Assembly (NCBI RefSeq): GCF_913060805.1
Contig: NZ_CAJXTC010000005.1
Coordinates: 1-64,000 of the forward strand
DNA length: 64,000 nt
Origin: an uncultured Draconibacterium sp.
GTDB lineage: Bacteria; Bacteroidota; Bacteroidia; Bacteroidales; Prolixibacteraceae
Reading direction: 5' to 3'
Shown piece after piece: positions 1 to 64,000 of this stretch (positions are counted from its first letter, which is position 1; each line of letters begins with the position of its first letter). The notes under the pieces are model-generated. The model was not told the origin of the DNA. It searched no databases and worked only from the letters and a program-made list of their open reading frames with translations. Both the position numbers and the translations under genes were made by a program.

Positions 1-124
1 CTTTTTAATATCTTGGTTTATACTCAAAATTAATCCTTTCCATTCCATCAAAAAATATCTTCGCAAATCTAAGGTACGCGTAGAGAGGGAATGAGGGAGA
101 GTTTTAAGTAAATTGTATTATTTA

Positions 125-1033
125 TCAGCTCATTCCAAATTCCTTCTTGTACCGCGCCGGGGAAATACTTGTAGATTGTTTGAAGATCCGGGAAAAATGG
201 TAGCGATCGGCAAAACCTGTTTTTAGTGCTATTTCGTCAATGCTGAAGTTGGAGTGGTGAAGCAAAATACATGCCCGGTCGATGCGTTTGTTGCGGATAT
301 ACTTTTGAACAGAGATCCCAACCTCATTTGAAAAGAGCCGGATAAATGCATTCGTCGCCATTTTAGCTTTGTTGGCTAAAGCTGGATTGCTCAGATCATC
401 TGTTAAATTTTCCTCGATGTAACGTAAACAGCTGATAATCCGATGATCGTTTGAAATCAAATCCCAATTCGATTCGGGGAGATCGGTGAGTAAATCTGCA
501 ATCAAAGCTTTTATCACCAAACTTATATGGAAACTAAAGAATTTGTGATCCTTGTTCAAGTGGTTTTTTATCAACTGAAGTTTCGATTGGAGATGCTCGG
601 TAAGTTCAAAGCTAAAAACTCCGGGCGAGATATTGTCGTAAGGTATTCCAATATTAAAGTGGATAAACAGATGCAAGAGGTTGGGTTTTGATAAAGCTTT
701 TTGTCTGTTTGAATTCAAGTCAACACGTCCTCCAACGAGCGAAAATCCTTCCTTCGGTATTTCATGATCATACAAACGTGTTGCATAGGACGTGTTGGGA
801 GGAATCAATATTATTTTATTGGGCGATAAGTTGTATTCTGTATCGTTATGAATGATTTTAGCACCTTCGGCGTTGTTGTGGTAAATGCGCCAGTAAGGGA
901 ATGAAAGTTCGTTGTATTCCCAGTTTTCAAGCCACCAGTGCCGGCAACAAAGTAGCTGAATATTGTAGTTCGGAAACAGTTGAATAACATCAGAAGGATC
1001 ACCTTTTTCAGGCTTTATTTTAAATGTAGTCAT
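125..1033 (-). CDS. AraC-family transcriptional regulator
   Basis: Probable DNA-binding regulator of the divergent fucose operon. The protein (about 302 residues) has a cupin-like N-terminal half of the kind that binds small ligands. Its last ~100 residues form the double helix-turn-helix AraC domain, ending in the typical segment with 'IALKTGFADRYHFSRIFK' and 'SPARYKKEFG'. The reading frame stays open to a TTG at 1060, but that codon overlaps a consensus -7 box (minus strand 1065-1058), so the ATG at 1033 is chosen. Only about 120 bases separate it from fucI, and the two genes diverge, which is the usual arrangement for a local regulator. The family is clear from the sequence. The link to fucose is inferred from position only; no operator was identified. 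Confidence 0.85.
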   Translation of the reverse strand: MTTFKIKPEKGDPSDVIQLFPNYNIQLLCCRHWWLENWEYNELSFPYWRIYHNNAEGAKIIHNDTEYNLSPNKIILIPPNTSYATRLYDHEIPKEGFSLVGGRVDLNSNRQKALSKPNLLHLFIHFNIGIPYDNISPGVFSFELTEHLQSKLQLIKNHLNKDHKFFSFHISLVIKALIADLLTDLPESNWDLISNDHRIISCLRYIEENLTDDLSNPALANKAKMATNAFIRLFSNEVGISVQKYIRNKRIDRACILLHHSNFSIDEIALKTGFADRYHFSRIFKQSTSISPARYKKEFGMS

Positions 1034-1057
1034 ATTGGCTGATGTTAGAAACAGATA

Positions 1058-1065
1058 CAAATGTA
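1058..1065 (-). promoter_or_regulatory. Bacteroidota-type -7 box for the AraC regulator
   Basis: The minus strand reads TACATTTG, an exact match to the Bacteroidota -7 consensus TAnnTTTG. It lies 24 bases upstream of the ATG at 1033. No clear -33 TTTG was found at the usual distance. The box overlaps the alternative TTG start and so argues against it. Confidence 0.5.
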
Positions 1066-1156
1066 ATAAAAATAGCCATTGCTTTTGGGGTGGTTTAGTG
1101 GTACTTTGTAATCGCTAAGTAAATACAATAAACTTCAAAAATCTAAATAGACAATT

Positions 1157-2944
1157 ATGGCTAACAGACTAATTGGCGACTTGCCCAAAGTGGGTATCCG
1201 TCCCGTTATCGACGGACGCGAATGCGGTGTTCGGGAGTCGCTTGAAAAACAGGTAATGGACCTTGCACAGGCAGCAGCATCTTTTATCAGCGAACAATTA
1301 CGATTTCCAAGTGGCGAAACCGTGGAATGTGTTATTGCCGACACCTGTATTGGAGGCGTGGCCGAAGCTGCTATGTGTGCGGAGAAATTCAGAAAAGAAG
1401 GAGTTGGCGTTTCGTTAACGGTTACACCTTGCTGGTGTTACGGCACCGAGGTGATGGACACCGATCCACTCGTGCCAAAAGCGGTGTGGGGATTTAACGG
1501 AACCGAGCGTCCGGGAGCTGTATATCTGGCAGCAGCTTTGGCCGGATACACGCAAAAAGGATTGCCAACTTTCGGAATTTATGGTCGCGATGTGCAGGAT
1601 GCCGGCGATAAAACAATACCGGATGATGTAAAAGAAAAAATAGTACGCTTTGTAAAATCGGGGCTGGCAGTGGCACAGATGAAAGGAAAATCTTATTTGT
1701 CGATCGGATACAGTTCTATGGGAATTGCCGGATCGATGGTCGATTCATCATTTTTTCAAAAGTATTTGGGAATTCGCACCGAGTTTGTCGAATCGGTTGA
1801 GATTCTTCGACGTATTGACGAAGGTATTTACGATGAGGAGGAGTATCAAAAAGCTCTGGCGTGGACAAAAGAAAATTGCAAAGAAGGTAAGGATGTAAAT
1901 AAACCGGAAGACCAGGCTGATGCTGCCCGAAAAGAAGCGGAGTGGGAGACCGTAGTTAAAATGACTTTGATCTGTCGCGACATGATGATCGGTAACGAAA
2001 AGGTTATTGCCAAAGGTTACCGCGAAGAAGGTTTGGGAAGAAATGCAATTCTTGGTGGTTTTCAGGGGCAACGCCAGTGGACCGATTATCAGCCAAACGC
2101 CGATTTTACAGAAGCCATTTTAAATTCATCATTCGACTGGAACGGTATTCGTCAGGCTTTTGTTTTTGCTACTGAAAACGACAGTTTAAATGGTGTGTCG
2201 ATGTTGTTCGGACACCTGCTGAGCAATACCAGCCAGATATTTTCTGATGTACGAACCTACTGGAGTCCGGAAGCAGTAAAACGTGTTTGCGGAAAAGAAC
2301 TGAGCGGTTTGGCAGAAGGTGGAATTATTCACCTGATCAACTCGGGCTCAACAACGCTTGATGCAACAGCACAGCAACGCGATAAAGATGGAAATCCGGC
2401 AATGAAACCTTTCTGGGAGATTACCGAAGAAGAAGCTCAAAAGTGTTTGGACAATACACTGTGGCCACAGGCTGAGCGGGGATATTTCCGTGGTGGAGGA
2501 TATTCGTCGCAGTTTAAGACTATCGGACAAATGCCGGTTACAATGAGTCGTGTAAACCTCGTTGACGGATTTGGGCCGGTGCTTCAAATTGCCGAAGGCT
2601 GGACCGTTGAACTTCCCGATGATATTCATGAAGTTTTAGATGAACGCACCAATCCAACCTGGCCAACAACATGGTTTGTGCCGCGAGTAAACGGTGAGGG
2701 AGCTTTTAAAGATGTGTACTCGGTAATGGCTAATTGGGGCGCCAATCACGGTGCGATTTGCTACGGTCATATCGGAGCCGACCTGATTACACTGGCTTCG
2801 ATGTTGCGGATTCCGGTAAACATGCATAATGTTGATGCCGACAAGGTATTCCGTCCGAGTGCATGGGCATCGTTTGGCGAAAATAAAGAAGGTTCAGATT
2901 TCCGTGCCTGTGAAACTTACGGGCCACTTTACGGTAAAAAATAA
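1157..2944 (+). CDS. fucI: L-fucose isomerase
   Basis: Converts L-fucose to L-fuculose, the first step of cytoplasmic fucose catabolism. The 595 residues match the length of E. coli FucI (591). The three metal/catalytic ligands known in E. coli (Glu337, Asp361, His528) appear here with a constant +3 shift: Glu340 in 'ATEND', Asp364 in 'SDVRTYW' and His531 in 'NWGANHG'. There is no signal peptide, as expected for a cytosolic enzyme. It is first in an operon with the kinase (5 bases downstream) and the aldolase. Some family members also isomerise D-arabinose, so that substrate cannot be excluded. Confidence 0.97.
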
Positions 2945-2949
2945 TTCGT

Positions 2950-4425
2950 ATGCCTGAAAAAGATCTGGCAATAGTATTCGATTGCGGAGCCACAAACCTG
3001 CGGGTGATCGCCATGGATGTGCATGGCAAAATTGTGGCTTCGGAATCGACTGCAAACAATACAAGTCCTGATCCTGAATTCTCGGGTGGCGTAATTTGGG
3101 ATGTGGAAGAAATGTGGGGAAAACTTTGTTCTGCCTCGCAAAAAGTTATGGCTGCAATCGATACAAAACGGATTGCCGGCGTAACGGTTACTACTTTTGG
3201 TGTGGATGGTACTTTTGTCGATAATGATGGCAAACTGCTTTATCCCGTAATTTCATGGCAATGTCAGCGTACAACGCCAATTATGAATGAGATTGGGAAA
3301 TATATTCCATTAGAAGAATTATATGCCGAGGCTGCCACTTTCCCATACGCATTTAATACCATCAATAAGTTTGTGTGGATGAAAGAGAACCGGCCGGAGG
3401 TAATTGAAACGGCCCATCGTTTTTTGTTTATCACCTCACTGTTCATTTTTAAGCTGACGGGCGAATTACGAAACGACGCGACCATGGCAGGGACTTCCAT
3501 GATGATGGACATGCAAAAACAGCAGCCATCGGAAAAGATATTTGCAGCTTTGGATATTCGGAATGATATTTTGGGTGATATAGCGGAATCAGGAGAACTG
3601 GCCGGGCATGTTCATCAAAAGGCAGAAATGGAAACAGGAATTCCTGCAAATGTACCTGTGTTTTTTGGTGGGCACGATACGCAGTTTGCGGTGTTTGGTT
3701 CGGGAGCCAATGAAAACGAACTGGTTCTGAGTAGCGGAACCTGGGAGATCATTATGGCGCGAAGTGCCGGATTTAAGTCAACGGAAAAAGAACTGGCAGC
3801 GCAGTTGACCACAGAACTGGATGCTGCAAAGGGATTGTTCAATATCGGGCAGAATTACCTGGCGTCGGGAATATTGGAGTGGTTTGCAATGAATTTTTAT
3901 CCGGAATTGAGTGGTGATGCTTTGTACAATAAAATGATTTCTGATGCCAGTATTTTGCGGCCCGGAGAATCTTCAATTTGGGTAAATCCTTCGTTTTACG
4001 GCGAAAGCGGAAGCAATAATTTTGGTGCTATAAACGGCTTAACGATTCACACCAAACGAGGTGAAATCTATCGGGCATTTCTCGAAAGTCTGGCGTATCG
4101 TTTGCGATTTGGCATTGAAGCATTGGAAAATGCCGGTGATTTTAAAGCTGAAAAAATAATTTGTGTGGGTGGTGGATCAAAAAACTATCTTTGGAATCAA
4201 TTGCGTGCCGACGTTTGCAATTTGCCCATACAACTGGTCGATCAGAAGGAGACAACCGTTTTGGGAGCCGCCTTGTTTGTGTTTGCCGGAAGTGGCGTGG
4301 CAAAATCGCCCGGAGCAGCCCGGCAGTTGGTGGATTATAACCCAAAAATTATTGAGCCATCTGAGAATCAAAAACAATACGGTGAATTGTATCAGGTTTT
4401 TAAAAAGCGCATGCAATACATTTAA
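2950..4425 (+). CDS. fucK: L-fuculokinase (FGGY family)
   Basis: Phosphorylates L-fuculose to L-fuculose-1-phosphate with ATP. It is a 491-residue FGGY sugar kinase. The N-terminal ATPase motif reads 'FDCGATNLR', and 'VTTFGVDGTFVD', 'GTSMMMDMQ', 'GGHDTQFAVFG' and 'SSGTWEI' all resemble E. coli FucK closely. The Asp of 'GHDTQF' is the expected catalytic base. A C-terminal 'CVGGGSKN' loop contributes to the ATP site. The gene starts 5 bases after fucI, so the two are almost certainly co-transcribed. Rhamnulokinase is the closest alternative, but the motifs and the fucI neighbour favour fuculose. Confidence 0.93.
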   Translation: MPEKDLAIVFDCGATNLRVIAMDVHGKIVASESTANNTSPDPEFSGGVIWDVEEMWGKLCSASQKVMAAIDTKRIAGVTVTTFGVDGTFVDNDGKLLYPVISWQCQRTTPIMNEIGKYIPLEELYAEAATFPYAFNTINKFVWMKENRPEVIETAHRFLFITSLFIFKLTGELRNDATMAGTSMMMDMQKQQPSEKIFAALDIRNDILGDIAESGELAGHVHQKAEMETGIPANVPVFFGGHDTQFAVFGSGANENELVLSSGTWEIIMARSAGFKSTEKELAAQLTTELDAAKGLFNIGQNYLASGILEWFAMNFYPELSGDALYNKMISDASILRPGESSIWVNPSFYGESGSNNFGAINGLTIHTKRGEIYRAFLESLAYRLRFGIEALENAGDFKAEKIICVGGGSKNYLWNQLRADVCNLPIQLVDQKETTVLGAALFVFAGSGVAKSPGAARQLVDYNPKIIEPSENQKQYGELYQVFKKRMQYI

Positions 4426-4459
4426 TAAAGTATTGAACTACAAAACTTAAGAATTAACT

Positions 4460-5254
4460 GTGGATGTATTAAAAAATCTTCCGGCAGAAGTCGTAAAACA
4501 TATTGAACAGGTTAGCGAAGTTGCCGGTTATTTATGGGAAAAAGAGTGGGCAGAAAAAAGCTCGGGAAATATTTCCATTGATCTAAGCGGACTTTTCCCG
4601 GAGGAGATGATAAATCAAATTAGAGAAGAAGTTACCTGCATTTTTCCAAAAGAGGCAGCGGGCATGGTTCTTTTTGTTACGGGCTCTGGTTGTCGTTTGC
4701 GGCATTTGGTCAATAGGACAGAAGAAGTGGCATCAATTATCGCTGTTAACCAATCGGCTACAGCCTATTCTGTTTTATGGGGAGGTAAAAAGCCCGGATT
4801 CAAGCCTACTTCGGAACTGAGTGCGCACATAAAAATTCATCTTTTTAATGCGGTTAATAATACCGGCAGAAAAGCTGTAGTTCATGCACATCCGATCGAG
4901 TTGGTTGTTTTAAGCCATCATAAAATCTTTAAGGACGAGGTTTTATTTAATCACTCGCTTTGGAAAATGTGCCCCGAAATAAAGTTGTATGTTCCAAAAG
5001 GAGTTGGGTGTGCCGATTATGCCCGATACGGAACCGAAGAACTGGCAAATCTTACGCTGGATGCATTAAAGGATCACGACGTTGTTTTGTGGGAAAAACA
5101 CGGCGCTTTGGCAACCGGAGTTGATATGGAAGAGGCATTCGATTTTTTGGATGTGGCCAATAAGGGAGCTAAACTTTTGTTGCTAGCCTGGAGTGCCGGA
5201 TTCAATCCGGAAGGACTATCTCCCGAACAACTGGATGAGCTAATTAATACCTGA
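4460..5254 (+). CDS. rhaD: Class II aldolase of the RhaD type, in the fucose operon
   Basis: Cleaves a deoxy-ketose-1-phosphate to dihydroxyacetone phosphate and L-lactaldehyde. The start is GTG at 4460; no in-frame ATG precedes the conserved region. The 264 residues are closer to RhaD (274 in E. coli) than to FucA (215). RhaD-type motifs seen are 'LFVTGSGCRLR', 'VLWGGKKP' and 'PTSELSAH'. Zinc ligands His142, His144 and His214 and catalytic Glu119 match the E. coli RhaD pattern (Glu117, His141, His143, His212). It ends the fucIK operon, with a 34-base gap after fucK. It therefore presumably acts on L-fuculose-1-phosphate, whose C4 configuration differs from that of rhamnulose-1-phosphate. The fold and chemistry are secure; the physiological substrate is inference. 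Confidence 0.85.
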   Translation: MDVLKNLPAEVVKHIEQVSEVAGYLWEKEWAEKSSGNISIDLSGLFPEEMINQIREEVTCIFPKEAAGMVLFVTGSGCRLRHLVNRTEEVASIIAVNQSATAYSVLWGGKKPGFKPTSELSAHIKIHLFNAVNNTGRKAVVHAHPIELVVLSHHKIFKDEVLFNHSLWKMCPEIKLYVPKGVGCADYARYGTEELANLTLDALKDHDVVLWEKHGALATGVDMEEAFDFLDVANKGAKLLLLAWSAGFNPEGLSPEQLDELINT

Positions 5255-5289
5255 GAGTGTTAAATTCGGAGGTGGCAAAGCCGTAATAA

Positions 5290-5320
5290 TTCGGGGCTTA
5301 GTTTAAAACTTATACCTTCG
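5290..5320 (+). promoter_or_regulatory. Possible promoter of the MFS gene
   Basis: TTCG (5290-5293), a 19-base spacer, then TACCTTCG (5313-5320). Each element is one base off the Bacteroidota consensus TTTG / TAnnTTTG. The ATG follows 24 bases later. It would give the exporter its own transcript, apart from the fucose operon. Confidence 0.4.
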
Positions 5321-5344
5321 CGCCAAAATTGTAACGAGACAAGG

Positions 5345-6547
5345 ATGAGTTTAAGCCGCACAAGCAAATTTTTTATTCCCGTATTAACAATGGTTATGGC
5401 TGCAATGGTGGCCATGTCGCCATTTGCAATTGATACCTACATTGCTGCCCTGCCCGATATCGCCAAGTTTTTTGGCGTAACTCTGAATGTTGCTGAGCTT
5501 ACTATCACTTTGTATTTCCTGGGATTTGCTTTTGGTAATTTTTTCGGTGGTCCGTTGTCCGATGCTTTTGGACGAAAAACAATTGCACTCACCGGAATTG
5601 CGCTTTATGGTTTAGCCTCTTTACTAATAACAACTTGTACCCAAATTGAATACGTGTTGTTATTGCGTATTCTTCAGGCTTTTGGCGGCGGTTTTGCAAC
5701 GGTTACAGGTAATGTGTTTATCCGCGACTGGTACAGTGGAAAACAGGTGGCTCGTTTTGTTACCATCATCAGTATGATCATTATGCTGGCACCGCTGTTT
5801 GCACCGGTTCTTGGTGCCGGATTGATTCATTGGTACGGTTGGGAAAGCATCTTTTGGTTTTTGCTGGCCTTTTCAATTTTGCTGTTTTTATCCATGTGGT
5901 TGCTTATTCCCGAGTCAAGAGCTCCGAAGTTGATTACCCGAAAAATTACAGGCCGGCAATTGATTGAAAAGTACCGGGTATTTTTCTCGAACAAACAAAG
6001 TACAATTTTGCTGTTCGCCATAAGTTTGCCCATGTCGGGTTTGTATGTTTTTATTACGGCAGCCTCGTTTATTTACATGGAGTATTTTGGTGTCACCCAA
6101 ATGCGTTTCCCGTTGTTTTTTAGTGCGAATGTTGTTTTAAACATCATGCTTTCGTTTTTAAATACCATTCTTTTGAAGAAACACGATCCTGAAAAGATTC
6201 TGCGCTACGGATTATTACTGCAGCTGATTTCGGGAGTTACATTGGCAATTTCGGTATTGATGCCTGAGCCGCAATTATGGTCGGTATTTGCGTCAATTGT
6301 TTTATATGTGGGGAGTTTAGGTTTGGTTTTTGGAAACGGAACCGCAACAATTTTGAATCACAATCCTGAAGTTGCAGGATCGGCAAATGCGACCATCGGA
6401 ATTGCCCGCTTTGCAATAAGTGCGGTCATAGGAAGTATAATGTCGCTATTTCACACTGGTGATCTTATTCCGTTCGGAATGGTGCTGTTCTTTTGTACGT
6501 TAACGGGAAATGTTCTGTATAACTGGGCTTTGCGGATAAAAGAATAA
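5345..6547 (+). CDS. Bcr/CflA-family multidrug efflux MFS transporter
   Basis: Inner-membrane drug:proton antiporter of the major facilitator superfamily. It has 400 residues and about 12 hydrophobic segments. The first helix region has the Bcr signature 'MSPFAIDTYIAALPDIA'. The loop 2-3 motif A reads 'GGPLSDAFGRKTI'. The segment 'RILQAFGGGFATVTGNVFIRD' is typical of the Bcr/CflA subfamily. It lies 90 bases after the aldolase and ends 3 bases from the stop of the convergent Nudix regulator. Position invites the idea of a fucose carrier, but FucP belongs to a different MFS branch, and the signature here points to efflux. The exported compound is unknown. Confidence 0.88.
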   Translation: MSLSRTSKFFIPVLTMVMAAMVAMSPFAIDTYIAALPDIAKFFGVTLNVAELTITLYFLGFAFGNFFGGPLSDAFGRKTIALTGIALYGLASLLITTCTQIEYVLLLRILQAFGGGFATVTGNVFIRDWYSGKQVARFVTIISMIIMLAPLFAPVLGAGLIHWYGWESIFWFLLAFSILLFLSMWLLIPESRAPKLITRKITGRQLIEKYRVFFSNKQSTILLFAISLPMSGLYVFITAASFIYMEYFGVTQMRFPLFFSANVVLNIMLSFLNTILLKKHDPEKILRYGLLLQLISGVTLAISVLMPEPQLWSVFASIVLYVGSLGLVFGNGTATILNHNPEVAGSANATIGIARFAISAVIGSIMSLFHTGDLIPFGMVLFFCTLTGNVLYNWALRIKE

Positions 6548-6550
6548 TCG

Positions 6551-7303
6551 TTACCAAATTCCGCTCAAACCATCTTTCAGGGCTTCCTGGTAGCGTTCAA
6601 CATTGAACGAATACAGATACGGCGATTTGTGTGCACCGCCTGTTTTTCGTTCTTGTAGCTTATCGAGAATATTGTAGTTCAGCATTTTTCGCTGAAAGTT
6701 GCGTCGGTCTAAATCGCGGCCAAGAATGGTTTCATAAAGTTTCTGAAGTTCGGGCATGGTAAACTTTTCGGGTAAAAGTTTTAGCCCGATTGGTTGCTGG
6801 TTTAGCTGTAAACGCAAAGTGACGATAGCTTCCTGAATAATTTGTTTATGGTCGAGTAACATCGAAAGTTCCGTGTTCAAACTCACCCAGTCGCAGTGGT
6901 CGGAATAGAAATCGGGCGTTGGTTTTACTTTCAAAAAGTCAACCAAAGCATAAAATCCTACTGTAATAAATCGATTTTCGAAAAACGATGGATCGGGAAT
7001 GGTGCCGGCTATTATTCCATCCATAACTGCCTTGTTCGATCGTGAACGTTCCGGATCACTAAAAACTTTAAATTGTTTTAAAAACAGGTTGTCAAGCCCG
7101 GTTCGCTCCTTAACAATTCTTTGCGCGGCCTGCTCAAGTGTTTCATCATATTTCAAAAAACCACCGGGCAGCGTATTTTCTTTCGAGTACTTTAAATGCA
7201 AAAGCAAAACTTTAAGTTCGTTGTTGTTGAATCCGAATATCACACAGTCGAGTGATATATGATTCATGTACTCCGTAGAATTGAATGGCTTAATCTCAGT
7301 CAA
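6551..7303 (-). CDS. Nudix-type transcriptional regulator (NrtR/AraR-like)
   Basis: Ligand-sensing repressor type with an N-terminal Nudix fold (residues ~15-150) and a C-terminal winged helix (~170-245). In Bacteroides the arabinose regulator AraR is of this kind. The Nudix box at residues ~47-69 is degenerate: it keeps GX5E but reads 'RIVKERTGL' where the catalytic consensus is REUXEEXGU, so two Glu are lost. This suggests sensing rather than hydrolysis. The start is TTG at 7303. There is no upstream in-frame ATG before a stop, and the segment before Met13 ('FNSTEYMNHISLDCVIFGF') looks like conserved N-terminal sequence of this family. It is divergent from the GH3 operon, with a palindrome in between, so it probably controls that operon. 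The effector sugar is unknown. Confidence 0.85.
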   Translation of the reverse strand: MTEIKPFNSTEYMNHISLDCVIFGFNNNELKVLLLHLKYSKENTLPGGFLKYDETLEQAAQRIVKERTGLDNLFLKQFKVFSDPERSRSNKAVMDGIIAGTIPDPSFFENRFITVGFYALVDFLKVKPTPDFYSDHCDWVSLNTELSMLLDHKQIIQEAIVTLRLQLNQQPIGLKLLPEKFTMPELQKLYETILGRDLDRRNFQRKMLNYNILDKLQERKTGGAHKSPYLYSFNVERYQEALKDGLSGIW

Positions 7304-7379
7304 GGTCTTTAGTTTTAATGCTTACAAATTAGAAAAAATTCTGTAAACATTAAGTGAATATGTTTAAAAATATAATAAT

Positions 7380-7394
7380 GTGTCGCTATGACAC
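7380..7394. promoter_or_regulatory. Palindromic operator candidate between Nudix regulator and GH3
   Basis: A perfect inverted repeat, GTGTC-GCTAT-GACAC, lies in the 179-base divergent intergenic region. A weak -7 candidate (TATATTCA, 7414-7421) sits 19 bases downstream, so the palindrome would cover the -33 position of the GH3 promoter. A regulator bound there could block transcription. Assignment to the adjacent Nudix regulator is inference. Confidence 0.4.
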
Positions 7395-7482
7395 TAGGAA
7401 CGAAATTTATTCCTATATTCAACGCCGTCGATAAAAACCATATCGATAAACTAAAACTTAATTTAGAACTAAATCATTCACC

Positions 7483-9912
7483 ATGATCGGTAACAAACTT
7501 AGACTAAACAGTGTGCTAGCCCTCATTGTAATGTTTCTTGTATCCGGCAATCTGTCGGCAAGTGTTTCACAAAAAAGCGTAAAAGAAATTGTAAAATCGA
7601 TGACCCTGGAGCAGAAAGCTCAGTTGGTTATCGGAACCGGAATGTATTTTCCTTTACCCGACTCGATTCGGGACCAAATGCCGCCAATGTTTGGAGGTGG
7701 CCTCGACACCAGCACTCCTTACGGAAAAATGGTTGATAAAATCAGGGGGTATTTGCCCGGAACTGCCGGCGTTACTGCCGAATATCCTGATCTGGGAATT
7801 ACCAGCCAGACTTTAGCTGATGGTCCTGCAGGGTTGCGTATCAGCCCAACCCGCCCGGGAGAAACCGATACTTATTATTGTACAGCTTTCCCGATTGCCA
7901 CAGTTATGGCATCATCGTGGGATACCGAGTTGGTTGAGTCGGTAGGAAAAGCAATGGGTAAAGAGGTGCTGGAATATGGTGCCGACGTACTTTTAGCACC
8001 TGCATTGAACATTCAGCGCGATCCGTTGTGCGGACGTAACTTCGAGTATTATTCGGAAGATCCGTTGGTAGCCGGAAAAATGGCGGCTGCTATGGTAAAA
8101 GGAATCCAGTCGAATGGCGTTGGAACTTCAATTAAACACTTTGCGGTTAACAACCAGGAAACCAATCGTATGTCGGTTGACGTGATTGTTAGCGAACGTG
8201 CTTTACGCGAGATTTACCTTAAAGGATTTGAGATTGCAGTTAAAGAAAGTGAGCCTTGGACAGTGATGTCGTCGTACAATAAAGTAAACGGAGAATATAC
8301 TTCTGAGAGTCACGATTTGTTGACTAAAATTCTTCGCGACGATTGGGGATATGCAGGATATGTAATGACCGACTGGGGTGGCGGTAGCGATGTTGTTGCC
8401 CAAATGAAAGCGGGAAATGATATGATCCAACCGGGTTCGCCGGAGACTATTAAAACGTTGATCGAAGCTGTTGAATCGGGAAAACTGGATGAATCAGTTT
8501 TGGATACAAACGTTGAACGAATTCTGAATATTATGGTGGAAACACCTCGTTATAACGGTTATAAAATTTCGAACAAACCAGATCTGAAAGCACACGCCGA
8601 AGTAACTCGCCAGGCGGCCACCGATGGTATGGTATTGCTGGAAAACAACGGCGCACTTCCTTTCGCAAAAAGCATTAAAAATGTGGCCGCTTTCGGAAAT
8701 ACTTCGTACGATTTTATTTCAGGAGGAACAGGTAGTGGCGACGTTAACGAAGCATACACTGTTTCGTTGTTGCAAGGCCTTGAAAATGCAGGTTATACTA
8801 CTTACGATGACCTTGAGAAAACATACGTTTCATACATGGAAGAAGCACGTAAAGTACAGGATAATTCAAGAAATTTCCTGGCTGCTTTGATGGGCGGAAA
8901 AATTCCTGTTGACGAAATGGCGTTGGATGCGTCGATTGCAGAAGACATGGCTGCAAAAGCTGATATTGCTTTAATCACAATCGGACGAAATGCCGGTGAA
9001 GGTGGCGACCGCGAAGCTGTTGAAGGCGACTTCTATTTGAATAAAAATGAACAAGACCTGATAAAAACTGTAACTGACGCTTTCCACGCTAAAGGCAAAA
9101 AATCAGTAGTTATTCTGAATGTTGGTGGCGTTGTTGAAACGGCCAGCTGGAGCAATATTCCTGATGCCATTCTTTGTGCATGGCAACCCGGACAGGAAGG
9201 TGGAAACTCTGTAGTTGATGTACTTTCAGGAAAAGTAAATCCGTCGGGAAAACTGGCACAGACTTTCCCTGTGAAATACGAAGATGGTTCGTCGTCGGAT
9301 AATTTCCCCGGCGAGGCTGTAAAAGTTGAGGGAGCAGAAGATAATACTGCTGACCAATCAGGTTTCTCGATGATGCGCCGCGTGCCTTGGGAAGTGGTTT
9401 ACGAAGAAGATATTTATGTGGGATACCGTTATTTCAACACTTTCGATGTGCCGGTAGCTTACGAATTCGGATACGGAAAATCGTACACAACATTTGAATA
9501 CAGCAACCTGAAACTGAGCGACAAAAATTTTGATGGAAAAATTACTGTTTCTGTCGATGTGAAAAATACAGGTGATGTGGCCGGAAAAGAAGTGGTTCAG
9601 GTTTATGCCAGCGCTCCGGGTAAAGAATTGGAAAAACCGGAAGAAGAGTTGGTAGCCTTTGGAAAAACAGCCTTATTGAAACCGGGGAAATCGGCAACGC
9701 TTTCATTTGATATTGATGCAGCACTTTTGGCTTCATTCGATGAAGCAAGCACAAGTTGGATTACAGAAGCCGGTGATTATACTGTTAAAGTTGGAGCTTC
9801 TTCAAAAGACATTAAAGAAAAAGCAACATTCGCTGTTGCCAACGATATTGTAGTTGAAAAGGTATCAAAAGCGATGGTGCCTGAAAAAGACTTTGAAAAA
9901 ATGCATAGGTAG
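7483..9912 (+). CDS. GH3 beta-glucosidase-type enzyme, exported
   Basis: Exo-acting retaining glycosidase, probably releasing beta-linked glucose or xylose from plant oligosaccharides in the periplasm. The 809-residue protein has a signal peptide (~1-27), the GH3 barrel, the alpha/beta sandwich, and a C-terminal fibronectin III-like domain (~695-785). The nucleophile Asp297 lies in 'GYVMTDWGG', and the substrate-binding pair is in 'SIKHFAVNNQETNR'. 'DGPAGLR' and 'GRNFEYYSEDP' are further GH3 marks. It is the first gene of a four-gene plus-strand cluster. Specificity (beta-glucosidase or beta-xylosidase) cannot be fixed from sequence. With a xyloglucan locus in the same window, beta-glucosidase is the better guess. 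Confidence 0.93.
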   Translation: MIGNKLRLNSVLALIVMFLVSGNLSASVSQKSVKEIVKSMTLEQKAQLVIGTGMYFPLPDSIRDQMPPMFGGGLDTSTPYGKMVDKIRGYLPGTAGVTAEYPDLGITSQTLADGPAGLRISPTRPGETDTYYCTAFPIATVMASSWDTELVESVGKAMGKEVLEYGADVLLAPALNIQRDPLCGRNFEYYSEDPLVAGKMAAAMVKGIQSNGVGTSIKHFAVNNQETNRMSVDVIVSERALREIYLKGFEIAVKESEPWTVMSSYNKVNGEYTSESHDLLTKILRDDWGYAGYVMTDWGGGSDVVAQMKAGNDMIQPGSPETIKTLIEAVESGKLDESVLDTNVERILNIMVETPRYNGYKISNKPDLKAHAEVTRQAATDGMVLLENNGALPFAKSIKNVAAFGNTSYDFISGGTGSGDVNEAYTVSLLQGLENAGYTTYDDLEKTYVSYMEEARKVQDNSRNFLAALMGGKIPVDEMALDASIAEDMAAKADIALITIGRNAGEGGDREAVEGDFYLNKNEQDLIKTVTDAFHAKGKKSVVILNVGGVVETASWSNIPDAILCAWQPGQEGGNSVVDVLSGKVNPSGKLAQTFPVKYEDGSSSDNFPGEAVKVEGAEDNTADQSGFSMMRRVPWEVVYEEDIYVGYRYFNTFDVPVAYEFGYGKSYTTFEYSNLKLSDKNFDGKITVSVDVKNTGDVAGKEVVQVYASAPGKELEKPEEELVAFGKTALLKPGKSATLSFDIDAALLASFDEASTSWITEAGDYTVKVGASSKDIKEKATFAVANDIVVEKVSKAMVPEKDFEKMHR

Positions 9913-9930
9913 TGGGACTTGGTTAATACT

Positions 9931-9968
9931 CTCTCCCTGGAATCGTTCAGGGGGGGAGTTCCCTTTTC
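9931..9968 (+). terminator. Hairpin after the first GH3 gene
   Basis: CTCCCTG (9933-9939) can pair with the CAGGGGGGGAG run (9948-9958), followed by a pyrimidine-rich CCCTTTTCC. It could end or attenuate the GH3 transcript before the esterase gene. Confidence 0.45.
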
Positions 9969-10025
9969 CTTAACCTGTGATTTAACAACCTTTTTAAGAC
10001 TAAACAAATTGTAAACCTACTACCT

Positions 10026-11585
10026 ATGAAAAACGTACGCGTAATTCTGTTTATTGGTATTGCCCTGGTATTTGGGGCATGTTCAACTCCTGCACCCCAA
10101 CAAATAAAAGATAGTGTAACCATTGCCGACGGAACGGTAAGTGGCTCATTTGATGAAAGTACCGGAATAACCACTTTTAAGGGAATTCCGTTTGCAGCTC
10201 CTCCTGTGGGCGATTTACGCTGGAAAGCGCCGCAACCCGTTGAGCCGTGGGAAGGAGTGAAGGAATGCACTGAATTTTCAGCCAGCCCGATGCAGGCAAC
10301 TCCAATGCCGTTTAGGATGTGGACACAAGAGTTTATCGCTCCCAAAGAGCCGTTAAGCGAAGATTGTTTGTACCTGAATGTTTGGACTCCGGCCAAAGAT
10401 GCTACTGAGAAACATCCGGTGTTTGTATACATTTATGGCGGTGGTTTCTCCAGTGGCGGAACTGCTGTTCCTATTTACGATGGTGAAGAAATGGCGAAAA
10501 AAGGCCTGGTTTTTATCAGCGTAAACTACCGTGTAGGAACTTTAGGATTTTTAGCGCATCCTGATCTAACCGCTGAGTCGCCAAACAACGCCTCCGGAAA
10601 TTATGGATTGCTCGACCAGGTTGAAGGCCTGAAATGGGTAAATAAGAATATTGCTGCCTTTGGTGGCGATCCAAACAATGTAACCATTGCCGGTCAGTCG
10701 GCAGGTGCATTTAGTATCAATTATTTGGTGGCAAGTCCGCTAACAAAAGGGCTTATCCATCGTGCGATTGCCGAGAGTGGTGGTGCCGTATTATCAACAA
10801 GTGCATTGGCACGTGGTGGCAGCCTGAAATCTGGCGAGGAAGCAGGTGTAAAATTTGCTGAGTCATTGGGCGCCTCAACTATTGAGGAGTTGCGCGCAAA
10901 AAGCGCTGAAGAGATTTTAAGTGTCAGAGGTGGTGGAGCTCCTATTGTTGATGGTTATTTTCTTCCAAAATCGGTGGGCGAGATCTTTGCCAACGGTGAG
11001 CAAAACGATGTTCCGGTAATTATTGGCTGGAACAAAGATGAAGGTTTTGGACCTCCACCTGTACCTGCTGCCCAATTCAAAGAGAACGTTAAACAACTAT
11101 TTGGCGATATGGCCGATGAATTTTTGGCCACATTCCCATTAGACACTGAAGAAGAAGCACAGGAAATTCAGAACGCTCTTGGTGCCTTGCAAACTTTTGG
11201 TATTCAGTCGTACAAATGGATGCAGTTACAAAATGAAAACGCAACATCAAAGGTATTTATGTACCGTTTTGAGCGCGATGTTCCTTACGCTGATGGTATG
11301 AGCGATTTTGGTGCTTTCCATACCGGAGAAGTTCCTTATGCTTACAACAACTTAAAAATGAGCCCGCGCCCATGGACAGAGGCGGATTACGAACTGGCAG
11401 ATCTGATGTCGGATTACTGGGTGAATTTTGCCACTTCAGGTGATCCAAATGCAGAAGGATTGCCGGAGTGGGAAGCAGCTACTCCCGATAACCTGAAGGC
11501 GATGCATTTTAATACTACATCAGCGTGTGGCGATTTGCCAAGTATTGAACTACTGAAGTTTCTTGATGATTTTTATTCCAACTAA
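10026..11585 (+). CDS. Type-B carboxylesterase, lipoprotein
   Basis: Serine esterase of the carboxylesterase/cholinesterase family. The likely role is removal of acyl groups from a plant glycan, although specificity is unproven. A lipoprotein signal ends at Cys19 ('VFGACS'). The oxyanion loop reads 'YIYGGGFSSGG', and the nucleophile elbow 'GQSAGA' places the catalytic Ser at 225. 'EDCLYLNVWTP' is the family's N-terminal signature, and 'FHTGEVPYAY' probably carries the catalytic His. The 519 residues are normal for the family. It lies between two GH3 genes, 27 bases before the second, so it is probably co-expressed with them. Confidence 0.9.
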   Translation: MKNVRVILFIGIALVFGACSTPAPQQIKDSVTIADGTVSGSFDESTGITTFKGIPFAAPPVGDLRWKAPQPVEPWEGVKECTEFSASPMQATPMPFRMWTQEFIAPKEPLSEDCLYLNVWTPAKDATEKHPVFVYIYGGGFSSGGTAVPIYDGEEMAKKGLVFISVNYRVGTLGFLAHPDLTAESPNNASGNYGLLDQVEGLKWVNKNIAAFGGDPNNVTIAGQSAGAFSINYLVASPLTKGLIHRAIAESGGAVLSTSALARGGSLKSGEEAGVKFAESLGASTIEELRAKSAEEILSVRGGGAPIVDGYFLPKSVGEIFANGEQNDVPVIIGWNKDEGFGPPPVPAAQFKENVKQLFGDMADEFLATFPLDTEEEAQEIQNALGALQTFGIQSYKWMQLQNENATSKVFMYRFERDVPYADGMSDFGAFHTGEVPYAYNNLKMSPRPWTEADYELADLMSDYWVNFATSGDPNAEGLPEWEAATPDNLKAMHFNTTSACGDLPSIELLKFLDDFYSN

Positions 11586-11612
11586 AACTACTCGCAACTA
11601 AATAAACTAAAT

Positions 11613-13928
11613 ATGAAAAAACTGAAAATATTATCTGTCGCATTTCTTTTTACAGCACTGTTTATAGGCTGTGGTCCAAAATGGACGGAAGAAGAAATGG
11701 GCGATTTTAATCTTGTTCACAACGATGGAGGAGCAACTTTGGGGTATTCTCCAAAGTCTGGAGTAACACTACTTACTGATGGTGGTTATGCTTTTAAAGA
11801 TTTGAATAAGAACGGCGAGCTGGATGTTTACGAAGATTGGCGCAAGCCGGTTGACGAGCGTGCCAAAGATCTGGCATCTAAAATGTCGGTGGAACAAATT
11901 GCCGGTTTAATGTTATACAGCGGACACCAGTCGATACCTGCCGGAGGTGGTGGTTTTGGTGCCGGAACTTACAATGGCAAACCTTTTTCTGATGGTGGCG
12001 CCTTATCAAGTGACCTTACAGATCAGCAGATAAAGTTTCTTACCGATGATAATCTTCGTCATGTGCTGATTACCACCGTTGAAAGTCCGGGCGTAGCTGC
12101 GCAATGGAACAACAACATGCAGGCATTGGTTGAAGGTCTTGGATTGGGAATTCCCGGAAATACAAGTACCGATCCCCGCCACGGAACAACTGCCGAAACC
12201 GAATACAATGCCGGTGCCGGTGGCGATATTTCAATGTGGCCAACTACATTGGGTTTGGCAGCAACTTTTGATCCTGATGTAATGAAACAATTTGGCGAAA
12301 TTGCCTCAATCGAATACCGTGCGTTGGGAATTGCAACTGCACTTTCTCCACAGATCGATTTATCAACCGAACCTCGCTGGAGCCGTTTTAGCGGAACAAT
12401 GGGCGAAGATCCCGGTTTGGCAGCCGACCTGGCACGTGCCTATGTCGACGGATTTCAAACCTCTTCTGCAGCCAAAGAAATTGCCGGCGGTTGGGGATTC
12501 GAAAGTGTTAATGCCATGGTAAAACACTGGCCAAGTGGCGGCCCTGAAGAAGGTGGCCGCGACGCGCACTTTGGTTATGGCGCGTATGCGGTTTATCCGG
12601 GCAACAATCTGTCGGATCAGTTAAAACCGTTTACCGAAGGTGCTTTTAAACTGGATGGTCCAACGGGCAAAGCAACAGCGGTTATGCCATATTATACCAT
12701 TTCGTACAACATCGATCAGAAGAATGGCGAAAACGTTGGAAACGCCTACAATAAATACATCATCACCGATCTGTTAAGAGGCGAGTACGGTTACGATGGC
12801 GTAATTTGTACCGACTGGATGATTACTGCAGATACGAGAAGTGTACACGAATTCCTTGGAAAATGCTGGGGCGTAGAAGGACTTTCAATTGCAGAACGTC
12901 ACTACAAAGTGATTGAGGCCGGCGCTGACCAGTTTGGTGGAAACAACGAAAAAGGGCCGGTTTTGGAAGCTTACGAGATGGGTGTGAAAGAACACGGCGA
13001 AGAATACATGCGCAATCGTTTTGAGCAATCTGCCGTTCGTTTGCTGAAAAATATTTTCCGCCCGGGATTGTTTGAAAATCCTTACCTGGTAGTTGCCGAA
13101 TCGGAAGAAATTGTGGGTAATCCGGAATACATGAAAGCCGGTTACGAAGCGCAATTGAAATCGGTTGTGATGCTGAAAAATAAGGATGGAGTTTTGCCGG
13201 TAGAGAAGAAGTTGAAAGTTTATATTCCTCAAAAATACAATCCGGGTGGTGCAAACTGGTTTGGAATGGTTACGGAACCAAGCTGGAGCGACGCAGCAAA
13301 CATGGATATGGTAGCCAACTATTGCGAAGTGGTTGATGCACCTGAGAAAGCAGATGTTGCTATTTGTCTGATCTCAAGTCCGCAGGGAGGTTCGGGGTAT
13401 TCGCTCGAGGATAAAGAAAAAGGCGGAAACGGTTATGTTCCAATTTCACTTCAGTATGGACCATACACTGCAAAATATGCCCGCGAGAAAAGTATTGCAG
13501 GCGGCAGTCCGTTTGAGGATTTTACCGACAGAACATACAAAGGAAAATCAACCGAGGCAGCCAATGTTTACGACATGGAAATGGTGAACGAAACAAAAGC
13601 CAAAATGGGTGATAAACCTGTAATTGTTGTGGTGAATGTTGCCAATCCGTTTATCCCTGCCGAGTTTGAAAAGAGTGCCGATGCAATTCTTGTTCATTGT
13701 GGTGTGCAGGACCAGGCAATAATGGATTTGGTAACAGGTAGTGCCGAACCTTCAGGTTTGTTGCCTTTCCAGTTGCCTGCAAACATGAAAACTGTGGAAG
13801 AGCAGTTTGAAGATGTTCCGCGCGACATGGATTGTTATACCGACGAAAGCGGCAATGTTTACGATTTTGCCTACGGTATGAACTGGAGTGGAGTGATTAA
13901 CGACGAAAGAGTAAATACATACAAATAA
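11613..13928 (+). CDS. GH3-family exo-glycosidase, lipoprotein
   Basis: Second GH3 enzyme of the cluster, divergent from the first. The 771-residue protein has a lipoprotein signal with Cys20 ('FIGCGPKW'). After it comes an EF-hand-like acidic segment ('DLNKNGELDVYEDW'), then the GH3 barrel with nucleophile Asp401 in 'GVICTDWMI'. The Lys-His motif occurs as 'MVKHWPSGGPEEGGRDAH', which differs from the usual KHF and marks a distinct subgroup. No fibronectin III-like tail is obvious. Its neighbours are the esterase (27 bases upstream) and the DUF5916 protein. Likely activity is exo-beta-glucanase or beta-glucosidase; this is an inference from family. Confidence 0.88.
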   Translation: MKKLKILSVAFLFTALFIGCGPKWTEEEMGDFNLVHNDGGATLGYSPKSGVTLLTDGGYAFKDLNKNGELDVYEDWRKPVDERAKDLASKMSVEQIAGLMLYSGHQSIPAGGGGFGAGTYNGKPFSDGGALSSDLTDQQIKFLTDDNLRHVLITTVESPGVAAQWNNNMQALVEGLGLGIPGNTSTDPRHGTTAETEYNAGAGGDISMWPTTLGLAATFDPDVMKQFGEIASIEYRALGIATALSPQIDLSTEPRWSRFSGTMGEDPGLAADLARAYVDGFQTSSAAKEIAGGWGFESVNAMVKHWPSGGPEEGGRDAHFGYGAYAVYPGNNLSDQLKPFTEGAFKLDGPTGKATAVMPYYTISYNIDQKNGENVGNAYNKYIITDLLRGEYGYDGVICTDWMITADTRSVHEFLGKCWGVEGLSIAERHYKVIEAGADQFGGNNEKGPVLEAYEMGVKEHGEEYMRNRFEQSAVRLLKNIFRPGLFENPYLVVAESEEIVGNPEYMKAGYEAQLKSVVMLKNKDGVLPVEKKLKVYIPQKYNPGGANWFGMVTEPSWSDAANMDMVANYCEVVDAPEKADVAICLISSPQGGSGYSLEDKEKGGNGYVPISLQYGPYTAKYAREKSIAGGSPFEDFTDRTYKGKSTEAANVYDMEMVNETKAKMGDKPVIVVVNVANPFIPAEFEKSADAILVHCGVQDQAIMDLVTGSAEPSGLLPFQLPANMKTVEEQFEDVPRDMDCYTDESGNVYDFAYGMNWSGVINDERVNTYK

Positions 13929-13945
13929 AACAATCGCAGTTTTTT

Positions 13946-13976
13946 AGGATCTTCGGGTAACACCGGAGATCCTTTC
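13946..13976 (+). terminator. Hairpin after the second GH3 gene
   Basis: AGGATCTTCGG (13946-13956) pairs with CCGGAGATCCT (13963-13973) with one G-U pair, and TTTCG follows. The short T run makes it a weak terminator or a partial one before the DUF5916 gene. Confidence 0.5.
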
Positions 13977-14082
13977 GCTAACAATTTTAAATCGACTTAA
14001 CCAAATTAGTAAAGGCTTTAAACTGCCGGAGATACACCCGGAAATTCTTGTTCGAGCCAGTTAGACCAAAACCGAAAATAAC

Positions 14083-16323
14083 ATGAAAACCAAATTCTTT
14101 TTAAAGTTAGTGTCGCTACTTTTATGCACGTGCAGTTCCATCATTGTGTTCGGGCAGGACATTGTGCAAATAGCCCAAAATGATGGAACGGTAAATTTCG
14201 ACGGAGTGCCCGACGAGGCCTTTTGGCAAAAGGCAAGGCAGTTTGATCTGATAATGCACATCCCCAACTTTGAGGCTGCACCAAGCGAGGATACAAAAAC
14301 GTACATCAGTTACGACGATAATTTCTTGTGGGTAGGTGCTTTCCTGAATTATAAGAATCCCGAAAACATCGTTTCTACCAGCAAAAAGCGCGACGAAAAA
14401 TCGAAGAACCCAGATTCTTTCGGAATATTATTAGATACTTACGACGATAACGAAAATGCGCTGGCTTTCTTTACCATGCCGGCAGGGCAGCGTATTGATT
14501 ATGCGGTATCGAACGATGCACAAAAAATGCCGGGTCCTCCGGGAACGGCAACTACGCAAAACTACAGCTGGAACACGTTCTGGGATGTAAAAACAGCACG
14601 CACCGCAACCGGTTGGGCGGTTGAAATGCGTATCCCTTTTTCAAGTCTCCGTTTTCAGGAAGTTGACGGACGCGTGCGAATGGGATTGCTGATTAACCGC
14701 GGCGTAAGTCACAACAACGAACTAGATACTTATCCTGCTGCCGATCCGAAATACGGCAGACTGGCATCTAACAAACCGTCGCTGGCACAAACCATTCAGC
14801 TGTCGGGAGTAAAAAGCAAAAAACCTGTTTATGTCGCTCCATATATTACTACCGGAGTGGAGAAAAACAACGAACTGAACGAGGAGGAAACAGCTTTTGA
14901 TTCATCAAAAGACAACAAATTGACCGGTGGGGTAGATATAAAATACAGCTTAACGAGCAACCTCACCATGGACCTTACTTTTAATACCGATTTTGCCCAG
15001 GTTGAGGCCGACGACGAACAAGTAAATCTTACGCGTTACGCGCTGTTCTTTCCCGAGAAAAGGATGTTCTTCCAGGAACGTTCAAGTATTTTCGATTATA
15101 AACTGAGTGGACCAAGCAAGCTATTTTACAGCCGCCGTATTGGTTTGGATGAAGACGGTTGCCCGACTCCGATTTTGGGCGGTGCACGTTTAACCGGTCG
15201 CGTGGGGAAATGGGACATGGGATTTATGGATATGCAAACCCAAAAGAATAATGCCAATCCATCCGAGAACTTTGGCGTGTTGCGTTTTCGCCGCCAGGTA
15301 ATCAATACCAATTCGTATGTTGGTGCGATTATGACATCAAGGGTTGGTGCCGATATCAACGATTCGTATTCCTATGGTGTGGACGGTATTTTCCGCATTT
15401 TTGGCGACGATTATATTGAAGCGGGTGTGGCTCAAACCACCGATCCGGAAGGCACCGATTTTTCGGCCGGAATTGAAAATACGTTCTATCGGGCATCGTG
15501 GCAACGCAGAAGTGAAGTTGGTTTTGCTTACGATTTATCGTATTCGTATACCGGCGAAAATTTTGATCCTCAGGTTGGTTTCTTATCAAAATATGCCACC
15601 AAAGGACCACGAATCAAACTGCAGTACGGCTGGCTTCCGGGCGCCGAGTCGAAACTTTTTAAATACAGTGTTGACGGTACTTTTTACGAAACCTACCGCG
15701 TAACCGATGGTGGTTTGGAAACAGGAATGTACGGGCCCGGTTTTAGTTTAAATACCAAAAAAGGGTGGTTTGTAAATCTCGATTTAAATTACCGTATTGA
15801 AGGTGTTGATGAAGAATTTGAATTAGATGATAATGTTGAGGTTCCCATCGGTAAATATAAAACGTACACCAGCCGCATGACCTTGATGTCACCGGTTTCA
15901 AAACCGCTGTCTACAACTATTATGATGTCGGGTGGACAGTTTTACGATGGTAATAATGTAACCGCAACTGTTCAGCCCATTTATAACCTTTCGGCCAGTT
16001 TGCAGCTTTCTGCTTATTACAATTACAGCCATGTGGTGTTTGGCGACCGTAACCAGGAAATGAATGCGCATGTGGGGCGTCTGAAGTTTTTATACATGTA
16101 CAACACTAAGTTGTCGTTTAGCTCATTTATTCAGTATAACAGCGTAAACGATGTAACCGTTGCCAATTTCCGCCTTCGTTATAATCCCAAAGAAGGAAAC
16201 GATCTGTATGTGGTGTATAACGAAATCCGACCAACAGATGATTATGTAGACCATGGTTTGGAAGAACCCAAGTTCCTGAACCGGATCTTTCAGGTGAAAT
16301 ATGTATATACTTTCCAGTTATAG
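14083..16323 (+). CDS. DUF5916 protein: CBM9-like domain plus outer-membrane barrel
   Basis: Secreted or outer-membrane protein of unknown function. After a signal peptide (~1-24, ending 'VFGQD') comes a family-9 carbohydrate-binding-like domain (~30-230; 'VPDEAFWQKA', 'YDDNFLWVGAF'). The remaining ~500 residues are rich in alternating aromatic beta strands, as in a beta barrel, and the chain ends in a C-terminal aromatic strand ('VKYVYTFQL'). The 746 residues fit the DUF5916 family. It ends the GH3-esterase-GH3 cluster and is followed by a strong terminator. It may bind or pass oligosaccharides across the outer membrane, but that is a guess from domain type and context. Confidence 0.8.
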   Translation: MKTKFFLKLVSLLLCTCSSIIVFGQDIVQIAQNDGTVNFDGVPDEAFWQKARQFDLIMHIPNFEAAPSEDTKTYISYDDNFLWVGAFLNYKNPENIVSTSKKRDEKSKNPDSFGILLDTYDDNENALAFFTMPAGQRIDYAVSNDAQKMPGPPGTATTQNYSWNTFWDVKTARTATGWAVEMRIPFSSLRFQEVDGRVRMGLLINRGVSHNNELDTYPAADPKYGRLASNKPSLAQTIQLSGVKSKKPVYVAPYITTGVEKNNELNEEETAFDSSKDNKLTGGVDIKYSLTSNLTMDLTFNTDFAQVEADDEQVNLTRYALFFPEKRMFFQERSSIFDYKLSGPSKLFYSRRIGLDEDGCPTPILGGARLTGRVGKWDMGFMDMQTQKNNANPSENFGVLRFRRQVINTNSYVGAIMTSRVGADINDSYSYGVDGIFRIFGDDYIEAGVAQTTDPEGTDFSAGIENTFYRASWQRRSEVGFAYDLSYSYTGENFDPQVGFLSKYATKGPRIKLQYGWLPGAESKLFKYSVDGTFYETYRVTDGGLETGMYGPGFSLNTKKGWFVNLDLNYRIEGVDEEFELDDNVEVPIGKYKTYTSRMTLMSPVSKPLSTTIMMSGGQFYDGNNVTATVQPIYNLSASLQLSAYYNYSHVVFGDRNQEMNAHVGRLKFLYMYNTKLSFSSFIQYNSVNDVTVANFRLRYNPKEGNDLYVVYNEIRPTDDYVDHGLEEPKFLNRIFQVKYVYTFQL

Positions 16324-16352
16324 AAAATATATTTAAGTAAAAAAGGCTAAGG

Positions 16353-16382
16353 CAGGGGGCGAATTTTCGTTCCCTGTTTTTT
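16353..16382 (+). terminator. Rho-independent terminator after DUF5916 gene
   Basis: CAGGGGGCGAA (16353-16363) pairs with TTCGTTCCCTG (16366-16376), including two G-U pairs, around a tiny loop. A run of six T follows. It closes the GH3/DUF5916 cluster. Confidence 0.8.
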
Positions 16383-16564
16383 ATGTCATTTTCTCTTCTT
16401 TTGGTTAAATCTACTTTAACTTGAAGCCCAAGAAGTAGTCAAAAGAAAGCTCATCGTAGGTGTTTCATTCGAATGAAGGGAAAACGTTTTGGACAAAAAC
16501 CTTACCCTTTTGTCTGTAGACATTTTCCCTTAAAAAGGGAAAAAAGGCCTTGGTGTATGGTATG

Positions 16565-16630
16565 AGAATTTGTTGGAACAGGCTCCCCTTGTGAGGAGAG
16601 CTCCCGATAGGGAGAGGGGTAAAGAATTCT
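16565..16630. repeat. CCCC...GGGG hairpin repeat, copy 1
   Basis: Nested inverted repeat. The outer arms are AGAATT/AATTCT, next come CTCCCC (16583-16588) and GGGG (16616-16619), and the inner hairpin is GCTCCC-GATA-GGGA. The inner core followed by GGGGTAAA recurs at 43772-43795, so this looks like a dispersed intergenic element. Confidence 0.5.
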
Positions 16631-16746
16631 CTTTGATATTTCTACATTTTTCCCAATCACCATATTTATATAGCTGAAAGGTGCCTACGAAACCCTATTT
16701 TACAAGGTTTGGGAAAATCTACCCCATATCTGATACATTTTAATTA

Positions 16747-16775
16747 TTGAAAATCTCGCATGTAGATTAGTTTTG
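16747..16775 (+). promoter_or_regulatory. Promoter of the GH105 operon
   Basis: TTG (16747-16749), an 18-base spacer, then TAGTTTTG (16768-16775), an exact TAnnTTTG -7 box. The ATG at 16797 follows 21 bases later. The box overlaps the alternative TTG start at 16773 and rules it out. Confidence 0.6.
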
Positions 16776-16796
16776 TTGTCAAACAAGATTAAACCA

Positions 16797-17978
16797 ATGA
16801 GGACATTTTCAATTTTCTTCCTATTTGTTGCCCTGCTCGGATGCAATTCAAAAAATACCAAACAAAATTCAGCGCAGACTGCCGAGCCTTTGTGGTCGGT
16901 AAAATTTGCTGAAGCCGTTTTGCACGAATCCGACAGTCTGATTTATTACCAACGCGAAAAACCCAAATACGAGTACGATTATGCTTTTTTGGGTGATGCC
17001 ATTTACAAGCTAAAAAATGTGGATCCGAAATACGGTGCTTACCTGAAAGACTATATCGACTATTTTCTTCATGACGATGGAAAAATCGACGGGCAAAAAA
17101 CTTCGGATTACAACATCGACCGTGTGCGCCCCGGCAACTGTATGATTACTTTGTACGAGGATTACGGCGACGAGAAATATAAGCTGGGAATTGAGACTTT
17201 GGTGGATCAAATGAAAGGTCAGCCGCGCACAAATTCGGGCGGTTTTTGGCATAAAAAAGTGTATCCCTACCAAATGTGGTTAGATGGATTGTATATGGCT
17301 TCACCGTTCTTGTCGCGTTACGCCAAAGTGTTTGATCAGCCGCAGTGGTTTGATGAGGTGACTTTTCAGCTACAGGAAGTTTACAAACACACGCTCGACG
17401 AAAAAACGGGGTTGGTTTATCATGCCTGGGACGAGAGCCGCGAACAGCGTTGGTGTAACAAAGAAACCGGCCAGTCGAAACATTTCTGGAGCCGTGCTAC
17501 AGGTTGGTACATGATGGCGTTGGTTGACGTGCTGGAGAACCTGCCTGAAGATCATAAAGACAGGGAAGCGCTGATTACGATTTTAAATGATTTAAGCGGG
17601 GCTATTCTGAAAGTTCAGGATGCTGAAACAGGATTGTGGTACCAGGTGATGGATATGGGGGGCGAAGACCGCAACTATTTGGAAGCATCGGGATCGGCCA
17701 TGTTTATTTATACCTTTGCGAAAGCAGCAAAACATGGTTGGTTGCCGCAAAGTTATCTGGAGACAGCCAACACTGCTTTCGACAGTATGATTGAGAATCT
17801 GGTTTCGGAAGATGAAAATGGTTTCGTAATTTTAACCAATACTTGCGGCGCCTGCGGTTTGGGCGGAAATCCCTACCGCGAGGCCGATTATAACTACTAC
17901 GTTTCGGAGAAAAAGGTGGACAACGACCCAAAAGGCGTTGCACCAGTGATTATGGCTGCCATTGAATTAAATAAATAA
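16797..17978 (+). CDS. GH105 unsaturated rhamnogalacturonyl hydrolase, lipoprotein
   Basis: Removes the 4,5-unsaturated galacturonic acid that pectate or rhamnogalacturonan lyases leave on the non-reducing end. The ATG at 16797 gives a lipoprotein signal ending at Cys16 ('LLGCNSK') and 393 residues. The open frame also reaches a TTG at 16773, but that lies inside the -7 box. The alpha/alpha-barrel signature includes 'MWLDGLYMASPF', with Asp163 as the expected general acid/base (Asp143 in YteR), and 'FWSRATGWYMMALVD'. GH88 is the nearest alternative family. It heads a three-gene operon with DUF4861 and an esterase-like protein, next to the pectin locus. Confidence 0.9.
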   Translation: MRTFSIFFLFVALLGCNSKNTKQNSAQTAEPLWSVKFAEAVLHESDSLIYYQREKPKYEYDYAFLGDAIYKLKNVDPKYGAYLKDYIDYFLHDDGKIDGQKTSDYNIDRVRPGNCMITLYEDYGDEKYKLGIETLVDQMKGQPRTNSGGFWHKKVYPYQMWLDGLYMASPFLSRYAKVFDQPQWFDEVTFQLQEVYKHTLDEKTGLVYHAWDESREQRWCNKETGQSKHFWSRATGWYMMALVDVLENLPEDHKDREALITILNDLSGAILKVQDAETGLWYQVMDMGGEDRNYLEASGSAMFIYTFAKAAKHGWLPQSYLETANTAFDSMIENLVSEDENGFVILTNTCGACGLGGNPYREADYNYYVSEKKVDNDPKGVAPVIMAAIELNK

Positions 17979-17988
17979 ACACTATACG

Positions 17989-18984
17989 ATGAAGAATTTA
18001 ACTTTAGTCCTTACCATTTTGGCATTAATTGCCACGGCTTGCAGCAATAATAAACCCAAAGAGAAAACGGTTGAAAAAGCTGCCGAAGTGCAAAGAACAC
18101 AAGCTTATCTTGGTTTAAAAGATGGCGGTGAGTGGAAATGGGTAACCAAAAACAACGGCAACGAACAATGGGAATATCAGGGTGGCGAATTTCATCCGGT
18201 AAATGAGCTGAAAGTGGATGAAAAGCACACCGATCATTCTTTCGATATTCAGTTTGAAGGACCGGGGTGGGAGTCGGACAAAGTGGGTTACCGCATTTAT
18301 CTCGACTGGCGAAATGCCATCGATATTTTTGGAAAGAAAACCGAATCGCCGGTGTTGCACAAAGTGGGACTGGATGGTTTTGATTCGTACCACGAAGTTA
18401 GCGATTGGGGCGTTGATGTGCTGAAAGTAGGTTCTTCACTCGGAATTGGCTCGGTAGCTTTTTGGGATGGCGAAAAAGCGATACGCGTTGAAAAGACTGA
18501 CAGCCTTTACAGCAAAGTTGAAAGTGGTGCTGACAAGTCGAAAGTAACGGTAAATTACTACGGTTGGGAGATCAACGATATAAAAACAACGCTGCAATCT
18601 ACACTGGAAATTGAGGCGGGAAGTTACCTTACAAAATATACGCTTAAACTTAGTGAAGCCCTGCCAAATCTGGCCAGCGGAATTGTAAAACATGACGGTG
18701 CCGAAGTGCAGGTTTTTACCGATATAAAAGATGGCTGGACCTGTTTGGCAACTTTTGGTGTGCAAACCTTGCAAGAGGACAAACTGGGCATGTGTGTTTT
18801 TGTAAAAACCGATCAGTTGCTTGAAGTTACCGAGGATAAATACAGCGATGTAGTAGTAATGAAACCTGAAAATAACGAGCTCACTTATTACTTTGGAGCT
18901 GCATGGGAACAAGATGCCTCGGCAGTAACATCGATGGAAGAATTTAAAGCGCTGCTGACTGAGCAGGCAAAATATATCCAATAA
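17989..18984 (+). CDS. DUF4861 lipoprotein of a pectin operon
   Basis: A 331-residue lipoprotein (Cys18 in 'IATACSNN') recognised as a DUF4861 member. The body is rich in Trp and acidic residues and appears all-beta ('YRIYLDWRNAIDIFGKK', 'YHEVSDWGVDVLKVG'). No known catalytic motif was recognised. It lies 10 bases after GH105 and directly abuts the next gene. This places it in degradation of unsaturated pectin oligosaccharides, perhaps as an uncharacterised enzyme or binding protein. Confidence 0.75.
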   Translation: MKNLTLVLTILALIATACSNNKPKEKTVEKAAEVQRTQAYLGLKDGGEWKWVTKNNGNEQWEYQGGEFHPVNELKVDEKHTDHSFDIQFEGPGWESDKVGYRIYLDWRNAIDIFGKKTESPVLHKVGLDGFDSYHEVSDWGVDVLKVGSSLGIGSVAFWDGEKAIRVEKTDSLYSKVESGADKSKVTVNYYGWEINDIKTTLQSTLEIEAGSYLTKYTLKLSEALPNLASGIVKHDGAEVQVFTDIKDGWTCLATFGVQTLQEDKLGMCVFVKTDQLLEVTEDKYSDVVVMKPENNELTYYFGAAWEQDASAVTSMEEFKALLTEQAKYIQ

Positions 18985-19953
18985 ATGAGGAAACTGGTTC
19001 TGTTTTTTGTTTGGCTGCCGTTTTGGGTTTTTGCGCAGGAAGCATACGATTTTCCAAAAGACACGACTTTTAACGTGCAAAGTGCCTATAGGAAGATTGC
19101 CAAAGATTTTCCGCAGGCAACCATTGTTGAGGAATTCAGTATTCCGGCAATTAATGAAAAGCGGAACATCGTTTACCATTCGTTTGGTGAGCGCGATCTA
19201 CATATCGATATTTTTTACCCCAAAATCAGTAAAGTAAAATTAGCTCCCGGAGTATTGTTGATTCATGGTGGGGGCTGGGCGTCGGGAACAAAATTGCACT
19301 TGGTGCCTATGGCACAAAAGCTGGCCGAAGCCGGTTATGTGGCAGCTACCGTAGAATCGCGTCTATCACCCGAAGCCAAATATCCGGCAAGTGTTACCGA
19401 CCTGAAAACAGCCTTAAAATGGTTACGAATTCACGCATCAGAATTTGGCTTGGATACGGCAAAAATTGCAACACTTGGAACCTCGTCGGGGGCAACCGTG
19501 GCTTCTTTATTGGGGACGACTGGAGGAAATCCTTTATTTCCTTCGCATTCGGTGAGTGAGCCGGTAAGCGACAAAGTGCAGGCCGTTGTAAATATTGACG
19601 GGATACTGGATTTTACCGACCCGAACGAAAGTGGTAAAGACAGTGATCCGGCAAAACCATCGGCCGGAGCACGTTGGTTTGGTGCCACTTACAAACAAAA
19701 GCCGGAACTTTGGATTGAAGCATCGCCATTAACTTACGTAAGCGATAAAACACCACCAACACTTTTTGTAAACAGCGCTTTGCCACGGTTTCATGCCGGC
19801 CGCGACGAATATTTAGCTGTGTTGGATAAAAACGGAATTTACAACGAAATGCATACCATTGAAGAAACGCCACATCCGTTTTGGTTGTTCCATCCGTGGT
19901 TTGATGAGGCAGTGCCGCTGGTTATTTCTTTTTTGGATAGGGTGTTGAAGTAG
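18985..19953 (+). CDS. Alpha/beta-hydrolase, probable carbohydrate esterase
   Basis: Serine hydrolase with a signal peptide (~1-17, 'FWVFAQE'). The oxyanion loop is 'LIHGGGWASG', and the nucleophile elbow 'GTSSGA' gives Ser167. 'ESRLSPEAKYPASVTDLKTA' is typical of BD-FAE/acetylxylan-esterase-like hydrolases, and a His near the C-terminus ('ETPHPFWLFHPWF') should complete the triad. The ATG follows the stop of the DUF4861 gene with no gap (TAAATG), so the two are probably translationally coupled. A role in removing acetyl or other ester groups from pectin fragments is inferred from the operon. Confidence 0.85.
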   Translation: MRKLVLFFVWLPFWVFAQEAYDFPKDTTFNVQSAYRKIAKDFPQATIVEEFSIPAINEKRNIVYHSFGERDLHIDIFYPKISKVKLAPGVLLIHGGGWASGTKLHLVPMAQKLAEAGYVAATVESRLSPEAKYPASVTDLKTALKWLRIHASEFGLDTAKIATLGTSSGATVASLLGTTGGNPLFPSHSVSEPVSDKVQAVVNIDGILDFTDPNESGKDSDPAKPSAGARWFGATYKQKPELWIEASPLTYVSDKTPPTLFVNSALPRFHAGRDEYLAVLDKNGIYNEMHTIEETPHPFWLFHPWFDEAVPLVISFLDRVLK

Positions 19954-19968
19954 ATTTATTATTGCTTT

Positions 19969-20964
19969 TCAAGGCCGGTAAGGTCCAACAATTACCAGTT
20001 TATCACCCGAATCATCGACCTCGAACAAATGCGGGATACGAACATAACGCCCGTTTATGTCTTTATGACTATGTGCCGACAGGAGCAATTTGCCGTCGAA
20101 AGTGCGGAACAGCATACCGTGCCCAAAATTAGGAGGAGTAATCGGTTCTTTCTCCTGTATCCACGGACCGTCCAATGTGCCGCTTTCGGAGTAAGCCACC
20201 CCCTGAACGTAGTCTTCAAAAGCCCAACTGGTCCATAACATGCCCAGCTTTCCGGTTTGCGTTTCGAAGAGCCACGGGCCGTCGGTAACTCTACTTGGGC
20301 CGATGTTCCCGTCATCATCCTTTTCGCGACTCCACGGTGAATCGTGTGCCCGAAACAAAACTTTTCCCTCGCCAATAGTTCCTGAGAGGTCGGATTTCAG
20401 CTCAATCTTTTCAATGGTTCCATTCCAGTTTTGCAGCCATTCGTAGCAATAAACCATGTACGGTTTCCCGTCTTTATCCACCCAAAATGTTCCGTCTAAG
20501 GTCGGTTTGTCGGCCGGCAGGTAAGTCGGGTCTTGCATCGGAACATAAGGCCCGTCGGGTTTGTCGCTCACCAAAACATGACTGGCGCGTCGTTCGATCT
20601 CATTTCCTTTTACCGTATCGATAATCACGTCGCGGTTGGTAAACGTGGCAAAGTAATAGTACTTGCCGTTGTATTGATGCAATTCGGCTGCCCATATCAT
20701 TGGGCACGATCCCATCCAAGAATCAGGATCGGTTTGTGCCACCACAAAAGGGCCGGTCCACAATTTCAGATCTTTACTTTTCCATAGCAATCCGCCTGTT
20801 CCGGTCATGTAATAAGTGGCGGTGTTTTTATCGGCCAGAATACACGGATCGCTCAAACGAATCGAATCCAGTGGTATATTCTCTTTTACTTCGGGTTTCC
20901 AGTTCTGTGCAAAAACCGTTATAAAATTCAAGATTAATAGTGTTGTAACTACAAGAAATCTCAT
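19969..20964 (-). CDS. GH43-like enzyme with Asp at the usual catalytic Glu
   Basis: A 331-residue secreted five-bladed beta-propeller protein of the GH43 type. The signal peptide is ~1-19. The catalytic base Asp39 lies in 'RLSDPCIL', and Asp157 in 'TLDGTFW' fits the pKa modulator. Where family enzymes usually have an Ile-Glu-Gly-Pro acid motif, this one reads 'VTDGPWLF', with Asp228. That may be a subfamily feature, since similar TDGP proteins are common in Bacteroidota. The likely substrate is an arabinose- or galactose-containing pectin side chain. It is the last gene of the minus-strand pectin locus, 60 bases after GH42, and convergent with the esterase. Confidence 0.82.
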   Translation of the reverse strand: MRFLVVTTLLILNFITVFAQNWKPEVKENIPLDSIRLSDPCILADKNTATYYMTGTGGLLWKSKDLKLWTGPFVVAQTDPDSWMGSCPMIWAAELHQYNGKYYYFATFTNRDVIIDTVKGNEIERRASHVLVSDKPDGPYVPMQDPTYLPADKPTLDGTFWVDKDGKPYMVYCYEWLQNWNGTIEKIELKSDLSGTIGEGKVLFRAHDSPWSREKDDDGNIGPSRVTDGPWLFETQTGKLGMLWTSWAFEDYVQGVAYSESGTLDGPWIQEKEPITPPNFGHGMLFRTFDGKLLLSAHSHKDINGRYVRIPHLFEVDDSGDKLVIVGPYRP

Positions 20965-21024
20965 ACTACAAGTTTAAAATTGATTAATTAAAATTGCTCC
21001 AAAGGATTGGCAGAGTTACCATGT

Positions 21025-23118
21025 TCATTTTGTCTTCCAAACCAGTACTCCTGCAGTTGGGATGTTTTTGTCGCCAATCAAAATTTCGGTACCGGCAGGC
21101 AATTCCATGTTGTAGGTAATATTTGAGTAGTTTACCGCAATTCCATATCCGTCGCGGTACTCCACCATCACACCTTTCGGGTAATCTTTTACTTCAATGT
21201 CAAGGCGATCGTAAAGTTTGTCCAGCACGGCACGTTCCAGTTTTCCATCGTGACTGTCGACACCAATATAGGTTACGGTTCCGTTACCCAACTTGTTGAA
21301 CGTTACAGCTGTTTTTCCGGCATAATAGTCTCCACTGAAAGTTCCCCAGGTTTCGGTGTCGTTGTTGGTGTGCATAATATCGCCCCAGGTTGTCCATGCG
21401 TATTTTTTATTGTCCATCACCACAGTGTCGGGCGCAAACGGACGGAGCAAATCGTAGAATTCAATTTCGCCACCGATCAATTCGTAAATCGGCTCGGCAT
21501 GTTTAGCCTGCCATAAATGTCCAAATTCATCCTGATGCCCGGTGCGAACCGACATTACGAGGTTGCCGCCATTTTTTACATATTCAGTTAGCTTGTCAAT
21601 CAGCTTTAAACTCATTTGCTGATAGGCCGGAGCAACAATCACCGGATATTTTGCAAAATCCATGGTATCGCGAATAAAATCAACCGGTGCGCCAAACGCT
21701 TTCAGTGCTTTGTAGTATTTGAGCACATGGCCTTCGGTATCCCAAACATTGGTTTGTTTGTTGTTATTTATGGCAACGGTATTGTCCGGATCGTACAAAA
21801 GGCCAGTCTTCCGATTTAAATAATCCTGAGGAATTTTCCCCTCAGAAGGATTGTTGCGAAGCATTTTTATTTCGGCTATAAACTTTTCGTATTCTAAACC
21901 GCCGGGAGTTGGTGTTACGCCGTCGGGACCAACAATGCCGTAATGATACTGCTCGTAGCCATAAATCGGGGCACGAAAACGATAGGTGAATGTGAATTTG
22001 CTACCTCCGGCAAAAACGTGCCATAACCAGAGGTGAACCGCTCCGGGCAGCGGTTGTGAGTTGATCGATCCCCAGTTTACCTGTCCGGGTTGCAGCTCCA
22101 TAACACCATAAATTGGCGATAACGGGCGGTAAAAATCGTTGGCCATTGCAATGCGCGAAAATTCGCCCACGCGGTAACCTTTCGGGCCAATTCCGCGGTG
22201 CTCGCCGTAAATCATGTAGCGGGTGTAGCTAATAAAGTCAAGCTCCTTGCTGGCACCGGCATAACGCGCATCATAATAGGGGATGTAGTTGGTGGTGATC
22301 CACTGGTTAGGATTGGCATATTGGCGAATTACTTTTGCCTGATCATCCAAAAAACTTGAGGTTTCGTAATCGCAAAAACGACTGTGATCCAAACGTTGGT
22401 ACAAATTCATTCCCCATTGCGAGTGTTTCGGTATGTTTATCTGATCGAAGCTGGTGTAAGTACCACTCCAGAAGTTGGTTCCCCAGGCATCATTCAACGC
22501 TTCAATGTTACCGTATTTTTCTTTTAACCACGCTCTGAAACGTTTTTGTGCATCATCGCCATAATCCACATTGGCTGCAGGTTCGTTGTCGAGTTGCCAG
22601 CCAAAAATCCGGTCGTCGTTGCCGTAATGTTTGGCCAGTTCTTCAATCATTTTCAGCGAATAACTGCGGTAATATTCATTCGAGAATGACGCATGTTGGC
22701 GAGATCCATGATCCATTTGTGTGCCGTTTTCATGCTGTTTCAGAATATCGGGATGTTTGCGCACCAGCCAAACCGGTGGGGTAGCTGTTGACGTGCACAT
22801 TACCACTTTCAGGTTGTATTTGTCGGCCAGCGCCACTGCACGGTCGAGCCACGCAAAATCGTAAACGCCTTCTTCCGGCTCCAGTTGTGCCCATGCAAAC
22901 TCGGCAAAGTGGGTATACTCAAAACCCATCTCCGACATTTTTTTCAGATCGCGTTCCCACTGACTTTCGTCCCAGTGTTCCGGGTAATAGTAGGCACCAA
23001 CAGTGGTTAAATCCTCAGGAGGAAAATAATTTCGTTTTTGCGCTAAAGTACTTGTTGCGAGAAAATTAACTAGAAGAAAGTTAATAAGTAAGAATCTGAA
23101 AAGATTTCGTTTGTTCAT
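21025..23118 (-). CDS. GH42 beta-galactosidase
   Basis: Removes terminal beta-galactose, here probably from pectic galactan or galactosylated side chains. The 697-residue protein has a signal peptide (~1-26). The GH42 barrel begins with 'VGAYYYPEHWDESQWERDL'. The acid/base is Glu179 in 'WQLDNEPA' and the nucleophile is Glu341 in 'GVMELQPGQVNW'. A trimerisation-like alpha/beta domain follows (~430-620), and then a short beta domain. A 184-base gap separates it from the pectate lyase upstream, so it may have its own promoter. Action on xyloglucan galactose is an alternative. Confidence 0.92.
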   Translation of the reverse strand: MNKRNLFRFLLINFLLVNFLATSTLAQKRNYFPPEDLTTVGAYYYPEHWDESQWERDLKKMSEMGFEYTHFAEFAWAQLEPEEGVYDFAWLDRAVALADKYNLKVVMCTSTATPPVWLVRKHPDILKQHENGTQMDHGSRQHASFSNEYYRSYSLKMIEELAKHYGNDDRIFGWQLDNEPAANVDYGDDAQKRFRAWLKEKYGNIEALNDAWGTNFWSGTYTSFDQINIPKHSQWGMNLYQRLDHSRFCDYETSSFLDDQAKVIRQYANPNQWITTNYIPYYDARYAGASKELDFISYTRYMIYGEHRGIGPKGYRVGEFSRIAMANDFYRPLSPIYGVMELQPGQVNWGSINSQPLPGAVHLWLWHVFAGGSKFTFTYRFRAPIYGYEQYHYGIVGPDGVTPTPGGLEYEKFIAEIKMLRNNPSEGKIPQDYLNRKTGLLYDPDNTVAINNNKQTNVWDTEGHVLKYYKALKAFGAPVDFIRDTMDFAKYPVIVAPAYQQMSLKLIDKLTEYVKNGGNLVMSVRTGHQDEFGHLWQAKHAEPIYELIGGEIEFYDLLRPFAPDTVVMDNKKYAWTTWGDIMHTNNDTETWGTFSGDYYAGKTAVTFNKLGNGTVTYIGVDSHDGKLERAVLDKLYDRLDIEVKDYPKGVMVEYRDGYGIAVNYSNITYNMELPAGTEILIGDKNIPTAGVLVWKTK

Positions 23119-23302
23119 GAAATTTGGTCTTTATTTGAGTTATGGAACAATTGCACATTATTATGACGTACAATTTTTCGAAAATATCTAATCGAAAGCC
23201 ATAAAATTAAGGGAAAAGTGCGAAAACAGGAAGGCTAAAAACAAATAGCTCTGACTTTTAATGTAATAGTGATTCGCGTAACAGGATTCGTTTTTTACAG
23301 AA

Positions 23303-25021
23303 TTAAAATACAGGAATTTTCCTGGTGAAGGTTTTATCCTTTGAATCAAGAACACGAACGAGGTAAATTCCTTTTCTGCCGACTGAAATTGGCAACTTTA
23401 CCATCGGTGAATCAAAAGTTTGTGTAGTGATTAGTTTGCCTGTAATGTTATATACTTCAACACTTTTTACCTTGATCGAATGATTGATCACTACACTTTG
23501 GCTATTTCCGTTGTAATAAATGCTGATTGCGTCCTCGTTTCTTGCAATATCGTTAACCGCAGTGTGAACACCATTTTCGTCTTGTTGATCAGTTATTTCG
23601 GCCACGAGCGAATTGATATAAACTTCAAGGTTGGGGTAGATGCCGTCAACTGTAGTCAATTTTGCATCAGCCGGATCGTTTGGATTTAACCCCTGTGCAG
23701 TTTCCCAATCGTCGGGCATGCCATCTTCGTCTGTATCATCGGGGGCGTCGTTTGATTTTAGCAGCGGCCAACCACCAACGGCTCCCTGCGTATCGATTAA
23801 CCCATTTGAGCTGCCATTTCCACCATCGGTGAAAGTAACTGTTCCCGTTGCTGTTTCAGCAATAATTCTTGTGTCAACTGAGTCGTAGGCAAGACTGGCA
23901 CCCACAAAATCTAATACTTTCAAATAAGCTTCTTCTGCGGAGTGAGTGATTACCTCGCCTGTTTCATATTCAGAATCTGATTTAATATCGTCTTTGGTTA
24001 CACCCGGCGCATAAGTCGAAAATGTAGAATGCATGTTCACACCGTCCCAGTTATCCTGCGTAACCTGATCGCTGGCAGTCGTAATATTTCCAACGATGTA
24101 AAACGTTCCGTAAATACCCGCCGGTTGATCATTGTTACCATTATCGGCATAGGGTTGAATGATTCTGGATTTGTTGGAAGAAGCCGGCCCGGCCTGGTAA
24201 TAATTGTTGACCAGGTTATAACTACCGCCTTCAGCTGCATAGGCGGTGTTGGCGCCCCAGTTGTAAATCACGTTATTTCTGAAATCAACCAGTTCGTATT
24301 CTGCACGGTCAGAATAGCGGCTTCCGCAAAAACGTGGATTGCGACTATCGTGATGAGCCAGCAAATTGTGATGAAACGAAGCCTTTTCGCCACCCCAAAT
24401 TCCGCCGTAACCGTGCGTGCCTTTCTCGTGCACCGAAATGCGCAAACTTTCCGAAAGAATGCTCCATTGCAGCGTGAAATTTTCGTTGTTGTAAAACGAG
24501 GCACATTCGTCGGTCGACCAGCTCATGGAACAATGATCAATAATTATATTTTTCTGATATCGGCCGCCAAGTGCATCGTCTTCCTGCAAAGCTTCATCGC
24601 CCATTCGGAAACGCATATAACGGATGATGACATTATCGGCCTGAATTTTCACCGGGTAATCGCGCAGTGTAATTCCATCGCCCGGAGCTGTTTGTCCGGC
24701 AATGGTAATGTCGTTATTTGTAATTTTTAAAGCCGATTGGAGTTGGATCGTTCCCGAAACTTTAAATACCACGATTCGCGGAAAGGTTTGATTTACCGCA
24801 TAACGCAAAGTGCCTTCCTGCAGATTGTCTTCCAATGAGGTAACAAAAATTACCTGTCCGCCACGTCCGCCGGTGGTGTATTTTCCAAACCCTCCTGCAC
24901 CCGGAAATGCCGGCAGCTTATCCTGTGCTTGTGTTGGCACAAGGATTAGTAACAGCAAAAGCAGGTTGAAAATTGTTTTGAGGAATTTAACGGGGCTTAG
25001 TCTTCGAGTTGTGTTGTCCAT
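23303..25021 (-). CDS. PL1-family pectate lyase with T9SS sorting domain
   Basis: Cleaves polygalacturonate by beta-elimination. After the signal peptide (~1-32) comes a parallel beta-helix (~40-400) with 'FPGAGGFGKYTTGGRGG' and 'IIDHCSMSWSTDE'. A calcium-binding-like linker follows ('DTDEDGMPDDWE', ~430-480). The last ~75 residues are a type A T9SS sorting domain ('VEVYNITGKLI', 'GIYLVRVL', 'KIPVF'), so the enzyme is probably exported by T9SS to the surface or medium. Its start overlaps the upstream CE8 gene by 25 bases. It is a paralogue of the PL1 at 30998-32377, which lacks the sorting domain. Confidence 0.9.
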   Translation of the reverse strand: MDNTTRRLSPVKFLKTIFNLLLLLLILVPTQAQDKLPAFPGAGGFGKYTTGGRGGQVIFVTSLEDNLQEGTLRYAVNQTFPRIVVFKVSGTIQLQSALKITNNDITIAGQTAPGDGITLRDYPVKIQADNVIIRYMRFRMGDEALQEDDALGGRYQKNIIIDHCSMSWSTDECASFYNNENFTLQWSILSESLRISVHEKGTHGYGGIWGGEKASFHHNLLAHHDSRNPRFCGSRYSDRAEYELVDFRNNVIYNWGANTAYAAEGGSYNLVNNYYQAGPASSNKSRIIQPYADNGNNDQPAGIYGTFYIVGNITTASDQVTQDNWDGVNMHSTFSTYAPGVTKDDIKSDSEYETGEVITHSAEEAYLKVLDFVGASLAYDSVDTRIIAETATGTVTFTDGGNGSSNGLIDTQGAVGGWPLLKSNDAPDDTDEDGMPDDWETAQGLNPNDPADAKLTTVDGIYPNLEVYINSLVAEITDQQDENGVHTAVNDIARNEDAISIYYNGNSQSVVINHSIKVKSVEVYNITGKLITTQTFDSPMVKLPISVGRKGIYLVRVLDSKDKTFTRKIPVF

Positions 25022-25953
25022 TCTCCTAAAATATTCTTAAGGGTATATTTTGTGGCTTCTTTGCGGCTTAACTGGTTGGCCCATTCCACACGGTCGGGGG
25101 CGGCACCAGGACCGGTACTGTTGTATTCGGCATAAAACGTGGTGCTTTTATTTTCTTTGTTGCTCCAAACTGCCCAAGCTTCGCTGCAAATGTGTTTGCC
25201 CAAAAAGCAGTTTAAAAAGACTGTTTTGGCGTAAGGTCGCCATGGCCGTCCGAGGTAAACAGTCTGAACACCTTCGTCGGCTTGCAGATTGCAATCGATA
25301 AATACAAAACCAAAATCTTTGTCTTTTTGTGTACTTGCCGCAGTTATGTAGGAGTCTTTTTTGCTAATTATAGTGCACTTCTGAAATACAACAGTAGCCG
25401 AACCGAAAATAAAGTCGGTAGTTCCTGTTATGATGCAGTTTTCGAACAACTGATGACTGTTTTCTCCATCGAGAAATGCAGTATCCTGATTGCCCAGAAA
25501 TTTACAGTTTTTGAATCGAGAACGATTCCCTGTAACATGCAAAGCCACTGCTTGTCCAACCTGACCGGCAGCATTTGAAATGGTTAGGTTTTCGGCATAA
25601 AAATCGTCGGCTTCAACTTTGAAAGTGTAGGTGAAAAAAGTGCTGTTTCGTCCACGGTTGATCTGGTCGAAATAATCATCCCAAATGATGATTGTTTTAT
25701 CCCGGTCTTCGCCAATAAACGAGAGCTGATTATTCCACGATGGCACACACACTTTTTCGTTGTACAAGCCATTTTTAATAAAAATCGTGATTCGCTGTGG
25801 AGGGTAGGCTTTTGTGGCATCAATGGCTGCCTGTATCGATTCAAAATCGCCACTGCCGTCTTTTGCAACAGTAATTTCGAACTGAATATTGGTTTGTGCC
25901 TCAGCGAAAAATACCGAGCATACAAACAGCAGTATAAAGCCTAATCTTTTCAT
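24997..25953 (-). CDS. Pectin methylesterase (CE8), first copy
   Basis: Hydrolyses methyl esters of homogalacturonan so that lyases and GH28 can act. The 318-residue beta-helix protein has a signal peptide (~1-19). The CE8 signatures are complete: 'GQAVAL', acid Asp157 in 'NQDTAFLDG', nucleophile Asp180 in 'TTDFIFGSA' and Arg236 in 'LGRPWRP'. It sits 2 bases after the CE12 gene and overlaps the PL1 start by 25 bases, within the tightly packed enzyme operon. It is clearly diverged from the second CE8 at 28393-29370, so the two may act on different methylation patterns. Confidence 0.95.
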   Translation of the reverse strand: MKRLGFILLFVCSVFFAEAQTNIQFEITVAKDGSGDFESIQAAIDATKAYPPQRITIFIKNGLYNEKVCVPSWNNQLSFIGEDRDKTIIIWDDYFDQINRGRNSTFFTYTFKVEADDFYAENLTISNAAGQVGQAVALHVTGNRSRFKNCKFLGNQDTAFLDGENSHQLFENCIITGTTDFIFGSATVVFQKCTIISKKDSYITAASTQKDKDFGFVFIDCNLQADEGVQTVYLGRPWRPYAKTVFLNCFLGKHICSEAWAVWSNKENKSTTFYAEYNSTGPGAAPDRVEWANQLSRKEATKYTLKNILGEWTTQLED

Positions 25954-25955
25954 TT

Positions 25956-26693
25956 TTACTTTAAATTCTTTGCCAACTCAGGCACAGTTTCTTTAAGTGC
26001 TTCGGTAGCCAACTGAGCTACTTTGTGCGCCCCTTCCTGCGATAGATGCGTATCGTCTTTTCGTGGTTCCGGATGACGCTCGTTTGTAATATCGGTCCAC
26101 ACATACATTTGTTTCGACGCTTCATCGCCAAGCGAATTTACCCATTCTTCGGTAATTTTTTGCAAATCGATAAGTGGCACATCCAACAAATCAGCTACCC
26201 GGCGGGTAGCCACCGGATAATCACCATGTGTGTCGGTTAACTTTCCATCTTCACCAAACTTTCGTCGTACTATGGATGTAAAAAGTACAGGGATAGCTCC
26301 TTTTTCACGCGATTCATTAACAAACTTACTAAGGTTTTCAGAGTAAGTTCCAAACGGAGTGGTGTAGCGTGTTGAGTCGTATGCTTTCTGGTCGTTATGG
26401 CCAAACTGGATAAAAACATAATCGCCGGCCTGCAAGCTATCGAGCACCGTTTGCCATCTTCCTTCGTCGATAAAACTTTTTGAACTTCTGCCGTTTTTTG
26501 CATGGTTTTTCACCGCAACGTTCGGGTTGAAATACTCATCGAGCACCATGCACCAACCGGTTTCAGGAAAAGCGTCAGCCTCCTTGTTTGCCATTGTTGA
26601 ATCACCCACACAATAAATGCTGAATTCCTTTGGTTCTTGACAGGAACTGAGGACGATCAGAATAAGAGTGCAGAAATAGAAAAGTCGTTTCAT
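25956..26693 (-). CDS. Rhamnogalacturonan acetylesterase (CE12, SGNH hydrolase)
   Basis: Removes acetyl groups from rhamnogalacturonan or other pectin. The 245-residue lipoprotein has Cys18 ('LSSCQE'). The SGNH blocks are present: 'GDST' with nucleophile Ser32, 'NHAKNGRSSKSF', 'GHND', and the C-terminal 'DDTHLSQEGA' that supplies the catalytic Asp and His. The spacing of 11 bases from GH28 and 2 bases to CE8 shows it is inside the enzyme operon. The family assignment is firm. The exact acetyl position hydrolysed cannot be told from sequence. Confidence 0.92.
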   Translation of the reverse strand: MKRLFYFCTLILIVLSSCQEPKEFSIYCVGDSTMANKEADAFPETGWCMVLDEYFNPNVAVKNHAKNGRSSKSFIDEGRWQTVLDSLQAGDYVFIQFGHNDQKAYDSTRYTTPFGTYSENLSKFVNESREKGAIPVLFTSIVRRKFGEDGKLTDTHGDYPVATRRVADLLDVPLIDLQKITEEWVNSLGDEASKQMYVWTDITNERHPEPRKDDTHLSQEGAHKVAQLATEALKETVPELAKNLK

Positions 26694-26704
26694 GGTTGAA
26701 TCTA

Positions 26705-28396
26705 CTAAAATTTAACCGCTTCTGCAGGCACTTCTGATCCGATAGTTGTGTATTGTTTTACATTAGTTTCCGAATTTGAAATGCTTATATTTTTACACTT
26801 CGAACCATTAATTTTTATGGCGTCAGCAGCTTTAAAATCATAAGCAAGGCCATTCACATCAACATCTTTACTATTGAAAATCAACATGGCAACATCTTTG
26901 TCGGTTATCAATTTTGTATCGTTGATTTTCACACCTTTGGCATCAATGATCTGGAATCCGTTATCGGCTTTCAGATAGAGATTGTTCAGCTCAATATTTT
27001 CGAGTGGCATTTCCGGAAGTCCCTGAAGAAAAACCGCCTGCTGTGCGCCGTTAATCGTAACATTCGAGATTTTGATATTCTTGAATTGTGGTGTTTCTTC
27101 GGTAACAGGAAGAAGTTCTGTCGATGTTTCCATCCCGCCTTCTTCCATCATTTCCGAAATTGATTGTCCGCCGTAATACAGGTTAAACGAAATGGCATTT
27201 GTCGGGATGTTGGTCATATAAACATCAGAGATAAAAATGTTCTCCACAACGCCGCCACGGCCGCGGGTGCTTTTAAAACGCAGGCCCACATCGGTACCCA
27301 TAAAAGTGCAGTTTGAAACGTGCATGTTGCGCACTCCGCCCGACATTTCACTTCCGACTGTAACACCACCGTGACCATGATAAACAATGTTGTCTTTAAT
27401 GATGAGGTTTTCGCACGGAATTCCGTAACGACGACCGTCTTCGTTTTTCCCGGATTTGATACAAATGGCATCGTCGCCCACATCGAAATTGCAGTTTTGA
27501 ACCAGTACGTTTTTGCATGATTCAATATCGATTCCATCGCCATTTTGCGAATACCATGGATTACGTACAGTTAAATTTTTCACGGTCAGATGCTCAACAC
27601 GTAAAGGGTGAATATTCCATGCCGGCGAATTCTGAAATACCGGGCCATCGAACATGATTCGTTTACTATTTTGAATACTCACAAACACCGGGCGCAGGTA
27701 GTCGCGTATGGTTTCAAATTCTTCCTTGGTTTTCAGGTCGTCGCGCACATTCTGATCGCCACTGCCTTCAATTCCCTTTTTGTACTGCTCCGACGGATAC
27801 CAAACATCGCCTTTTTCGCTTACAATACCTCCCGATTTTACAAGGTCTTTCCAATCGTTTTCATTAAGCTTCGATTTTTTTACAGCGCGCCAGGCACCGC
27901 CGTTTCCATCCCAAACACCATTTCCGGTAAAAGCAACGTTTTCAATATTTCTTCCGTGAATTGGCGAAAGACAACGATAAGTATCCAAACCTTCGAAATT
28001 GGTTGCAATAACCGGATAAAGATCTTTGTTGGTAGAGAAAAGAATTACGGCGCCTTGCTCGGCGTGCAATTCCAGGTTGCTTTTTAACTGAATGGGACCG
28101 GTTAACCATATGCCCGGAGGAATGGTTACTTTGCCTCCACCTTTTTCGGTAACCGCGTTTATGGCCGCCTCAAAAGCTTCGGTATTCATTTCAATTCCGC
28201 CACTTATTGCACCAAAATCGGTTATCGACACCGCATAGTCAGGAATTTGCGGTTCCTGAATTACCGGCATTTCAAATTCAATTGTTTCGTACAAGCTATT
28301 TGCGATTTTGGGAGGTGCGCTTTTTTCGGCACATCCCACCGTGAAAACAGCAGCGGCAAGTAATAGATTAGAGATCTTTTTAACTATCATTTTCAA
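26705..28396 (-). CDS. GH28 polygalacturonase family enzyme, lipoprotein
   Basis: Inverting hydrolase of galacturonic-acid linkages in homogalacturonan or rhamnogalacturonan. The lipoprotein signal has Cys22 ('TVGCAEK'). The right-handed beta-helix carries the GH28 catalytic set: 'NGDGIDIES' (Asp287, Asp290), 'VGDDAICIKSG' (Asp308, Asp309), 'HGHGG' (His342) and 'RFKSTRGRGG'. At 563 residues it is longer than simple fungal enzymes. The extra length includes the region with 'KSGGIVSEKGDVWYPSEQ', common in Bacteroidota exo-type members. Its ATG overlaps the stop of the CE8 gene by 4 bases (ATGA), so translation is probably coupled. Confidence 0.94.
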   Translation of the reverse strand: MKMIVKKISNLLLAAAVFTVGCAEKSAPPKIANSLYETIEFEMPVIQEPQIPDYAVSITDFGAISGGIEMNTEAFEAAINAVTEKGGGKVTIPPGIWLTGPIQLKSNLELHAEQGAVILFSTNKDLYPVIATNFEGLDTYRCLSPIHGRNIENVAFTGNGVWDGNGGAWRAVKKSKLNENDWKDLVKSGGIVSEKGDVWYPSEQYKKGIEGSGDQNVRDDLKTKEEFETIRDYLRPVFVSIQNSKRIMFDGPVFQNSPAWNIHPLRVEHLTVKNLTVRNPWYSQNGDGIDIESCKNVLVQNCNFDVGDDAICIKSGKNEDGRRYGIPCENLIIKDNIVYHGHGGVTVGSEMSGGVRNMHVSNCTFMGTDVGLRFKSTRGRGGVVENIFISDVYMTNIPTNAISFNLYYGGQSISEMMEEGGMETSTELLPVTEETPQFKNIKISNVTINGAQQAVFLQGLPEMPLENIELNNLYLKADNGFQIIDAKGVKINDTKLITDKDVAMLIFNSKDVDVNGLAYDFKAADAIKINGSKCKNISISNSETNVKQYTTIGSEVPAEAVKF

Positions 28397-29370
28397 AGTT
28401 TTTTAATTTCTTCCAGGTTGGAGAACAGCTCTTCTGTCCAGTCTCCAAAAATCTTTTCAACGGAGTATTCTTGTGCTTCTGCATCGCTTAACTGATGCGA
28501 CCAGGTAACTCTGTTTTTAGTATCGGCACCTTCGCCGGTATTGTTATATTCAGCAAAATAGGCTGTCTTTTCCTTCTCCGGATCGCGCCAGTTGTGCCAA
28601 CCTTCGGGTTTTATGTGTTTGCCCAGTTTGCAGCCGATGAAAACTGATTTGCCATAAGGACGCCACGGACGACCGAGATAAAACGAGTTTTCAGGAGCGT
28701 CCCCGGTGATGTTGCAATTCAGAAAAACAAAACCATATTTTGAATTTTCCTCAGTGGATGGGGCCGTGATGTATCCGGCTGTTTTGCAAAAAATGGTGCA
28801 GTCTTCGAAAACTGCTGTCGACCAACCGAAAATAAAATCAACAGTACCTTCTATGTAACAGTTTTTATAGTACTGCCGGCTGTTTTTGCCACGCGGATAA
28901 AGTGTATCCTGGTTGCCCAGAAAACGGCAATTCTCGAAAGCCACTTTGTCACTCTCAATACGAACGGCAACAGCTTGCCCAACAGGGCCGGCCGAGTTCT
29001 GAAAAGTTATGTTTTTAGCAATAAAACCTTCTCCAAAAATGTAAAACGATGTTGAACCTGTTGTTCCCATTTCTTCGCCAAAGCGGTTCTTTTTACTGGC
29101 AAAATTATCGTAAGTAAGGATGGTGTTTTCAAGGTCTTCGCCAATAAACGTTACCAGTGTTTTGCTAGCCGGTAATACCAGCTTTTCTTTGTAAATGCCT
29201 TGTTTTATGAAAATGGTTGTGCGGTTTTTCCTGAAATCAGGAACCGCATCAATGGCCTCCTGCACAGTGGTGAAATCGCCGCTGCCGTCTTTTGCTACCA
29301 CAAAATCCAAGGCACTTGCCGAGGCAGCTGCCAGCAATAATACAAATGATATGAAGAGTTTGCTTTTCAT
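28393..29370 (-). CDS. Pectin methylesterase (CE8), second copy
   Basis: Second CE8 of the operon, 325 residues, with a cleavable signal peptide (~1-20). The motifs are intact: 'GQAVAV', Asp155 in 'NQDTLYPRG', nucleophile Asp178 in 'TVDFIFGWS' and Arg234 in 'LGRPWRPYG'. It differs from the first copy around the substrate cleft ('GWSTAVFE' against 'GSATVVFQ'), so the two are old paralogues rather than a recent duplication. It lies 3 bases after GH43 and overlaps GH28 by 4 bases. Confidence 0.95.
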   Translation of the reverse strand: MKSKLFISFVLLLAAASASALDFVVAKDGSGDFTTVQEAIDAVPDFRKNRTTIFIKQGIYKEKLVLPASKTLVTFIGEDLENTILTYDNFASKKNRFGEEMGTTGSTSFYIFGEGFIAKNITFQNSAGPVGQAVAVRIESDKVAFENCRFLGNQDTLYPRGKNSRQYYKNCYIEGTVDFIFGWSTAVFEDCTIFCKTAGYITAPSTEENSKYGFVFLNCNITGDAPENSFYLGRPWRPYGKSVFIGCKLGKHIKPEGWHNWRDPEKEKTAYFAEYNNTGEGADTKNRVTWSHQLSDAEAQEYSVEKIFGDWTEELFSNLEEIKKL

Positions 29371-29373
29371 TCC

Positions 29374-30996
29374 TTATTTATCAATCCTAAACCAATCAAT
29401 ATCAACCGTGCCCGAGTCGTTTGTAATTCCTTCGCGCAAGGCAAAATAACCTATCTTTGCGCCGATCCAACGGCCCGGTTTGGCTGTAAATTCTTCGCCA
29501 ACGGTTTTAAATTTTTTCCCATTGCTGCTAAAACTAAAAGTGCAAATCGCACCCTTTTTTACTTCTATCCTGAAGTAGATTTCATTACTGTTAAAAGTTT
29601 CTGAATGCAATTCAATTTCCTTTCCGCCGGTGCGTGCATTTTCGCATTTCGCCACGTGCAGCTGAAGTTGCCCGTCTATTTGTTTTAATGAAATGTACTG
29701 GTAGTCTTCGCCCATTACCACAAAACCGGTTTCTTCGTCATCGGTGCGGGCATTGAATGTTATTTTGGTAGTGGCTGTAAATTCTTCGGCAGGGAATTTT
29801 TGTAACAGAAGGTTCGGAACCATCCAAAGTACTTCTTCTCCCTCAGGGCGAACAATACAATTCAGGCGATAAAAGCCAAGGTTGCCTGACGGAAATCCAT
29901 ACGAAATGTGTTTGTTGGCTTGCCATTGCCACTGAATTCCCAGCTGGTTTCCATTGAACTCGTCGCTTTCCGGTGGAGTTGAAACAGGGTAGGTAGCGCC
30001 AACATCCGGTTTTTTGTAGGTGAGCACCGGCTCGCCAATTCCGTCACCGTCTTCGTCAACACCAATCACCGGCCAATCGTTGTGCCAGGTCATCGGGTTA
30101 AGGTGTACAACCCGTCCGTAAGCTTCTTTATCTTGAAAATGGATGAACCAGTTTTCTCCTGTTTTTGTATCCACCCAAGCTCCCTGGTGAGGCCCGTTTA
30201 TATCGGTGTCGCCTTGCGCCATTACAATTTTTATTTCGTAGGGACCGTACACATTTTTCGAGCGGAGCACGGTTTGCCAGCCCGTTGAAACGCCACCTGC
30301 CGGAGCAAAAATGTAGTAATAACCGTTGGCTTTGTAAAATTTTGGTCCTTCAATGGTTGGGTGATCATCGTGTCCGTCGAAAACCATTACTTCATCGCCG
30401 ATAACCGCTGTTCCTTCGCTGTTCATTTCCTGAACCAGAAGCACCGACTTTATACGTGCGCGACTGCCGGCAAAAGCATGCGTTAAATAAACTTTTCCGT
30501 CATCATCCCAAAGTGGCGACGGATCGATCAAACCTTTTCCGCCTTTTACCAAAATTGGTTCCGACCACGGACCTTCGGCCTGTTTGGCTTTAATTTGATA
30601 TATGCCAAAATCAGGATCGGGGTAATAAATGTAAAACTCGTTATTATGGTAGCGGATGCAAGGCGCCCAAACGCCGTTTCCGTGTTGCGGAATGCTGAAC
30701 ACATCTTCAGGAACCTGTGTGGGTAGCGCATAAGTTATAAGTTGCCAGTTAACCAGATCTTTTGAGTGAAGAATCGGTAAGCCGGGAACACAATTAAATG
30801 AAGAAGCCGTCATGTAATAATCGTCGCCAACGCGAACCACATCCGGGTCGGAGTAATCGGCATGGATGATCGGATTTTTATAAGTGCCATCGCCGTTATC
30901 GGCTACCCAAACTTTTGAAATCCCGGTTTGTGCGCTGCTAAAAAGCGACATGCCGCAAAGGATTATCAGGATTATTATTGTTGGTTTTAGGTTCAT
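29374..30996 (-). CDS. GH43 enzyme with C-terminal concanavalin-like domain
   Basis: Inverting alpha-arabinofuranosidase or beta-xylosidase type enzyme, here probably trimming pectic arabinan. The 540-residue protein has a signal peptide (~1-22). The five-bladed propeller spans ~40-330, with catalytic base Asp50 in 'DYSDPDVV', general acid Glu216 in 'TIEGPKFY' and 'GLIDPSPLWDDDG' for the modulator. A beta-sandwich domain (~350-540) of the kind found at the C-terminus of beta-xylosidases follows. It starts 1 base after the PL1 stop and is followed by CE8 after 3 bases. The catalytic residues are complete, unlike the other GH43 in the window. Confidence 0.92.
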   Translation of the reverse strand: MNLKPTIIILIILCGMSLFSSAQTGISKVWVADNGDGTYKNPIIHADYSDPDVVRVGDDYYMTASSFNCVPGLPILHSKDLVNWQLITYALPTQVPEDVFSIPQHGNGVWAPCIRYHNNEFYIYYPDPDFGIYQIKAKQAEGPWSEPILVKGGKGLIDPSPLWDDDGKVYLTHAFAGSRARIKSVLLVQEMNSEGTAVIGDEVMVFDGHDDHPTIEGPKFYKANGYYYIFAPAGGVSTGWQTVLRSKNVYGPYEIKIVMAQGDTDINGPHQGAWVDTKTGENWFIHFQDKEAYGRVVHLNPMTWHNDWPVIGVDEDGDGIGEPVLTYKKPDVGATYPVSTPPESDEFNGNQLGIQWQWQANKHISYGFPSGNLGFYRLNCIVRPEGEEVLWMVPNLLLQKFPAEEFTATTKITFNARTDDEETGFVVMGEDYQYISLKQIDGQLQLHVAKCENARTGGKEIELHSETFNSNEIYFRIEVKKGAICTFSFSSNGKKFKTVGEEFTAKPGRWIGAKIGYFALREGITNDSGTVDIDWFRIDK

Positions 30997-30997
30997 G

Positions 30998-32377
30998 TTA
31001 TTTCTTTTGGGCTATTATCGAGTTCAGGTAAACTTCAATGTTGGTATATTTTTTATCGAGCTTGTAATCGTTATTATCCGCTTTTTCAGGATTTAGCCCG
31101 TTTTGTTTTTCCCACTTATCGGGCATGCCGTCATTATCGGCATCGGGTGGAGGAGGAGTTGAGCGTAAAATTGGCCAGCCTCCCACATCTGTCTGGCTGT
31201 CGATGATTCCTTTTCCGCCATCTCTGAATTGTTTCCCGACAGTTTCTTTTCCGGTCGTAGCTTCGTGAATTATTCGTTTGTCAACGGCATCGCGCTGATA
31301 ACTGGCGCCAGCATCTTGCAATACCTTTTTGTATGCTTCTTCTGCTTTGTCGGTTTTTATAGCAGTGTGTTCAACCGGACTTGTGAGCCGCGATCGATCG
31401 ATCATTTCCTGTGAAAGGTTTTTGACCTGGACACCGCCAGCCCAGTTATCTTTTGAGATTTCTTTGTTCCCTTCAATTACGTTTCCGTCGAGGTAAAACC
31501 AACCTGCCCGGAGTGTATCAGTATTTCTGCTTTCGTTGTAAAAATCTTGTGTGAGGTTTAAAATACGATCGCGGACATCTTTTTTGGTTGCCGGACCGGG
31601 TTTATAATAATTGTTCACCAGGTTGTAATGGCCTTCTTCGCCACCATAAACGCTGTTGTTTCCCCAGTTGTAAATTACATTGTTTCTGAAATCGGCTTTC
31701 TCAAAATCCGGATCGTTGGTGTATCTCGATCCCTGCAGCCGCGGATTCCGGCTTACATGATCAGATATCAGGTTGTGATGAAAACTTGCATTGCTTCCGC
31801 CCCAGATTCCGCCGTAACCGTGCGCTCCTTTGTGATGGAACGACAGGTTAAAACTTTCGCTGATAATACACCATTGCAGTGTAAAATTTTCGTTGTCGTA
31901 AAACGAGGCCACTTCATCGTCGGCCCAGCTAAAACTGCAATGGTCTATTATAATATTTTTGTTTCGCATTCCGGTAATTGCATCCATTTCCTCGTGCGAC
32001 TTGTCGCCGGGGCGCACACGCAGATAGCGAATAATTACATTGTCGGCGTCAACACGTACACCGTAATTTTTCAGGCAAATTCCATCTCCCGGAGCGGTTT
32101 GCCCGGCAATGGTAAGATCGCCGTTTTTTATGTGAATGGTCTTCTCTAATTCAATGGTTCCTGACACTCTGAAAATAATGGTACGCGGGCCTTCCGCCTC
32201 AATAGCTTTTCTAAAACTTCCGTTGCCTTTGTTGTTCAGGTTGTCGACAAAAATAACTTTGCCACCGCGACCTCCGGTTGTGTATTTGCCACCACCTTCA
32301 GCACCCGGAAAAGCGATTTGCTGTCCTAAAACCGTTTGGAAAAGGAGAATCAGAATTAAGCTTAACTGTACCTTCAT
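30998..32377 (-). CDS. PL1-family pectate lyase without sorting domain
   Basis: First gene of the enzyme block. The 459-residue pectate lyase has a standard signal peptide (~1-18). The beta-helix motifs match the T9SS-tagged paralogue: 'FPGAEGGGKYTTGGRGG', 'IIDHCSFSWADDE' and 'HGYGGIWGGSNASFHHN'. It ends right after the acidic linker ('DADNDGMPDKWE') and 'TNIEVYLNSII', exactly where the paralogue continues into its T9SS domain. It is therefore probably periplasmic and acts on imported oligomers, while the paralogue acts outside. This split of location is inference. Confidence 0.9.
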   Translation of the reverse strand: MKVQLSLILILLFQTVLGQQIAFPGAEGGGKYTTGGRGGKVIFVDNLNNKGNGSFRKAIEAEGPRTIIFRVSGTIELEKTIHIKNGDLTIAGQTAPGDGICLKNYGVRVDADNVIIRYLRVRPGDKSHEEMDAITGMRNKNIIIDHCSFSWADDEVASFYDNENFTLQWCIISESFNLSFHHKGAHGYGGIWGGSNASFHHNLISDHVSRNPRLQGSRYTNDPDFEKADFRNNVIYNWGNNSVYGGEEGHYNLVNNYYKPGPATKKDVRDRILNLTQDFYNESRNTDTLRAGWFYLDGNVIEGNKEISKDNWAGGVQVKNLSQEMIDRSRLTSPVEHTAIKTDKAEEAYKKVLQDAGASYQRDAVDKRIIHEATTGKETVGKQFRDGGKGIIDSQTDVGGWPILRSTPPPPDADNDGMPDKWEKQNGLNPEKADNNDYKLDKKYTNIEVYLNSIIAQKK

Positions 32378-32393
32378 TTTTAGAGTAATAACA

Positions 32394-32424
32394 GAATCCC
32401 CGGGAGTGTGGATCCCGGAGATTC
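32394..32424 (-). terminator. Intercistronic hairpin between surface protein and PL1 genes
   Basis: GAATCCCCGGGA (32394-32405) pairs with TCCCGGAGATTC (32413-32424) with one mismatch. On the minus strand a moderately T-rich stretch follows. It lies between the SusCD/surface-protein block and the enzyme block, where it could act as a partial terminator or mRNA-end stabiliser. Confidence 0.55.
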
Positions 32425-32488
32425 TTTTTAACTAACTAATAGACTAACTATTCACGAACTTAAATATATCGTTTCAAATTTCGTCGAA

Positions 32489-34072
32489 TTATTTCCAGCG
32501 TGGGTCGCCCGCGTCAACAGCATCAAAAGCGAATGAGAAATCGCCATTGTCAGGATCTTCCCACAAACCGTCGTAAGTTACACCCAGCGAAGTCAACTGA
32601 TCAACAATTGAATAATCGGAGTTTACAAAGTCGGTTGTTGCATAAGAATTTGTAATGGTCACCATTACGTCTTCAGGAGCACGAATACCAGTAATCGAAG
32701 GCTCGTCGCCATAAGAAGTTGTACCAAAAATACAGTTGGTAACTTCAACGCCACTGGTAATTACCGCGTCTCTGATGTCCATTAAATAACGGCCCGAGCT
32801 AAACGGCGTTTTATTGAATGTACAGTTCTCAACGATAATACTTTCGCATGACACAGGCTCGTCGTAACGAATGAAATGGCATTTCAAACTATCGATAGTT
32901 GAGTTGGTAATTTTTACAACAGTTGCGTTTGTATTGCCTTCGGTTGCGCAGAAAACACCATAACTACCACTGCTTTTACCCAGGTTGTGAATGATACAGT
33001 CGTCAACAAGGAATTCGCCAATAGTTTGATCAGAACCACCGCGTAAACGCATGATTTGGCGGCCCATGTAAAACATTTTACAGCCGATGAATTTAACAGC
33101 GCCAATGTTACAGGCTTCGCTTTCCATATCGAATACACCACGAATTTGTCCCTGCGAAGCATCCATGTTGGTGTAACCGCTCATAAACAGGTTTTCGAAA
33201 ACGATTTCTTCGGTTGGCAGAATGCTTGCTCCAATATAGAACATGCGGTCGCCATCGGTAGCATAAATTACCGGAAGCTCTCCGTCCAGTCCTTTAATCT
33301 TAATGGCTCTTTCCAACATCATATCACCTTCGAAACCAAACTCGGCACCGGCAGCCAGAATAAGCACATCGCCCGATTCGGCACCGCTGATTGCTGCAGC
33401 CAGATCTTCGCCGGCATCAACAAATACATCGCCTTCCATTACGTAATCCTGTACTCCGCGGCCTTTGTTGCCATTCAGAATAGTAATTACATATTCGCCA
33501 TTTGGCAGATCGGTTATCGACTTCATTCCGGCAGCCTGCTCTTCAGCAGTAATTTCGGCAGTAATTTCTCCCTCTGTTGAAACAAAGCTCAGAGAAGTAA
33601 CTGCTTTTCCCGGAGTCCAGCTTACATCGATGCTGTTCAGCCCTGTCATGGCCACATCATACCTGTTAAAAATATTCTCGGGCAATGATTTAAATGCCAG
33701 CTCTGCCCATTTTGAGTCGGCAATACTGTCGTTCATCCCTTTTACACGTGCCGAGTATTGCGAGTTACCGGCCGGCAGTTCGTAAACGTAAGGCAGTTCG
33801 TCGGGACCTACCGTTGCGGTATGAATGATATTGGCGAACGATAAGCTGTCGTCGCTGATTTCCAGTTCGTAAGATTGTACCTTTTTGTTGAATCCCCAAC
33901 TTAAGGATACTACAGTTTGGTTGCTGATTTTAGCTTCCAGCTCCAGGGGCGTAAATACCCTGTCGAATTCCAGTTCTTCAATAACCGGAGTTATATCATC
34001 TTCGCAGGCGTTTATTGCGAATAAAGCAACAATGCCCAATAAGATTCCAATATTTCTAAATATTTTTTTCAT
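32489..34072 (-). CDS. DUF5123/DUF4957-type surface glycan-binding lipoprotein
   Basis: Likely SusE/F-position surface binding protein for pectin. The 527-residue lipoprotein (Cys23, 'INACEDD') has fibronectin III-like domains (~35-205), then a pectin-lyase-like parallel beta-helix (~210-510) with repeating strand motifs ('ESIIVENCTFNKTP', 'SGVEVTNCIFGTT'). No lyase or hydrolase catalytic set is apparent, which fits binding rather than cleavage. It lies 32 bases after susD and is followed by a hairpin before the enzymes. The architecture is typical of pectin loci of Bacteroidota; direct binding is inference. Confidence 0.8.
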   Translation of the reverse strand: MKKIFRNIGILLGIVALFAINACEDDITPVIEELEFDRVFTPLELEAKISNQTVVSLSWGFNKKVQSYELEISDDSLSFANIIHTATVGPDELPYVYELPAGNSQYSARVKGMNDSIADSKWAELAFKSLPENIFNRYDVAMTGLNSIDVSWTPGKAVTSLSFVSTEGEITAEITAEEQAAGMKSITDLPNGEYVITILNGNKGRGVQDYVMEGDVFVDAGEDLAAAISGAESGDVLILAAGAEFGFEGDMMLERAIKIKGLDGELPVIYATDGDRMFYIGASILPTEEIVFENLFMSGYTNMDASQGQIRGVFDMESEACNIGAVKFIGCKMFYMGRQIMRLRGGSDQTIGEFLVDDCIIHNLGKSSGSYGVFCATEGNTNATVVKITNSTIDSLKCHFIRYDEPVSCESIIVENCTFNKTPFSSGRYLMDIRDAVITSGVEVTNCIFGTTSYGDEPSITGIRAPEDVMVTITNSYATTDFVNSDYSIVDQLTSLGVTYDGLWEDPDNGDFSFAFDAVDAGDPRWK

Positions 34073-34104
34073 TTGTTTCTTTTCTTTAATTCACAAAAAC
34101 GATT

Positions 34105-35880
34105 TTAGTTAACCGGGTCGTTGTTCAACATCCCGTTACTTGCATCAATAAACACCTGCCAAATTGGCCAGTACTGGTTTTGGTCAGGATCGTTGGTATA
34201 GAGCGAATTGATCTTATCATCTTCAATTTGATCCGGAAGTGCCCATTTATATGCATAATCATACTCTGTCAGCATATTTTCAGTTTCACCTCTCTCCAGT
34301 CCATAAATGTCCAAAGTTTCATTATCCGATAAATAGCTGAAATAGATTGCCGGAGGAACATCAGCATATTCGCCGGTGCGGTTACGCAGGTCATCCATTT
34401 TTTGTTTTGTTTCGTCCATTTTCGATTTCAACAAATTCCAACGGATAAGTGCCTGTTTGCGTTCCATTTCGCCACATAACTCAAAACCATGTTCATCAAC
34501 AATGGCGTTAAACATTGCTTCTTTTGAAGTAAGAGCATCAACATAAGCATCAACTTTTGTCGACCAGTCGGCTTCATCAAAAGCTCTTTGGCGAATCATT
34601 TTTAAGTAAGGAGCTGCTGCCGAAGGACCGTTCAATTCATTTTCAATTTCAGCGGCCATTAAAATTACCTCGGCATAACGCATGTATATTTTGTTAACAC
34701 CATCGTCGTTAGTTGATGTTACGTAACGGGTCATCCACTCGTAACGCCATTTTCCGAAATACCAGGTGTCGATTCCCATCAACTCCTGTTGAGCAGGATT
34801 TGATTTACTCCAGCTGTAAGGAACACAAGTTACATCGCGACGGGTGTCTTTTGCATCGAAATCGTAAAATACATTCGGAGTAGGACCGTAGCTACCTCCG
34901 CGTGGCTGACCGGTATATTGGTCGGCTGCCTGGTGACGCACGGCGTAAGTAAATAAATGGCGTCCGCGACCTTCGGCAAATGGTACTTCCCAAAGCGATT
35001 CGCTGCCTGCAGTAATTACCTCTTCGCAGTTTTTCCGCCAAACGGTTTCGAAAGAAGGCTCGAGTGATGCCGTTCCGCTGTTTATAATGTCTTTACATTC
35101 TTGTAATGCAATTGGGTACAAAGTGCTAACTGAAAGTTCAGGATCAGAACTTCTGCTGATAGAACTTCCGCGTTGTGAATAACCGGCTGCAGCCATGCAT
35201 AAACGTGCACGCAAACCTTTTACAAATGCTTTGTTCACCTGCTCCGTGGTGGCAGTTGCTTCGGTTTCGCCCGGCCACGCTACCAAGGTTGCAGCTTCTT
35301 CCAAATCGGCAATTACATGCTTGTAAATCTCGTCTCTGTTCGATTTTGGTAAATAAATCGTTTCAGACGAAATCGGCTCGAAACGGGCTACAATATCGCC
35401 GTGCGACTTTAACAGGTCGGCGTAGTAGATCGATCTCAAAGTGATCGCTTCACCCAAAAGTTGACCCATTGCTGTTCCCGGCTCAGGATTTCCGTATGTA
35501 CGCAATCCTCTGATACAAATGTTGGCACGTTCGATTCCGCGGTACAACATTGCCCAGTATACGTTATCACGGTTCATATCCGAGTTGGTTGGAGAATTTA
35601 TGTAACGCGACAAATCGCCACGGCCATTTTCAGAGGTTGAGTTGTTCCACTCAATATCGGTGTTCGAACCGTAGTGGGTAAGAAATCGACCACGATACGA
35701 GTTGGTTTGTCCCATCGGTTCTTTAATTCCATCAATGGCTCCCTGCGCCAGCTCAACGTTCGAGAAGATCAACGATTCATCCATAGTTGATTGCGTAGGA
35801 GCATCAAGGTATTCATCGCAAGAGGTGAAAACCACCGCGAAAAATAATATCGTTATATATGCTATTTTATTCATTTTCAT
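34105..35880 (-). CDS. SusD/RagB-family glycan-binding lipoprotein (pectin locus)
   Basis: Outer-membrane lipoprotein that caps the SusC barrel and captures pectin oligosaccharides. It has 591 residues with a lipoprotein signal at Cys21 ('FTSCDEY'), followed by the classic N-terminal 'YLDAPTQSTMDES'. The alpha-helical TPR core follows, then a C-terminal RagB domain with 'IYMRYAEVILMAAEIENE', the usual SusD signature. The C-terminal end has 'QYWPIWQVFID'. It starts 11 bases after susC. The substrate is assigned from the downstream CE8, GH28 and PL1 genes. Confidence 0.95.
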   Translation of the reverse strand: MKMNKIAYITILFFAVVFTSCDEYLDAPTQSTMDESLIFSNVELAQGAIDGIKEPMGQTNSYRGRFLTHYGSNTDIEWNNSTSENGRGDLSRYINSPTNSDMNRDNVYWAMLYRGIERANICIRGLRTYGNPEPGTAMGQLLGEAITLRSIYYADLLKSHGDIVARFEPISSETIYLPKSNRDEIYKHVIADLEEAATLVAWPGETEATATTEQVNKAFVKGLRARLCMAAAGYSQRGSSISRSSDPELSVSTLYPIALQECKDIINSGTASLEPSFETVWRKNCEEVITAGSESLWEVPFAEGRGRHLFTYAVRHQAADQYTGQPRGGSYGPTPNVFYDFDAKDTRRDVTCVPYSWSKSNPAQQELMGIDTWYFGKWRYEWMTRYVTSTNDDGVNKIYMRYAEVILMAAEIENELNGPSAAAPYLKMIRQRAFDEADWSTKVDAYVDALTSKEAMFNAIVDEHGFELCGEMERKQALIRWNLLKSKMDETKQKMDDLRNRTGEYADVPPAIYFSYLSDNETLDIYGLERGETENMLTEYDYAYKWALPDQIEDDKINSLYTNDPDQNQYWPIWQVFIDASNGMLNNDPVN

Positions 35881-35891
35881 CGTAGTTTCAA

Positions 35892-38800
35892 TTAAAAGTT
35901 AATGTTTAAACCAAAAATGAATTGTCTGCTTTTTGGATAAGGCGAGTAGTCAACACCGGGTGTAAGTGGTGTTTTTCGTCGAGTTGAAACCTCAGGATCA
36001 AATCCAGTATAATTGGTAAGAACAAATACATTGTTGGCTGTTGCGTACAACCTTAAGTTTTCAATATGTACTTTTCGTGTAAGTACTTTCGGAACTGTGT
36101 ATCCTAATGTTAGCGTATTCAGGCGCAGGAACGAACCATCTTCAACAGCCCAGTCGCTTAGTACGTAACGTGACATGTATGGCGACCACATTGTGGTATT
36201 GGCGTTCATAGCTTCTAATGTTGCCGGATCGTTTACCAGCTGTCCGCTTTCGTCGATATTGGTCCAGCGTTTTCCGTCGGCCATAATATCGATCATATTT
36301 CGGTAAGGATATCTACTTGTTGATGTGTACTCAATTTTGTTGGCGTTGTATACATCGTTTCCGACACTCCAGCTAAAAATGGCTGAAAGATCGAAGTCGT
36401 AAACACGAGCCGACAAGTTAAAACCACCGGTTGCTTTCGGATTTACATCACCGATAATGGTGTTGTCGTCAACGGTAACTTCGCCATCGCCGGTAACATC
36501 TTTCAACTTCATCGATCCCGGACGAACTGTTCCAATAATACTTGTGTTATCAGCAACTCCATCTCTTAAGATCCACTCATCAGCATCAGCGTCGTAACCT
36601 TCAAAATCTGATACTTCGTATCTTCCGTCACTTAGGTAACCGCGAATCTGTCCAACAGGGCTTCCCTGTTCAATCCAGTAATCGGTACCAATTTCGGTAG
36701 AAGCCCAGCTTGATGCTACGCCAAAGTCTTCCATAATTCCGAGCGACTTAATTTTGTTCTTGTTCATTCCGAAATTAAAGCCGAAGTTAAGTCCGAAGTT
36801 TTGTTTATCGAGAGCGACCCAGTTTACAGAGGCCTCGATACCTTTGTTTTCGGTTTCACCCATGTTTCTGAATTGCGAGCTGTAACCCGTTCCCGATACC
36901 GGGAAGTCGATCAACAGATCGGAAGTGGTATTCAAATAGGCTTCGAATGTTCCGCTCAAACGGCTGTTAAACAAACCAAAATCGAGACCAACATTTCGGG
37001 TAACTGTCGTTTCCCAAATCAAATCAGGATTCGCCATGCGCGATGAAACAGCCCAGTAACCCGATACATCGTTGATATAAGTCGTATTACTTGAGCTGAA
37101 TTCCTGTACCATTTGGCCCGAAACGATATTGTTGTTACCGGCGGTACCGTAACTCACTCTTAATTTTAAGTTGTTAAGTGTTGAAGAAATGCCTTCCATA
37201 AAACTTTCTTCCGAGATGCGCCATGCAACAGCTGCTGACGGGAAATATCCCCAGCGGTTACCTTCGGCAAATTTGCTCGAACCATCGGCCCTGAATGTTG
37301 CAGAAACGAGGTACTTTCCTTTGTAGTCGTAATTGGCACGACCAAAGAACGACAGCAATTTATTGTCGGCACTGATCACATTATCGATACTCAACGGAAC
37401 CCCCTGCGTTGTTAAACGGAATACTTCGCTTGAAGTAAAGAATGAAGGGTAGCCCTGAACGATATCGGTAAGTGTGCTTGATTTTGCATAAAGAATTTCC
37501 TGACCGGCCAATAACTTCACACTGTGGTCTTCGTTTTTAATAATATTTTTAAAGTCGAAATTCAGCGTGTTTGTATTTCTGAACGTTTCCTGCTTGCGTT
37601 TTTCCATTTCGGCAGCCGGCAAACCCTGGTAATCGGCATCGGTGTAGTTTTTTACGTAGTAAGTACTTGGTCCGTAAAAACGATCACGGTCGCGGTCGTA
37701 GGTTTGGTAACCCACTTCTGTTTTAAAGGTTAAACCGTCGGTAATATCCCACTGGAAACTGGCTCCAACATTCAATCGGGTTCTTCTTTGTTCCTGATCG
37801 TTATCGGCAACAGCAGTTAACGGATTGATCATATAACTTGAAACTTCTTCATCGGCATAATCTTCCAGTCCGTTCAAAGGAATAGGAGAGTAGATCATGG
37901 AGTGTTTTACACGCGAATCGGTTGGTGTAGCCGTAGTTTGCTCAATGGCACCACCACCACCAATTTTGGTTTGCGAGTAACGCATCGAGTAAGAAAGTTT
38001 GATATTATCTGCAGGATTGTGATCTAATTTAAAGTTCACGTTATCACGTTTGTAATCCGATCCGAGCATGATTTCGCGGTTTTTAACACCGGCATAACTG
38101 AAATTGTAGGCAAATTTTTCCGATCCTCCACGAACACTTAAATCGTGGTTGAAAACGCGTCCGGTGCGGCCGTAAACCTGTTCCATCCAGTCGTTACCAA
38201 CCTGTCCGGCATACAGATCAATATCCTGGTATTTACCAAAATATTTCTCGTACGAATCAAGGTTGTCTTCAGTGTTTCTTAAGTTAGCCAGTTCGTATTG
38301 CCAGTGTACAAAGTCCTCAACATCGAGTGTGTTAAGTGTGTTTGCAATGTTTTTAAAACCACTGTACACGTTGTAACTCACAGAAACTTTTCCTGTTTTT
38401 CCGCTTTTAGTGGTAATAATAATTACACCGTTTGCACCACGAGCTCCGTAAATTGCTGTCGACGATGCATCTTTCAGCACGTCGATCGATTGAATTTCGG
38501 AGGCAGGAATATCAGAGATTGTGCTCACCGGAAATCCATCAACAATATACATTGGCGAGTTGTCCTGGGTGATTGAACCACCACCACGAACACGGATTTT
38601 AATCTCGGCATCAGGCGATCCTTCCGTTGCCATTACCTGCACACCGGCCATTTGTCCGGCCATTGCTTCGGCAGCCGAAGTAACCGGAATGGCTTCCAGC
38701 GCTTCACCACTAACTGATGATACCGATCCGGTAATGTCTCTTTTCTTTACGGTACCGTAACCAATTGCCACAACTTCTTCCAGCTCTGTCGCCTCCATTT

Positions 38801-39128
38801 CGAGCGCAACATTTATTTCGGTTTGGTTATTTACAGGAACTTCCTGTATTGTATATCCGATAAAAGAAAACTGCAATGTGGCGGTTGGGCTTACATTTAG
38901 TTCATAGGAACCATCCGGCTGGGTAATTGTACCGTTGGTAGTTCCTTTTACAACAACATTAACTCCGGGAAGCCCTTCTCCGGAATCCTGGTCGGTTACG
39001 TTCCCTTTCACAGCAATGGTTTGCGACCATGCGGTAAAGGAAAGAACTGTTTGAAACATAATCAAAGCAGCTACAGCAAGAAACTTACTTACATGCAGGC
39101 TCCGACTTTTTCGTTTAAGATTTACCAT
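35892..39128 (-). CDS. SusC/RagA TonB-dependent receptor (pectin locus)
   Basis: Outer-membrane importer for large oligosaccharides, powered by TonB. The 1078-residue protein has a signal peptide (~1-36), then a carboxypeptidase-regulatory-like domain (~38-120). The plug follows (~125-240), with 'EVVAIGYGTVKKRDITGSV' (a variant TonB-box region) and 'SIDVLKDASSTAIYGARGANGVIIITTK', the SusC hallmark. The 22-strand barrel ends in Phe ('FGLNINF'). It has no STN domain, consistent with HTCS rather than anti-sigma control. Its neighbours are susD 11 bases downstream and a small membrane-peptide gene 62 bases upstream. Confidence 0.97.
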   Translation of the reverse strand: MVNLKRKSRSLHVSKFLAVAALIMFQTVLSFTAWSQTIAVKGNVTDQDSGEGLPGVNVVVKGTTNGTITQPDGSYELNVSPTATLQFSFIGYTIQEVPVNNQTEINVALEMEATELEEVVAIGYGTVKKRDITGSVSSVSGEALEAIPVTSAAEAMAGQMAGVQVMATEGSPDAEIKIRVRGGGSITQDNSPMYIVDGFPVSTISDIPASEIQSIDVLKDASSTAIYGARGANGVIIITTKSGKTGKVSVSYNVYSGFKNIANTLNTLDVEDFVHWQYELANLRNTEDNLDSYEKYFGKYQDIDLYAGQVGNDWMEQVYGRTGRVFNHDLSVRGGSEKFAYNFSYAGVKNREIMLGSDYKRDNVNFKLDHNPADNIKLSYSMRYSQTKIGGGGAIEQTTATPTDSRVKHSMIYSPIPLNGLEDYADEEVSSYMINPLTAVADNDQEQRRTRLNVGASFQWDITDGLTFKTEVGYQTYDRDRDRFYGPSTYYVKNYTDADYQGLPAAEMEKRKQETFRNTNTLNFDFKNIIKNEDHSVKLLAGQEILYAKSSTLTDIVQGYPSFFTSSEVFRLTTQGVPLSIDNVISADNKLLSFFGRANYDYKGKYLVSATFRADGSSKFAEGNRWGYFPSAAVAWRISEESFMEGISSTLNNLKLRVSYGTAGNNNIVSGQMVQEFSSSNTTYINDVSGYWAVSSRMANPDLIWETTVTRNVGLDFGLFNSRLSGTFEAYLNTTSDLLIDFPVSGTGYSSQFRNMGETENKGIEASVNWVALDKQNFGLNFGFNFGMNKNKIKSLGIMEDFGVASSWASTEIGTDYWIEQGSPVGQIRGYLSDGRYEVSDFEGYDADADEWILRDGVADNTSIIGTVRPGSMKLKDVTGDGEVTVDDNTIIGDVNPKATGGFNLSARVYDFDLSAIFSWSVGNDVYNANKIEYTSTSRYPYRNMIDIMADGKRWTNIDESGQLVNDPATLEAMNANTTMWSPYMSRYVLSDWAVEDGSFLRLNTLTLGYTVPKVLTRKVHIENLRLYATANNVFVLTNYTGFDPEVSTRRKTPLTPGVDYSPYPKSRQFIFGLNINF

Positions 39129-39190
39129 ACTTCACATTTTAGGTTATTATAGAATTATTATTTGGTTTCAGCTTTACGAATTATCCGGCT

Positions 39191-39298
39191 TATTTAAAAA
39201 TGAGATTGATCAGGACAATGATCAGAATGATAAGGACGATCGTAGCGATGATGATCATCCCGTCAGTTTTTTTCAAGTTTCGTTTGATCTTGCTCATT
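39191..39298 (-). CDS. Small single-pass membrane peptide (35 residues) ahead of susC
   Basis: A short open frame, ATG at 39298 to TAA at 39191. The N-terminus is basic ('MSKIKRNLKKTDGM'), followed by about 19 consecutive hydrophobic residues, mostly Ile, Leu and Val. This is the profile of a single transmembrane anchor with a cytoplasmic positive tail. A promoter candidate (39323-39351) would start transcription about 18 bases upstream, making it the first gene of the pectin susC operon. It lies 62 bases before susC and 186 bases after the end of the HTCS gene. No family was recognised. A low-complexity hydrophobic frame can arise by chance, so its reality depends on conservation. Confidence 0.5.
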
Positions 39299-39322
39299 TA
39301 GTTAGGCGTTCAATTCCAATGT

Positions 39323-39351
39323 GCAAGATAGTGGAGGTGCCGCGAAACAAA
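39323..39351 (-). promoter_or_regulatory. Candidate promoter of the pectin susC operon
   Basis: On the minus strand TTTG (39351-39348), a 17-base spacer, then TATCTTGC (39330-39323), close to TAnnTTTG. It sits between a threefold TTTCCC/GGG motif and the small membrane-peptide gene. Transcripts would read through the peptide into susC. Confidence 0.4.
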
Positions 39352-39360
39352 TTGGTGATA

Positions 39361-39417
39361 TTTCCCAATATGAAATGGGCGCTTTCCCGATAAGGGCTTA
39401 ATTTCCCAAATGGCGGG
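39361..39417. promoter_or_regulatory. Three iterated TTTCCC...GGG motifs upstream of the pectin operon
   Basis: TTTCCC begins at 39361, 39383 and 39402, each followed within 4-10 bases by a GGG. The unit spacing is 22 and 19 bases, about two helix turns. The array lies just upstream of the candidate promoter, where an activator such as the adjacent HTCS would bind. Assignment as an operator is inference. Confidence 0.35.
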
Positions 39418-39484
39418 ATAAAATTCTCGCTCATGGAATCAGATGATTAACATAAATTGTAGTACTGTGTTGTAATTTAGTGAG

Positions 39485-42400
39485 TTATGATTCGTTTAGC
39501 TTACTTGTTTCAATTTTCTTATTCGAGAGGTATTCCGAGGCACTCATACCAAATTCGCGCTTAAAACATTTTCGGAAATGCGACAGATCTTTGAAGCCAA
39601 CCTGATAGGCAACTTCCGAAATATTCAGCTTTTGCTGGTCGAGTAATTGGGTAGCACGTTTTAAGCGGATATGGCGAATGAATTCTTTTACGGTCATATT
39701 GGTAAGTGCATTTAATTTGCGGTACAATTGCATGCGGCTCACCCCAACTTTTAGTGCAAAATTCTCGATATCCAGTTCGCTGTCGGCAATGTTTTCTTCT
39801 ATTACATCAACCACTCGTTTCAGGAACTTTTCATCCGGAGAAGCCAGCACAACATTAGTAGGTTCGAGCACCATGGTTGAGGTATATTTTTCTTTCAGCG
39901 AATCGCGGATAGAAAGCATATTTTCCACTTTGGCCTGCAATACCGACAGGTCGAACGGTTTTGTAATATAATCGTCGGCACCTTTGGCCAAACCTCTTAA
40001 TTCGTGGTCTTTCGAGTGCATGGCAGTAAGTAAAAGCACCGGAATATGCGAAGTACGCTCGTCGTTTTTTATCCGTTTACACAATTCGTAACCATCGGAT
40101 TCGGGCATAATAATATCGCTGATAATAATATCGGGAACCACTTCAAGAGCTTTCTCCCAGCCTTCTTTTCCATTTACGGCCAGGTGAATCTGGTAGAAGT
40201 TCATAAAATGTGAACTGATAAACTGTCGAACATCAGCATTGTCTTCCACAATCAACATTATTTTCGAGTTGTCGTCAGCCGGTTGAACCGTTGGCGTTTC
40301 CGGTGCCGGATGAATTTCCTGTACGCTGGTTGTTACTTCTTGTGCTTTTGTTTGGCTGCTTTCGGTTCCTTCGTTATACGGAATACGAATGGTAAAGCGC
40401 GTTCCTTTTCCTTCCTTACTGGTGACAAAAATTTCGCCTTTGTGCAGTTTCACCAGGTCTTTAACAAGGGCAAGCCCAATTCCGGCACCTGTTTTTTCAT
40501 CGGTTTCATCCGACTGGAAAAAGCGCATAAAAATACGATCGATATTTTTCCGCGAAATTCCTTTCCCGGTGTCTTTAATATTGATCTCAATGTATTGTTT
40601 CTCTTCGCTTTCGTCGCTAAAATCCTCGTTCTCCGAGTCGAAAACCAGCGAGAGGTTTACCGTAACCGATCCTTCAGGTTCGGTATATTTAAAAGCGTTG
40701 GTAAGTAAGTTGTTTATTATTTTTTCGATCTTGTCCGGATCGAAGGACACAAATAGCCTTTTTTTCAGCGTGTTAAAAGTAAGTTTGATGTCTTTCTCAA
40801 TCGCATAGTGGTTAAACGATTCCACAATGTTGCGAACAAAACTAACGATGTCGGCTTCGGTAAGATTGAGTTTTAAATTGCCCGATTGTAATTTCCTGAA
40901 ATCCAGCAGCTGACTGATTAGCCGGTCGAGGTTTTGTGCATTTCGCTGCATTAACTGCAGGTTCTCTTTGGTTGATCCGTCAACTGTTTTTGACTGGATC
41001 AATTTGTTGAGCGGCCCTAAAATAAGCGTTAACGGTGTTCTGATTTCGTGTGAGATATTGGTGAAGAACTTCAGCTTCATCATATCCATCTCGTGTAGTT
41101 TTTTTGCATTCGAGCGTTCAATAATCAGCTGCGATTTGATTTTTTCACGGTTGATAAAGAACTGGATTATAGTATAGATGAGTGAAATGATCAACAGGAT
41201 GATCAGCCCCAAAAACCAGTTGGTTTTCCAAAATGGTGGCAAAATCGAAATGGCCAGTTGCAGCTCGTTACTTTCGCGTTCCTGCCCCGGAATTACACGT
41301 TTTATGCGAAGTGTATAATCGCCGGGATTCAGGTTGGTGTAGGTGGCCGTGCGGTTTTTACTCGGTTCGATCCAGTCGGTGTTAAAACCTTCCAGTTTGT
41401 AGGTGTACAAGTTATTTTCGCTGTTTACGTAATTCAGCGCGGCAAACTCAAGGGTAAAAACATTTTGTTTATGGTTAAAAGTCAGGTGTTTTGTTTCGGT
41501 GATACTTTGTTTCAATATCGACTTTTTGTCTTCATCAATCGGCACTGATTTATTAAACACTTTCAAATCGGTAAAAACCAGCGGAACATCCGTGTCTTCG
41601 GCATTTATCTCGTTCGGATTAAAAACATTAAAACCGGAAACGGTTCCGAAAAAAAGTGCTCCGTCGTCGGCTTTTAAAGCAGCACCGTAGCAAAACTGGT
41701 TGTTTCCCAGTCCGTCGTTGCTGGTGTAATTATAAAATACTTCAGTTCTCGGATTAAACTTCGATAATCCGTTTAAAGTACTTATCCACAGGTTTTTCAG
41801 GTCGTCTTCTAAAATGCAAAGTGCCTGATTGTTGGCCAGTCCTTCTTCTTCTCCGTAATATTTTATGGCGCCGTTTTCGGCTGAATATTTGGCCAGTCCT
41901 TTGTCGTTTGTTGCAATCCAAATCTGGTTTTGCGAATCTTCAAACATGTATCGCGTGCGCTCGAACCAGCGGTTTATTTTATTGGTGCGCTGATTGAAAA
42001 CGATGAGTTCATCTTCACTTCCCATCCAAAGATTTCCCTGCGAATCGTTATCGATCCACATAATTTGCTCATTTCCGTTCAGCTGCGGATAGTGAATAAA
42101 CAGCTTTGTTTTTTTGTCGAAGCGATCAATCCCTTTCGAGGAGGCGATCCAGATTTGCTCGTTCTCGTCGATACAAATATCCCACACGCGGTTGTCCGAT
42201 AAACTTCCGGGTACATCGGCCTGGTTATGATAGTTTTTAATTTTTCCCGTTTCGAGGTCAATCACATCAATTCCACCCAAAAAAGTTCCCACCCAAAGAT
42301 TTCCTTTATTGTCGGGAACCAGTGCCTTAACACAGTTTTGAGCAATGGTATAACCCGGTTTACCATCGGTGGTCAGGTATTCGTAATTCCCGGTATTCGG

Positions 42401-43603
42401 ATTGTAAATGTTAATTCCGCCATCTTCGGTGCCGCACCAAAGCCGTTCGTTTTTGTCCATCCAGAAGGTATAAATGGCGCTGCTGTTCAGGTAGCGATTG
42501 TCGTCGGGCTGGGCAGTAAAACTGTGGAAAACCTGTTTACTTTTAGCCAGCAGATTCAGTCCGCCGCGTGTACCAATCCATGTTTCTCCTTTGTTATCGT
42601 GAAAAATACTCAGCACCGAGTTATTGGAAAGACTGCGCGGTTCCTGAATGCTGTGTCGGTAAAAACCTTTTACACCGCTTTCTTTCGAATAGAGAAACAG
42701 CCCGCCGCGCGTGCCGATCCAGTAATCGCCAAACACGCCTTTTGAAATGGCTTTAACGGTTTCAGTGCGTTCGGCAGCCGGTCTGAATTTTATTGGATGG
42801 TAGCTTTTGGTGCTCGTGTTAACCACAAACAAACCGATGGAATAAGTCCCGATCCAAAGATCGCCGTCGTCATCCAAAAAAAGTTCCCAGATTTCTTTGT
42901 TTTGTGCTGATCCGAAAGGAAGTTCGAAACGTTCGAGTGTATTATTCTGTTCGTTGTAAATATATACGCCATTGTTCGATCCGATCCATAATTTTCCCTG
43001 GTTATCGTAGGCCAGATTCCGGATAAAAACATCCTCGATTCCCGCAGTTCCTTCTTTTTTTATCGGATTAAGCGGAGTGATCATTCCGGTGCTGTCCATT
43101 TTTAGCACATTAAAATCGCTCGCGAGCCAAAACGAACCGTCCTGATTCTCAATAATGTCGTTCACCGAAAAATCTTTTTCCCCATAAACCGGATCGTTTT
43201 TAAAAGGCTGCGAGAAAACTTCTTTTTCACGGTCGAAAATATTTAGTCCACCGTTTTCAGTACCTACCAGCAGGTTGCCTTTATGGTCTTCTTTTATAAC
43301 CCTGATGAGATGTCCGCTCAGGGAACACGAGTCTTCCGAATCGGGAAGAAAATTGGTAAAATCATAGCCGTTAAACCGGCTTAGACCCTGGCTGGTTCCT
43401 ACCCAAATCCATCCTTTGTGGTCTTGATAAACACATTGTATCTGGTTATTGGGCAGCCCATCTTCAAGCGTAAAAATATCGAAACTTAGCTCGGCCTGTG
43501 CCTGCGTTTTTCCTGCAGTGAAAATGAAAATCAGGAACAGAAAAAGAGTAAGTTTTTGATTTAAAGCGTAATTCATTTTATCGATCAGTTTTGCAGCGAA
43601 CAT
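39485..43603 (-). CDS. Hybrid two-component system regulator (HTCS), pectin side
   Basis: A one-protein sensor kinase and transcription factor. It senses an oligosaccharide in the periplasm and activates the adjacent locus. In order: signal peptide (an inner start at 43576 also fits it), Reg_prop beta-propeller repeats (~35-690; many 'LWIGT' blades), a Y_Y_Y domain (~710-790), a membrane helix (~795-820), HisKA with the phospho-His near residue 851 ('ISHEIRTPL'), HATPase (~950-1070), a receiver with phospho-Asp near 1163 ('IISDIIMP'), and an AraC-type helix-turn-helix (~1275-1370). All signalling residues appear intact. It lies directly upstream of the pectin operon, transcribed the same way. 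Confidence 0.95.
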   Translation of the reverse strand: MFAAKLIDKMNYALNQKLTLFLFLIFIFTAGKTQAQAELSFDIFTLEDGLPNNQIQCVYQDHKGWIWVGTSQGLSRFNGYDFTNFLPDSEDSCSLSGHLIRVIKEDHKGNLLVGTENGGLNIFDREKEVFSQPFKNDPVYGEKDFSVNDIIENQDGSFWLASDFNVLKMDSTGMITPLNPIKKEGTAGIEDVFIRNLAYDNQGKLWIGSNNGVYIYNEQNNTLERFELPFGSAQNKEIWELFLDDDGDLWIGTYSIGLFVVNTSTKSYHPIKFRPAAERTETVKAISKGVFGDYWIGTRGGLFLYSKESGVKGFYRHSIQEPRSLSNNSVLSIFHDNKGETWIGTRGGLNLLAKSKQVFHSFTAQPDDNRYLNSSAIYTFWMDKNERLWCGTEDGGINIYNPNTGNYEYLTTDGKPGYTIAQNCVKALVPDNKGNLWVGTFLGGIDVIDLETGKIKNYHNQADVPGSLSDNRVWDICIDENEQIWIASSKGIDRFDKKTKLFIHYPQLNGNEQIMWIDNDSQGNLWMGSEDELIVFNQRTNKINRWFERTRYMFEDSQNQIWIATNDKGLAKYSAENGAIKYYGEEEGLANNQALCILEDDLKNLWISTLNGLSKFNPRTEVFYNYTSNDGLGNNQFCYGAALKADDGALFFGTVSGFNVFNPNEINAEDTDVPLVFTDLKVFNKSVPIDEDKKSILKQSITETKHLTFNHKQNVFTLEFAALNYVNSENNLYTYKLEGFNTDWIEPSKNRTATYTNLNPGDYTLRIKRVIPGQERESNELQLAISILPPFWKTNWFLGLIILLIISLIYTIIQFFINREKIKSQLIIERSNAKKLHEMDMMKLKFFTNISHEIRTPLTLILGPLNKLIQSKTVDGSTKENLQLMQRNAQNLDRLISQLLDFRKLQSGNLKLNLTEADIVSFVRNIVESFNHYAIEKDIKLTFNTLKKRLFVSFDPDKIEKIINNLLTNAFKYTEPEGSVTVNLSLVFDSENEDFSDESEEKQYIEINIKDTGKGISRKNIDRIFMRFFQSDETDEKTGAGIGLALVKDLVKLHKGEIFVTSKEGKGTRFTIRIPYNEGTESSQTKAQEVTTSVQEIHPAPETPTVQPADDNSKIMLIVEDNADVRQFISSHFMNFYQIHLAVNGKEGWEKALEVVPDIIISDIIMPESDGYELCKRIKNDERTSHIPVLLLTAMHSKDHELRGLAKGADDYITKPFDLSVLQAKVENMLSIRDSLKEKYTSTMVLEPTNVVLASPDEKFLKRVVDVIEENIADSELDIENFALKVGVSRMQLYRKLNALTNMTVKEFIRHIRLKRATQLLDQQKLNISEVAYQVGFKDLSHFRKCFKREFGMSASEYLSNKKIETSKLNES

Positions 43604-43738
43604 CGGGTTTTATGCAACTAAAAATAGTATGCCTCCAATGTGAAACAGCTGGTAATATAATCAATTATTTCTCATTTCTAAAAAGTAAAATGGTTAACCG
43701 TTTTCTTACCTCAGCCGCAAATTGATTTTCTCTGAATA

Positions 43739-43804
43739 CCCCGTCCTAAAAGGAGCAGAGATAATCAATTCGCTCCCTTCAGGGAATGGGGTAAACGAAT
43801 TGAT
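43739..43804. repeat. CCCC...GGGG hairpin repeat, copy 2
   Basis: Outer CCCC (43739-43742) and GGGG (43788-43791) enclose hairpins TCCT-AAA-AGGA and GCTCCC-TTCA-GGGA. A 9-base perfect inverted repeat, ATCAATTCG/CGAATTGAT (43764-43772, 43796-43804), overlaps it. The core and the trailing GGGGTAAA match the copy at 16600-16623. Confidence 0.5.
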
Positions 43805-43886
43805 ATTGAGGATAGATATAAACAATTTTAGTACTGATATGGAAAATCGGAAAAGTAAAATCGTTCTCATTTCAACCGTGTCAAAA

Positions 43887-43919
43887 TTTGAAATATGTCT
43901 TGAAAATCTGTTAGTTTTG
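43887..43919 (+). promoter_or_regulatory. Promoter of the KdgF-like gene
   Basis: TTTG (43887-43890), a 21-base spacer, then TAGTTTTG (43912-43919). Both elements match the Bacteroidota consensus exactly. The ATG is 34 bases downstream. This is the cleanest promoter in the window. Confidence 0.7.
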
Positions 43920-43953
43920 TAGGATCAACCGAATAAAATTTAACCGATAAATT

Positions 43954-44283
43954 ATGGCAAGCGAGAAGGTATTAAAAAGCAGTAAACGCTGGGAAGATCT
44001 TGGCGATGGCGTGGCGCGCCAGATTATGGGCTGGGACAACCAGATCATGATGGTAAAAGTTAAATTCGAGAAGGGTACCGTTGGTGCCGAACATTCGCAT
44101 TTTCATACACAAACTACTTATTGTGTTAGCGGCAAGTTTGAATTTACCATGGACGGTGAAAAAGTTATTGTGGAGCCCGGCGACGGATTGTACATCGAGC
44201 CAAATATGATGCACGGAGCACTTTGTCTGGAGCCCGGGATTCTGATCGATGTTTTTAGCCCGGTGCGGGAGGATTTTCTGTAA
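43954..44283 (+). CDS. kdgF: Cupin protein, KdgF-like unsaturated uronate converter
   Basis: Small single-domain cupin of 109 residues with no signal peptide. KdgF enzymes linearise the 4,5-unsaturated uronic acid released from pectin or alginate oligomers on the way to 2-keto-3-deoxygluconate. Metal ligands fit the family: His47, His49 and Gln53 in 'EHSHFHTQ' and His87 in 'NMMHGA'. 'GDGLYIEPNMMHGA' is typical of this group. It stands alone on the plus strand between the two HTCS genes, with its own promoter. In this context (PL1 lyases and GH105) its substrate would be the unsaturated galacturonate that GH105 sets free. Other small cupins share the fold, so the name is probable rather than certain. 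Confidence 0.75.
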   Translation: MASEKVLKSSKRWEDLGDGVARQIMGWDNQIMMVKVKFEKGTVGAEHSHFHTQTTYCVSGKFEFTMDGEKVIVEPGDGLYIEPNMMHGALCLEPGILIDVFSPVREDFL

Positions 44284-44466
44284 ACTGAAGGACTGAAGGA
44301 TTGAATTCGCGAATGTGAAGAAACTTTGAGAAACTCTGTGCCTCCTTTGTGAAACTTTGTGGTTAATTCTTTTGAAGTGAAAAACTGAAAACTGCGACTG
44401 AGAACTTGTAACAGATCTCTCGCTGCGCATCGAGATGACAGTTCCCTTTTATGCTTTTGCGCCACT
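44284..44466. repeat. Intergenic repeat-rich segment after kdgF
   Basis: Contains iterated AAACTTTGaG / AAACTcTGTG / GAAACTTTGTGG units (44321-44362) and an imperfect hairpin ATCTC-TCGCTGCGCAT-CGAGAT (44415-44436). Both sequence types resemble dispersed intergenic repeats that I recall from Bacteroidota genomes. No gene is seen. Confidence 0.45.
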
Positions 44467-47400
44467 TTATGAAAATTTGTCCTTTACATCATCTGAAAGA
44501 TCGTTCGTGGTCTTTCGGTTTTTTTCGATGTATTCCGACGGCAGCATTTCGTATTCTTTCGAGAAATACTTGGAGAAATATCGTGGATTATTAAACCCAA
44601 CGCGATAGGCCACTTCCGATACCGAAAGCTGACTTGTTTCAAGCAGGTGGGCAGCTCGTTTTAAGCGAATAACGCGGATAAATTCGATAGGCGTTCGATC
44701 GGTTAACGCCAACAGTTTTTTATACAGACTAACACGGCTCATGCCCATTTCTGCACCAAAATCTTCAACGGTAAACGAAGCTTCTGCAATATTGTCTTCA
44801 ACGATTTTCAAGGCCTTTTTAATAAACTTCTCGTCCTCTGAGTCGACCTTTATTTTTTCAGGATTTAATCCTGTCATCGACTGGTACGAAACACGCAATT
44901 GATCGCGCGAACGCAGCAGGTTTTCAATTCGCGATTCCAGTACCTTAAAATCGAAAGGTTTGGTGAGGTAGGCATCGGCACCCGATTCGTAACCTTCAAT
45001 AACCGGCGCGGTATCGGTTTTTGCCGTAAGCAAGATAACCGGGATATGCTTGGTTTTTCGGTTCGATTTAATTTTCGCACACAGTTCAACGCCGTTCATT
45101 TCGGGCATCATCACGTCGCTGATCACAATGTCGGGCAACTGTTTTTCAAAGTTCGCCCAGGCTTCGGCTCCGTTTTCGGCCTCAATAATATTGTATCGGT
45201 CTTTAAAATTCTCTTTTAAATAGAAACGCAGATCGGAGCTGTCTTCCACAATCGCCAGTGTTTTTTTATCCCGGTTGTAAGCCGGAACTTTTTCGCTTGT
45301 AGTTGACGTTGGCTGTTTGTAGGTTTTGCGTTCTGCCACTTCAAGCGCCTTGTTGGCAGCTATTTCTTCCTCGGTAAATAAATCCACCGGAATTTCTACA
45401 GTGAATGTGCTTCCTTCATTCAGTTGGCTCTCCACATTCACATCGCCACCCAGCAGCGTAACGTATTCTTTTACCATCGACAAACCAATTCCTGAGCCCT
45501 GATTAATTTCGGTTCCGGAATTATCAGTTTGGTAAAAGCGGTTAAAAATCTGCATCTGTTGCTCGGGCGCAATTCCAATTCCTGTATCGGATACTTTTAC
45601 GGTTAAAACCGGCTTCTCTGCCGATGAATTCAAATCGATTTTCAGGCTAATTTTGCCTCCGCTGTTGGTGAATTTGCAGGCATTGGTTAGCAAGTTGGTA
45701 AATATTTTGTCGGTTTTGTCTTTGTCAAAAAAGGTGTGCAGACTTTTATGGCTGCTTGAAAACTGGAATGAGATATTTTTACTTTCCATCAGGTCTTCAA
45801 ACGAAGCAGAAATTTCTTGGATAAAACCGATCATTTCGCCCCAGTCTTTGTGTACTTTAATTTTTTGAAGCTCCATTTTTCTGAAATCGAGCAACTGGTT
45901 TACCATGGCCATTAGCCGCCGAGCATTTCGCTGAATAAGAATGAGGTGTTTTTTGTCGTCGTCGTTTTTACTGTGTTCGATTAGTTTATCGATGGGGGCA
46001 ATAATCAGCGAAAGTGGGGTGCGGAATTCGTGGCTGATGTTGGTGAAAAACTTGGTTTTCAAAGTGTCAACCTGGTGGATTCGTTCAGCTTCGCGGTGTT
46101 CCTGTTCAGCTTCAAATTTCAGGCGTTGGCGTTCGGCCAGAATCTTCCAGGTGATAAATAACAAGCCGGCAATAACCAGAATGTAAAGCATGTAGGCATA
46201 GCTTGTTTCCCAAAACGGCGGAAGGATATTGATGCTCAAAGGCGGAGTCATTTCGCGCCAGGTTGAGTTATCGTTGCTCACCCGGATACGCAGCTGGTAT
46301 TCACCCGAATTCAGGTTGGTAAATGTTAGTTCGTGCATGCCACGATTCACTTCCAGCCACTCGTCGTTAAAGCCGCTTAACTGATATTGGAAAGTATTTT
46401 TCTCGGGATGGAAATAACTAAGCGCCGCAAACTCTACCGAGAACACATTCTCTTTATGTTTCAGCGAAATTTGGTTGCTGTAGGTAATCGATTTATCAAG
46501 GATAATTCGTTTTCGGAAAGGCTCGTTAACTTTTATATTTTGATTAAAAACCTTGAAGTTTGTAAGTACAATTTTTTCGTCGGGTGTTTGAACAACAATA
46601 TCTTCGGGCTTAAATAGATTGAACCCGTTGGCGCCACCAAAAATCAACTCTCCTGATCGTGTTCTATAGGCAGCCTTTTGGTTAAATTCATTTCCCTGCA
46701 GACCATCCTGTAATCCAAAGTTTTCAACATCAACCTCCAGTTGATTGATAGGCAGTTGATGCGAATAGTTTTCAACGCTGATCTTTGAAATTCCTTTTAA
46801 CGTAGCAATCCAAAGATTGCCGTTTTCGTCTTCCTGAATGGTTTTTATATTGGAATTGGCCAGCCCGTCGGCTTCCGTTAAAACTTTAAAAGTGCCCTGC
46901 GTTTTATTCAAAACATTTAATCCCTGCGTGGTTGCCACCCAAATCAACCCGCGCACATCTTCGTGTATGTCGTTTGCATTGTTGTCGCTTAACTGTCCGG
47001 GTGTGCTCGGATCGGGACTGTAGTGTGTAAAACGTTTGGTATTCAGGTTCAAAACATCAAGCCCATCAGAGGTTCCCAACCAAAGGTTTTGCTCACTGTC
47101 CTCCATTATCGACATGATAAAATTGGAGCCTACCGAATTAATATCGCTTGCTGTGTAATGAATAAACTGTTCGTTTGTGCGGTTGAAAAGATTCAGCCCA
47201 CCGTTTAATGTGCCAACCCACAGGTTTTGTTTCGAGTCCTCAAAAATTGACCAAACGCGGTTGTCCGACAGTGAATTGGGATTTTCCGGTGTATGCAGAT
47301 AATGTTTAAATGTCGATCCGTTAAAACGGTTTAAACCGCCCTGGTAAGTTCCGGCCCAAAGTGTTCCTTTACTGTCGATGTGCAGCGCAACAATTACGTT

Positions 47401-48681
47401 TGCACTAATGGAGTTGGGATCGTTTGCATCGTGCAGGTAACTTTTAAAGGTGTTATTGTTGCGGTTAAAATAAATCAGTCCGCCACCGTTTGTGCCGATC
47501 CAAAGATTTCCACGGTTATCCTCAACAAAACAGTTTACATCGTTGTAGGGAAGGCTGTTTTCTGCCTCGGCCGAGTACCGGTAGTGGTTAAAGTGGATAA
47601 GGTTTTTGTGGTAATAGCTGATGCCTTTTTTATAGGTTCCGGCCCAAATAATATCTTCATCATCACGATACAGGTTGGTGATGCTGTTTTGCGCAATTCC
47701 AAGCGGATTCTGGCTGTTGTTTTGCAGAACCGTTATGGTTTTATCCTTCTTGTTGAGGATGTTAATGCCTCCGTGGTCGGTACCAATCCAAATGGCTCCG
47801 TTATCGTCTTCAAGCACCGACGAAACCATATTGGTTGAGAGTTTAAAAGTAGACGACGACTGCGTGTATTTACTTATTTTTTTTGTTTGATGATCAAGAA
47901 AGAATACGCCGTAAGGCAGGCCGGGCGAATAAATCCAAATGTCGTTGTCGGAATCGATAAAAAGCTGGAAGGTGTTGAATTCATTCATCACTTCGTCGCC
48001 CAGAAAAAAGGTCTGCTCGGTTTGTTTGGTTTCCGGATTAATTTGCAACAGCTCGCCGGCTTTTGATACCACCCAAATCATGTGATTACCATCTTCAGTA
48101 ATATAACTCAGCGAGTTGTCGTAATTCGGCCGGTCAACCTGCGATACAAACTGAATGGAATCAACCGTTTGGTTTTCCGGATTATACTTATACAACCCGA
48201 AGTTGGAATTTACCAGCCAGGTGTTGTTTTTGCTGTCGATAAAAAACGATTGCAAACCGGCAATAGGAATACTGGTTCCCCGGTAATTTTCTCCCGGTGT
48301 TGAAAAGCGTTCGAGCACCGGATCGTAAACCGTAAATTCAGAATAGGAGCGAATCCACAAACGGCCGTCGAAGTCCTCAAACAAATACTCAATTCCGTTA
48401 AATGGTATTGATGTGCTGTCGTTTATATCGTGCAAAAATGTTTTAAAACCCGATCCGTCGTAGCGGTTTAATCCCTGCGCCGTTCCGAACCACATAAAAC
48501 CTTGCTGGTCTTTCAGAATGGCTTTTATTTCGTTGTTCGACAGCCCGTCGTTTATGTTGATGTGCATAAATTTATAAGGCTCGTTTCCCGGAATGGAAAC
48601 AGCCTGCGAACTCAGTGCAGGCAGCAATAAAAGGGGAACAACAAATAAAAACAGTAAGATCTTATGCGGCAAAAACTTCAT
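44467..48681 (-). CDS. Hybrid two-component system regulator (HTCS), xyloglucan side
   Basis: Second HTCS, 1404 residues, with the same order as the first: signal peptide (~1-28), Reg_prop propellers (~35-715), Y_Y_Y (~735-815), membrane helix (~826-846), HisKA with phospho-His near 885 ('ISHEFRTPL'), HATPase (~985-1100), receiver with phospho-Asp near 1188 ('VISDVMMPE') and AraC helix-turn-helix (~1300-1395). It differs from the first HTCS throughout the sensor, so the ligands should differ. It lies immediately downstream of the xyloglucan locus on the same strand, beyond a terminator, and is its most likely regulator. Confidence 0.95.
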   Translation of the reverse strand: MKFLPHKILLFLFVVPLLLLPALSSQAVSIPGNEPYKFMHININDGLSNNEIKAILKDQQGFMWFGTAQGLNRYDGSGFKTFLHDINDSTSIPFNGIEYLFEDFDGRLWIRSYSEFTVYDPVLERFSTPGENYRGTSIPIAGLQSFFIDSKNNTWLVNSNFGLYKYNPENQTVDSIQFVSQVDRPNYDNSLSYITEDGNHMIWVVSKAGELLQINPETKQTEQTFFLGDEVMNEFNTFQLFIDSDNDIWIYSPGLPYGVFFLDHQTKKISKYTQSSSTFKLSTNMVSSVLEDDNGAIWIGTDHGGINILNKKDKTITVLQNNSQNPLGIAQNSITNLYRDDEDIIWAGTYKKGISYYHKNLIHFNHYRYSAEAENSLPYNDVNCFVEDNRGNLWIGTNGGGLIYFNRNNNTFKSYLHDANDPNSISANVIVALHIDSKGTLWAGTYQGGLNRFNGSTFKHYLHTPENPNSLSDNRVWSIFEDSKQNLWVGTLNGGLNLFNRTNEQFIHYTASDINSVGSNFIMSIMEDSEQNLWLGTSDGLDVLNLNTKRFTHYSPDPSTPGQLSDNNANDIHEDVRGLIWVATTQGLNVLNKTQGTFKVLTEADGLANSNIKTIQEDENGNLWIATLKGISKISVENYSHQLPINQLEVDVENFGLQDGLQGNEFNQKAAYRTRSGELIFGGANGFNLFKPEDIVVQTPDEKIVLTNFKVFNQNIKVNEPFRKRIILDKSITYSNQISLKHKENVFSVEFAALSYFHPEKNTFQYQLSGFNDEWLEVNRGMHELTFTNLNSGEYQLRIRVSNDNSTWREMTPPLSINILPPFWETSYAYMLYILVIAGLLFITWKILAERQRLKFEAEQEHREAERIHQVDTLKTKFFTNISHEFRTPLSLIIAPIDKLIEHSKNDDDKKHLILIQRNARRLMAMVNQLLDFRKMELQKIKVHKDWGEMIGFIQEISASFEDLMESKNISFQFSSSHKSLHTFFDKDKTDKIFTNLLTNACKFTNSGGKISLKIDLNSSAEKPVLTVKVSDTGIGIAPEQQMQIFNRFYQTDNSGTEINQGSGIGLSMVKEYVTLLGGDVNVESQLNEGSTFTVEIPVDLFTEEEIAANKALEVAERKTYKQPTSTTSEKVPAYNRDKKTLAIVEDSSDLRFYLKENFKDRYNIIEAENGAEAWANFEKQLPDIVISDVMMPEMNGVELCAKIKSNRKTKHIPVILLTAKTDTAPVIEGYESGADAYLTKPFDFKVLESRIENLLRSRDQLRVSYQSMTGLNPEKIKVDSEDEKFIKKALKIVEDNIAEASFTVEDFGAEMGMSRVSLYKKLLALTDRTPIEFIRVIRLKRAAHLLETSQLSVSEVAYRVGFNNPRYFSKYFSKEYEMLPSEYIEKNRKTTNDLSDDVKDKFS

Positions 48682-48739
48682 CTTAGGTTACTATCGTTCG
48701 TGTAAAACAGTCCAATTCCGACTTTGCGCTAATGTAAGC

Positions 48740-48782
48740 ATAAAAATAAAAACGGGAAACAGAATGGCATTTCTGTTCCCCG
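48740..48782 (-). terminator. Terminator of the xyloglucan operon
   Basis: On the minus strand a stem of CGGGG-AACAG and partner (48782-48753, with one bulge) is followed by TTTTTATTTTTA. It lies 38 bases after the GH31 stop and separates that operon from the HTCS gene. Confidence 0.75.
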
Positions 48783-48819
48783 TAATTCAAATCAACTAAA
48801 CTTGCTTGCTTAAACTTGC

Positions 48820-51657
48820 TTATAGTTCTACGGTAATTTCTTCTCCTGTGTAGTTTACTGTTTTTACATTACTTGCTTTACCAAGCATAGCCACCGGTTT
48901 ATCGCGCGAAACTTTGATGATACGGAATTCGCGGTTTTTAACCATTTCGGGATATTCGCCGTTTCGTGTGCCAATAACCAGGCTGTTATCACTTTCCGAA
49001 TAAGTAAACTCTATAGTGCTATATGCGCCACCTTCGTAGGCGTAAGTTGTTCCTTCATCTTCGTACAATTTAAACGAAGCATCTTTTCCGGTGTACACGT
49101 AAATATCGATCGGTGCACCTTTTTTCTCGTCGGTGTACTGAATTTCTGGTCCAACAGGAATAATAGAACCTTCGCGTACAAACAGCGGCATTCTTTCATA
49201 AGGTGCTTCAACGCTCAATTTCTGGCCACCGGCAAGGAATTCACCAGTGTACAAATTATACCAGCCACCGTTGTTCGGGAAGTATACGTCGCGTTTTGTG
49301 GCTTTGTATTCATAAACCGGACAAACCAGCAACGACTGACCAAACATAAACTGATCGCCAATATTCAGCACGCGGCGGTCGTCAGAAAAGTCCATTGCCA
49401 AACCACGCATAATAGTGTAATCGTCGTGATAAACCGCACCCGTTAAACTGTAAATGTATGGCATTAAACGGTAGCGCAATTTGTTGTAGTACAACATCGA
49501 TTTGTACGCCGGATGACTTTCAGGAGCGATGTTATAAATCTCGCGATACGGATACTGACCGTGAACGCGGAACAGCGGTGCAAATGCGCCAAACTGGTAC
49601 CAACGAGTGTTTAGTTCGCGCCATTCTTTCATGGCTTCGCTGCCTTCGGTGGCGCGCTCAAATTTCTTTTGTACACAGAAACCGCCAATGTCCATTGTCC
49701 AGTAGGGGAGTCCCGACATTGAGAAGTTGATACCTGCCGAAATCTGTGCTTTCATATCTTCCCAGGTAGTACCGATGTCGCCACTCCAGGTTGTAGTTCC
49801 GTAGTGCTGCATTCCTGCAAAACCCGAGCGGGTTAGAATAAACACACGGTCTTCCGGATTTTCTTCGCGCTGACCTTCGTAAATTCCTTTGGCGTTCATC
49901 AGTGCAAATGCATTAAAGAATTGCGTTGATGATCCTAAGGCAGTTGGATTCATTAACTTTTTGCGGTAGTCCATGCTGGCGTTCGAAAGGATGTCCGGCT
50001 CGGTAGCATCCAACCACCACGAGTCGATTCCCATTGAGTATAAATGCTCGTTAATCTGCTCCCAGAAAAGTTTTCGTGCACCTTCGCTGTAAGCATCGTA
50101 GAACGAACCAATATAACCCGGATAAATCCAGTCGCGGATACTGTCGTTAATCGCTTGTTTGTACATCCATCCATTTTGGTCGAATTCGTTGTAATGTTCG
50201 GTTCCCAAATAAAATTTAGGCCACACCGAAATCAGAATTCGTGCATGGTTATCGTGTACCATATCGATCATTCCTTTTGCATCAGGAAAACGTGCTTTGT
50301 CAAACTCCTGGCTTCCCCATTTGTCAACTTCCCAGTACGACCAGTCTTGCACAATATTATCGATCGGAATCTCTCTTTTTCTGAATTCCTTCAACGTACT
50401 TTCCAGTTCTTCCTGTGTTTTGTAACGCTCGCGACTTTGCCAGAAACCCATTGCCCATTTTGGCATCACCTGGGCTTTTCCGGTAAGTGTGCGGTAGCGG
50501 CTGATCACATCGTCCATGTTGTTTCCTTTCATAAAGAAATAGTCGATTTGGTCGCCCATTTCCGAGTAGAAAGAAATGTCGTCCTGTACCTCAGGATCAA
50601 CCGGAGATAAAGCTTTTAGTCCGATGTACGAAACACCACCGTCAGGAATCCAGTCGAGTTTTACGTGGTATTTCTCGCCGGCTTTCATATCGTACTGGAA
50701 TTTAGCCACCGATGGGTTCCATGCAGTACGCCATTTGTCGGCCATTAATTCGCCGTTCACCCAGATTTTGGTGTAGCCGGCGTAGTACAGTAAGAAATGG
50801 AAAATTCCGCTTTCTTCGGGTTCAATATCGCCTTCCCAAACAATGCGGGCGTGGTTAAAATCGAAACCTTCAGGAAAATTCTCAATGGTTTCCAGGTTTT
50901 CGTAATCAATAGTCGATTCCGTGCGAGTGGTGTAAACGTGGTCGTTTTCGTTATTGTCGATGTAAGTGGCTGTTAAACCGCCTTCATTTCCTTCGGCATC
51001 GAAAAGTTTAAACTGATCGATCTGGCCGTAAGGACGTGGATCGCCAAAACGCGAAAGCGAGTAGTTGTCCCAAAGCAGACCGTAGTTGTTTGTTGAAACA
51101 ATAAACGGTACCGAAACTTTTGTGTTGTACTGGAAAAGCTCCTCGTTTTTACCTTTGTAGTTCATTTCGTCGGCCTGGTGCTGTCCAAGTCCGTAAAGCG
51201 CTTCATCGTCTGACGATTCGAAAACCTGACGGGTTGAATAAGCACTTACGCCATCAACTTCAATCGGTTCGAACCATTTTCCACCGTTTTCCTTTTCCTC
51301 AAGAATTGGGTTTCCATTCTCATCCAGAAAATCGATTTCGCCGGTTTCGGTTGATACTTTAACCTTTGTTTTTGCTGTTGAAATGATCAGGTGACCGTCT
51401 GTTTCTTCAACCACAAAAGGAACGGTTTCGTTTTGCGGAAGTGCAATAAGACTTTCCTTGGTTGAAAATGTTTTTGTGGCGCTAGCCGACACCTTGATGA
51501 TCTCGTCGTTTACGGGTGTAATTTTAATGGCCTGCGCCTGTTGTTTGCCGGCTTGCTGCGGGTAAACAATTACGGCTTCTCCGGTTTGCTCCCAGTTGGT
51601 TGTAGAACAGGAGATTGCGAATATACTTAGCAGAACTGCTATAAAAAATTTGTTCAT
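48820..51657 (-). CDS. GH31 alpha-xylosidase-type enzyme with PA14 insert
   Basis: Retaining exo-glycosidase; by architecture it is a xyloglucan-oligosaccharide alpha-xylosidase. The 945-residue lipoprotein has Cys17 ('AISCSTT'). The N-terminal beta-sandwich is interrupted by a PA14 domain (~225-385, 'GIFHFLLYYAGYTKIWVNGEL'), an insertion known in xyloglucan-specific GH31 enzymes such as those of Bacteroides ovatus and Cellvibrio. The nucleophile is Asp550 in 'WWLDATEPD' and the acid/base is Asp627 in 'WSGDIG'. It is the last gene of the xyloglucan operon. Alpha-glucosidase is the alternative, but PA14 and the GH5 neighbour favour xylosidase. Confidence 0.9.
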   Translation of the reverse strand: MNKFFIAVLLSIFAISCSTTNWEQTGEAVIVYPQQAGKQQAQAIKITPVNDEIIKVSASATKTFSTKESLIALPQNETVPFVVEETDGHLIISTAKTKVKVSTETGEIDFLDENGNPILEEKENGGKWFEPIEVDGVSAYSTRQVFESSDDEALYGLGQHQADEMNYKGKNEELFQYNTKVSVPFIVSTNNYGLLWDNYSLSRFGDPRPYGQIDQFKLFDAEGNEGGLTATYIDNNENDHVYTTRTESTIDYENLETIENFPEGFDFNHARIVWEGDIEPEESGIFHFLLYYAGYTKIWVNGELMADKWRTAWNPSVAKFQYDMKAGEKYHVKLDWIPDGGVSYIGLKALSPVDPEVQDDISFYSEMGDQIDYFFMKGNNMDDVISRYRTLTGKAQVMPKWAMGFWQSRERYKTQEELESTLKEFRKREIPIDNIVQDWSYWEVDKWGSQEFDKARFPDAKGMIDMVHDNHARILISVWPKFYLGTEHYNEFDQNGWMYKQAINDSIRDWIYPGYIGSFYDAYSEGARKLFWEQINEHLYSMGIDSWWLDATEPDILSNASMDYRKKLMNPTALGSSTQFFNAFALMNAKGIYEGQREENPEDRVFILTRSGFAGMQHYGTTTWSGDIGTTWEDMKAQISAGINFSMSGLPYWTMDIGGFCVQKKFERATEGSEAMKEWRELNTRWYQFGAFAPLFRVHGQYPYREIYNIAPESHPAYKSMLYYNKLRYRLMPYIYSLTGAVYHDDYTIMRGLAMDFSDDRRVLNIGDQFMFGQSLLVCPVYEYKATKRDVYFPNNGGWYNLYTGEFLAGGQKLSVEAPYERMPLFVREGSIIPVGPEIQYTDEKKGAPIDIYVYTGKDASFKLYEDEGTTYAYEGGAYSTIEFTYSESDNSLVIGTRNGEYPEMVKNREFRIIKVSRDKPVAMLGKASNVKTVNYTGEEITVEL

Positions 51658-51763
51658 TATTGTAGAGTATTAATTTGTGCTATATTTTGCTGATTGATCT
51701 CTTTTTTACTCGTTCATAATTGCCTTAACGGCCGCTATTCTGGTTTGTTACTTTCTTGTCAGT

Positions 51764-53245
51764 TTAAAATGGATACGAACCGTCAGCAGCTCCCTGTATC
51801 AGACTGTTGTACGAAAGCGAATCGATAATTTCATAACTGTTGCGGTCAATTAAACCATTGTCCCAGCAGAATGGCACCAGCCCATTGTTTTTCGCTTTGC
51901 GGGCAACTGTTTCCATAAAATAGGCGCGTGATTCATCGTGTTTTTGCTGCCATCCTTCAGGATACATCGAAAGGTCGCGGTAAATGGTTCCAAATTCGCC
52001 CAAAATTACAGGAATTCCGTTGTCTACCAATTTGGCTTTCATTTTTTGGAACTGCGATTCCACCACATCTTCTTCGCCCCAATTGGCATTGCGATCGTCG
52101 GCGCCTTCAACATGGTTAGGTTCGCCCCAGAAATAGAACATTTTTCCCCAGCTTGCATCTTCTTCCAAACCGCAGAAATTCCAGGGTGTATAATAGTGCA
52201 CTTCGGCCAATAAACGATCATCAACCCGGTCGGTTGGCATTGTCATAAACTGGTCGGCTTTATCAATATCGGTATTTGGTGCCTGAATGATCAGGTTACG
52301 GTAAGCATTTCTTCCTCCGGTTGAGCGAACTGCATCAACAAAGGTTTGCATGTAAACGTTCAACACATCTACATTTTCCTGTTCATCGGCATTTGGTTCG
52401 TTAGCTCCGGCAAAAAGCAGGTGCTCGTCGTAATCGCGGAACCTTATGGCAATCTGTTTCCAGATAATTTCCAGTTTGTTATTCACTGCTTCCTGACTAT
52501 CAGGAATGCAGTTTTGTTCCATCCAGCCTCCATCCCAGTGGATGTTCAGAATGGCATAAAGATCATTGTCGATACAATAATCGACTACTTCCTGTACGCG
52601 GTCGAGCCACGATTCTTGTATTTTATACGAGGTTTGGTCTTCTAAATACCGGTCCCATGCACAGGGCAGACGAACGGCACTAAATCCGGCATTTTTAACA
52701 GCAGCCATTAATTCGTTTGTAGCCTTTGGGTTTCCCCAAGAGGTTTCTCCACCAATAGCCTCCAGGGTATTTACCATGTTCCAGCCTACCTGTATTTGCG
52801 AGGCCAGTGCTATGGCGTTACTATTCATTCCGGTCATATCGGCGGCAATTGAATCCGGATTTTCCGGATCGATAATTTCAGGTTCTTTTGCTTCCTGTGT
52901 TACTGCTATTGTAATTGTTGATACATCTTCAGCAGAGATGCTAATTGTGGCCGTTCTTTCTTCCTCAACGGTATTGGCTTCGGCACTGATATTAATTGTA
53001 GCGTTGTTTTTGCTGGTTTGCAGGGCCGAAGTACACCACGATGCATTGCTACTTATATTCCATGTGGTATTCGACGTGATGGAAATCGTTTCGGTGCCAC
53101 CGTTCTGATCAAAGTTCAAACTCAAAGGAGTTGCCGACAATTCAGGAGTGAAATCATCGGGAGGGTTTACGGGGCTGTCATCATCGCCACACGATCCGAG
53201 TGCAACGATAAAAAGTAAGAGTAATAATCGAACAGTTAGCTTCAT
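51764..53245 (-). CDS. BACON-GH5 endo-xyloglucanase-type enzyme, lipoprotein
   Basis: Endo-glucanase that cuts the beta-1,4-glucan backbone, probably of xyloglucan, at the cell surface. The 493-residue lipoprotein has Cys19 ('LGSCGDDD'). A BACON domain (~36-120, 'TTWNISSNASWCTS') is followed by a GH5 barrel (~135-490) with acid/base Glu283 in 'AGANEPN' and nucleophile Glu417 in 'ILGEFGT'. This BACON-GH5 layout is that of the B. ovatus xyloglucan enzyme BoGH5A, a subfamily 4 member. It lies between a hairpin that follows the surface-protein gene and the GH31 gene. Confidence 0.92.
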   Translation of the reverse strand: MKLTVRLLLLLFIVALGSCGDDDSPVNPPDDFTPELSATPLSLNFDQNGGTETISITSNTTWNISSNASWCTSALQTSKNNATINISAEANTVEEERTATISISAEDVSTITIAVTQEAKEPEIIDPENPDSIAADMTGMNSNAIALASQIQVGWNMVNTLEAIGGETSWGNPKATNELMAAVKNAGFSAVRLPCAWDRYLEDQTSYKIQESWLDRVQEVVDYCIDNDLYAILNIHWDGGWMEQNCIPDSQEAVNNKLEIIWKQIAIRFRDYDEHLLFAGANEPNADEQENVDVLNVYMQTFVDAVRSTGGRNAYRNLIIQAPNTDIDKADQFMTMPTDRVDDRLLAEVHYYTPWNFCGLEEDASWGKMFYFWGEPNHVEGADDRNANWGEEDVVESQFQKMKAKLVDNGIPVILGEFGTIYRDLSMYPEGWQQKHDESRAYFMETVARKAKNNGLVPFCWDNGLIDRNSYEIIDSLSYNSLIQGAADGSYPF

Positions 53246-53288
53246 GCTGATAATAATAGATAGTGGTTTTTATTCTAAAAATTAATAA

Positions 53289-53318
53289 AACCTGCGGAGC
53301 TTCTACACTCCGCAGGTT
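53289..53318 (-). terminator. Intercistronic hairpin between surface protein and GH5 genes
   Basis: AACCTGCGGAG (53289-53299) and CTCCGCAGGTT (53308-53318) form a perfect 11-pair stem with an 8-base loop. On the minus strand TTATTAATTTTTAG follows. It can end or attenuate the SusCD/surface-protein transcript before the enzyme genes. Confidence 0.7.
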
Positions 53319-53326
53319 AATTGTTG

Positions 53327-55171
53327 TTAGTACATTGTCATTTTATCGATTGTTACCGAAACCGCGTCCATATCACTTATATCTGCGGCCATGCCTTGTA
53401 TATCGATTACAAAAACAAAGGCAGTGTTAAAATTAGGAGCATCACAGTAAACAGTGTAGGTTCCGTCGCCGTTCACCTGTACTTCACCGGCACCGCCTCC
53501 CCAGTAACCGCTCCAATTCGGATCGGAAAGAATCATGCTGGTAGGATAACTTCCGGCAGCACCGTCAATAAAACTAACTCCTGATATGGTGAAGGTAATT
53601 TCCATGCGGTTGTCGAAAACTATTGAAGCAGCATCGAGTGGTGGATCAGCTTTTGTGCTTCCATACTCGTTGAATAATTCCAATCGCAGGTTACCATTGC
53701 CTTCCAAATCGCCAATTACCAGCTTGCTGTTATCGAATGCAACCTCGGTTCCTTCAGGCTCTTCGCCACCACCGTCATTTCCCGATGAAGGTACAAGGTG
53801 GAAAGCCGAATACTGAGGATTTGAAGCGTCAATTGCTCCAACCCACATGCCGGTAACTGCACCTGTTGCATCCTTCTCGATTTGAAGAATTCGCAACTGG
53901 TTGTTGGCATCTGCATAAAAACTAGCCCAGCTTATAACTGTAAATGATGGTACAGCTACATCAAACGAGTAAATACCTTTTTCATCTAATGAATACGTTC
54001 CGGCAGTTTCAGTTCCGTCAGGCGTTACAAAAACTACTGAGTTGTCGGCCGAGTTCATTGTCATCGAGAAGTCGCCGTAAACAGCAGGATCAGGAGTTCC
54101 CAGCCAATCAGGGTAATCTTCAGGAGCTTGCCAGCCGTTCATCATCGAACCGTCGAGGTTTGCCCAATCGAGTGGATTACTTTCTGAAAGTTTCCAAACA
54201 ATATTTGTGTTTACCGTTTGCGAAATATCGTCTTGCCATCCGTCAGGTAATGTTGGTTCCGGATCTTCAGTTACTTCAGGTACCCAACTGTCGGCATATT
54301 CCTGGCTGATGTAGTTGTAAACCAACAAACATGGTCCTTCGCCAGATAATGCTTCATCGCGAAGTGCGGCCAGCTGCATTGTATTTTCAGTAAGCGACAT
54401 CACTTTCAGAGCGCCCCAGTTTACAACCTGTCCGTCGCGGCCTTCGTCGTGTAACGGAGCGGCATCGGTCATGCTCAGTGTTTTTGCATCAGCATCCAGG
54501 AAGTAAGTTCCTTGTTCCGATCCTCTTGATGAAATCATCAGGTGATCAGCCGAAACGTTAGCTCCGCCAATCAGGTCGAAAGTCATGGTTCCGTAATCGC
54601 CCTGGCCCATTAACCACGAGTTGCCCGGCCAGTCAGGATTCCAGTTCCAGCAGTCGGCACCGTAACAACCTGCGTCGCCACCGGCTAACCAGCCGTTTTC
54701 GGTTCCGTAAAAATATAGCGGGCCTGCAAAATATTTGCTAACTCCGTTCTCGTCGAGGTCGAGTAACCATGTTTTTGAATTACCAACACCACCTGAAAGC
54801 ATTTCCCAAAGCGGGTCGTTTACGTAATTCAGGTTCATGGTAGTCAATGTTAAATTGAATGTATCGGCCTGAACATAACCGCCCGGGCTTTCAACACCGT
54901 AAACAAATTTATAGTTGCCCTCGAAAGGCAGTTTTACTGTATCTTTTAACGAAGTAGAGCGTCCCATTGGTGTTTGCCAAAGCGGTGTAACACCGGGTGT
55001 AAGACTTTCGAGAATGATCATGTTTGGATCATCCGGATTTTGGGTGATGCTGAAATTCAGCTGATCTTTTGTTAGAATATCACCCATCGAGTAATCTTCA
55101 GGTTGACAGGCGGTAAAAGCCAGAATCAATCCTAAAAGAGCTGTATATAGATTGAATTTTTTTGTTCTCAT
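53327..55171 (-). CDS. Surface glycan-binding lipoprotein of the xyloglucan locus
   Basis: Protein in the SGBP-B position (after SusD), likely holding xyloglucan at the surface. The ATG at 55171 gives a lipoprotein signal ending at Cys22 ('AFTACQPE') and leaves 11 bases after the susD stop; an upstream ATG at 55195 would overlap susD. An Ig/PKD-like domain (~35-105) is followed by Trp-rich beta domains ('DCWNWNPDWPGNSWLM', 'DPNWSGYWGGGAGEV') suited to stacking on sugars. A Gly/Glu linker ('GNDGGGEEPEG') separates the last domain. No catalytic motif was recognised. The stop lies 8 bases before the hairpin. Confidence 0.82.
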   Translation of the reverse strand: MRTKKFNLYTALLGLILAFTACQPEDYSMGDILTKDQLNFSITQNPDDPNMIILESLTPGVTPLWQTPMGRSTSLKDTVKLPFEGNYKFVYGVESPGGYVQADTFNLTLTTMNLNYVNDPLWEMLSGGVGNSKTWLLDLDENGVSKYFAGPLYFYGTENGWLAGGDAGCYGADCWNWNPDWPGNSWLMGQGDYGTMTFDLIGGANVSADHLMISSRGSEQGTYFLDADAKTLSMTDAAPLHDEGRDGQVVNWGALKVMSLTENTMQLAALRDEALSGEGPCLLVYNYISQEYADSWVPEVTEDPEPTLPDGWQDDISQTVNTNIVWKLSESNPLDWANLDGSMMNGWQAPEDYPDWLGTPDPAVYGDFSMTMNSADNSVVFVTPDGTETAGTYSLDEKGIYSFDVAVPSFTVISWASFYADANNQLRILQIEKDATGAVTGMWVGAIDASNPQYSAFHLVPSSGNDGGGEEPEGTEVAFDNSKLVIGDLEGNGNLRLELFNEYGSTKADPPLDAASIVFDNRMEITFTISGVSFIDGAAGSYPTSMILSDPNWSGYWGGGAGEVQVNGDGTYTVYCDAPNFNTAFVFVIDIQGMAADISDMDAVSVTIDKMTMY

Positions 55172-55182
55172 CTGTTTAGTTT

Positions 55183-56772
55183 TTAAAAGTTCCAACCTGG
55201 ATTTTGAGTTAATACACCATCCGATAAACTAATCTGACTTTGTGGAATCATTTGGAATCCTCTTGTGTCAGTGAAGTTTTGTTTCGAAATAACTTTTGTC
55301 ATTTCAGCACCACCGTCTAATACTCGGGTATTTACTGCAAGCGCATCGCCGGCAGCGTCGAGTCCCTGACGTAAAAGATCCCAGTAGCGAATTCCTTCAA
55401 AGGCAAATTCGAGACGACGTTCTTTCAAAATATTTGCTTCTGATACCGCAATGCTGCCTAATCCGGCACGTTCACGAACCTGGTCGAAATAAGTTTGAGC
55501 ATTTGTGCTTCCCAGCTCAGCAGCCATTAATAGTACATCGGCATAACGCATTACTACGTAATCCTGGAATTGACCGATCATAAAGTTTGAAGCACCGTTG
55601 GCCTCAGGAATCGAGCGTCCGTCAGGATACGACATTGGTGTATACTTTTTAATCGCATATCCGGTGTATTCGCGTTGGTCCGAATTATCGAAATCCAATC
55701 CTTCTTCGGCAACTGCAATAATCGATGCCGTTTTACGCGCATCAGTTTCCTGATAAGTATTGTACAATGCAGGAAGCACAGTACCGGCACCCCAGCCTTG
55801 TCCGTAAGGAGAGAACGACTGCGTGCGTAATCCGTACATCACCATCCAGTGGTTACCGTCGGTGTTTCCGTTATAATCGGAAGTGATGTTGTATTTCACT
55901 GAAAATACAGTTTCAGCGTTGTCTTTTCCGGCGTAAGTAGTTACCAAATCGTCGCCCGCTTCGTTAACCGTTGTAGAAGCCGCCGGCCAAAGATTTTTGA
56001 ATTCTTCGATCAATGAATAATTTCCGCTGGCAATAACATCTTCCAATCCCTGAAGTACTTCGGCTTTTGTTACTCCCGGAAGATCGGTTCCGTAAAAACC
56101 GGTGTAAAACAGGTAAACACGCGCTAACATGGCTTTTGCAGCCCATTTGTTCACGCGGCCCGGACTAACAGTTTCAGCACCATTGGCGGCAGCAAACTGT
56201 AAATCTTCGGCAATTACCTGGTAAGTTGCTGCAGGATCAGACTGCGGAATATTTTCGTTCGAAGGCTCGGTTAAAAGCGGAATACGCTCGAACAAACGAA
56301 CCATATCGAAATAAGAATAAGCTCTCAGGAATCTGGCTTCAGATTCTACGGCATTACGGGCAGCTTCGTCACCGTCCCATTCAATCTGATCCATTTTCTG
56401 AATCAGAACATTGGTACGGTAAATTGCTTTGTAGTAAGCTTTCCATGTATCGTTAAACAAGTCAACATCGCCGGGAGAACGGGCAATATCAAATTCATCG
56501 AGCAACTGGTAATTGTAGCTGTCAACATAACCGGTACCTCCAAAACAGTTGTCAGACAACACCTCCGAAACAACCGGGAAGGCTACACCGTTGGCGTAAA
56601 TAACTTGAACACCATCGTAACAACCTACCAGCGCCATATCGGCATCGGCTTTGGTTTTATAAAAGTTCGCATCAGTAAGCGAAGTAATTGGTTCGCTATC
56701 TAAAAAGCTTTCAGAGCACGAAGCCAGTAAAATGGCTGCAAAAGCCGCTATATATATTTTAAGTTTATTCAT
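55183..56772 (-). CDS. SusD/RagB-family lipoprotein (xyloglucan locus)
   Basis: Outer-membrane glycan-capture partner of the adjacent SusC. It has 529 residues with a lipoprotein signal at Cys19 ('LLASCSESF') and the N-terminal 'FLDSEPITSLTDANFY' expected of SusD. The TPR-like helices follow, and 'QDYVVMRYADVLLMAAELG' is the family signature. The C-terminal 'RRLEFAFEGIRYWDLLRQG' is also a standard SusD segment. It starts 18 bases after susC. It is not closely related to the pectin-locus SusD, which supports a different substrate. Confidence 0.95.
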   Translation of the reverse strand: MNKLKIYIAAFAAILLASCSESFLDSEPITSLTDANFYKTKADADMALVGCYDGVQVIYANGVAFPVVSEVLSDNCFGGTGYVDSYNYQLLDEFDIARSPGDVDLFNDTWKAYYKAIYRTNVLIQKMDQIEWDGDEAARNAVESEARFLRAYSYFDMVRLFERIPLLTEPSNENIPQSDPAATYQVIAEDLQFAAANGAETVSPGRVNKWAAKAMLARVYLFYTGFYGTDLPGVTKAEVLQGLEDVIASGNYSLIEEFKNLWPAASTTVNEAGDDLVTTYAGKDNAETVFSVKYNITSDYNGNTDGNHWMVMYGLRTQSFSPYGQGWGAGTVLPALYNTYQETDARKTASIIAVAEEGLDFDNSDQREYTGYAIKKYTPMSYPDGRSIPEANGASNFMIGQFQDYVVMRYADVLLMAAELGSTNAQTYFDQVRERAGLGSIAVSEANILKERRLEFAFEGIRYWDLLRQGLDAAGDALAVNTRVLDGGAEMTKVISKQNFTDTRGFQMIPQSQISLSDGVLTQNPGWNF

Positions 56773-56790
56773 AATTCTTTCCCTCCGTTT

Positions 56791-59700
56791 TTAAAATTTT
56801 ACGTTTACTCCAACAAGGAAGGTTCTCGGACGTGGGTAATACCCAAGGTCGACACCTGCCGAACCGTTTTCAACTCCGTAACCAATTTCCGGGTCCATTC
56901 CGTTGTACTTGGTAAAAGTAAAAGCGTTTTGAACAGAACCGTAAACCCTGAACTGGCTCAGGTAATTGCTATTGATCAGTTTTGAGAAATCGTACCCCAT
57001 TGTGATGTTACTGATACGCAAAAAGTCGCCGTCTTTGATAAAAATATCAGAGAACAGGTAGTTAATGTTGGTTTCTGTTACACGAGGAATTGTAGTTGAT
57101 GTTCCTTCTCCGTGCCAACGATTCAGAATTTCGGTGGTATAATTGCTTTTGGCATTGGTGTGGTTGCGGTACGACTGAACCAGTTGGTTACCGGCAACAC
57201 CGTTGGCCGACAATGAGAAATCGAATTCTTTATAATCGAAGCCTAAATTAAAACCAAAAGTGTAATCCGGATTTGGATCACCGATCATTACTTTATCAGC
57301 ATCATTAATAGTACCGTCGCCGTTCTGGTCGATATAACGCAGGTCGCCCGGTTGTGCCGAAGGTTGAATAACTGCTCCGCTTGAACTGGTGTTCGAGCTT
57401 ACTTCTTCAATATTCTGGAAAATACCATCGGTTTCCCATCCCCAGAAATATCCGATAGGATAACCGGTTTCGGCACGGTGGTAGAATTCGAGCGAGTTAT
57501 CGTATAACATATTTGTTAAACCGTGCACGATTCCGTCGGAAGTTGGTACTTCGGTCACCTCATTTTTGTTATAAGCAACGTTACCGCTTACGTAGTATCT
57601 GAAATCGCCGATGTTGCTGTTCCACGACAGCGCCAGTTCAACACCGGTATTTTTTACGGTACCACCGTTAATGTATGGAGCGTTGGCACCTGCCGTAGCC
57701 AAAATTGGAGCTTCAAGCAACCAGTCTTTTGTGCTTTTGTTGTACCAGTCGAAATTAATACCCAGTTTGCTGTCGATCATTCGGGCATCGAAACCAAGGT
57801 TGGTTTGTTCCGATGTTTCCCAGATTAAGCTTGGGTTGGCCAATCGACTTGGATAAGCTCCCGGAGTATTTCCGGCGGCATCGAAATCGGCCGTACCAAA
57901 GTAATAGTTGGTATTCGAAGTGGTGATAGGTGCCAAATATTGCCATGCACCAATACTTTGGTTACCCACCTGTCCCCAGCTGGCACGTAGTTTAAAGAAA
58001 TCGAGCACATTGCTGGTTGATTCCATAAAATCTTCGTTCGACATTACCCAGCCTAACGATACCGAAGGGAAGTTACCCCAGCGGTTGCTTTCTTCGAATT
58101 TCGAAGAACCATCGCGACGGAATGTAGCGTTAAAAAGATATTTCTCCTGGTAGTTATAACTTAAACGGCCAAAATACGAGAGTAGCATTGATTCGTCGAA
58201 TGGCCCGCCACCGTAACCTAATAAAGTAAGGTCGGTATTGGTGGTATTGTCGATATAAGCATGATCAAGGTCTGAAATAATCAGGTCGGAGTTACTGGCA
58301 TTTACCCACGAACCGCGGTTGCGGTAAGCTGATGTACCAACCATTGCCGAGAATGAATGATCGTTAACACTGTAGTCGTAAGTTAAAATGTTATCCCAGG
58401 TTAAAGCTAATCCTTTGCTCATGCTTTGGCTGGCGCCATCGTGCAAGCGGAATGCGTAAACAGATAGTTCATAAATTGGTCGGTAAGAACGACCTTCACT
58501 TACGTAGTAATCAAAACCTAATGTGGTTTTATATTTCAGGTTTTTCAGTGGCTGAAATTCGAAATAGATATCACCAAAAACTTTCTGGTTATTGTTTTTG
58601 CTTTGGTTATTCAGCATCATTCCTGCATAAGGGTTGCTTTCGCCAATCGCCCATGGTTCCCATACTTCTCCGTTATACATTACATTGGCACCTTCGGTAT
58701 TGTTAAGGTAGTTGCTATCGTCGTCGTACATTGGTAGGAAAGGACTAACGCCAAATGCGCCGCGCAATGTGTTGTTGTACTGGTTTCCAACGCCAATTCC
58801 GTTGCTTTCAACATAACTCATGGTAAGGTGCTGACCAACTTTCAGAAAACCTTCGTACAATTTATGTTCTGAATTGATACGTAAATTATAACGTTCGTAA
58901 TCCGAAACATCAGGTCCGCCTACAATTCCTTCCTGTTCAGTGTACGACATTGAAACAGAGTAAGTCGAATTATCATTTCCACCGTTTAAACCAAGGTTGT
59001 AGTTTTGTGTAACTGCGTTTTCGTAAAACATTTCATCCATCCAGTCGGTACCTTCGCCCATTGCAGCAACCTCGTCGGCAGTGAAATAGGGAACTTTACC
59101 CGAGTTAATGGCGGTTTCGTTCATGATTACTGCATATTCCTGCGAATTCAGCAGATCAACTTTACGAGCAGGATTTTGAACTCCATAATAAGCATCGAAC
59201 GAAATTTGTGCTTTTCCTTTCGATCCCGATTTGGTAGTAATAAGTACAACACCGTTCGCTGCCTGCGAACCGTAAATAGCTGCCGAGGCTGCATCTTTTA
59301 ATACGTCGATACTTTCGATGTCGGCGTTGTTCAAATACGAAATGTCTCCGGTTTGAACACCGTCAACTACATAAAGAGGTCCTGAATTACCAATGGTACC
59401 CAAACCACGAATGGTAACTTTTAAACCCGCACCCGGTTGGCCCGAAGTAGAGGTAATTTGTACCCCCGGAGTTTGTCCCTGCAAGGCTTGCAAAGCACTG
59501 GTGGTATTCCTTTTCTGAAGATCTTCACCGTTTACCTGAACGGTAGCACCGGTCAATAATTTCTTTTTCTGTACACCGTAGCCAACCACAACAACTTCTT
59601 CCAAACCAACAACGTCGGCTTCTAAAGCAATGGTGAAATTGGTTTTTCCGGCAACCGGAATTTGCTGAGGAACAAATCCTACAAATGATACTTGCAGGAC

Positions 59701-59970
59701 ATCGTCTTCTTTAACTGTCAGATTAAAAGTTCCGTCGATTGAAGTAACCGCTCCGTTAGTAGTTCCCTGTACAACAATTGAAACACCGGGAAGAGTTTCG
59801 CCGGATTCAGCTTCGGTCACTGTCCCTGAGATTTGTTTCTCATTGGATTGGGCCAGCGCTTGATTTGCAAATAAAATAGCTAAAACCAACAAGCTTGTAC
59901 TGAGCAGTACTTTTGCTGATTTCGCCACGGAGTTCACTGTAAAACTCCAGTAACTGCATGTCTTGTTCAT
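56791..59970 (-). CDS. SusC/RagA TonB-dependent receptor (xyloglucan locus)
   Basis: Outer-membrane oligosaccharide importer of 1059 residues. The signal peptide (~1-40) is followed by a carboxypeptidase-regulatory-like domain (~47-125). The plug contains 'EEVVVVGYGVQKKKLLTGA' and the SusC hallmark 'SIDVLKDAASAAIYGSQAANGVVLITTK'. The large beta barrel ends in Phe ('LVGVNVKF'). No STN domain is present. It is the first gene of the xyloglucan operon, preceded by a 1-kb non-coding region. Substrate is inferred from GH5 and GH31. Confidence 0.97.
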   Translation of the reverse strand: MNKTCSYWSFTVNSVAKSAKVLLSTSLLVLAILFANQALAQSNEKQISGTVTEAESGETLPGVSIVVQGTTNGAVTSIDGTFNLTVKEDDVLQVSFVGFVPQQIPVAGKTNFTIALEADVVGLEEVVVVGYGVQKKKLLTGATVQVNGEDLQKRNTTSALQALQGQTPGVQITSTSGQPGAGLKVTIRGLGTIGNSGPLYVVDGVQTGDISYLNNADIESIDVLKDAASAAIYGSQAANGVVLITTKSGSKGKAQISFDAYYGVQNPARKVDLLNSQEYAVIMNETAINSGKVPYFTADEVAAMGEGTDWMDEMFYENAVTQNYNLGLNGGNDNSTYSVSMSYTEQEGIVGGPDVSDYERYNLRINSEHKLYEGFLKVGQHLTMSYVESNGIGVGNQYNNTLRGAFGVSPFLPMYDDDSNYLNNTEGANVMYNGEVWEPWAIGESNPYAGMMLNNQSKNNNQKVFGDIYFEFQPLKNLKYKTTLGFDYYVSEGRSYRPIYELSVYAFRLHDGASQSMSKGLALTWDNILTYDYSVNDHSFSAMVGTSAYRNRGSWVNASNSDLIISDLDHAYIDNTTNTDLTLLGYGGGPFDESMLLSYFGRLSYNYQEKYLFNATFRRDGSSKFEESNRWGNFPSVSLGWVMSNEDFMESTSNVLDFFKLRASWGQVGNQSIGAWQYLAPITTSNTNYYFGTADFDAAGNTPGAYPSRLANPSLIWETSEQTNLGFDARMIDSKLGINFDWYNKSTKDWLLEAPILATAGANAPYINGGTVKNTGVELALSWNSNIGDFRYYVSGNVAYNKNEVTEVPTSDGIVHGLTNMLYDNSLEFYHRAETGYPIGYFWGWETDGIFQNIEEVSSNTSSSGAVIQPSAQPGDLRYIDQNGDGTINDADKVMIGDPNPDYTFGFNLGFDYKEFDFSLSANGVAGNQLVQSYRNHTNAKSNYTTEILNRWHGEGTSTTIPRVTETNINYLFSDIFIKDGDFLRISNITMGYDFSKLINSNYLSQFRVYGSVQNAFTFTKYNGMDPEIGYGVENGSAGVDLGYYPRPRTFLVGVNVKF

Positions 59971-59999
59971 ACGTCTAGATTTAATTTATTAAAGTTTAT

Positions 60000-60011
60000 T
60001 GATCGCGATCA
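60000..60011. promoter_or_regulatory. Perfect palindrome upstream of xyloglucan susC
   Basis: TGATCGCGATCA, fully self-complementary, ends 30 bases upstream of the susC ATG, probably inside the untranslated leader. It could be a protein-binding site; no regulator can be assigned. Confidence 0.3.
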
Positions 60012-60400
60012 GCATTTCAGACTTTCATCGTCGTGCCGATTAAAATTTAGTTCAGCGTAAAAGTAGATTGGAAGAAAAAGTAAAGCCTGCAAAAATGTTT
60101 TGGTTGTGTGTTCAATTTGTACATAGCTACTGTGCGGAATGTTAAAAATAGCTGTTGGGTTTGTAAATGGGTGGTTGTAAAAATGGCTTTAATATGTTGT
60201 TATGTAGGGTGTTATGATTTGTGATTTTAATGTTGTTCTTCAAGTGTTTTAATAGGGTGGAAGTGAGTAATGTTTTTAACTGATTTACAATGCTGGTGAA
60301 TAAATGATGAGGTTGGACATGTACTTGAACAGTTTTATTTGGGATTCAAAAGTGAAGATTGAAATCGAGGTATGCGAAAAAAATAAAATTAGCGAAGGTG

Positions 60401-60448
60401 ATTTAAGCTCCGGGCAGGCCAGTGTAGCCTGCCCGAAGTGACTTAAAT
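60401..60448. other. Strong structured hairpin in the 1-kb gap
   Basis: The inner stem CGGGCAGGC / GCCTGCCCG (60411-60419, 60427-60435) has 9 perfect pairs. An outer stem ATTTAAG / CTTAAAT (60401-60407, 60442-60448) has 7 more. There is no long T run on either side, so it is more likely a structured RNA element or a small-RNA end than a classic terminator. Confidence 0.5.
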
Positions 60449-60461
60449 CTGTAGAAAACAT

Positions 60462-60485
60462 CTAACTAACTAACTAACTAACTAA
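60462..60485. repeat. CTAA tandem repeat, six units
   Basis: Six perfect CTAA units, followed by the related TATATCTAACTAAAC. A shorter CTAA-rich run occurs at 32430-32450, next to the hairpin of the pectin locus. The number of units could vary by slippage. Confidence 0.7.
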
Positions 60486-60951
60486 CTTATATCTAACTAA
60501 ACTATTTTTTAGTCGTGAACGAGGTAAGATCTTCTGTTTCTAGAAATGATCTGCGGCTAAATTCAATCTGTGTTTCGATTCATTAGTCGATCATTTTTTC
60601 TTGTCTTACTAATCTGAATGTAAAATTATGTCAATAATTGCAAGGGCCGTTAAAAAATGTATCGGAAGACGATATGACTTGTTAAAGGAATTGTTCGAAT
60701 GTTAAAAAGAGGTGTTTTGTTTGTTTCATAAAAGTGGTGGCGATTTAGCATCGATTTTAGAAGGAATTTATCAACGAGTTTATTATCAGTATTTTAATTA
60801 AGGTGTTTTGACAGATGGCAACAAAACAGTAACATTTTTATTTTTTACGATAGTTCATCAAAAAATTGAAGGACAATTCTTGATTCTATTCGGGCAAAAA
60901 AGAAAAACTGATAATAATCACTTTCAATGTGTCGTGATAACATAAAAATTT

Positions 60952-60959
60952 TATATTTG
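60952..60959 (+). promoter_or_regulatory. -7 box for the ECF sigma gene
   Basis: TATATTTG matches TAnnTTTG exactly and ends 30 bases before the ATG at 60990. No clean TTTG lies at the normal -33 distance, as could be the case for a promoter needing an activator. Confidence 0.5.
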
Positions 60960-60989
60960 TAATGAACTACTCATCTATCTAAACTGAAT

Positions 60990-61550
60990 ATGAACGTAAC
61001 GGACGATCATGTACTGGAATTGGTGAACCTCAAAAAGAAAGACGGCTACAAATATTTATACGATTCTTTCTTCCCTTCTTTATGCCGCTTCTCTTATCGA
61101 ATTACAAAAAACATATCGGAATCTGAAGATTTGATTCAGGAACTATTTGTTCGAATGTGGAAAAGCGATGTAAAGTTTTATTCCAAACGATCGTTGGTTG
61201 CCTATCTGTATTTATCGGCAAAAAATGCCAGCTTAAATGCACTTCGAAATAATAAGTTTGACAATAAATCCGAAAATCCTGAATTAAAACAACTGAATGT
61301 TGCCAATGGCGATCCGTCAATTCAGCAAATTATGGTGGAAGAAGAAGTGCACCGGCAGGTTTACATGGCCATAAAAGCACTTTCGCCCGAACGCCGAAAT
61401 ATTATTTTAATGAGTATGGAAGGTCTCACTAATTCAGAAATTGCAAAAGTTATCGGTGTTTCAATAAATACGGTAAAAACTTTAAAACTTAAGTCGTACC
61501 GCACCCTTCGCGACAGTTTGCGCCCTGCTTTTTACACCTTGTTTTTTTAA
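60990..61550 (+). CDS. ECF-family RNA polymerase sigma factor
   Basis: Alternative sigma factor of 186 residues that would direct transcription of a SusC/D-type locus after release by its anti-sigma partner. Region 2 (~25-90) has 'SESEDLIQELFVRMWK', the core-binding and -10 recognition segment. Region 4 (~125-175) has 'LSPERRNIILMSMEGLTNSEIAKVIGVS' split over the helix-turn-helix that reads the -35 element. Length and the FecR neighbour (114 bases downstream) fit the FecI-like sigma factors of Bacteroidota. The genes it controls probably begin with the SusC at 62937. Confidence 0.93.
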   Translation: MNVTDDHVLELVNLKKKDGYKYLYDSFFPSLCRFSYRITKNISESEDLIQELFVRMWKSDVKFYSKRSLVAYLYLSAKNASLNALRNNKFDNKSENPELKQLNVANGDPSIQQIMVEEEVHRQVYMAIKALSPERRNIILMSMEGLTNSEIAKVIGVSINTVKTLKLKSYRTLRDSLRPAFYTLFF

Positions 61551-61664
61551 ATTCCGAAAAAAATTGATGTTGGTGTCACCCGCTTAATTAGGGTTTGGTG
61601 TTATACAATTAACAGCTTGCCAAAATAGCAAGTTACTAACTACACTAATCTAATTAAGTTGAGG

Positions 61665-62843
61665 ATGAACGAATTCTTGCAAGGACATACTATTGCCGAA
61701 ATTATTCTTGCCGAAAAAGAACGACCGCTAACTGAAAAAGAACAGCAGCAGTTGGAGGAATGGTTCAGACAGGATTCCCGCAATTATTTATTATACGAAA
61801 AACTCAAATACGGCGAAAATCTCTCACAAAGTTTAAAAGACCTCGGAAGCTATAATACCGAAAAGGCGTTTATCGGATTTCAGAACAAAATTAACCAAAC
61901 CAAAACCCGGAAATTAAACCATATTTTGGTACGAGTTGCTGCCGCTGCAGTTTTGCTTTTTGGTGTATACTATTTTGCGCATCAGCAGTTTGTTGCCATC
62001 GATGAAGAGCCTTTACAGCAGCTGGCCATTAATCCCGGAACAAGCAAAGCCATTTTAAAATTGGCCGACGGAACTGTTGTAAACCTTGAAAACAAAAGAA
62101 CAGAATTTACAGAGTCGGACGGAACAACCATTTCATCCGATACAAATAAGGTTGTTTACCAACCGAATAAAAAGCGCGTTAAACAACGCCAGCTAAAATA
62201 TAATACCATTGAAATTCCGCGTGGTGGCGAGTATCAACTCACTTTGTCCGACGGAACCAATGTTTGGCTAAATTCCGAAACAACCATAAAATACCCGGTA
62301 GTTTTTGCCGAAAATAAACGCGAGGTATTTATCGAAGGCGAAGCATTTTTTGATGTGGCACACAACGAGGAAGTACCTTTTATTGTAACCACTGCCGATA
62401 TGACTGTTCAGGTGTTGGGAACAGCTTTCAACATTCGGGGCTACCGCAACGAAGAAACTGCAACTACAACTTTGGTACGCGGAAAAGTAAATGTTACAAG
62501 TACCACAACCGATCAGACCTTTTTATTAAAACCCAGCCAGCAATTTATTACCGAAGAAGGAAATTCGGCAGTGCGGCAGGTTGATGTTAACCAGTACATT
62601 GCCTGGAAAGAAGGACGTATTTTGTTCGAAGACAACACCTTAAAAGAGATTTTTACAGATGTTGCACGGTGGTATAACATTGATGTGGAATTTGCCAACC
62701 CGGCGCTGGAAGAGTTACGCTTTTCGGTTGATGTAAAACGTTACGACGAAATAAACGAAATAACAAAAATTATAGAACTAACTAAAAAAGTAAAATTTGA
62801 ACTAACCGATGAAACCATTACGATTGTAAACTTTAAAAACTAA
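61665..62843 (+). CDS. FecR-family anti-sigma factor
   Basis: Inner-membrane regulator that holds the preceding sigma factor and transmits a signal from an STN-bearing receptor. The ATG at 61665 is chosen over the in-frame TTG at 61659. The 392-residue protein has a cytoplasmic anti-sigma domain (~1-85), a membrane helix (~85-107, 'VRVAAAAVLLFGVYYF'), a periplasmic FecR domain (~180-285, 'PRGGEYQLTLSDGTNVWLNS' and 'FFDVAHNEEVPFIV') and a C-terminal DUF4974 domain (~310-390). It lies between the sigma gene and the SusC-type transducer, the standard arrangement. Confidence 0.93.
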   Translation: MNEFLQGHTIAEIILAEKERPLTEKEQQQLEEWFRQDSRNYLLYEKLKYGENLSQSLKDLGSYNTEKAFIGFQNKINQTKTRKLNHILVRVAAAAVLLFGVYYFAHQQFVAIDEEPLQQLAINPGTSKAILKLADGTVVNLENKRTEFTESDGTTISSDTNKVVYQPNKKRVKQRQLKYNTIEIPRGGEYQLTLSDGTNVWLNSETTIKYPVVFAENKREVFIEGEAFFDVAHNEEVPFIVTTADMTVQVLGTAFNIRGYRNEETATTTLVRGKVNVTSTTTDQTFLLKPSQQFITEEGNSAVRQVDVNQYIAWKEGRILFEDNTLKEIFTDVARWYNIDVEFANPALEELRFSVDVKRYDEINEITKIIELTKKVKFELTDETITIVNFKN

Positions 62844-62936
62844 AACGGGAAATACGCCAATATCTCCCGTTTTGTAATAGTTACATATTTCTGTTGCTGC
62901 AGAAATAAATTTAATAAACTAAAACTGTGTAAACTT

Positions 62937-64000
62937 ATGAAAAAAAGTAACGTAACTGAAATTTTTCGGTACCGCGAAAAGTTTCGAAAATTATTGCTGA
63001 TTATGCGACTAACCTTGGTGTTAATTTGCTGCATTATTCTTCAGGCAACAGCTAGTTCGTATTCGCAGACTACTCGTTTAAATGTGAATATTGAAAATGG
63101 CACACTGCAGGATCTTTTCAAAGACATAAAGGAGCAAAGCGAATTTACTTTCGTATACAATGTCGACGATATTGAAAAGCTGGGAAACATTAATTGCAGT
63201 TTTACAGAAACAACAGTCGAAGGAATCCTTAATGAGTGTTTGGAAGGAACAAATATGACTTACGAAGTTCGCGATAAAGTCATCGTTATCGTTCCGGCCG
63301 ATTCAACAAAAGTAGAACCGGATATTCTTGATGAGCCTGTTCCACAAAAAAAGACCATTAAGGGTAATGTAACCGACGAAAACGGTGAAGGATTACCAGG
63401 CGTATCGGTAGTGGTAAAGGGTACTACCGTTGGTATCATAACTGATATCGACGGTAATTATACGCTTGAAGTAGACGAAGATGCTGCGATTTTGCAATTT
63501 TCGTTTGTGGGAATGAAGATGCAGGAAGTTCCTATTGGCAACCAAACGGAAATTAATGTGGTTTTGGAAAGTGATGTTGTAGGTATTGAGGAGGTTGTAG
63601 CCGTTGGTTATGGCGTTCAGAAGAAGAGCGTTGTAACGGGATCGATCTCAAGTGTTAAAACCGAAGATCTGCAAAATCAATCCATTGCAAGGGCAGAACA
63701 GGCGTTGCAGGGAAGAACATCAGGAGTTCAGGTTATCCAAAACTCGGGCGCGCCTGGTGCTGCAATGAATATTAGGATTAGGGGATATGGCTCTAACCGT
63801 TCGTCAGAACCTATTTACATTGTTAACGGTACAAAAGTTCCGGATCTGAGCTCGATTGATCCAAATGATATTGAAAATATTGAAGTGTTAAAAGATGCAG
63901 CTTCAGCTGCGATATATGGTGCCGAAGGTGCCAACGGTGTTGTTCTGGTAACAACAAAAACCGGACGTGCAGGAAGAGGTCGAATAATGTACGAATTTCA
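62937..64000 (+). CDS. SusC/RagA-type TonB-dependent transducer with STN domain (partial)
   Basis: Start of an outer-membrane receptor; the window cuts it after 354 codons with the frame still open. After a signal-anchor segment (~25-45) comes an STN (secretin/TonB short N-terminal) domain (~50-120, 'LQDLFKDIKEQSEFTFVYN'), the part that contacts the FecR protein. A carboxypeptidase-regulatory-like domain (~140-225) and the plug follow, with 'EEVVAVGYGVQKKSVVTGSI' and 'NIEVLKDAASAAIYGAEGANGVVLVTTK'. The STN domain and the sigma/FecR neighbours show trans-envelope signalling, unlike the two HTCS-linked SusC proteins. The substrate is unknown because the enzymes lie outside the window. Confidence 0.93.
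   Translation, partial: MKKSNVTEIFRYREKFRKLLLIMRLTLVLICCIILQATASSYSQTTRLNVNIENGTLQDLFKDIKEQSEFTFVYNVDDIEKLGNINCSFTETTVEGILNECLEGTNMTYEVRDKVIVIVPADSTKVEPDILDEPVPQKKTIKGNVTDENGEGLPGVSVVVKGTTVGIITDIDGNYTLEVDEDAAILQFSFVGMKMQEVPIGNQTEINVVLESDVVGIEEVVAVGYGVQKKSVVTGSISSVKTEDLQNQSIARAEQALQGRTSGVQVIQNSGAPGAAMNIRIRGYGSNRSSEPIYIVNGTKVPDLSSIDPNDIENIEVLKDAASAAIYGAEGANGVVLVTTKTGRAGRGRIMYEF

Follow-up and report, generated by a model that had tools for sequence, protein, structure and literature searches.

The 35-residue reading frame upstream of the pectin operon in the 64,000-nucleotide stretch of Draconibacterium DNA analyzed here (the window) is, as judged from its conservation and codon statistics, a real, protein-coding gene. 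Comparisons among genomes show that this conserved frame is the first one after a putative operator and promoter, that it is tied to one clade of HTCS regulators and that it is kept at the head of another operon. HTCSs are major glycan regulators in Bacteroidota and carry sensor and regulator in one chain (PMC11253607). We propose, giving the idea an even chance, that the peptide is an HTCS-controlled inner-membrane microprotein that acts in trans on the HTCS, much as MgrB acts on PhoQ. A microprotein that is conserved and linked to a single clade of HTCSs would bring in a further control element, one that is not part of the HTCS chain itself.

The frame, its locus and its homologues

The open reading frame (35 codons, minus strand) extends from 39297 to 39190, stop included, begins with ATG and ends with TAA, and its translation is MSKIKRNLKKTDGMIIIATIVLIILIIVLINLIFK. 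The preliminary description had correctly recognized a 35-residue frame with a basic N-terminus and an Ile/Leu/Val helix, but its coordinates (39191-39298) were shifted by one base. Five basic residues and one acidic residue are found among the 12 N-terminal residues of the window peptide, and they are followed by approximately 21 residues, mostly Ile, Leu or Val. We annotate 39190..39297 (minus strand) as the gene of a 35-aa membrane microprotein on the basis of the ORF, its homologues and purifying selection; its location in the membrane is predicted from sequence, and its topology was assigned by the positive-inside rule alone.

Downstream on the same strand, susC (35892..39128, matched by family model TIGR04056) begins 61 nt after the peptide stop, and is followed by susD (34105..35880, Pfam) and by the remaining same-strand pectin run (19969..34072, Pfam), which comprises GH43, GH42, two pectinesterases, GDSL, GH28, GH43, DUF5123 and two genes without clear family. 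The run from the peptide gene to 19969 was assumed to be one transcript. The two pectinesterases, together with the GH28, GDSL esterase, GH43 and GH42 genes, bear out the earlier naming of this operon after pectin, and the proposal that a small membrane protein gene stands first in it has gained strong support, as the frame is conserved and its substitutions keep it open. Upstream lies the HTCS (39485..43603, minus strand), assigned by its Pfam propeller repeats, kinase, receiver and AraC domains, which, also in view of co-occurrence, is the likely controller and likely partner of the peptide. It has an internal hydrophobic helix near residue 799, and among 14 products of the locus that were checked, the peptide and the HTCS were the only ones with a strongly hydrophobic helix outside an N-terminal signal. 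Note also that a second HTCS (44467-48681, minus strand) is located beside another locus with GH31, GH5, SusD and SusC, whose susC leader (L189) is without a peptide of the window's family, and that a 152-aa frame without a Pfam match (43972-44430, minus strand) lies between the two HTCS genes.

Clear homologues were retrieved by a protein search of 61 genomes and further ones by profile searches; the protein-search matches L008-L010 and L012 are terminal parts of frames of 109-137 aa. According to the profile search, 11 of the 37 genomes of the genus have a homologue, the genome of the window included. Members of the family are 32-36 aa long, 34 being the commonest length, and each has one hydrophobic stretch, in an arrangement of basic tail plus single helix. 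In an alignment of 54 distinct sequences, that of the window among them, the first 12 residues carry a mean net charge of +2.5, position 9 is K or R in 51, and I15, L22 and L29 are found in 51, 49 and 49, respectively; for these counts the first two columns of alignment A4 were removed, which makes L139 and L150 two residues shorter each. The start codon is GTG at three of the 37 HTCS-adjacent peptide loci.

Selection on the encoded amino acids is apparent at several levels. When the genomes G000 and G013 are compared, the peptide frame is 87% identical and ungapped, versus 62% for the stretch before it and 67% for the stretch after it, while identity is 80% in the operator and 85% at the start of susC. 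The pN/pS ratio was below 1 in 122 of 122 family pairs, with a median of 0.39 (45 sequences, pairs of 60-97% DNA identity; L129, L130, L139, L116 and L150, of different length or start, were left out), and it ranged from 0.14 to 0.42 in 15 of 15 pairs sharing no sequence. Over 15 independent peptide pairs, codon positions 1, 2 and 3 differ 116, 45 and 166 times. The preliminary description had proposed looking for the frame in close relatives and for substitutions that break it: the frame is present in the 11 genus genomes and well kept in G013, and the substitutions preserve it.

The family also has the size and build of proteins of the MgrB/SafA kind, i.e., fewer than about 65 aa and one membrane helix. 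When 42 rows of A4 were compared to Pfam and NCBIfam, no convincing match was found; the weak matches were of single rows to unrelated families (best E 0.003 in Pfam and 0.0075 in NCBIfam), and automatic annotation may thus skip this family. Membership in the MgrB family was rejected, since no curated sequence model convincingly matched these 42 rows, and a solved-structure match to sc-apCC-4 over 12 residues (E 2.5e-4) was not accepted as a relative. Outside the order, profile A2 gave no convincing short-frame match in 395 genomes of the class.

The putative operator, the promoter-like site and the leader

A triple GGGA direct repeat with spacings of 19 and 22 nt (39363..39408, minus strand) precedes the frame and is presumed to be the HTCS operator; it is the sole exact match to the pattern in its own genome, and its position is conserved before family members. 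The exact pattern occurs 12 times in the 37 genus genomes, nine times upstream of the peptide. At 32 of the 37 HTCS-adjacent peptide loci the start lies 57-70 nt past the best operator match. The operator score is 11-12 of 12 at 19 of these 37 loci and 6-10 at the remainder; weak scores alone say little, because the best score over 900 nt at 22 loci with a more distant HTCS also amounts to 7-10. The peptide loci do have the upstream direct repeat by which members of an HTCS regulon may be known, and the operator before the window peptide would be recognized by the adjacent HTCS.

Between operator and start codon lies a promoter-like site of the form TTTG-N17-TATCTTGC (39323..39351, minus strand), with TTTG at 39351-39348, a gap of 17 nt and TATCTTGC at 39330-39323. 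This is the stretch that had been put forward as the promoter of the operon, and it resembles the consensus TTTG / TAnnTTTG quoted in PMC7366714. Counting the window, 25 of 51 family members have a TAnnTTG-like box 10-60 nt upstream of the start codon; 200 single-base shuffles of the 60 nt preceding the start gave 5.7 such members on average and never more than 11. A scan with the sigma-70 consensus does not list the promoter-like site. Folding of the window leader RNA revealed nothing unusual (z -0.73, single sequence), and an Rfam scan of the window gave no match.

In five relatives (L118, L125, L128, L134 and L135), a conserved hairpin leader follows the operator in place of the peptide. 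It has the form CCGGGA..TTCCCGG, is preceded by a TTAGGTTnGG-like stretch, and reads CCGGGC-AAA-GCCCGG in L135, with a change on both sides. Three of the five genomes have the peptide elsewhere.

Association with the regulator and relocated copies

The peptide goes with the regulator rather than with the adjacent importer, as far as gene content tells. Within the genus, the HTCS clade (E <=1e-110) was detected in 11 of 37 genomes, and exactly the same 11, and none of the 26 others, have the peptide (E <=4.2e-4 in a short frame). In a sample of 295 genomes of the order, the peptide (E <=1e-5) was found in six of the seven with an HTCS of at least 54% identity (identity being scored for at most five candidates per genome) and in none of 288 others, where three weaker matches sit in long frames; in the seventh genome, G042, only 448 nt of contig are present downstream of the HTCS match. 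Fisher tests gave unadjusted values of 1e-9 for the genus and 8e-12 for the order sample, calculated for relatives that are not independent. An HTCS profile scan of named genomes gave 293 loci, of which the best 80 were kept, 78 with enough sequence. Among these best 80, the peptide lies downstream of the HTCS in 37 of the 78 loci: 37 among the 56 with an HTCS identity of at least 54%, and none among the 22 with 52% or below. One candidate, L157, was removed by eye from the HTCS-adjacent loci; it has 37 aa, begins with TTG and starts with its hydrophobic end. G003 and G036 hardly differ from each other, and the genus and order samples overlap the 80 HTCS loci. As HTCS and peptide are neighbours in most cases, simple joint inheritance may account for much of their co-occurrence. 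Two HTCS of the peptide-linked clade and two peptides are present in G100; the second peptide (L277) is preceded by a variant operator, GGAA/GGAA/GGCA, and by TATCTTGC, and is followed by a lipoprotein-like gene.

The importer is a less constant companion. A window-like SusC (E <=1e-250) was found in eight of the 37 genus genomes, and G003, G036 and G010 have HTCS and peptide without a close orthologue of the window SusC. For the own genome, 41 of 47 SusC matches had their leaders scanned (six, partial or below the cut-off, were left out, and the first ATG after a stop was taken as susC start); one of the 41 leaders, that of the susC behind the window peptide, contains a family member, which rules out a general susC feature. 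A loose filter found a sense frame in three of the 41 leaders and an antisense frame in none, the other two sense frames (38 and 31 aa) being less hydrophobic and unrelated to the peptide. The gene after the peptide at the 37 loci is susC in 14, GH88-like in 21, GH43 in one and a GDSL esterase in one; six of the 21 GH88-like calls were made by Pfam and the rest judged from similar starts. Peptide distances track those of the HTCS (partial rho 0.44, permutation p 0.0015, 16 loci) more than those of the adjacent SusC (partial rho 0.26, p 0.03, 16 loci).

Of two targets suggested in the preliminary description, the HTCS is thus the better fit in view of the co-occurrence of its clade with the peptide. 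The TonB/SusC machinery fits less well, as the other susC leaders are without the peptide, three genomes that have it are without a close SusC orthologue, and the next gene is not susC at 23 of 37 loci.

Copies of the gene at other operons provide a further clue. The HTCS-adjacent operon has retained a GGGA operator and susC and has lost the peptide in two genomes, G006 (Draconibacterium aestuarii, which also appears as L111 and G713) and G008. Apparent remnants of the lost peptide at the HTCS-adjacent site are frames that open with a start codon and run into a stop after three codons (L234) or two (L235). In both genomes the peptide and a GGGA operator head a different susC operon, on another contig in G006 (operator score 11 of 12) and 930 kb away in G008. 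Altogether, 20 loci of the HTCS clade are without an adjacent peptide; 12 of the genomes have it elsewhere and eight have none anywhere, which counts against the HTCS as its partner. In nine of the 12 (G713 included) the relocated peptide has no HTCS match within 1.5 kb, and the operator score there is 10-12 of 12 in six cases and 8 in three. In G728 and G730 the peptide is found next to another HTCS or at the end of a contig, the latter also being its position in G731. The eight genomes without the peptide include two isolates, Labilibaculum manganireducens G716 (L121, operator 12/12) and Plebeiobacterium sediminum G732, the others being metagenome bins. A peptide match (G735, E 4e-7) was obtained in one of 22 genomes picked via a more distant HTCS. 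Since the peptide is found at different operons, each with an operator, its product would seem to work in trans, and relocated copies make both trans action and the partner directly testable by genetics.

A proposed role as sensor-tuning microprotein and its alternatives

The peptide, tied as it is to the pectin-sensing regulator and not to the importer, is probably a small partner of the sensor. We infer that it is inserted in the inner membrane, with its basic tail in the cytoplasm, as a single-pass microprotein of 34-35 residues, and that the HTCS is its likeliest partner, because these two are the ones, among the 14 products of the locus that were checked, with a strongly hydrophobic non-signal helix and because they co-occur. 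As a member of the regulon of one HTCS clade, it would be made when the HTCS senses pectin fragments and activates the promoters that bear its operator, and it would be the first product translated from the activated operon. It would then most likely bind the HTCS in trans, at or near the membrane helix, and tune its signalling, probably as a feedback arm comparable to MgrB for PhoQ. As to the sign of this effect, our guess is that inhibition is a little more likely than activation. A correlation scan of 35-residue HTCS windows against the peptide gave no peak at the HTCS membrane helix. Extended to the phylum, the proposal would be that HTCSs of Bacteroidota can have a self-switched, detachable membrane microprotein, usually in one copy per regulon and at the head of an operator-bearing operon, which closes a feedback loop on the fused sensor; we put this forward tentatively, at somewhat short of an even chance.

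Small membrane proteins commonly bind transporters, and the peptide could act in trans on another inner-membrane protein of the pectin regulon instead, for example a sugar transporter or the TonB/ExbB/ExbD proteins that feed its SusC. This rather unlikely alternative could draw on the SusC/SusD systems of the regulon and on the weak correlation with SusC distances, but none of the 14 products examined at the window locus is an inner-membrane transporter, 40 of the 41 own-genome susC leaders do without the peptide, and G003, G036 and G010 have it without a close orthologue of the window SusC. Distinctly unlikely, in our opinion, is a leader frame acting in cis, the translation of which would tune the next gene while the peptide itself does little. 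Its position directly after operator and promoter wherever seen, the short predicted leader and the replacement by a hairpin leader in five relatives are what such a frame might look like, and short frames in long Bacteroides leaders are likened to leader peptides in PMC7366714. However, amino-acid selection extends along the whole peptide, the next gene varies from locus to locus, and in G006 and G008 the frame is not kept before the HTCS-adjacent susC, yet is present at another operon; the unremarkable folding of the one window leader speaks weakly in the same direction.

Very improbable, to our mind, is some other membrane-active peptide carried in the operon, such as a type I toxin-like or stress peptide, with which size, charge and helix are compatible: the gene is mostly single copy and tied to one regulator clade, and neither a known family (Pfam, NCBIfam) nor an Rfam entry (window) was matched. 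That the frame is untranslated and arose by chance can hardly be maintained; it is short, and looser basic-plus-hydrophobic frames exist in two other susC leaders of the genome, but the homologues in the genus, the identity of the frame above that of its flanks and the pN/pS ratios contradict it, and codon statistics rule it out.

The reading that we prefer, a microprotein tuning the HTCS, can be compared to two known systems. MgrB (47 aa) is induced by PhoQ/PhoP and makes use of its membrane helix in repressing PhoQ (PMC8534201). Like the peptide, it is small, and, as predicted for the peptide, it is single-pass with a short cytoplasmic tail and is driven by the sensor's own regulator; unlike the peptide, which has hardly any periplasmic part, it is described as having one with two conserved cysteines (PMC8534201). 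Moreover, no sequence relation to MgrB was found, and the proposed partner of the peptide combines sensor and regulator in one fused protein. SafA (65 aa), which activates PhoQ, is likewise a bitopic membrane protein that targets a sensor kinase, but it works via a periplasmic C-terminal region that has no counterpart in the peptide, and its inducer is a different two-component system (PMC8534201), contrary to the control proposed here. The peptide may work like a sensor-tuning microprotein, but it belongs to no named family.

Direct-repeat HTCS operators (PMC3878776) and short leader frames of Bacteroides (PMC7366714) are already known. The short frames before the first annotated gene in long 5′ UTRs of B. 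thetaiotaomicron, likened to leader peptides (PMC7366714), resemble the present case, from which they differ in that the peptide lies near the promoter, is under amino-acid selection and heads different operons. Among the matches listed in a literature search, which covered few subscription papers and preprints, no title or start of an abstract dealt with an HTCS or SusC operon that encodes a small membrane protein, and the term "small protein" has no occurrence in the main text of PMC3878776. In the Bacteroides HTCS regulons described there, pectin-type ones included, long-spacer direct-repeat operators similarly precede susC-type operons, while the operators of the peptide loci have three repeats, with spacings of 19 and 22 nt. 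In L120, L138, L183 and the like, the second repeat reads GGTACG and the third place is occupied by GATATG, instead of GGGAA, changes that hint at HTCSs with an altered binding preference.
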